From a virus: a DNA stretch of 30,668 nucleotides. Numbering within the stretch: the first letter of the stretch is position 1; each line of letters starts with the position of its first letter. Below the pieces are notes generated by a model. That model was given only the letters and a program-made list of their open reading frames with translations, did no database searches and had not been told where the DNA came from. Below are positions 1 to 30,668 of this stretch, piece after piece. The stretch spans positions 1 through 30,668 of IMG/VR virus record IMGVR_UViG_3300025085_000115; one strand, written 5' to 3'. The translations under genes were made by a program, and so were the position numbers.

Positions 1-66
1 AACTTTGTTTTGAGTAACAAAAATGGGGAATTAGTTTACGAAGAAATCGTAAAATTGCTTAAATAA
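1..66 (+). CDS. C-terminal end of an unidentified upstream protein
   Basis: Frame 1 is open from the first base and ends at a TAA stop, giving the last 21 residues of a gene that starts outside the window. The visible tail (ending in EEIVKLLK) is too short to assign a family. It is followed directly by a strong intrinsic terminator, so it is probably the last gene of its transcript. Its orientation matches everything downstream. Confidence 0.7.
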   Translation, partial: NFVLSNKNGELVYEEIVKLLK

Positions 67-77
67 TTTGTTGTTGG

Positions 78-108
78 TTTGTTTTGAAAGTCGACCAAGG
101 TAAATTTA
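78..108 (+). promoter_or_regulatory. Candidate Bacteroidota-type promoter inside the terminator
   Basis: TTTG at 78-81 is followed, after exactly 19 bases, by TAAATTTA at 101-108. The known Bacteroidota consensus is TTTG-N19-TAnnTTTG, so the -33 box is exact and the -7 box matches at seven of eight positions. Initiation would fall near 114-116, just before the 3' arm of the terminator hairpin. Short A/T-rich motifs arise by chance in this DNA, so this is a candidate only. Confidence 0.4.
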
Positions 109-130
109 TGCTGAGGTCGACTTTTTTTTT
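87..130 (+). terminator. Rho-independent terminator with 10-bp perfect stem
   Basis: AAAGTCGACC (87-96) is exactly complementary to GGTCGACTTT (115-124). The loop has 18 bases, and the 3' arm runs into a nine-T tract (122-130). This is the only clear intrinsic terminator in the window. It ends ten bases before the next start codon, so the gene at 140 needs either read-through or a promoter lying inside this short region. Confidence 0.85.
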
Positions 131-139
131 ACTTAAAAT

Positions 140-1360
140 ATGAGCACATTCACTAATGATACAGGAGATGTATCTATAGATTTTACAATACAATTCGATC
201 TAACCTCAACTCCAAAGTTGAAGGTTACGGATAACTCTACATATACCGCAGCACAAACAGGTATTAACGTTTATATTAAAATTACAAGACCAGATGGTAT
301 TGTGAGAAATTTTGATGCTAATGCATCTGATATAACAGGAAACTCAGGTAGTCTACCTATTTATGAGTTTGTACTACCTTTATCGCCAACAGATGGTCAA
401 GTCAGTAAAGGATCTTATAAGGTCGAATATAATTTTACTGTTGGTGATGATGATACGGTAAAAGCGACCAAAACAATAGATTTTAATTACAAAAAAATAA
501 TTCTCACAACGTTCCAGGATATAAATGAATTTACACCTTTAGTGAAGGTAAAAGACACAACTCCTAGTTATGACGTAACTAACTACTCTTTAAACAGCAT
601 TAGTAGGGTTTTTAGCGGACAAAACAACGTTAGTGGGTCTTCTATATCAAATCAAACTACTACAGCCAATACAACTGCTGATAGAGAGTATTCATTAGCA
701 GATTCACAGTCTAAGTTATACGACAATAAATACATTGTTGATTTGGAGGTGACCTTAACTCATACACATTCTACTTACAGTTGGTTTAGTGTAATATCAA
801 AAAGCACTAAAAGAGATGTTGTAAAAGTATTTAAAGTTCCAACTAAGATAGAAATGATATCTTATTTTAATACTTTAAGAAATTTAGTAGAAACATATGA
901 TGGATACAACAAATCTCTATATGAGAAATACACAAAAAACTACGAATTTGTTATAACAAGTTTTGATCTTTTAGTTAGAAGATTAGATGCAGGATTAACA
1001 GATGACGACAACACAGATATTTTAAGAGATATTTTAGCAATTCTTAGAAACGATGTTCCAAGACAGCACACAGGAGATGAATTGACTACAATATCTTTAC
1101 AAATTTTTTCTACAGGAATTAGTGTTACATGGACTTCTATAGAAGACATTCCTACTTACAATCCTTTTGCTACATATGAGAAATCATTTGCAACAGCAGC
1201 AAATCAATGGGATGTAACACATAGTTTAAATAAAAAGCCATCAGTCACACTCGTTGATGAATATGATAATATTGTGTATGGTGCTGTAGAATATGTAAAT
1301 TTGAACGTTATAAGAATTACATTCAACACCCTCACAAAAGGTAAAGTATATTTAAATTAG
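140..1360 (+). CDS. Tail/fibre-associated structural protein
   Basis: This 406-residue protein is rich in beta-strand-like sequence. The first ~125 residues look like an immunoglobulin-like module, with a segment reading GINVYIKITRPDG. A helical section follows around residues 235-320 (YFNTLRNLVETYDGYNKS and onward). The last ~55 residues carry the pattern W.VTHSLNKKPSV.LVDEYDN...G.V.Y..LN...I.F....KG.VYLN. I recognise that pattern as a small beta domain found at the C-termini of many phage tail-fibre and baseplate proteins. The start is the first ATG after the terminator; AAAAT precedes it and there is no Shine-Dalgarno. It is followed by two fibre genes, so a role at the tail tip or as fibre attachment is likely. 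The exact role is not known. Confidence 0.85.
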   Translation: MSTFTNDTGDVSIDFTIQFDLTSTPKLKVTDNSTYTAAQTGINVYIKITRPDGIVRNFDANASDITGNSGSLPIYEFVLPLSPTDGQVSKGSYKVEYNFTVGDDDTVKATKTIDFNYKKIILTTFQDINEFTPLVKVKDTTPSYDVTNYSLNSISRVFSGQNNVSGSSISNQTTTANTTADREYSLADSQSKLYDNKYIVDLEVTLTHTHSTYSWFSVISKSTKRDVVKVFKVPTKIEMISYFNTLRNLVETYDGYNKSLYEKYTKNYEFVITSFDLLVRRLDAGLTDDDNTDILRDILAILRNDVPRQHTGDELTTISLQIFSTGISVTWTSIEDIPTYNPFATYEKSFATAANQWDVTHSLNKKPSVTLVDEYDNIVYGAVEYVNLNVIRITFNTLTKGKVYLN

Positions 1361-1366
1361 AGCACT

Positions 1367-2575
1367 ATGGCAATAGAATATTTACATCACATTAATCTCA
1401 GCGACAATGAGATCCAAAATGTTAAGTTAGACAACAAAACAACGACTCAAAGAGACGCTATGACTGCTGCGGCAGGTCACGTTATCTTTAACACTACTTT
1501 AAGTAAGTTCCAATTTTATGATGGATCTGCTTGGTTAAATCTACAGGATGAATTAGTTGCTTCTGAAGTAAGAGCAATGTTTTCTCACTCAGATGCAGGT
1601 GGTGATGGGAGTTTTTCTTATGACGCTACTACAGGTGTATTTACATATACAGGGCCAAGTGCATCAGAAGTAAGAGCACACTTTTCACAAGGTACAGGCA
1701 TAACAATTACAAACGGTCAGATTGCTACCACTATCACACAATACACAGATGCAGACGTACAGTCTTATTTAAGTACTGGTACTGGAGTTACTCTTTCTAA
1801 TTCTGGACAAATTTCTATTGGTCAAGATGTATCTGACAATGCAGATGTACAATTTAATGATATACAGATTGATGGTAATGCTATTATTGATGGTACCTTA
1901 GGAGTAAATGGTGATGTAACTTTAGGTAATGCAACTAGTGATACTGTAACAATTAAAGGTAATCTTAATGTAGAGGGATCAACAGTAACGGTTAACCAAA
2001 CAGAGATTAATGTTCAAAACGCTTTTGTGTTCGAAGGAGCAACAGCCGATGCACATGAAACAACTCTTGCAATAGTAGATCCAACTGCTGATAGAACAAT
2101 TAACCTTCCTAATGCAGATGGTACTATTGCTCTAACTAACCAACTAAGATCAGATGATGGTGTTAAGGATATTGTTGGAGGAATGGTTTCTAGTAATACA
2201 GAAACAGGATTGGCAGTAACGTATGATACTACAAATAAAAATTTAGACTTTGTTCTAACTAAAGATCCTACTATTACTCTTACAGGAGATGTTACTGGTT
2301 CAGGAACCATGACAAATCTTGGAAATGTATCTATTGCATTAGACACAGTAAAAAATAAAGCAGCAAATGGAACAGGTCCTTCAACAACTGGAGACACTGA
2401 TTTTACTTTTCAGCATAGTTTAGCAACCTCTAATGTTATTGTACAAGCATTTAAATCAAGTAAGATGGTAATGTGCGATGTTGAGATTGTAGATTCTAAT
2501 AATGTAAAACTTGTGTTTGCACAGGGACAAACCGCAGACAGTATAACCGTAAACGTTATTTCTGCTGCATCATAA
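1367..2575 (+). CDS. Tail fibre protein
   Basis: This 402-residue protein opens with MAIEYLHHINLSDNEIQN, very like the start of the giant fibre in the next gene (MAIEFLNGIDL), so both may attach to the same virion site. Two ASEVRA-FS units follow (around residues 65 and 98). Next comes a shaft-like region of short repeats of the GNAIIDGTLGVNGDVTLG type and a segment NLNVEGSTVTVNQTEINVQN (residues ~205-225). The last ~58 residues (345-402) contain FTFQHSLATSNVIVQAF and VKLVFA, resembling the small C-terminal beta domain of the preceding protein. It lies six bases after that gene and 13 bases before the giant fibre. No catalytic motif is seen. It is probably a short fibre or fibre adaptor. Confidence 0.88.
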   Translation: MAIEYLHHINLSDNEIQNVKLDNKTTTQRDAMTAAAGHVIFNTTLSKFQFYDGSAWLNLQDELVASEVRAMFSHSDAGGDGSFSYDATTGVFTYTGPSASEVRAHFSQGTGITITNGQIATTITQYTDADVQSYLSTGTGVTLSNSGQISIGQDVSDNADVQFNDIQIDGNAIIDGTLGVNGDVTLGNATSDTVTIKGNLNVEGSTVTVNQTEINVQNAFVFEGATADAHETTLAIVDPTADRTINLPNADGTIALTNQLRSDDGVKDIVGGMVSSNTETGLAVTYDTTNKNLDFVLTKDPTITLTGDVTGSGTMTNLGNVSIALDTVKNKAANGTGPSTTGDTDFTFQHSLATSNVIVQAFKSSKMVMCDVEIVDSNNVKLVFAQGQTADSITVNVISAAS

Positions 2576-2588
2576 TAAATAGCAGAAC

Positions 2589-5500
2589 ATGGCAATAGAA
2601 TTCTTAAATGGGATTGATCTAACTGGAACGTTAGAATTAAAAACACTTACTACGAATACAGACTCAACGACTGCGTTGGTCATATCTGGTGATGAGGTTC
2701 AAAAAAGAGCCTTAGGTTCACTTGCTTTTAGTAGTGCTACTATACCTACAGACTTTGTATCTGCTGCCAATGGTGGAACATTTAGTGGTAATGTAATTGT
2801 AGAAGACAGTGAAATACATGTTGGCGATACAAGTGGAGATAGTTGGACAAGAATACTACACGCTCAAGCAAATGGTTACGGTTTTAACTTCCAACACTCT
2901 AACGCTACTGTACTTGTAAACGAACAAGGAAGCACAAATCAGGCTTTGGTTTTAGGTGATGTTGATGCAGGAGATCAAGATGGTTTATTTGGTATTGCAC
3001 ATAAAACAGCCACAACTAGTTGGGCAAAAGTTTTAAATTTAAAAGGTAACGGTGAACTATATATAGGCTCTGATGGAACAAAGCAAGTTTATCACGAAGG
3101 TCACAAGCCTACCCTAGCAGAGTTAGGTGCTGCTGCTGACACAGTAGTAAACCAAACAGACTTCGTATCTAAAGCAAACGGTGGAACTTTTAGTGGGGCT
3201 ATAACAATAAATAAAAATGGAGATGCCCTTAATTTAAGATCCACAACAAACGCACAAAAAAGTCGTATTACATTTAGTTCTGATGTTCCTGATGATCAAG
3301 TTGGATATATAGAATATACTCACTCAAATAGTGTTTCTTATGGAAGTGGTGAGGCTTTCATTATAGGAGGTAACCAAACAACTACGACTATACTTGCTGA
3401 TGGTAAGTTAATGTATGACGAAGGTATATACTCTAAACCTGCAAGTGGAACTGGAGCAGGAACAAGAAAAGATTCTAATTGGGATACTGCCTACGGATGG
3501 GGAGATCATTCATTAGCAGGTTATGCTTCAGGAACTATACCAACAGACTTCGTATCTGCTGCAAATGGTGGAACTTTTTCAGGTGCTGTAAAGATTGATG
3601 GAAGTTTTAAATGGGCAACAACTAACGCTACTAGTTATACATACTCTAATGCTGATACATTAGGTTTATATATTGAAACAGTAGGGTCAACTGCTGCGTT
3701 ATCAGATATGAGGTTTCAAGCAAGAGCCGCAGGAACAGGTAACTACAGTTCTATAAAAATTAAACCCTCAGATCAATCAATTCTACTAGGTACAAATGGA
3801 TCTACTAGGTTAAAATTAGATTCGTCTGGTGACGCAACTTTTACAGGGGATGTAACATTATTAGAAGATTTATATGCTACTAATCAAAATTTAAAATTTC
3901 ACGCAGGGGGAACCCACGTTATGAATATTGATGTAAACGGTAAAGTTTATCCAAATACTCATAATGTGTATGATTTAGGTCATAGTCCAACACTTGCTTG
4001 GAGAAACATTTACTCTTCAGGAACAATATATGGTACAAGTGCAACTTTTACAGGTGACATTACTAGCACTGGTTTAACGGTTGACTACACAGGTAATCGT
4101 ACTGGTGATGCTGGTATCTTAGTAACCAACGACTCAAGTGATTGGGGTATAAAAGTAGATAAAGACGGTACAGGTGATTATGGAATATTGTCACAAACAG
4201 ATGGTGAAAACGCAATAGTTGTAAGAAACGCAGCAGGTACTAATAAAATACAACTACAAGGTGATGGTGACGCAAGTTTTGTAGGTGATGTAACAGTTGG
4301 GGGTGACCTAATTGTTAATGGTACTACAACAACTTTAAATACAACAACTGTAGAAGTTGAAGATAATATACTACAACTTAACACAACACAAGGAACACCA
4401 GACACTGCAACAGCAGCAACCTCTGGTATATCTATTTATAGAGGTGATGGTGTTACACAAGCAAGTTTAATATTTGATGATGCAGATGATACTTGGGATT
4501 TAACAGATGATTTAGTAGTAGACGGTTTTATAATAGCCAAAAGTCATCTTGAAGCATTTTCTTTTCTTTATCTAAGAAATGATATACGCTTATTAAACAA
4601 AGCAGAAAATGGTTGGCTTACTTTTGCTGATAGAAACACCTCTGCTTCAGAGGCAGTGTATGATCTAGCACATGTAGGAACTATTAGCACATCAGGTAAC
4701 GCAACGTTTGGAGGTGATATAAACACAAGTACGGTTCAAATATCAAATGGAAATAGTTACAATGAAAACATTAGAATGTTTCCTGGTTCTAATGACTATT
4801 CAAGTATAATTCTTGGAGCAGTTAGTGGTACAAGTGGGACTGGTACTGGTCAATGGACATTGGTTAGATATCCAAGTGCAACACATTCTAATAAGTTTAG
4901 TATAAGACATAACTCTACAGACGCATTAGTTTTAGACACTTCTAGTAACGCAACTTTTACAGGAAATATTATAATGGCGGCAAACGCTACAGTTGATGGT
5001 GTAGATATATCTGCATTACCAACTACTTTTGCTCCAACAAACGCAGAACAAAATGTTAATGCTGACTGGACTTCAACAAGTGGAGATTCACAGATTTTAA
5101 ATAATCCAGGAACTCCTTATTTAACTGGGGTGACCGATAGACATGTATTCCCAGGATTAGCGGCAAGTGGAGCACAGGCTAGAAAACATCATATAGGTCG
5201 TGTTTACTACTGTCCAAAACATTGGGATACTACATGGCAAAACATATATTTTACATTAAACGAAGAGACGTATAATTCAGGATATGTTAAGTATCATTTA
5301 TATGGATACTACAATGGAACTAATGACCAAACTCTAAATTTAAGAGTAGTAGACTACAGAGGAAACAATAGTGATATTAATAAATATTGTATTAAGTTAG
5401 GTTCTCATACCGATGCAGGGTGGGATCATTCTGGTCAGAATGTTTACTATACCGACATATATCTTGAGGTTGCTTATTACAAATCAGTTAAAGTTGTAGT

Positions 5501-8500
5501 AGACGCATTAGGTCACCCAATATTACACGCTAATCCAACTTCAGGTGCAGGTATAACTGTTATTTACGAAACTCCAACAATTACAAACATAACCTACACT
5601 AACGCAACTTACAATACTACTTATTTAGGGTCAAATACTTTAATATGGAATGACGCAAATCATGGTACAGGTTCTGGTTTAGACGCAGATAAGTTAGATG
5701 GTCAGGAAGGAACCTATTATTTAGATTATGGTAATTTTACTGGTACACCTACGATACCAACTACTTTTGCTCCAACAAACGCAGAACAAAACGTTAATGC
5801 TGATTGGAACGCAACAAGCGGTGATGCTCAAATTCTTAATAAACCTACTATACCTACAGACTTTGTATCTGCTGCAAACGGTGGAACTTTTAGTGGTGCT
5901 ATTTCTGCACCAACAGGTTCTACTTTTGGAGGAGCAATAAAAATTACAGAAACAGGAACTGCACAACATATACTTATAGGTAATCAAGATTCAGGAGGAG
6001 TAGATAAACCTGCAATGATACGAGGTGTTAATGGTAACTTAAAACTTGGATACGGGGACGCATGGACAGGAGAAGGCGGTACTATGACAATTGGATTGAC
6101 GCTAGACACTAATTCACACGCAACTTTTGCAGGGACAATTGGTTCTGGTGCTATAACATCTACTGGTAAAATAACTGGAACAGAAATAGAAGGAACTAGT
6201 CTAGATATTAATGGTGCTGCTGATATAAGTGATGTATTAAAGTTATCTAAGAGTAATGGTGCACTTATTACTACTAACAATACAACAGACGCTTTTGGTT
6301 ATAATGCAACAGCAGGACTAGGGCATTACATAAGAGGTACTGGTTCTACTTATATTTATGGAGGTGGAAAATTTTGGGATGGAAGCACAACACACACTCT
6401 CCTTCACTCTGGTTCGACTATATCTACTTCACAGATATCTAATTTATCAGGTACAAATACAGGTGATCAAGACTTAACACCATATACAACTACAGATGGT
6501 AGTGGTGATGAGTGGAAGTTTACACTAGGCGATGAAGGTTCTCTTACTGGTAATAAGTGGTATAAAGTTGCTATTGTAAATCAAGGAAACGGTGGATTAC
6601 ATATTAAGGGGTCTCTCTCTAATCATGTTGAGTCTTTTGCTACACAAAAAGTTGATTTATTAATACAAGGTAGAGAGGGTGGTGCTAGTGCACCTATTGA
6701 AATAACTGGTACAGTAGATGTTTTACATAACGCTTCTGGAGCATCCGCTACAGACAAAGCAGGTATAAGAGTTGTTGAAAGCGATAACACTACTAGTGCA
6801 TATTATCATTTCTACGAGGTATATATAAGAACTACTAGATATACTCAAGCAAAATTCCATTTAACTAAATTTGGAGCAACAAGTTTTTATACAACAAAAC
6901 CAAGCGTTACATCAGAACCTGCACCAGTATCTGGTGGTAATGTAGAGTTAGACACTTCAACATTACAAGAAGGTAACTATGTAGTAGACGATAGTACTCC
7001 TAGAGAAATATACCACGAAGGTCATAAACCTACTTACACTGAGTTAGGATCAATGGCATATTCTAATTTAACAGGAACACCAACTATACCTACAGATTTT
7101 GTATCTAAAGCAAGCGGTGGAGCATTTACAGGAAATGTTCAAGTAAATTCAGCAGCCGCTTATTCTTTTCAAACCTCTTCAAGTCAAAGATATAATATAC
7201 AAATAAGGAATACTGGAAACACTGTTAATTCAGGTTATGGATGGTGGCTTGCAACAGATACTGATTTTAAATTTGCATTACACGCTGATGGAGCAGGAGA
7301 TAGGTTTAGTTTAACTAGAGAAGGATATGGAACCTTTTATGGTGGTCTAGCAGTAAATGGTGATGAATTAGTTGTTAAAGGAGAACACCCAACTATTAAT
7401 TTAATTGACACTTCTTCAGGTGCAGATGATTTTTATTTGCATGTAAACTCTAATAATTTTTATGTACTTGCCGATAGAGATGGTGCAAACAATATAGATA
7501 GTGGTTGGGATTCTCCACATCCATTACAACTAGAAGGTGACACAAATAAGGCATATCTTTTTGGTAATGAAGTTAAATCAGCAGCGTTTACACTTTCAAC
7601 AGATTATGCCCCATCATCAGTAGTAAACCAAACAGATTTTGTATCAAAAGCAAACGGAGGAACCTTTAACAATCCTTTAATAATTAAAGATATAAATTCA
7701 GGAGGCACAACAACAGGAACAACTTTGTTAGAATTATGGAATGCTAATAGTTCTGATTTATCCCAACAACAATCTTTTATAGATTTTAAACTTACAGACA
7801 CTAATGCTAACTTCACACCACAAGTTCGTATAGGTGCTCAGGTTGGCCCTGATTCTAATGCAGATGCAATATCAAAAGAAGGTGCAGGTTCGTTTGTAGT
7901 TTACACCTCTGATATTGGAAGTGATGAAGTAGGTGGTGGAAGTCTTACAGAGGCAATGAGAGTGAAATACAATAATGTTCTTTCAACTCAAGGTTCAGTT
8001 GTTTCTAACAATACTAGTGCCATGAATGTTGCACATTGGTCTGCGAGTGGTACTAGTAGTGGAATGATTAAAATAACATTACCAGGAACACACAGCAGTA
8101 ATTGGTCTATGTTGGTGCTTAGAATTACATCCTATGAGTACAACTCAAATAATCATACTGTATATTATGTTTCTGGTCATGACTGGACTACTGGTTGGTA
8201 CAATAATGGTGTTACTAAATGGGGAACATCACCAAAAAATATTAGATTAGCATATAGTTCAACTCAAGATTGTATTCTTTTAGGTCAAACATCAGACTCA
8301 TGGAGTTACGGTCATGTTACTGTAGATGTAGTTTCACATCCGAGTTTTTACCATGGTAGTATGGATATTACAGAAGGATGGGAAATAGTTCAACAAACAA
8401 ATGAATTAGGTTTAACTACTCAGTCTGTAACTAATAGACAAGTTTTTGATACTGGACATTTACCTACATTTGCTGAGGTTTCTAGTAAACCAACAACTTT

Positions 8501-10187
8501 ATCAGGATATGGAATAACAGATGCAATTCAAAAAGGTGCACAAATCGCAAGTGGTGCTTCTTGGACTACAGCAACTAAATTTGGATCTACTGGTGATCTT
8601 TCGCAAGCAGCAGGTAATCATGCTTTATCTGTTAGATCTGAAAATAACAATGATGCTTTCATGTCATTCCATATTGGAAGTGATTATGCAGTTCATTTTG
8701 GTTTAGATGGTGCTAGTAACAGAATGCATGTTGGAGGTTGGTCTGATGGCACAGGAACTCAGTATCAATTATATGACTCTAGAGATTTTAGTGTTGCTAG
8801 TGTATTAAATTCAAATGTAACCCTTAGTTCATTAGGTGCGGCTGCATTAAATGATATACGTTCTTTAGGAACTCAAGCATTTACGAATGGTTCAAACCCT
8901 AACATAACAACAGCACAAGTTATAGCAGAGATTGAATCAGATGGTGGTTTTGATTCTTATAGTTCTGTATTTAAAACCTCTTGGAGTTATGCAGGGAATT
9001 TTAACTTAACAGACGCAGGTAGATTTACAGAAACAGCAGGTAGTTCTTGGATAACTTGGACAGATAATTCTTCAGACTCTACAAGAGGAAATATAACAGC
9101 ATTAGCAATAGCACCAAATACAGGTGGTTCAGCAGGAAAAGTATTTATATACAATGACCAAGGTGGTAGTTATGCACCAGGTTGGAGAGAGGTTTGGACA
9201 AACACAAGTGATGGTTCAGGTTCAGGATTAGACGCAGACAAGTTAGATGGTCAACATGGTAGTTATTATGCTGTTGCTAATGATGTAGTTACAAAAGCAG
9301 GAACTCAAACTATAACAGGTAATAAAACTTTTTCCAATACTGGTAATACATTTAATGGACACCTTTATTATACTGCTTATAGTGCTTCTGGCTATCATTA
9401 TCCTCATTTTTTAGATGGGTCTAGTGCTTCAGGTTCTAAAATTCAATGGAGACAATACTATGGAACTAGTTACAAAACTCACACATGGAATTCTGATTCG
9501 TCAGGTAATATGGTGTTTAACTATGATGGTGAACTTCAAGGAAACGGATTAAGAATTAATGGGAATTCCAATTTTATAGGAGATATAAATCTTGGTTTGG
9601 CATCAGATACATCTCAAAGGGTTTTATATCTGCATGGTTATAGTGCTAACAAAACATCCACAATAAAAACTACTAATGGTAATTTACATATAGATTCAGA
9701 AGATGGACACAGTTTATATTTAAATTACTATGAAGGTGCTAGTACAAATATATATTTTGGTACAGGTAATGGTGGTTATTGTGGTACAGTTTCTTCAGCA
9801 GGTCTTCTTAGAATGGCTAATGATGTTGTTGCTTACTATAGTTTTTCTGACAGAAGATTAAAAACAGATATTAAAACAACTGAAAATAATCTAGAAAAAA
9901 TCTTATCTTTAAATCCTGTAGAATATACATGGAAAGAAGGACCTAGAGAAGGAGTAAAAGAAATAGGTCTAATAGCACAGGAAGTAGAAGAAGTTGTTCC
10001 TGAAGTAGTTAGAGTACAATCTAGACATCATGATGAAAAAACAGAAGGAGAAGAATATAAGCAAGTAGATTATGAACATCTAGTTTCAACATTAATTGGT
10101 GCTATGCAAGAACAACAACAACAAATAGACGAACTTAAATCACAAATGGCTGCATGTAACGCAATGTCATGTAAATGTAAAAATTAA
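2589..10187 (+). CDS. Giant tail fibre with C-terminal S74 chaperone
   Basis: At 2532 residues this is one of the two longest proteins in the window. The N-terminus (MAIEFLNGIDLTG) matches that of the upstream fibre. The body alternates repeated linkers with globular modules. Six copies of a unit like IPTDFVSAANGGTFSG, two of TTFAPTNAEQNVNADW, two of GSGLDADKLDGQ and several YHEGHKPT units are visible. Longer unique segments lie around residues 840-1030, 1310-1460 and 1810-1940, probably carbohydrate- or receptor-binding domains. The end is a peptidase S74 intramolecular chaperone. The motif FSDRRLKTDI places the predicted self-cleavage before Ser2420, followed by NPVEYTWK, EIGLIAQEVE, VDYEHLV and a Gln-rich coiled coil. 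In this family the chaperone drives trimer folding and then cuts itself off, so mature fibre should be ~2419 residues. Confidence 0.95.
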   Translation: MAIEFLNGIDLTGTLELKTLTTNTDSTTALVISGDEVQKRALGSLAFSSATIPTDFVSAANGGTFSGNVIVEDSEIHVGDTSGDSWTRILHAQANGYGFNFQHSNATVLVNEQGSTNQALVLGDVDAGDQDGLFGIAHKTATTSWAKVLNLKGNGELYIGSDGTKQVYHEGHKPTLAELGAAADTVVNQTDFVSKANGGTFSGAITINKNGDALNLRSTTNAQKSRITFSSDVPDDQVGYIEYTHSNSVSYGSGEAFIIGGNQTTTTILADGKLMYDEGIYSKPASGTGAGTRKDSNWDTAYGWGDHSLAGYASGTIPTDFVSAANGGTFSGAVKIDGSFKWATTNATSYTYSNADTLGLYIETVGSTAALSDMRFQARAAGTGNYSSIKIKPSDQSILLGTNGSTRLKLDSSGDATFTGDVTLLEDLYATNQNLKFHAGGTHVMNIDVNGKVYPNTHNVYDLGHSPTLAWRNIYSSGTIYGTSATFTGDITSTGLTVDYTGNRTGDAGILVTNDSSDWGIKVDKDGTGDYGILSQTDGENAIVVRNAAGTNKIQLQGDGDASFVGDVTVGGDLIVNGTTTTLNTTTVEVEDNILQLNTTQGTPDTATAATSGISIYRGDGVTQASLIFDDADDTWDLTDDLVVDGFIIAKSHLEAFSFLYLRNDIRLLNKAENGWLTFADRNTSASEAVYDLAHVGTISTSGNATFGGDINTSTVQISNGNSYNENIRMFPGSNDYSSIILGAVSGTSGTGTGQWTLVRYPSATHSNKFSIRHNSTDALVLDTSSNATFTGNIIMAANATVDGVDISALPTTFAPTNAEQNVNADWTSTSGDSQILNNPGTPYLTGVTDRHVFPGLAASGAQARKHHIGRVYYCPKHWDTTWQNIYFTLNEETYNSGYVKYHLYGYYNGTNDQTLNLRVVDYRGNNSDINKYCIKLGSHTDAGWDHSGQNVYYTDIYLEVAYYKSVKVVVDALGHPILHANPTSGAGITVIYETPTITNITYTNATYNTTYLGSNTLIWNDANHGTGSGLDADKLDGQEGTYYLDYGNFTGTPTIPTTFAPTNAEQNVNADWNATSGDAQILNKPTIPTDFVSAANGGTFSGAISAPTGSTFGGAIKITETGTAQHILIGNQDSGGVDKPAMIRGVNGNLKLGYGDAWTGEGGTMTIGLTLDTNSHATFAGTIGSGAITSTGKITGTEIEGTSLDINGAADISDVLKLSKSNGALITTNNTTDAFGYNATAGLGHYIRGTGSTYIYGGGKFWDGSTTHTLLHSGSTISTSQISNLSGTNTGDQDLTPYTTTDGSGDEWKFTLGDEGSLTGNKWYKVAIVNQGNGGLHIKGSLSNHVESFATQKVDLLIQGREGGASAPIEITGTVDVLHNASGASATDKAGIRVVESDNTTSAYYHFYEVYIRTTRYTQAKFHLTKFGATSFYTTKPSVTSEPAPVSGGNVELDTSTLQEGNYVVDDSTPREIYHEGHKPTYTELGSMAYSNLTGTPTIPTDFVSKASGGAFTGNVQVNSAAAYSFQTSSSQRYNIQIRNTGNTVNSGYGWWLATDTDFKFALHADGAGDRFSLTREGYGTFYGGLAVNGDELVVKGEHPTINLIDTSSGADDFYLHVNSNNFYVLADRDGANNIDSGWDSPHPLQLEGDTNKAYLFGNEVKSAAFTLSTDYAPSSVVNQTDFVSKANGGTFNNPLIIKDINSGGTTTGTTLLELWNANSSDLSQQQSFIDFKLTDTNANFTPQVRIGAQVGPDSNADAISKEGAGSFVVYTSDIGSDEVGGGSLTEAMRVKYNNVLSTQGSVVSNNTSAMNVAHWSASGTSSGMIKITLPGTHSSNWSMLVLRITSYEYNSNNHTVYYVSGHDWTTGWYNNGVTKWGTSPKNIRLAYSSTQDCILLGQTSDSWSYGHVTVDVVSHPSFYHGSMDITEGWEIVQQTNELGLTTQSVTNRQVFDTGHLPTFAEVSSKPTTLSGYGITDAIQKGAQIASGASWTTATKFGSTGDLSQAAGNHALSVRSENNNDAFMSFHIGSDYAVHFGLDGASNRMHVGGWSDGTGTQYQLYDSRDFSVASVLNSNVTLSSLGAAALNDIRSLGTQAFTNGSNPNITTAQVIAEIESDGGFDSYSSVFKTSWSYAGNFNLTDAGRFTETAGSSWITWTDNSSDSTRGNITALAIAPNTGGSAGKVFIYNDQGGSYAPGWREVWTNTSDGSGSGLDADKLDGQHGSYYAVANDVVTKAGTQTITGNKTFSNTGNTFNGHLYYTAYSASGYHYPHFLDGSSASGSKIQWRQYYGTSYKTHTWNSDSSGNMVFNYDGELQGNGLRINGNSNFIGDINLGLASDTSQRVLYLHGYSANKTSTIKTTNGNLHIDSEDGHSLYLNYYEGASTNIYFGTGNGGYCGTVSSAGLLRMANDVVAYYSFSDRRLKTDIKTTENNLEKILSLNPVEYTWKEGPREGVKEIGLIAQEVEEVVPEVVRVQSRHHDEKTEGEEYKQVDYEHLVSTLIGAMQEQQQQIDELKSQMAACNAMSCKCKN
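4300..4308 (+). repeat. GGGGYGACC motif, copy 1 (T form)
   Basis: GGGGTGACC inside the giant fibre gene, read in frame as ..G GGT GAC C.. (residues Gly-Gly-Asp). This frame differs from that of copy 2. Confidence 0.5.
5019..5807 (+). repeat. 51-bp direct repeat pair flanking a globular fibre module
   Basis: The units at 5019-5069 and 5757-5807 both encode PTTFAPTNAEQNVNADW and differ at only a few silent positions. They are 738 bases apart, an exact multiple of three. Recombination between them would remove 246 residues in frame, including the aromatic-rich module with GRVYYCPKHWDTTWQNIYF. Confidence 0.8.
5127..5135 (+). repeat. GGGGYGACC motif, copy 2 (T form)
   Basis: GGGGTGACC inside the giant fibre gene, read as GGG GTG ACC (Gly-Val-Thr). 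All three codons are rare choices in this AT-rich DNA. Confidence 0.5.
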
Positions 10188-10192
10188 AAATT

Positions 10193-10597
10193 ATGGCAAA
10201 TACTTATTTATTATTAATAGATCAACTTTATGTACAACCTGTTTTAGACACATCATCAGAAGATGAAACGTCTGAGTTAATTAATGTTGTAACCAGAGTA
10301 GACTATCGTTATGAGGCAACCTCAGAAGATGGAACTATTGTAAACTGGAATAGTACTAAAAACATGGGGGCACCAGAACAAGAATCATTTTTAGAATACG
10401 ATGATGTTACTTATGAAATTGCACAAGATTGGGTTAGACATAGTGAAGAGGAAGAAACTCATATATATATGGTTCTAGATAATCAAATAACAGAAAGAGA
10501 AGTTAATAGATTCCAGGTTCCTGATAAAATGCCTTGGGAAGTTTTACCTCCAGGTGAAGAAGAAATAGCCGCACAGAATGCAAATCCAGAAGAATAA
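10193..10597 (+). CDS. Small acidic structural-region protein
   Basis: This 134-residue protein is strongly acidic, with EE-rich stretches around residues 90-95 and at the C-terminus (PPGEEEIAAQNANPEE). The N-terminal half (LLLIDQLYVQPVLDTSSEDE, then INVVTRVDYRYEATSEDGT) looks like beta strands. It continues with a FLEYDDVTYEIAQDWVRHS segment. The pattern resembles small phage proteins next to tail-fibre genes that I associate with the DUF7936-type family, but I cannot confirm this without a search. The gene starts five bases after the giant fibre stop and ends immediately before the next ATG. It may be a fibre-assembly or virion accessory protein. No function can be assigned. Confidence 0.85.
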   Translation: MANTYLLLIDQLYVQPVLDTSSEDETSELINVVTRVDYRYEATSEDGTIVNWNSTKNMGAPEQESFLEYDDVTYEIAQDWVRHSEEEETHIYMVLDNQITEREVNRFQVPDKMPWEVLPPGEEEIAAQNANPEE

Positions 10598-11665
10598 ATG
10601 GCAGTACCTAGTAGTGGAACCCTGTCATTATGGGGTTTAGCAAAAGAAAAAACTCATGATAATTATAGTAACGGTGTTCCTATAGCAACGTGGCAATCGA
10701 ATTATTTTGCTAATGTTTCTTTATCTGATGCTACTACTGGTGCAGGTAATTATGATGGAACTAATCAAAATTCTTCAAGTAAACCAGATGGAAGTGCACC
10801 TCACAAAATGAGTGAATGGTATGGTTATGACCATGATGCTTCGGCACCATCAGGAGGAGGAAATGGTAAATGTTTACTTATTATAGATCACAGTTTCACA
10901 TCACCAGGAACACAAACAGGATGTACTAGTAGTACAGCGATAGCAGGAGCAACAGGTGGAGTTAATCCAGGAGGTGGACAAAACACTCCTAATTTAAGAT
11001 TTGCAAGATATCAAAATAATACAGGACAATCTGTTTCTTATAATTTAAGAGTATACAGAAACGACAATACACAATGTTCTTTTAAAGTATATAAAGGAGC
11101 AGGAATAGTTTCAGACTCTGGTTATTCAACTGCTAATCAAACTTTAGTACACACACACACATCAGGATACAATACTTTTACTGGATCTTTGAATTCCACT
11201 ACAGAGTTACTTTTTATATTTGAGTCTGTAACACCTGCTTCTCAAACAAGATATGCTTCTTTTGATCAGTTTTATGTAAGTGGTCAGTGTGCAGCAAGTG
11301 GAACAATGTTAGCAGTTCCAATTTTAGGAAGCCCTAGTTCAACTGCTTATCAATATTATGATGCAAATACTGCTTGGAACGCAGGGAATAATCAGAAATT
11401 TAATTCTTCGTCTTGGAGTACTGCTTATATTCATCAATGTGCAGGTAGTTCTTGGGCTATAGGAAATACAATATATCAAACAAATAGCACATCAGGGAAT
11501 GAGGTTGCTTTTAATGGAACCTCTTGGAGAGTAGGAGCATATCCAAATTCAACATGGATTCTAAATGGATATCCAGGAGACAGTTCTGCAATTATTGCTT
11601 TTGAAAATGATTTTAATGGTTCAACAGATGGAAATATAGAGGACACTTATCAACCTCCATTTTAG
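10598..11665 (+). CDS. Adhesin-like tail protein
   Basis: This 355-residue protein starts directly after the previous stop. The opening MAVPSSGTLSLWGLAKEK, followed by SDATTGAGNYDGTN and SEWYGYDHDA (residues ~75-85), is an N-terminal type I recognise from phage tail-associated proteins in marine and flavobacterial phages. After a Ser/Gly-rich linker comes a beta-rich section (~90-225). A C-terminal section from residue ~235 is rich in Ser, Thr, Asn, Trp and Tyr, and contains AYQYYDANTAWNAGNNQKF and FNGTSWRVG. Such aromatic, Asn-rich beta repeats are typical of receptor-binding surfaces. No enzymatic motif is visible. It closes the fibre cluster, so host binding is the best guess. Confidence 0.85.
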   Translation: MAVPSSGTLSLWGLAKEKTHDNYSNGVPIATWQSNYFANVSLSDATTGAGNYDGTNQNSSSKPDGSAPHKMSEWYGYDHDASAPSGGGNGKCLLIIDHSFTSPGTQTGCTSSTAIAGATGGVNPGGGQNTPNLRFARYQNNTGQSVSYNLRVYRNDNTQCSFKVYKGAGIVSDSGYSTANQTLVHTHTSGYNTFTGSLNSTTELLFIFESVTPASQTRYASFDQFYVSGQCAASGTMLAVPILGSPSSTAYQYYDANTAWNAGNNQKFNSSSWSTAYIHQCAGSSWAIGNTIYQTNSTSGNEVAFNGTSWRVGAYPNSTWILNGYPGDSSAIIAFENDFNGSTDGNIEDTYQPPF

Positions 11666-11693
11666 TAATAAACATAACAAAACAACAAACAAT

Positions 11694-12347
11694 ATGAAAG
11701 AGCCTTGCGTAGATTGCAACGACACAAAAAAACCTAGAATATTTATAGCCTCACCAGGAAACAGTTTTTCTAATAATTTTTTAAATTCCTGGACAAACTT
11801 AATTATGTGGATAGTAAACAATGGATATTTGTTTACATCAAATGTTGATTATAGTTCTCTTATACAAACATCTAGAGATAAGGTAATGGGAACGTCACAT
11901 AATTCAGCACAGCCATTTGATGGAGAGTTTGACTTTGACTATATGTTATGTATAGATTCAGATATGGTTTTTACTCCACAAAATTTACAAAATTTATTAT
12001 CTAGAGATGTTCCTGTAGTTTCAGGAATTTATAGAATTAAACCTGATGATGCATGGTCTTCTTGGGTTGGTGGCGACCAATCAGAAGGAGGAGACTGGAT
12101 AAATGATGAATATGTAGAGAAACATAAAGATCAAATGATTCAAGGAGACTTTGGAGGGTTAGGTTTTACACTTATTAAAAAAGAAGTATTTGATAAACTT
12201 ACACCTCCATTGTGGTTTGATGATCAAGCAGATAAAAACTACGGAGAAGACGTTGTATTCTTTAGAAAAATTAAAGCAGCAGGATACGATATTAACTTCG
12301 ACATGTCTGTAAAGTTAGGTCATGAAAAAACCTTTATATTCATATAA
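11694..12347 (+). CDS. GT-A fold glycosyltransferase
   Basis: This 217-residue protein has a nucleotide-sugar transferase layout. An early strand and loop PRIFIASPGNSF (14-25) begins the fold. YMLCIDSDMVF (83-93) carries the DxD-type metal and sugar-nucleotide motif at Asp88-Asp90. VPVVSGIYRIKP lies at 106-117 and GDFGGLGFTLIKKEVF at 151-166. GEDVVFFRKIKAAGYDI (184-200) supplies the acidic residues expected near the acceptor site, and GHEK at 209-212 supplies the late histidine. The gene lies between the fibre cluster and the tail-connector genes, so it could glycosylate virion proteins or host surface sugars, but the substrate cannot be read. CVDCND near the N-terminus is a small cysteine pair of unknown meaning. 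There is no Shine-Dalgarno; AACAAACAAT precedes the ATG. Confidence 0.85.
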   Translation: MKEPCVDCNDTKKPRIFIASPGNSFSNNFLNSWTNLIMWIVNNGYLFTSNVDYSSLIQTSRDKVMGTSHNSAQPFDGEFDFDYMLCIDSDMVFTPQNLQNLLSRDVPVVSGIYRIKPDDAWSSWVGGDQSEGGDWINDEYVEKHKDQMIQGDFGGLGFTLIKKEVFDKLTPPLWFDDQADKNYGEDVVFFRKIKAAGYDINFDMSVKLGHEKTFIFI

Positions 12348-12432
12348 GAACTGGACAGTAAAAAAATACACGTCCTTTATATTATTTCACTTTATTTGTA
12401 TAAACAAAAATTAAAATCAACATTTATTTATT
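12348..12432. other. 85-base gap before the connector genes
   Basis: This is the longest non-coding stretch. GGAC at 12353-12356 can pair with GTCC at 12372-12375, but the 4-bp stem is too weak to call a terminator. TTTATTTG at 12391-12398 resembles a Bacteroidota -7 box (seven of eight) but has no TTTG 19 bases upstream. A transcription start for the connector genes is possible but not supported. Confidence 0.3.
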
Positions 12433-12717
12433 ATGGCAAAGTTAAAAAAAGAAGAACTAGAAGTAGTTCAAAAGAGTAACCAGAAGCAGTTTGAAATAAA
12501 AAACGCTTTGGCTGAATTAGTAATCGCAAAAGAGTCGTTTGATCAAAGAAAGCAATCATTGCTTAAATCTTGGAGTGAGGCGATAGCGGAACAAAAGAAA
12601 ATCCAAGAGGACTTAAAAGAGACCTATGGAGAAGTTACTATAGACATCCAAACAGGCGAAATAATAGAACCTGCTCCTGAAAATGTAGAGCAAGATGACA
12701 ATAAAGGAGATTCATGA
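12433..12717 (+). CDS. Small coiled-coil protein
   Basis: This 94-residue protein is almost wholly helical and charged. Residues ~3-65 form a probable coiled coil rich in Lys, Glu and Gln. A conserved-looking tail follows, KETYGEVTIDIQTGEI (~62-77), then an acidic end (NVEQDDNKGDS). The coiled coil plus 'YG.v.Id..TGEi' layout is common in small unnamed proteins of marine phages. An 85-base non-coding gap precedes it, the longest in the window, so a new transcript could begin here. The last 23 bases overlap the next gene in another frame, implying coupled translation. It might be a scaffold or chaperone-like factor, but that is a guess. Confidence 0.82.
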   Translation: MAKLKKEELEVVQKSNQKQFEIKNALAELVIAKESFDQRKQSLLKSWSEAIAEQKKIQEDLKETYGEVTIDIQTGEIIEPAPENVEQDDNKGDS

Positions 12718-13543
12718 TTATATAGTCTTTATTCTTAATAAGGAAACTACTGGGTATATATCACACGATGATATTGATGCGGCTATTGATAGAGGTCAAA
12801 TGTCGAAGTTCATGGAGTTGTATAGCAACCCTAAACAACATCAGCCTGGTAGGCCTATTCCTCCTGTTGCTTATGGACAAACTCAGAAAATATCTGATGA
12901 TTTAAGATTTTTTAAAAGAAGAGAACAGTTCACAAGTAGCAATGCAGGAATTATAGATTTTGCAAACTTAACAGAATACTTGCATTTACTTGGGGTATAT
13001 GTTGTAGGTACATTAAATAATACACCAAATAACACATATACAATTACAGATGGAACTATTGCTTTTTCTCAAGGAACAGTTAATAGAACATATAACAAAC
13101 CAGTAAAAGTAGTTAATGAAGATCAGTTAGCAGACAGATTAATTTCTCAAGTATCTGCTCCTTCAACCACTTCACCTATAGGTATACTTGGTGATCAAGG
13201 ACAAAAAATACAATTGTTTCCAGAAACACAACACTCTGGATATATTATGTATTTAAGCAGACCAGTTAAACCATTATTTAGTCATGTAGTAGATGGTAGA
13301 AAGATTGTGCATAATGCAAGCGGATCTTCTGCAACATTTACAGCATCTTCATCTCTTACACTTCCTGATGGAACTACTGTAAGTTCTGGGGCGACCTATA
13401 CATTACCAGGAAGCATTGAATTAAATTGGCCAGAGGATTGTATTAATGACATTATAAACAAAGCATTGGTATCGCTTGGTGTTCATATAGAAGACTTAAA
13501 TGTATATCAATACTCAGAAGTTAAAAATCAAACAGGGCTATGA
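12695..13543 (+). CDS. Tail-connector/ring-like structural protein
   Basis: This 282-residue protein begins MTIKEIHDYIVFILNKETTG with helical sequence. A characteristic block PGRPIPPVAYGQTQKISDDL follows (residues ~51-70), then FFKRREQF. The middle and C-terminal parts are beta-rich, with SGYIMYLSRPVKP (~182-194) and ELNWPEDCINDIINKALVSL near the end, a helix that could pack in a ring. I recognise this block from structural proteins next to the tail genes of Bacteroidota phages, including crAss-like ones, where ring proteins join portal and tail. The start is accepted despite a 23-base overlap because the N-terminal helix fits the family and the next ATG is 34 codons later. The gene ends in an ATGA overlap with its neighbour. 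Confidence 0.82.
   Translation: MTIKEIHDYIVFILNKETTGYISHDDIDAAIDRGQMSKFMELYSNPKQHQPGRPIPPVAYGQTQKISDDLRFFKRREQFTSSNAGIIDFANLTEYLHLLGVYVVGTLNNTPNNTYTITDGTIAFSQGTVNRTYNKPVKVVNEDQLADRLISQVSAPSTTSPIGILGDQGQKIQLFPETQHSGYIMYLSRPVKPLFSHVVDGRKIVHNASGSSATFTASSSLTLPDGTTVSSGATYTLPGSIELNWPEDCINDIINKALVSLGVHIEDLNVYQYSEVKNQTGL
13388..13396 (+). repeat. GGGGYGACC motif, copy 3 (C form)
   Basis: GGGGCGACC inside the connector gene at 12695-13543, read as GGG GCG ACC (Gly-Ala-Thr). Confidence 0.5.
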
Positions 13544-14181
13544 TAACAAAAGGAAAAATAACAGATCAAATATTAAGGTTATATTCAGGTGGTAGTCCTA
13601 ATGATGAAAAAGAAATATCTAGAGATGATATTAACTTATTAGTTAGTCAAGTAATTAATAGACTTCTTAAAACAGAGTATTTAGCAATGAATGTACAGAT
13701 GGGAGATGATTTTCCTCCACATACATTAGTTACAACATACTACGTTGACTTGACTAGTAACACAACTCAAAATGAATATGTACATGCTTACTTACCTGTA
13801 ATGCCTTTGTCTCTACCAAGAAATATGGGTGTTTGGTCTGTAAGTAATGCGGCAGGAACTAGAGATGAATATATACCAATACAAACTGGTCAACAATCTT
13901 TAGTAAGTTCACAAGACTCATTAAAATACTTAGAAACACAAATAGCATATTGGGCCGAAGGAAATGTTATTAATTTTTTATCAGATATTACAGAAAGTCC
14001 TTTTAATGTAACTAAAGTAAGAATACAGTTATTAATAGTAGATCCAAATATTTTAGGTGAATATGATTACTTACAAATTCCTATAGAAATGGAAGAAGTG
14101 GTTGTAAAAGAAGTTTTAACATTAATTGGTGCACTACCTAAGGTAGTAGATAAAGCATCAGATTCAAATAGTCAGATATGA
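13540..14181 (+). CDS. Tail-connector/ring-like structural protein
   Basis: This 213-residue protein starts in the ATGA that ends the previous gene and itself ends in another ATGA, so three connector genes are translationally chained. The N-terminus is helical (MITKGKITDQILRLYSGGSP, then SRDDINLLVSQVINRLLKTE). A beta section with HAYLPVMPLSLPRNMGVWSV (~86-105) and DEYIPIQTGQQSL follows. The end is helical (EMEEVVVKEVLTLIGALP). The 'lP..P.sLPrn.GVWsv' block recurs in structural proteins of Bacteroidota phages. A ring or tail-completion role is likely from position; no enzymatic motif is seen. Confidence 0.82.
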   Translation: MITKGKITDQILRLYSGGSPNDEKEISRDDINLLVSQVINRLLKTEYLAMNVQMGDDFPPHTLVTTYYVDLTSNTTQNEYVHAYLPVMPLSLPRNMGVWSVSNAAGTRDEYIPIQTGQQSLVSSQDSLKYLETQIAYWAEGNVINFLSDITESPFNVTKVRIQLLIVDPNILGEYDYLQIPIEMEEVVVKEVLTLIGALPKVVDKASDSNSQI

Positions 14182-14933
14182 AAGTATACACAGTAAATGA
14201 AATAGTTCGTTCTGCCTTGTTAACTACAGGAAAGCCTATACATTACTATATGCATTATTTGCATTATGCTTTAAAGGCTGTTAAAGAAATTGGTTTTGAC
14301 TCTCCGTTTAAAATTAAATCTACAAAGTTAACAGTAGATGCAAATAGAGAAATCACTATACCAGATGATTATGTAGATTATATAAGAGTAGGATGGGAGA
14401 ATGGTCAATATGTAAAAAAATTAATAGAGAAAGATTCTTTTAACAGATTAATGAATTTAGATTCTAATGGGAATCAAATTCCATATCCAGATATAGAAAC
14501 AGATCAAGGGTTGATATATGCGGATAATAATGACACACATTCAAATGATAAAAGTGAGCATATAGGTAGACACTTTGGTCATAAGGCTACTTATAAAAAT
14601 TCTTTTATGGTAATACCAGAAAGAAATAAAATCATGTTAGATCCTTCTTTACATGAAGCAAAACATATTGTTATAGATTATATAACGACAGGTTTAACAG
14701 ATACAGGGACAGATGCAACAACTTTGCCTGCATATGCAGCAGAAGCAATAGAAAGATATATTTTGTGGAGATATTCTGAGCACGATAGAACTATACCTAT
14801 GAATGGTAAGTTAATGGCAAAAGAAGAATGGCTACAGGCACACAAAAGATATAGAAGTAGAAACTATCAGTTGTCATTAGATGATGTTCTTAAATCATTA
14901 AGATCTCATACATATGCGGCTGTTAAATCTTAA
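14178..14933 (+). CDS. Head-tail adaptor-like protein
   Basis: This 251-residue protein has the layout of podovirus adaptor proteins (P22 gp4 or T7 gp11 type): an N-terminal helical bundle, then strands. Residues 1-40 are helical (VNEIVRSALLTTGKPIHYYM, ALKAVKEIGFD). Residues ~45-75 hold a strand and turn (KLTVDANREITIPDDYVDYI). A C-terminal helical part contains AAEAIERYILWRYSEHDRTI and KRYRSRNYQLSLDDVLKSLR. In this superfamily twelve copies form the ring under the portal. The assignment rests on layout and on its position immediately before the nozzle-like gene, not on a database match. Five bases separate the last sense codon's stop region from the next ATG cluster, suggesting coupled expression. 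Confidence 0.8.
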   Translation: MKVYTVNEIVRSALLTTGKPIHYYMHYLHYALKAVKEIGFDSPFKIKSTKLTVDANREITIPDDYVDYIRVGWENGQYVKKLIEKDSFNRLMNLDSNGNQIPYPDIETDQGLIYADNNDTHSNDKSEHIGRHFGHKATYKNSFMVIPERNKIMLDPSLHEAKHIVIDYITTGLTDTGTDATTLPAYAAEAIERYILWRYSEHDRTIPMNGKLMAKEEWLQAHKRYRSRNYQLSLDDVLKSLRSHTYAAVKS

Positions 14934-14935
14934 GA

Positions 14936-17900
14936 ATGGAGAATTCAAAGAAAACATTTATAGCAGGTATTAATACTGATGATTCTTTTTTTGCATTAAC
15001 TGCTCAAGATAATTTAGACGCTCTTAATTCAAGAGTTGTAACATCTTCAGAAGGTAAAGCAGGATCAATATCTAATGTTGATGGAACAAGAAAAATACCA
15101 AACTATAACTCTTTTAAAAACACAAAAGTTATTGGATCTTACGAAGATGCAACAAGTAACAATGTGTTTTATTTTCTGGTAAACACAGAGTCAGGAAATA
15201 GTTCTATTTATTGTTACAAACCAAAAGAAGATAATATTTATAAAGTATTGTCTGACAGTAACTTAGAATCAAGTTATAAATTAGGATTTAATCAATTGAA
15301 GCCTATTACAGGAATAGGTTATATAGATGATATATTATATTGGACTGGAGTTGAAGGTAAGGAACCTTTTAGAATTAATGTAGAAAGAGGTATATCAACA
15401 AACAATGCTTCTTATACAACTACATTTGATCCTTATATACTGCCCCTAAAAAAATCTATAATTACTTTAATTCGTAAGCCTCCGATGCTTCCGTTAAAGA
15501 TAACAATTCAGGAAGACTCTGATCGAGATACATCGTTTTTAAAATCTAGATCTCATACGTTTGCTTATAGATATGTATACAAAGATGGTGAAACTAGTGT
15601 ATTTTCTCCAACCTCACATCATTATCCAAATCAAGATATGGATGATGATAATCATAAAACTTCTAGAAAAATTAAAGTTGATTTTCCATTGTATGAAGCA
15701 GAGTCAAATGGTATATCACAAGACGTACATAAAATTCAATACGCAGTTAAGTTTGATAAAGACACTTCTTATTTTATATGGAAAGAGTTTGATAATGTAA
15801 CACATACAACAGAATTTGCAGCACAAAACAATGCTGTAGAAGGAGTTATTACAGCAGATTTTTACAATGACGTTTTAGGTTTTGCTGTTGATGATGTTAA
15901 CTCTATTAAGTTATATGATACTATTCCATATGAAGCCGAAGCATTAAGCATTGCAAGAAATAGATTGTTTTTAGGAAATATTAAAGAGGGTAGATTAAAT
16001 CCAAAACAAATAAACTCTACTGATATATCTTTAGAATTGTTAACATCAAATTTTTCTGATTCTTTTTCTCAATATGATAGAAATAGAGGTGGTAAGGTAG
16101 GATTTTCTCATGCTTCTGCATATCAAATTGGTATTGCTTTTTTTGATTTTGCAGGTAGAACTGGCGGTGTTTTAACTGATGACAGTTTAAAAATTATAAC
16201 TCCAGAAAGAGATCTTTCATTAAACACTTATAATTCTTTTATAAATTTTACTTTAAATGAATCTCTAAGAAATAAAATACCAGATTGGGCAGAATATTAT
16301 GCTATTGTTAGAACAAAAAATTTAACAAAAGATTTTACATTGTCAAATTTATCTGATAAAGTAAGATATTTTCAGACAGCATCTACAGGTAATTTTAGTG
16401 TTAATATAGAAAAGGTTTATCCTACTAATGATGATAATGATAATAAAGGATTATCTGGAACTCCAAACGGAACTTTTGAAGATCAAGAATTTGTTTCGTT
16501 TAGTACTGATCATGAAGGTCTTGCTGTAGGTTTAGGAGATTTAACATCTTATAAACAGGGGTATACTTATCAAGAAGGTGATAGAATAAAATTAATAACT
16601 GCAAACAATGTTTTTGAAGCCTCAGTAATAGGTCAAGAAGGTAAATATGTTAAAATAAACTTATACAATTTTAACGCACCTGAATATTTAAATACGTCTG
16701 CTTTATCAAATGTAGATTACTCTACTGTATATGAAATATATAGCCCTCATAAAATACAACCAAATGAGTTTTATTATGAATCATTTAATGGTAGAATTTT
16801 AAGGCAACCAAATGAATTGCCTAGTTTTTCTGATACTACAGGACAATTAATTGGTGATGTTTATTTAAAAAACTTAATTGCTGATACAAGTACACTTGAA
16901 AGTTTTTTCTTTGAAGGAAAATCTTCTACAGAAAGTGGCCAAGATAATGAAATTGTGGGTGAAATAAAATATATTGATTTTCCTATTTTCTATGGAGATG
17001 GTGTAAACGATATGTCTTGTAATAGTGGTGTTAATAATGGAACAGGTGGAGATGATCTCAGATTTGATATAAAAATAAGTTCAACTGGAACACCTGATAA
17101 ATTTAAATGGAGAAAAAGAGCAAGAACTGAACTTAGTTCTCAGGTTGCTTATTCTTCAGAAGTAAGTATAACAGGATCTAATCAGACTTTATCTGATGGG
17201 GTGACAGTAATTTTTGGTGCAACAACAGGACATACTTTAGATGACAGGTGGGTTGTAAATTATAAAATAGCAGACAACTCTGCTATGAATGAAGAGCATA
17301 AAAGGGCTTATGGAATATATCCTGGTGGACCAAATGGTACTATTTTAATTAACTCTGATATAAGAGTTTATTTTACTGAATATAAAGGAGGAACATTTTT
17401 TGCGGATGAGGTTAGAAATACTTGGGATTTAGACTATCCTGGTTCACAGGTTACTCAAACATATGCAAATATAGAAGAATTGTTCTGGGAAACTACTTTT
17501 GGATCATCAATAGTTTCATCAGCAACAGGAGGTATGAGTAATTTTGCTTTTAGAAGAGGAACATTAATTCCTAACGGAAATGGTGGACAAACTCAATTAA
17601 ATATATTAGATCATGAAAACAACCCAGGATCTCAATCTGTAAGTAATACTGATGGTTCTACCATTCATATGATTTATGAAGGTACATTGAGAAAGAATAA
17701 TGGTGGAAGAAATATAGATTCAACTAATAACATTAATGTTGACTATACAGATGAGTTTCCGTATGCAGCAGAGTCAATGAATCCAAGTAATGATTATTTT
17801 TTAAACTGGATTCAGATAACAGGCAAACCTAATTTAGTGCCTTCAGAGGTTAGTAGTCAGAAAAAAACTACTGGTATTGTATTTAGTGAAACTAAAATAC

Positions 17901-20176
17901 CAGGAAGTAAAATAAATGGACTATCAAAATTTAGTGCCTTAGATGAAAAAAGATTAGATGATGCTACTGGACCATTAAGATCTTTAAAAATAACAAGTAA
18001 AACACAATCGACAGGTTCTGTTTTATTAGCCATTTCTGAAAATGAAACTACAGGCATATATCTAGGTGAACAACAATTACAGCAAACATCTAGTGGAGGA
18101 CAATTCTTAGCGGTTTCTTCTGGGGTTATAGGAACCATGAACACATTACAAGGATCATATGGAACACAGCATCCAGAGTCAATAGTAGTTAATGAAGGGA
18201 CAGCATTTTGGTTTGATGTAAAAAACCAAACAGTAGTAAGATATGATTCTAATGGTTTAACAGCAATTGGAGATAATAAAATGAAAACTTTTTTCAAAGA
18301 AAAGTCTAGTATTATTTCTACTGATTCATTACCACATTTTGTGGTAGGAACTTATGATGATTATAATTCAGAATACATTATAACTTTACCTAAAACTGGT
18401 GAGGTTACAACGGTGTTACAGGAGGATCCTTATTATCCAGACACACCTATAATTGATATTACTAATGAAGGTGAAGTGCCTTCTACAAAAATAATTGACT
18501 TTACAATTATAAAACCTTGGAATATAAGTGGATCAATTACGATTATTGAAGGTGTTGGTACAATAACATTTGATTCTCCATACGGTTTTACTATACCTAG
18601 TTATGTTGTTATGGATCCTAGTGGATCTGATATCACTATCACAAATTCTAGTAGTGGTGGATTTACTGAAAATTCTGGAGGATATTTTGAATCTGGATCT
18701 GGGTCTTTAACTGTTAGTAATGTTTTTGGTGATATAGATTTTATACAATTACAATTATTAATGTTTGCAGTTCCATCTTCAGAAGACATTATTGTATCTA
18801 ATTTATTAGAGTACACAAACGACACTTCATTTTTGTATGGATCTCAAAGTAGTGGTAACACACCAATAAGAGTAACAGGTGCCACTTCAGGAACTTTCCC
18901 AATGTTTGAGGAAAAAAGTATTTCTTTAACAAATGGAACCGCAACAATTGCAGGCACTTCTTCAATAGCATGGCAATTTGGAAACACAAACGATAACTCT
19001 ATTAATTTTACAGAGTGTTCACTAGGTGTTTGCAGTAACATTCCATCAAGTAGAGTATCAACAAATGCAACAGCCATTGACGAGTCAGGCACTACAATAG
19101 GCTATCAACCTGGATCTTTTAATATTGTTATTAATGACATAAGCGAAAATATAGATAGTATAGTTATAGATTCTAGGCCATTGAAAAAAGCCCAGTTAAA
19201 TGCTGTTCTTTTTGATGATATTACTTCTTCAAGTTTAGAATTAAATTCATCTATAGTTTTAAATAGAGAGACTGCAACTGAATTTGGTTTTGTTTATTCT
19301 ACTACAAATACTAGTCCTGTAATAGGAGGATCTGGGGTGACCAAACAAACTGTTTCAGATGCAACTAGTATGTCTTATAATATAACTGGTCTAAGTGCTG
19401 AAACAACTGTTTATGCAAAAGCATATTTAATATCAAACTTTGGTACTAAATATGGAGCATGTTATAACCAGGCTACAGGATCTGCAAGTAATACCGCACC
19501 ATCAGTAACGTCTACATCTTTTAGTTCTAGTAATAATAGGTTTACAGGAACTATTACTTCTAATGGTGGATCCTCAGCAGGAACAAATGGAATTACAGCA
19601 AGAGGATGGGTTTATTCTTCTTCTGACAATACACCTGTAATAGGAGAGTCAGGGGTTATAAATCTAATTCATCCACAGAATGCTATAGCATCTTTTCCAT
19701 ATGTGTTTACTAGTAATACAACTTTATTAGTAAGTAACACAACATATTATTGGAGAGCATACGCTAAAAACGATGTTGGCACTACTTATGGAAGTGTTCA
19801 GAACTTTACTACAGCAAACACATCAGTTGGTATTGGTGGTTTTATATTACAAAGTAGTACTGTATCTGCTAATGGAGGGTATGTTGATTTAGATGTTACT
19901 AAAAATGTACAGACTGGAATTGCAGCAGGATCGATAGGTGTTGTTATAAGTGCAAGTAATCAAATAATAGAATCTGAAACTGTTCAGGTTGCCTTTACAA
20001 ATACACAAACTTTAGATTCAGTACAGGTTTATATACCTGCTAATTTTGGTGGAACCACAAGAACTATTAATTTAAAAGTGAATCAGTTTACGTCTATAGC
20101 CAATGCTACAGGATCAAATACACCTGTTAGTATATCAGGAACTATAACACAACAAGCATCACAATATCAACCATAA
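14936..20176 (+). CDS. Giant nozzle/muzzle-like tail protein with Ig, FN3 and BACON-like domains
   Basis: This 1746-residue protein has several parts. The start (FIAGINTDDSFFALTAQDNL, then DALNSRV and SNVDGTRK) matches the opening of podovirus nozzle and crAss-like muzzle proteins. GYIDDILYWTG and HTFAYRYVYKDGETSVFSP (from ~208) continue that pattern. At ~1086-1150 come NEGTAFWFDVKNQTVVRYDS, NGLTAIGDNKM and VVGTYDDYNSEYIITL, the propeller-like end of such proteins. From ~1157 the sequence departs from the family. It has Ser/Gly-rich beta domains, then two FN3-like units (~1420-1525, TEFGFVYSTTN and TTVYAKAY; ~1530-1627, TTYYWRAYAKNDVGTTYG). The last is a BACON-like domain (~1628-1742) ending ISGTITQQA. 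The usual end of a nozzle protein is missing here and seems to lie in the next gene, five bases on. Function: tail tube lining, with surface domains that may bind glycans. Confidence 0.88.
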   Translation: MENSKKTFIAGINTDDSFFALTAQDNLDALNSRVVTSSEGKAGSISNVDGTRKIPNYNSFKNTKVIGSYEDATSNNVFYFLVNTESGNSSIYCYKPKEDNIYKVLSDSNLESSYKLGFNQLKPITGIGYIDDILYWTGVEGKEPFRINVERGISTNNASYTTTFDPYILPLKKSIITLIRKPPMLPLKITIQEDSDRDTSFLKSRSHTFAYRYVYKDGETSVFSPTSHHYPNQDMDDDNHKTSRKIKVDFPLYEAESNGISQDVHKIQYAVKFDKDTSYFIWKEFDNVTHTTEFAAQNNAVEGVITADFYNDVLGFAVDDVNSIKLYDTIPYEAEALSIARNRLFLGNIKEGRLNPKQINSTDISLELLTSNFSDSFSQYDRNRGGKVGFSHASAYQIGIAFFDFAGRTGGVLTDDSLKIITPERDLSLNTYNSFINFTLNESLRNKIPDWAEYYAIVRTKNLTKDFTLSNLSDKVRYFQTASTGNFSVNIEKVYPTNDDNDNKGLSGTPNGTFEDQEFVSFSTDHEGLAVGLGDLTSYKQGYTYQEGDRIKLITANNVFEASVIGQEGKYVKINLYNFNAPEYLNTSALSNVDYSTVYEIYSPHKIQPNEFYYESFNGRILRQPNELPSFSDTTGQLIGDVYLKNLIADTSTLESFFFEGKSSTESGQDNEIVGEIKYIDFPIFYGDGVNDMSCNSGVNNGTGGDDLRFDIKISSTGTPDKFKWRKRARTELSSQVAYSSEVSITGSNQTLSDGVTVIFGATTGHTLDDRWVVNYKIADNSAMNEEHKRAYGIYPGGPNGTILINSDIRVYFTEYKGGTFFADEVRNTWDLDYPGSQVTQTYANIEELFWETTFGSSIVSSATGGMSNFAFRRGTLIPNGNGGQTQLNILDHENNPGSQSVSNTDGSTIHMIYEGTLRKNNGGRNIDSTNNINVDYTDEFPYAAESMNPSNDYFLNWIQITGKPNLVPSEVSSQKKTTGIVFSETKIPGSKINGLSKFSALDEKRLDDATGPLRSLKITSKTQSTGSVLLAISENETTGIYLGEQQLQQTSSGGQFLAVSSGVIGTMNTLQGSYGTQHPESIVVNEGTAFWFDVKNQTVVRYDSNGLTAIGDNKMKTFFKEKSSIISTDSLPHFVVGTYDDYNSEYIITLPKTGEVTTVLQEDPYYPDTPIIDITNEGEVPSTKIIDFTIIKPWNISGSITIIEGVGTITFDSPYGFTIPSYVVMDPSGSDITITNSSSGGFTENSGGYFESGSGSLTVSNVFGDIDFIQLQLLMFAVPSSEDIIVSNLLEYTNDTSFLYGSQSSGNTPIRVTGATSGTFPMFEEKSISLTNGTATIAGTSSIAWQFGNTNDNSINFTECSLGVCSNIPSSRVSTNATAIDESGTTIGYQPGSFNIVINDISENIDSIVIDSRPLKKAQLNAVLFDDITSSSLELNSSIVLNRETATEFGFVYSTTNTSPVIGGSGVTKQTVSDATSMSYNITGLSAETTVYAKAYLISNFGTKYGACYNQATGSASNTAPSVTSTSFSSSNNRFTGTITSNGGSSAGTNGITARGWVYSSSDNTPVIGESGVINLIHPQNAIASFPYVFTSNTTLLVSNTTYYWRAYAKNDVGTTYGSVQNFTTANTSVGIGGFILQSSTVSANGGYVDLDVTKNVQTGIAAGSIGVVISASNQIIESETVQVAFTNTQTLDSVQVYIPANFGGTTRTINLKVNQFTSIANATGSNTPVSISGTITQQASQYQP
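19334..19342 (+). repeat. GGGGYGACC motif, copy 4 (T form)
   Basis: GGGGTGACC inside the first FN3-like unit of the nozzle-like gene, read as GGG GTG ACC (Gly-Val-Thr). Confidence 0.5.
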
Positions 20177-20181
20177 AAGAC

Positions 20182-21741
20182 ATGAGTAATTTTTGCATAG
20201 ATACAGATTTTAACCCAGGAGACGAAATAAAAATTGTTTTCAATATTAGCAATGAGGTTCCTACTACAACCGCAAAAACTGTCTATATAGTAGATTTACA
20301 AGAAGGAAATCCACATAGTATTGCTGAATCAAATATTACGCAAAGTGACTATAATTTAATACAAAGTCAAAATGAAAGTTGGAGTAATGTTCGTGCAAAT
20401 TATATACACCCAACAGGTTGGGAAAGTAATGCTGATTACTTTGCAGGTGCAACCTCTACAGATGGTTCATACAATACTACTCAAATAATAAATCAAACTG
20501 GTCACGAAGCGTCTGCTGCCAAAATAGCATCAGATATATCAAGGACCATAAGTGGTGTTACTTATGATGATTGGTATTTACCTACATCATATCAGTTAAA
20601 TACTATGTATAATTTAATGTCTGTTTTAGATCCTATAATCGTAAATCAAGGAGGAAGTAGGTTGAGAAAAAATCATTCTTGGGCTATTGTAAAAAATTAT
20701 TGGGCATCAAACGAGGCTTCTAATCAGTCAAGTAACAACCCAGTAATTAGTATGTCTTTTAATCCAAACTCAGGAGGTGGTGCAACTTTTGGTAGACGTA
20801 AATATCATAAGTTTAGAACTAGAGCAATAAGGCATCAAACTACTACTGATAACGTTTCTGTTGGAGATGTATTTGGTGGTGGAGTTATATTTAAAATAAT
20901 AGACAGTGACACAGCAATAACACCAGAAGTTGATTTAGATGTTACTATGGGTTATGCAGATACAAATATATTTTCATCTGATGATTTAGCAAGTGGTTAT
21001 TCTAATTCAGGCATAGAACTAACAGTTACTAGTAATCATGGTTCAAACCCTCAGATATGTTTTAATTATACAAACAGTAATGCAGGGTCTTATGCTTGGC
21101 AAACAAATGTGCAAATATTTAAAAAAATAGAGGAAATATCAGAGGAAGTACAAGCAGGTGCTAGGCAAACAATAGCCTGGAGTGAAGCAGCCCAAAGATG
21201 GGTTACAAGGTATTCGTTTACTCCTGAATATTTTTCTACTTATAAAACAACCTTTGCTTCATTTGTAAATGGAGAGTTATTTATTCATGATGATGTTAAT
21301 AATAAAAACTATTTTTACAATGGTAAATATCCAACTCAAATTAGTTATGTTGAGAATATAGAACCATCACAACCTAAGGTGTTTATGACACATTCTGTTG
21401 AAGGTAATTCACAACCAACTTTAACTAAGTTTGAGACGATAGATAACTGGACTATGAATAGTGACCTTATAAAAGGTGATTATATTAAAAGAGAGGGAAC
21501 TTATTACTCTGATATATTTGGAGACGTTAATGATCCTAACGTAGGAGATAACGCTTCATATGGTGATAAGTTAATGAAAGGAACAAAACTAAGAGGTCAA
21601 TACTTAAAAGTATTTATGACTTTCAGACAAGAAGATTTAGAAGTAAAACATTCTAATATTGGATATATAACAAGTAAAGGACATACAACAAATGGTGAAA
21701 GAGCAATTAATCAACGTGCATACAGAAACAAGGGTTACTAA
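20182..21741 (+). CDS. C-type-lectin-like domain joined to nozzle/muzzle C-terminal domain
   Basis: This 519-residue protein appears to be built from two unrelated parts. Residues ~70-218 resemble a DUF1566-type C-type-lectin-like fold: DDWYLPTSYQLNTMYNLM (from 129), HSWAIVKNYWASNEAS and FRTRAIRHQ (210-218). A second motif, VGDVFGGGVIFKIIDSD, starts near 226 and is typical of the start of such domains, so a partial second copy may follow. From residue ~327 the protein reads ARQTIAWSEAAQRWVTRYSF, then TFASFVNGELFIHDD, PKVFMTHSVEG and KLMKGTKLRGQYLKVFMTF. I recognise this as the end of podovirus nozzle or crAss-like muzzle proteins. It probably completes the tail tube begun by the previous gene and displays a lectin-like domain outside. 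The last 50 bases overlap the cupin gene. Confidence 0.85.
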   Translation: MSNFCIDTDFNPGDEIKIVFNISNEVPTTTAKTVYIVDLQEGNPHSIAESNITQSDYNLIQSQNESWSNVRANYIHPTGWESNADYFAGATSTDGSYNTTQIINQTGHEASAAKIASDISRTISGVTYDDWYLPTSYQLNTMYNLMSVLDPIIVNQGGSRLRKNHSWAIVKNYWASNEASNQSSNNPVISMSFNPNSGGGATFGRRKYHKFRTRAIRHQTTTDNVSVGDVFGGGVIFKIIDSDTAITPEVDLDVTMGYADTNIFSSDDLASGYSNSGIELTVTSNHGSNPQICFNYTNSNAGSYAWQTNVQIFKKIEEISEEVQAGARQTIAWSEAAQRWVTRYSFTPEYFSTYKTTFASFVNGELFIHDDVNNKNYFYNGKYPTQISYVENIEPSQPKVFMTHSVEGNSQPTLTKFETIDNWTMNSDLIKGDYIKREGTYYSDIFGDVNDPNVGDNASYGDKLMKGTKLRGQYLKVFMTFRQEDLEVKHSNIGYITSKGHTTNGERAINQRAYRNKGY

Positions 21742-22186
21742 TTATAAACAAAAATTAGAAGATCTTCAAAATATGATGATTGCTAACAATGATAGAGATG
21801 GTATCTATGGAGATGGAAAGACATTAGTTAATAATGAAGAATTCAAAATAACTCATGATTTCTCAGATCAATTGTATATGAGGAAAATGAGAATGCCTGA
21901 AGGGTCATTTGTGGTTAGTGCGATACATCATACTGATCATTTTTGGTTTTTATTATCTGGTAGAATATTTGTTACGACAGATGGAGAAACAGTAGAGCAT
22001 GTAGCACCTTGTTATGCTAGATCTATAAAAGGAGCAAAAAGATTTATAGTTTGTGCGGAAGAGTGTTTATTTATTAATGTACACAAGAACCCATCAAACT
22101 CACAAGACATTGAAGAAGTACAGGATGAATTGTACTCTATAACAATAGAAGAATATAATAAAAAAGAAAAATCATGGCAGGAATAG
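21692..22186 (+). CDS. Cupin-fold protein
   Basis: This 164-residue protein has a double-stranded beta-helix (cupin) signature: LYMRKMRMPEGSFVVSAIHH (66-85), THTD-like HHTDHFWFLLSGRIFVTTDG (84-103), then HVAPCYARSIKGAKRF and LFINVHKNP. The histidines at 84-85 and 88 and the late His (VHKNP) could form a metal site. Similar small cupins occur among the tail genes of many phages, with no established function. It lies between the nozzle C-terminal gene and the internal-protein genes. The ATG at 21692 overlaps the previous gene by 50 bases. Alternative ATGs at 21773 and 21776 would avoid the overlap and give a 137- or 136-residue protein still holding the whole cupin core, so the true start is uncertain. 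Its end overlaps the next gene by 13 bases. Confidence 0.82.
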   Translation: MVKEQLINVHTETRVTNYKQKLEDLQNMMIANNDRDGIYGDGKTLVNNEEFKITHDFSDQLYMRKMRMPEGSFVVSAIHHTDHFWFLLSGRIFVTTDGETVEHVAPCYARSIKGAKRFIVCAEECLFINVHKNPSNSQDIEEVQDELYSITIEEYNKKEKSWQE

Positions 22187-22779
22187 TTACAGCAGGATTA
22201 ATCGGAGGAGGGATACAAGCCTTAGGTGGTTTGGCTCAAGCAGCCTCTGGTATTTTTGGAAAGAAAAAAAGACAAAAAAGATTAAACGCTTTGCTTGCAC
22301 AAAGACCTAAATATAAAATTCCAACAGAAATAAAGCAGGATATGGAAATGATGCGTAACCGTAAAGATGGAAGGTTAGCAGAACAACAGGATATGAAAAA
22401 TGCTTTATTCACTAATGCACAAAATACAGTTGCTAGAGCACAAGCGGCTTCAGGATCTTTAGAAGATCAGTTAGCAATTGGAGCAAGTGCAGGTGCAGGA
22501 ATGCAAGATGCATTAATAAAAAACAGAATGGCAGGTGCACAAGAAAGAGCAAACAGAATATCTGGATATAGAGAATCGTTAACTAACCTGGCTCAAGCAA
22601 AAGACCAAGCATTTAAATTAAATGAATTAGATCCATTTAAAATGAAAGTTCAAGGAACATTAGCCAATGATGCTATGTCAAGAGAAATGACTTTTGGTGG
22701 AATTAATCAAGCAGGTGCAGGTTTAGCAAATATGGGAACAGCAGGAACAGCAGCAGGTAATATTGGGTTCCTACAATAA
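22174..22779 (+). CDS. Gly/Ala-rich internal virion protein candidate
   Basis: This 201-residue protein starts with a hydrophobic, glycine-rich segment (GIVTAGLIGGGIQALGGLAQ, residues 3-22). A basic patch follows (GKKKRQKR), then a long helical body rich in Ala, Gln, Met and Lys (residues ~50-165). The end is Gly/Ala-rich (GGINQAGAGLANMGTAGTAA). The layout of membrane-active N-terminus, basic patch and amphipathic helices, and the position right after the tail tube genes, recall T7 gp14-type ejected proteins that form a channel in the host outer membrane. Sequence similarity to T7 is not obvious, so this is an inference from layout. The 13-base overlap with the cupin gene suggests coupled translation. 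Confidence 0.82.
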   Translation: MAGIVTAGLIGGGIQALGGLAQAASGIFGKKKRQKRLNALLAQRPKYKIPTEIKQDMEMMRNRKDGRLAEQQDMKNALFTNAQNTVARAQAASGSLEDQLAIGASAGAGMQDALIKNRMAGAQERANRISGYRESLTNLAQAKDQAFKLNELDPFKMKVQGTLANDAMSREMTFGGINQAGAGLANMGTAGTAAGNIGFLQ

Positions 22780-22788
22780 AACATAATT

Positions 22789-24699
22789 ATGGCAAAATAT
22801 ACACCGACTTTATTAGGTAAAGACACAGAGATAAATATAGCACCTTTCTTTGGTGGGGGCTTTGTTGATGCAGGGGCAGCCCAACTCAACCAAGCAATTC
22901 AAAACAATGCTCAAGCAGTAACTGAGGCAAAGAATAAAAAGTTTGAACAAGCCCAAGCACTTAGAGATGGTATTGTTTCAGGACATTTTTCTGATATAAT
23001 GGCTGCTGAGGTTGGAGAAGATATAGCCAAGTTGGCTACCATGGGTACTTACTCAGAAGCATATGCAGTAACGCTTGCTGAGGCCAATGCTAAACTAGGT
23101 GTTAATGTTGCTAAACAAGCACAAATTACTACTAAGGCAGAGGAAATAACAAATCAATTTAAGGAAGACCCAAGTAACAAGTATTATAATCGTAATGCTT
23201 TAGGTGAAAATTTAGGTAATACAATCGAATCAGGTGGTTTAGATACACAAATGATTGATTTAGATAATTCACTAATAAATTTTAAGGGTAATGTAGCAAA
23301 CATAAAAGATGGTATTGTTAGGCAAGATTTTCAAAAGCAACTTGGAGAAATTACTCGTAAAGCGGTAGCGAATGGTGATATAAAATCTGCTAATAGTGCA
23401 TATTATAAATTAAATCAAACGACTGATGGTAGTAAATTTTTAAGTGGCTTTAGTGTTTATGATGCAGAAAACGGAATGTATGTTCCAAACTTTGATCAAA
23501 CCAAATTGCCTCCAATGGGTCTAGTAGAGATGTATAAAGGTTTAGATCCTGCGGCTGCTACTCTTATGGAGAACGCAGTAGCAAAAATGAAAGCAGATAA
23601 AAATGTTGCAGACAAAGATTTCACTGATGAATTAAAAAAGAATTATGAACAAAGATTCTTATTAAATGAAATGAGGAAGATGGCTCCAGGTGGCGGACAG
23701 ACTAGTGAGGATACAAATCAATTTCTTTCAAAACCACAAGACAGGACAACACCAGATGATACACCTTCTTATGATGATATGGAAAATTATGAAATGGTAA
23801 AAGATGCAGTAAACGGAATGGCGGATCTTGTTAATTTAAATCCTAATGATTTTATAAATGATAATGTGTCTTATGAAACTGTTAATATTGATGGTGTAGA
23901 TGTGAGAACATTAGATGTTACTGGATCAGGTTCAGGAACTAACCATCGTGTTGCTATATATAACGTATTAGATAATAATGGTAATACAAATAGAGAATAC
24001 AAAGAACCTAGAAAAGTATTACTGTCTATGGATGCAAGTGGTGATCAAACAATTTACTTTGTAGGAGGTACTGAAAGTCAACCTACTTATAACAAACTTA
24101 ACAGACGTAATGCTTCTGACTTTATATTAAGAATGGCTAATGATAATTTTGGAGGTGGAGCAACTGGAATTACAGCATTTAAAAGTTTTTATAAAATTGC
24201 AAAAGATAAAAATGAAATTAATCGAGATGGTTCTTATACACAATTTGGTTCTTTCAATGCTACAGATGATAATGTATTATCAAACGAGATAGATAATACC
24301 AATGAAGCCAGAAATACAGCCAACAGTGGCCCTGCTTATACTACACAGGAATTAAATAACATGTTTGAGACGAGTGATATTCCTACAATAAACGAAAAAT
24401 TAATCGAGATAAATCAAGACAATTTGAATAATGTTAGAATCTATAATACTTTAGAATCAAAATCAGATGGTAAAGTAAATGATGGTAAAAAATTCAAAGT
24501 AGTTCATTTTAAAAGACCAGATGATAATAGACAGTTTTACAATTTTAACAATTCGTGGGGTGTATTAACATATCAAAATGTAGAAGGCAACGGTCAATAT
24601 GGTGAGCCGCAAACAATAAAAGTTAAGACTAAAGATTATTTTAATTTGATTGGAGCACCAGGATCGGCAGATTTTAATGTGAACCCAACAGAAAGATAA
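22789..24699 (+). CDS. Internal virion (ejected/cargo) protein candidate
   Basis: This 636-residue protein opens MAKYTPTLLGKDTEINIAPF, then FGGGFVDAGAAQLNQAIQNN and a long Ala/Gln/Lys-rich helical region to about residue 310. The second half contains acidic, disordered-looking sequence (QDRTTPDDTPSYDDMENYEM, ~322-341) and beta-rich stretches such as VRTLDVTGSGSGTNHRVAIY and QTIYFVGGTESQPTYNKL. A helical N-terminal half with Gly-rich start is common in internal core or cargo proteins of podoviruses (T7 gp15 position). Its place between a gp14-like protein and a giant gp16-position protein supports that role. No catalytic motif is recognised. The gene is separated by nine bases from the previous stop and 14 from the next start. 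Confidence 0.82.
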   Translation: MAKYTPTLLGKDTEINIAPFFGGGFVDAGAAQLNQAIQNNAQAVTEAKNKKFEQAQALRDGIVSGHFSDIMAAEVGEDIAKLATMGTYSEAYAVTLAEANAKLGVNVAKQAQITTKAEEITNQFKEDPSNKYYNRNALGENLGNTIESGGLDTQMIDLDNSLINFKGNVANIKDGIVRQDFQKQLGEITRKAVANGDIKSANSAYYKLNQTTDGSKFLSGFSVYDAENGMYVPNFDQTKLPPMGLVEMYKGLDPAAATLMENAVAKMKADKNVADKDFTDELKKNYEQRFLLNEMRKMAPGGGQTSEDTNQFLSKPQDRTTPDDTPSYDDMENYEMVKDAVNGMADLVNLNPNDFINDNVSYETVNIDGVDVRTLDVTGSGSGTNHRVAIYNVLDNNGNTNREYKEPRKVLLSMDASGDQTIYFVGGTESQPTYNKLNRRNASDFILRMANDNFGGGATGITAFKSFYKIAKDKNEINRDGSYTQFGSFNATDDNVLSNEIDNTNEARNTANSGPAYTTQELNNMFETSDIPTINEKLIEINQDNLNNVRIYNTLESKSDGKVNDGKKFKVVHFKRPDDNRQFYNFNNSWGVLTYQNVEGNGQYGEPQTIKVKTKDYFNLIGAPGSADFNVNPTER

Positions 24700-24713
24700 A
24701 ATACAAAAAATTC

Positions 24714-27700
24714 ATGGAAGACGAAGATTTTTTAGATTTAAGTTTAGATAGTAGAGAGGATAAACTAACTATTTTTGCTAGTGAAATGGCTGCAATGGGT
24801 GACATGAATTTTGCGGCTCAAGGAAGTATTCAAAATTTGGCAGGAGTTTTAGGACCAGGAGTAACTTCAGATCAGTTTAATGCTGCTACTCAATGGGCTA
24901 ACACTTCTAAAAGAAATAGATACGATAAAGGTCAGGAGTTAAACTCAATGTTTCCTGAGTTGTTCCCTGAACTAGAAGGGTTACAGTTTCCTACTTTTGA
25001 ATTAAACGAGGGTTCCGTAGATGTTGCTAATCAAGATAAAGATCCTGATATAGCACAAGGTAAATGGGGTAAAATACAATCTGCTATAGATGAAGGAACT
25101 AATATGTATGCTAACCAAGAAATGGATGGTATTATATCTGATCCAGGATTATTACCAGAGGGTACAGATGAATCTATAAAAAAGAATTTAATACAGTACG
25201 GTCAAGTAATGAAACTTACTGATCCTGCTTACGAAAAAAAATACACACAAGGTCCTAATCAAAAAAGTCCTTTTGTGGATCCAAAGCAGGCATATTTATT
25301 TACTAAGCAAGCAAGAAATTTTCAAGGAACAAAGTTTAAAGTAAATGCATTAAGATATATTGCACAAAACTATAATAAAGATCTTCATTCTTATGTAGAT
25401 AGAAATGAAGACTTTTTTAAATACATGCCAGAACTTCGTGAAGACGAACAGTTCATGGAGATGTATAAATCACATGAAGATATTGCATCAGCATATCATA
25501 CTCATATGAAAGATAATTTTAGTGAAATGTATGCTCAGGATGGTAGAGATATTTTACAAACAATGAGACTTTCAGGTAAAATGGGTATGGGTGGCTTTGG
25601 CTCTCCTGTTCCTGGTTATTTAGATACATCTATTGCTGTTGGAGTAGGCGGTTTAGTTGAAGGGTTTGGTAATCTTTTAGGTGGTGTTGTTGAATTTGGA
25701 GGTAAGTATGGTAAATATTTAAATCCTTTAGGAGGAACAATTGCTGCTGCTGAAATAATTAATGAATCTTTTTTAATGTCAGACGAACAAAAGGCGGCTA
25801 AAAAAGAACTAGATGATGTTTACGACAGAAAAGTAGAAGATGTTTCGGATAGTGTATCTCATTTTTTCTCTTCAGACAATTGGAAGGACACAGCAATAGG
25901 TCAGTATGCTAATATACCTAATGAAGTAGCAGGTGCAGATCTTTCTGAAAACCCTATGTATATACTACCAATGACTTTAAAGACAGTTGGTGAAATGGCT
26001 CCTGCAATTGTAGCAGCCGCTTATTCAGGCGGAGGTACATTAGTAGCAGGTGGTATAATGGGGGGTGACCAATTTTTTAAATCTTACCATCAAACAAATA
26101 AAGAAGCAAGAGAACTTGGAGTAGATCCAGAAGATGCAGAAGCAATGGCACTAAGTATAGGTCTTGTTACTGGTGGTACAAGTGCAATATTTAATAACCC
26201 TTTAGCCAGAAGAGGTGCAGCCGCTATGATGGGTATTAGAAATAAAGCGACAAATGAAGCAGTTAAAACTTTAGCCACAACAGGAAGCAGACAGGCTGCA
26301 ATAAAAGCAGGTACAAAAGCATACTTAAAAGAAGTTGGAGGAGAAGAAATTGAAGAACTTGTACAGGGTGGTTTTGAAAATTATCAAAAATACAAGTATG
26401 ATCAATCAACTCCTAATCCAGTATATGGTGTGGATAAATTTATGTCATCGACAGAATTTACAAACACTTTAATCCTTACTGCTACTGCAACAACATTAAT
26501 GGCAAGCCCAAACATGGCTGTTTCTTCTACACAGTTAGAAAAAGAGGCCTGGACAACAGCAGCATTAGATTATGAAAATTTTGAAAAATCTATACAAAAA
26601 GAATTAAATAAAAAGAACCCTAAGTTTTCTAAAGAAACAGCAGCAGGAATGCTAGAGAAGGCTAAAGTTTATGAAGGTATAGTAAAAAACCTAAAAGACT
26701 CAGGAACTAAAATTAATGATATAGTAGAACTTGCTGACGTTGAATACAATGCAATGAACACTACTAATAATGCAGAACCAGAGGTTGCACAAGGTAACAC
26801 TTCTGAGCCTACAGTAGAAGAAAAGAAACAGGATATCAAAGATGGTATTCCAAAAAGAGGCTCTATAGTAGATGGCTCTAAAGTTGTATCTATAATAGAA
26901 AATATTGGAGATAGTAGTAAAGACATTGAGTTAAAAAGTAAGTTAGACAACATCCAGGGTCGATCTTTTAAAATGAAAAGAACAGAACTTGAAACCTTGT
27001 ATGAAACAAATAAAGAGTTTAAACAGTTTGTTGATGAAAATCCAGACATGGAGTATGATGGTAAAAATAAAAATGCTCCTGCTGTTATTGATAATGAAGG
27101 AAATGTTTTAGATGGAATGAAAAGGTTGGCTGCTGCTTATAACAGAGGTCAAAAAGGAATAAGAGTTTTTACAGAAAATGAAGTAAAACTATCAAAAGAA
27201 AAAGAGTCTGCCGCAAAAGCAAGGTATGATGAAATAATGTCCCCTCCTGTTACAGAAAACCCAGAGATAGAAAACATACAAAAATTAGGAGAACACTTTC
27301 AAAGAGTTTTTAAAGGATCAACAATATCTTTTGATCAATCAGAATTTGATGCTGTTGCAAAAGAAGCAGGTGAAGATCCTAATATAACTAAAGGTTTAAG
27401 AAATAGAAATAATAATCAAATATATATAAATCCAAGAAATGCAACTTTAGATACACCTATACATGAGTTTGCTCATATATGGGAAGATATGTTGGCCGAG
27501 ATTAATCCAGATGCACATAAAACTGCTATGAATTTAATTAAAGGAACAAAATTTCATAAAGAGGCTATTGCAAAAGGTTATGGAGATAGATCTTTAAACG
27601 AAGCATTGGTACAAGCAATTGGTGAAAAAAGTGCAAAAATCTTCAAAGATCCTAAGAGACAATCACAATTTGAAAAAGTAATTGAGCAAGTTAAAGATAT

Positions 27701-30668
27701 TATAAGAAAAGCATTAGACTTACCTGTCGGTGCTGATTTTGACATTAAGACTTCAAGCATAGACGAAGTAATTAATAGTAGTGCAGAAAAAATTATGTCT
27801 GCAACTAATATACAATCGCCAAAATCACTATCACCATCTAAGCCACAGGGTATTGACATGGACGCTCATAGGATGAAACCTTATAAAAAAGCGGAGAGAG
27901 AAGCGATAGCGGAATTTGATAATCTAAAAGAATTATTAAAGAATGATCCTACTTTAGCAGAAATAAATACTGTCAAAGACAAATCAGGTAGAATTAAATT
28001 TGAAAAGCAAGGTAAGAAAACTAAAGTAAAAATTGCCAAAGAATCATATAACATGGTTAATGGTCTTGAAGAATATTTTGAAGGAACCCTTAAGGATAAA
28101 GTAAATCAGATTGGTGATAAAATTGTAGATGAATATAATGCTAATTCTACTGTTGAAGAGGTAGTGAAAGGAATGGGTTGGTATAAAGATCTACACACTA
28201 AAATGAGAAATATATTTGGTGGTAGAACTAACTTTTTTGGTAGATTAATTGGGGCGACCTCAGCACAGACAGATGTTAGAAACAATTACAAATATGCTTT
28301 AGGAGCACTTAAAGGTTATTCAAAAGGTGCTTATGATTCTTATGTAGAAGATTATAAAGATTTTATAGATAGAGTTGAACAATTTGAAAATGAGGAAGAA
28401 CTAACTCAGTTCTTCAATGAATATAAAGGAAGGGCTATAAACACCGCAAAGAATTTAGGTCAAAGCACAAAAATATTTAATGTAGATCCAGATCCAAAAG
28501 ATATAGAAGCAACAAAAAGAAAGTTGTTAAACTTATGGCCAAAGGCTAATGTATTATATAGAACAGACAATCCTAGTTTAAGGTATGGGATAAATAGTCC
28601 TGCAACCGCAAAAGTGTTAGCAGGTATTTGGTTGAAGCAAACACAAAAAACAAAAACAAATAACTTTTATAAAAATGTGGTTGGTTTAACTACTAATCCT
28701 ACTATTGACGTATGGGCTGCTCGTACTATCAGAAGAATGATATACGATGGTAATATTGATAGATATAGAATTCCAGAACGTGCGGAAAATGGAGTCAGCG
28801 AAGAAATATTAGTTAACTCAGGTAATATATCTGATTACAGACTTGCTGAAGAAGTTATAATTAATGCTTCAGAAAAACTAGGAATGGATCCAGACGATCT
28901 ACAGGCATACTTATGGTTTGCAGAAAAAGATCTTTGGTTAAAAAAAGGATGGTCAAAAGGTTCTGCTGCCAAGAAAGGAGACTTCAGAGATGAGTCGTCA
29001 AAAAATGAAATAACTAGATACTACTTAGGTTTAAGCACAGAAAGAAAAAATTACAAAAACCCTGTTTTGGAAAATCAAGACAAATTAGAAATGCTCAAAG
29101 CAGAGGGAGTTAGTATTGAAGAAGATTTAAGAGAACAAGATTTAATTTCTTTAAAAGTAAATACAACAAGATCACAATATTTAGATGACCCTGAAAGAAG
29201 TTTTGATGCTGAGATGATTGTAGATTCGAATCAAGATATGACTCCTGTTTTAAAAAGAGCATTAGAGTCAGCAAAGAAGCATGAACAAGAATCTGTATTC
29301 TTATCAGAAGTTTTACCTATTGATGAGAGAATGGATCCTGAAACCATGGAGAGAGAGTTAGCAAAAAAGCCAAACGCTAGACCTGCTGTTGAATTACAGT
29401 TTGTAAATCCTTTAAGTTTTGACGAAGCAACTAAATTTGCACAAGACAATATAGAAAAAGAAGGTGTTCAAATTGGTCCTGTAAAAACTACTATTTCAAG
29501 TTATACTATAATAACTAATGAGTCAGGTGATAAGGCTATTGGTCTTAAATATCAATTTGTTCCAGAGTTTGTTTTTGAAAATGAAGAGGATATAACTGAA
29601 GAAAATCTAAACCAAGCAACAGTAGATTGGGTTAATAATGCACAAGAAACTAAATTAAATTTAGAGAATAACGAAAATGTTTTGTACTTTTACAACCATT
29701 ATGTAGATAGTTTCGTTGCTCACAATAATCAATATAATGAAATTTTAAATAACATAAAAAATGGATCAAAAGACATATTTAAAGGAACTAGCAAAACACG
29801 CACAAAGGAATACTTCCAATCCAAAGGCAGATCAGAACTTGAATCAGAAACAAGTTCAGGTTTCGATGCACAAAGAAACGAAGATGGAGGAGATAGACCA
29901 AGATTCTCTGGAACTTTACAGACAGATGATGGCGGATCGATATCACAAGTTGCACACAGAAGAATAGACACACAAAGTCTACCTAATAAATTAACACAAT
30001 TATTATCTGCACTTAGCAAAGATGGGTTTACTCCATCAGAACTTATTCCTGTAATACAAATGTATTCACAGAGAACTGATGGTAAAGAGATATCTATTAA
30101 AGATGCAAGACTACTTCTAAATGAGTACATGGGTTCACAAGGCTTTAGACAGAGAGGTTTTGAAACTAACTCTATAGAAAAATCTGCATCTGAAAACAAA
30201 GAATTGTATGATTGGGTAAATCAAAATCCTAACTATTACAGAACTATGAACATCCAAGAAACTATGGAGTTTGTAATAGATGAAATAGAAAATCGTGGAG
30301 GTTTCGATGATGCAACTGTAATTAAAGATTTAATTAAAGGTAACACTACTGTTGAAGAGTCTGCTCGTGTGCAGTTGGCTCGTATGGCAGCGTTAAAACA
30401 TTACGGAAAAAAAATAAGCGACTTTAGATCTGAAGGAGGATCAGACGCTGATATTGATGCAGCATTAAGTGTAATGTCTGATATAGAAAAGGCTTTAGCA
30501 TCTGAAGCAACAGACGCAGGACGTGCAATTGCAGCACTTAGATCTTGGACTTCTCAAACTCCAGAATCTTTAATTGATAGATTAGAGATAGAAATGGAGA
30601 AGTATAATGAGTCTTTAGAAAATCCTGGTAAGTTTAAATCTTTTGCGAATAAAATATTTGGGACTGGT
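24714..30668 (+). CDS. Giant polyvalent internal protein with ParB-like and metallopeptidase domains (3' partial)
   Basis: One frame is open from this ATG to the last base: at least 1985 residues with no stop. Residues ~295-345 (VGVGGLVEGFGNLLGGVVEF) and ~421-500 (AAYSGGGTLVAGGIMGG, LSIGLVTGGTSAIF) are hydrophobic and glycine-rich, as in membrane-crossing ejection proteins. Residues ~716-815 look like a ParB/sulfiredoxin-type domain: APAVIDNEGNVLDGMKRLAA (788-807), with the D/G-x-x-R element at 800-804. Residues ~880-990 hold a zinc metallopeptidase: TPIHEFAHIW with His917, Glu918 and His921, and NEAL with Glu963 as likely third ligand. Residues ~1150-1430 form an unnamed block (GRLIGATSAQT; TIDVWAARTIRRM at 1331; DLQAYLWFAEKDLW at 1395). 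Near 1927, ALASEATDAGRAIAALRSW is a helix common in phage polyvalent proteins. Probably ejected with the genome. Confidence 0.9.
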   Translation, partial: MEDEDFLDLSLDSREDKLTIFASEMAAMGDMNFAAQGSIQNLAGVLGPGVTSDQFNAATQWANTSKRNRYDKGQELNSMFPELFPELEGLQFPTFELNEGSVDVANQDKDPDIAQGKWGKIQSAIDEGTNMYANQEMDGIISDPGLLPEGTDESIKKNLIQYGQVMKLTDPAYEKKYTQGPNQKSPFVDPKQAYLFTKQARNFQGTKFKVNALRYIAQNYNKDLHSYVDRNEDFFKYMPELREDEQFMEMYKSHEDIASAYHTHMKDNFSEMYAQDGRDILQTMRLSGKMGMGGFGSPVPGYLDTSIAVGVGGLVEGFGNLLGGVVEFGGKYGKYLNPLGGTIAAAEIINESFLMSDEQKAAKKELDDVYDRKVEDVSDSVSHFFSSDNWKDTAIGQYANIPNEVAGADLSENPMYILPMTLKTVGEMAPAIVAAAYSGGGTLVAGGIMGGDQFFKSYHQTNKEARELGVDPEDAEAMALSIGLVTGGTSAIFNNPLARRGAAAMMGIRNKATNEAVKTLATTGSRQAAIKAGTKAYLKEVGGEEIEELVQGGFENYQKYKYDQSTPNPVYGVDKFMSSTEFTNTLILTATATTLMASPNMAVSSTQLEKEAWTTAALDYENFEKSIQKELNKKNPKFSKETAAGMLEKAKVYEGIVKNLKDSGTKINDIVELADVEYNAMNTTNNAEPEVAQGNTSEPTVEEKKQDIKDGIPKRGSIVDGSKVVSIIENIGDSSKDIELKSKLDNIQGRSFKMKRTELETLYETNKEFKQFVDENPDMEYDGKNKNAPAVIDNEGNVLDGMKRLAAAYNRGQKGIRVFTENEVKLSKEKESAAKARYDEIMSPPVTENPEIENIQKLGEHFQRVFKGSTISFDQSEFDAVAKEAGEDPNITKGLRNRNNNQIYINPRNATLDTPIHEFAHIWEDMLAEINPDAHKTAMNLIKGTKFHKEAIAKGYGDRSLNEALVQAIGEKSAKIFKDPKRQSQFEKVIEQVKDIIRKALDLPVGADFDIKTSSIDEVINSSAEKIMSATNIQSPKSLSPSKPQGIDMDAHRMKPYKKAEREAIAEFDNLKELLKNDPTLAEINTVKDKSGRIKFEKQGKKTKVKIAKESYNMVNGLEEYFEGTLKDKVNQIGDKIVDEYNANSTVEEVVKGMGWYKDLHTKMRNIFGGRTNFFGRLIGATSAQTDVRNNYKYALGALKGYSKGAYDSYVEDYKDFIDRVEQFENEEELTQFFNEYKGRAINTAKNLGQSTKIFNVDPDPKDIEATKRKLLNLWPKANVLYRTDNPSLRYGINSPATAKVLAGIWLKQTQKTKTNNFYKNVVGLTTNPTIDVWAARTIRRMIYDGNIDRYRIPERAENGVSEEILVNSGNISDYRLAEEVIINASEKLGMDPDDLQAYLWFAEKDLWLKKGWSKGSAAKKGDFRDESSKNEITRYYLGLSTERKNYKNPVLENQDKLEMLKAEGVSIEEDLREQDLISLKVNTTRSQYLDDPERSFDAEMIVDSNQDMTPVLKRALESAKKHEQESVFLSEVLPIDERMDPETMERELAKKPNARPAVELQFVNPLSFDEATKFAQDNIEKEGVQIGPVKTTISSYTIITNESGDKAIGLKYQFVPEFVFENEEDITEENLNQATVDWVNNAQETKLNLENNENVLYFYNHYVDSFVAHNNQYNEILNNIKNGSKDIFKGTSKTRTKEYFQSKGRSELESETSSGFDAQRNEDGGDRPRFSGTLQTDDGGSISQVAHRRIDTQSLPNKLTQLLSALSKDGFTPSELIPVIQMYSQRTDGKEISIKDARLLLNEYMGSQGFRQRGFETNSIEKSASENKELYDWVNQNPNYYRTMNIQETMEFVIDEIENRGGFDDATVIKDLIKGNTTVEESARVQLARMAALKHYGKKISDFRSEGGSDADIDAALSVMSDIEKALASEATDAGRAIAALRSWTSQTPESLIDRLEIEMEKYNESLENPGKFKSFANKIFGTG
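26062..26070 (+). repeat. GGGGYGACC motif, copy 5 (T form)
   Basis: GGGGTGACC in a run of six G, inside the giant polyvalent gene. It is read as ..GG GGT GAC C.. (Gly-Gly-Asp), the same phase as copy 1. Confidence 0.5.
28251..28259 (+). repeat. GGGGYGACC motif, copy 6 (C form)
   Basis: GGGGCGACC inside the giant polyvalent gene, read as GGG GCG ACC (Gly-Ala-Thr) in the LIGATSAQT segment. Confidence 0.5.

Follow-up and report, generated by a model that had tools for sequence, protein, structure and literature searches.

We found that the muzzle, the protein closing the tail tip, is encoded by two adjacent genes, here called P1 and P2, in this crAss-related phage. The two-gene muzzle is well supported by sequence homology. 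Very probably, P1 and P2 specify the two chains of a single muzzle subunit, although co-assembly is inferred and not shown. The break falls in a hairpin of the muzzle propeller, and the DNA that fills it encodes domains absent from unsplit muzzles. The source is a 30,668-base virus record (IMG/VR IMGVR_UViG_3300025085_000115), analysed as a whole and hereafter called the window.

The muzzle locus and its two reading frames

The reading frames were as the earlier note had described them: an open reading frame of 1746 aa, a TAA stop, five nucleotides, then an ATG opening a frame of 519 aa. The features of the locus are as follows.

12695..14933 (+): virion structural genes 5′ of the muzzle, probably for ring proteins of the tail barrel (phrog_14543, E 6e-11; phrog_13977, E 1e-21)
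14936-20176 (+): P1, 1746 aa, stop codon TAA
14936..18391 (+): P1 residues 1-1152, the muzzle itself, with the start of the propeller, the Ig/crass regions and the blades as far as strand B of the broken one
17921..18391 (+): P1 residues ~996-1152, N-block immediately 5′ of the break, from conservation and the end of the N-HMM
18431..20173 (+): P1 residues ~1166-1746, insert of tandem Ig/FN3-like domains, missing in unsplit muzzles (Foldseek)
20174..20181 (+): P1-P2 junction, TAA then AAGAC (5 nt), with the P2 ATG at 20182
20182-21741 (+): P2, 519 aa, ATG start, in a frame different from that of P1
20182..20307 (+): P2 residues 1-42, N-terminal beta-sandwich part 1 (pLDDT 88-92 for residues 1-20; also in locus L164)
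20308..20901 (+): P2 residues ~43-240, nested insert with Lcl_C/DUF1566-like domain (match 111-217)
20923..21141 (+): P2 residues 248-320, beta-sandwich part 2 (pLDDT 73-92)
21160..21741 (+): P2 residues 327-519, muzzle C-part, running from the last strands of the broken blade through the final blade to the C-terminal domain
21301..21522 (+): crAss_MUZ_C domain (PF25729), inside the P2 C-part

P1 lies directly 3′ of tail-ring-type structural genes, the usual place of a muzzle gene and one of the criteria used for its identification; structural genes likewise lie 5′ of the muzzle in phage phi38:1. Downstream, a gene at 21692-22186 overlaps the end of P2 by 50 nt and resembles families of short tail fibres and tail adhesins (phrog_12032, E 6e-23); it also matches a cupin weakly. 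A tail fibre protein of 2532 aa with a C-terminal S74 endosialidase-type chaperone domain is encoded at 2589-10187.

Muzzle homology of P1 and P2

Residues 28-1111 of P1 matched the muzzle-type structural protein gp97 of phi38:1 (tblastn, E 2e-17), proteins of other flavophages matched too, and the muzzle region of P1 matched phrog_14478 (E 1.3e-43). The N-terminal and central muzzle homology also required for identification was met by the gp97 match and the alignment. In P2, residues 374-447 matched PF25729, crAss_MUZ_C, with 37.8 bits (E 2.7e-9; the cut-off is 27 bits). A profile-profile comparison (hhalign) of the P2 C-part of the window clade with unsplit muzzle C-termini gave a probability of 99.1 and an E value of 5e-19. 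The P1 insert, run as a control against the same unsplit C-terminal profile, gave no match (E 0.7). The earlier note would have been refuted if residues 327-519 of P2 were unrelated to nozzle C-termini, or if P1 were already complete at its C-terminus. The first does not hold, residues 327-503 being homologous by both methods, and nor does the second: a further muzzle C-terminus within P1 was considered and rejected, since none was found by HMM scan or in the insert control.

The muzzle blocks, placed earlier at about residues 1086-1150 of P1 with a continuation from about 330 of P2, were borne out: GTAFWFDVKNQTVVRYDSNGL and YDDYNSEYIITL lie at P1 ~1088-1108 and 1140-1151, and AWSEAAQRWVTRYSFTPEYF begins at P2 ~332. 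When aligned with the unsplit muzzles of phi38:1, Gundel, elemoF and cr118_1, the last P1 block, YDDYNSEYIITL, adjoins the first muzzle block of P2, TIAWSEAAQRWVTRYSF; only in the window clade are the two separated, by ~910 residues. The central claim of the earlier note, a muzzle split in two genes with domains filling the break, is thereby upheld. At the level of homology these data show that P1 comprises the muzzle as far as strand B of one of the late propeller blades (probably blade 6), and that P2 327-519 supplies the strands that come next, together with the last blade and C-terminal domain.

Other searches were less informative. The crAss_MUZ model, PF25731, had no match in P1 up to E 0.1; it also failed to match phi38:1 gp97 and the unsplit relative L132, though both carry PF25729, so that this model does not reach the group. 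Among PDB sequences nothing matched P1, and P2 had a single weak match (HbP1, E 0.07).

The split is conserved among close relatives

The same split was present in 17 of 17 IMG/VR contigs whose P1 is 48-80% identical to that of the window (in one, P2 is cut by the contig end); no relatives were found in bacterial genome contigs. A single chain, a further criterion for a crAss-type muzzle, was consequently not met, every close relative having two open reading frames. The junction is always TAA, 1-11 nt and ATG, with gaps of 1, 3, 5, 6, 8, 9 or 11 nt and all three frame offsets. Because the split is kept in 17 contigs with variable gaps and frames, error, decay and programmed frameshifting are excluded as a general explanation. 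A single fused chain might still be imagined, produced by programmed frameshift, read-through, an intein or an intron, given that stop and start are close and that some relatives are in frame. This is very improbable: the gaps of 1-11 nt fall in all three frames without a shared shift site being seen, which led us to reject frameshift and read-through, no intein or intron domain was found, and in other lineages whole genes lie between the halves.

Mean pairwise identity within the clade was 0.80 for the P1 N-block, the most conserved part of P1, 0.76 for the P2 C-part and 0.44, the lowest value, for the P1 insert. Between the window and its relative L018, dN/dS was 0.14 for the P1 muzzle region, 0.11 for the P2 C-part and 0.30 for the P1 insert (dN 0.277, dS 0.934), the fastest-changing part. 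These values show strong purifying selection on either side of the break and rapid change within it. It is scarcely credible that the break is a sequencing or assembly error or marks a decaying gene. Relative L023 does carry a frame break inside the P1 insert, but such an origin is contradicted by the low dN/dS on both sides of the gene break, by its occurrence in 17 contigs and by several cultured phages that are broken at the same hairpin. The L023 frame break itself (~14521, after residue ~1507) is probably an assembly error, because the closely similar L024 is intact.

Domains that fill the break

The hairpin joining the two blocks measures 4-22 residues in unsplit muzzles and ~30-70 in the closest unsplit relatives. 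In the window it holds the ~910 residues in the form of Ig/FN3-like domains followed by a sandwich with a nested Lcl-like domain, stop and restart lying inside. The earlier note had described Ig/FN3/BACON-like sequence: the top Foldseek matches of the P1 insert were FN3/Ig ectodomains and Pfam supported Ig/FN3 weakly, but BACON had no Pfam support. The lectin-like domain that it had seen in P2 is backed by the family more than by the window itself. Lcl_C (PF07603) reached only 15.1 bits in the window P2, below the curated cut-off of 34.9 (E 0.03), whereas nine of the ten family members scanned had a match with an E value no higher than 0.1 (best 2.2e-6). L164 and L182, the first branch of the split clade (P2 of 285 aa), have the split and the N-terminal P2 sandwich but lack the Lcl-like domain; for this reason the domain is best read as a nested addition to P2. 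An adhesive role of the insert is plausible; it is inferred from domain type only and has not been shown.

The same hairpin is broken in many muzzle loci

Loci retrieved with muzzles of the phi38:1 and window types were scanned with HMMs of the two blocks that flank the hairpin. This gave 96 distinct loci carrying both blocks, a non-random sample from which near-copies were removed. The muzzle was split in 44 of them, always at this hairpin. The N-HMM ends at one model position in split and unsplit loci alike, and in most split loci the break lies exactly at the hairpin, the ATG of the second gene preceding the strand by a small number of codons (mostly 2-4). The window clade departs from this pattern, its break lying inside an insert and both genes being extended. 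The unsplit homologues that the earlier note had proposed to look for exist, among them L132 (1173 aa, loop of ~30 aa) and L139-L150, which are related to the window clade and whose loops mostly measure ~30-70 aa; other unsplit muzzles have in-line inserts of ~138-172 aa at the same hairpin. On the tree (FastTree), the state changed between split and unsplit at least six times, and a 65-row IQ-TREE mixture-model check also gave at least six; independent fissions and fission followed by re-fusion were not told apart.

Two loci were left out of the split counts on the trees. L041 has an in-frame TAA before the muzzle C-part without a start codon (4768-4825), either an error or a nonsense change. 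In Maribacter phage Panino (L003, 5923-9836) the break lies elsewhere, upstream of the hairpin: its muzzle is annotated as two genes, of 946 aa and, with a GTG start, 320 aa, 110 nt apart, and a frame break was not distinguished from a sequencing error.

What fills the gap differs between split loci. Some have first-gene extensions of ~260-1300 aa; others have a separate Ig-like protein (L050 and L064, He_PIG in L064), a fibre-like protein (L058), glycosyltransferase-like genes (the L047 group and L060) or a short gene annotated 'putative glycosidase' (MW202828). In L113, a gene at 11837-12715 between the muzzle halves encodes an amidase and a peptidoglycan-binding domain and is likely a lysin. 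L224-L226 have sugar-modification islands several kilobases long.

These islands (L224 1076-3988, L225, L226) lie between the muzzle halves of contigs G003, G004 and G002, and encode a 2OG-Fe(II) oxygenase, a radical-SAM/SPASM protein, a GlcNAc-transferase (PF11397), an O-fucosyltransferase and an epimerase. They adjoin PTPTP-rich adhesin-like proteins. We take PF11397 to be the family of Skp1 hydroxyproline GlcNAc-transferases; the islands suggest glycosylation of phage adhesins, perhaps on hydroxyproline. In L224 (4011-5843) and L225 the muzzle-C gene carries an N-terminal extension of ~349 aa with a Thr/Pro-rich stretch. This is the second lineage of that kind and the only time that a long second-gene extension was seen outside the window clade, where it arose by other means.

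The distance between the halves bears on whether P2 is a separate tail protein that merely bears a muzzle-type C-terminal domain, P1 closing its own propeller. In some genomes the C-part is indeed kilobases away. We nevertheless consider this improbable, as P1 lacks a C-terminus of its own, the best N-part and C-part of split loci are complementary pieces of one muzzle, and the C-part starts exactly at the missing strand.

A model of the two-chain muzzle

Structure prediction gave limited help. With AF2 the muzzle strands of P2 alone had pLDDT of ~28-37, and the same strands in a read-through chain of L018 (79% identical) had ~63-73, with a pTM of 0.35. The rise is in the expected direction, but the sequences and alignments compared were not the same, which confounds it; both models were of single chains, and the pTM is low. 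Foldseek on the fused L018 model returned mostly FN3 proteins with low TM-scores and weak matches to crAss 'stabilization protein', and on the P2-alone model only insignificant matches. The Foldseek check put forward in the earlier note thus provided the FN3/Ig matches of the insert; proof of a completed nozzle fold was not obtained from either single-chain model.

Most likely, the P1 and P2 chains co-assemble into one muzzle subunit, which is inferred and not demonstrated. The tight stop-start spacing would allow coupled, roughly equal synthesis of both, and strands of P2 would pair with those of P1 to complete the blade. By analogy with the C-terminal platform of T7 gp12, the C-terminal domain of P2 may connect the hexamer with the tail barrel, in which case P2 would hold the barrel joint and P1 the tip.

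We assign the break to the loop connecting strands B and C of blade 6. In a propeller, such B-C loops share one face with the loops that link successive blades. It is from one of these inter-blade loops that IG1 departs, to lie beneath the propeller, which would place the broken loop on the same face as the inserted Ig/crass domains. Since the B-C loop shares its face with the IG1 exit, and IG1 lies below, the insert probably leaves toward the cell. From this topology, the Ig/FN3 tail of P1 and the sandwich-plus-Lcl head of P2 would probably project outward or cellward as host-contact domains.

The inserted domains could instead serve tail structure in a muzzle of two chains, stabilising or lengthening the tip or gating, without contact with the host. 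Ig/FN3-like domains are generally known to act often as spacers, no receptor is known, and in T7 propeller loops gate the channel (PMC6702177). This alternative is unlikely but not negligible: conservation is lowest in the insert, some members of the clade lack the nested Lcl domain, and other lineages have Ig/cadherin-like domains, glycosyltransferases or lysins at that place.

The starting state in evolution was probably a short hairpin; gene fission probably followed, in some lineages by way of in-line insertion, and would leave free chain ends to which domains or whole genes could be added without threading through the propeller. We lean towards the broader proposal that this hairpin is a recurrent breakpoint, cut independently in several lineages, that the chain ends or the gap are a landing site for host-contact and sugar-modifying modules, and that the two-chain propeller is the tail gate. 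At the least, phages seem to have used this loop more than once to add host-contact parts.

The muzzle keeps the packaged genome in place and has been regarded as one conserved chain; the breakpoint in it is unexpected as well as recurrent. The natural, repeated two-chain form shows which loop tolerates large additions, the hairpin indicates a position at which host-contact parts may be swapped, and the split explains why many flavophage muzzles look truncated in annotation.

Comparison with known systems

The earlier note had described the split in this phage. It is real and not peculiar to this phage, recurring at the same hairpin in many lineages, cultured phages included. The muzzle is divided there in the Cellulophaga phages phi13:2, phi18:3, phi19:3 and phi46:3 (gp120/gp121 and equivalents). 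In phi13:2 the halves have 1613 and 241 aa and lie 3 nt apart, the first with Big_9, an Ig/cadherin-like domain, near its end and the second being PF25729. The N- and C-HMM ends of the window and phi13:2-type two-gene muzzles coincide on the same two strands, the C-gene carrying PF25729, which satisfied our criterion for a common breakpoint. Both pieces are annotated 'structural' in phi13:2 and its kin, by similarity to phi8:3 gp114 and gp115; Holmfeldt et al. (2013) reportedly detected the phi8:3 equivalents. We found no remark on a split muzzle or nozzle, for the cultured phages either, in the open literature, most subscription journals being outside its scope. Unlike in the window, the second gene of this group (241 aa) starts at the strand without an N-terminal extension, and the appended domain is unrelated. 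These cultured phages allow direct testing of two-chain assembly.

The nearest annotated relatives are Pervagoviridae/Pachyviridae flavophages, not listed under the order Crassvirales. Gp97 of phi38:1 (Pervagoviridae) is the homologue of P1 1-1152 plus P2 327-519 and is likewise encoded 3′ of structural genes, but it is unsplit (1324 aa), with a spacer of ~6 aa. L132 (IMG/VR 3300008459_000104), among the nearest unsplit relatives, has the same C-terminal ending (SNGHTT / SKGHTT) and a similar loop start; it differs in being a single 1173-aa gene with no adhesin insert.

The crAss001 muzzle gp44 (PDB 7qok, 1371 aa) is a hexamer with a seven-bladed propeller and a ring-joining domain, and muzzle length varies through insertions in the crass and IG2 regions (PMC10172136). 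The C-terminal part of gp44 is homologous to that of the window muzzle, and through the cr118_1 alignment the break maps to the gp44 hairpin 'YFTYKDH | CLCYSE' near residue 1199. In contrast to the window, gp44 is one chain with a short hairpin, and its Ig and crass insertions are in other blades (PMC10172136). The T7 nozzle gp12, also a hexameric seven-bladed propeller with a C-terminal platform, which contacts the adaptor (PMC6702177), resembles the muzzle in this architecture and differs from the window in being a single chain.
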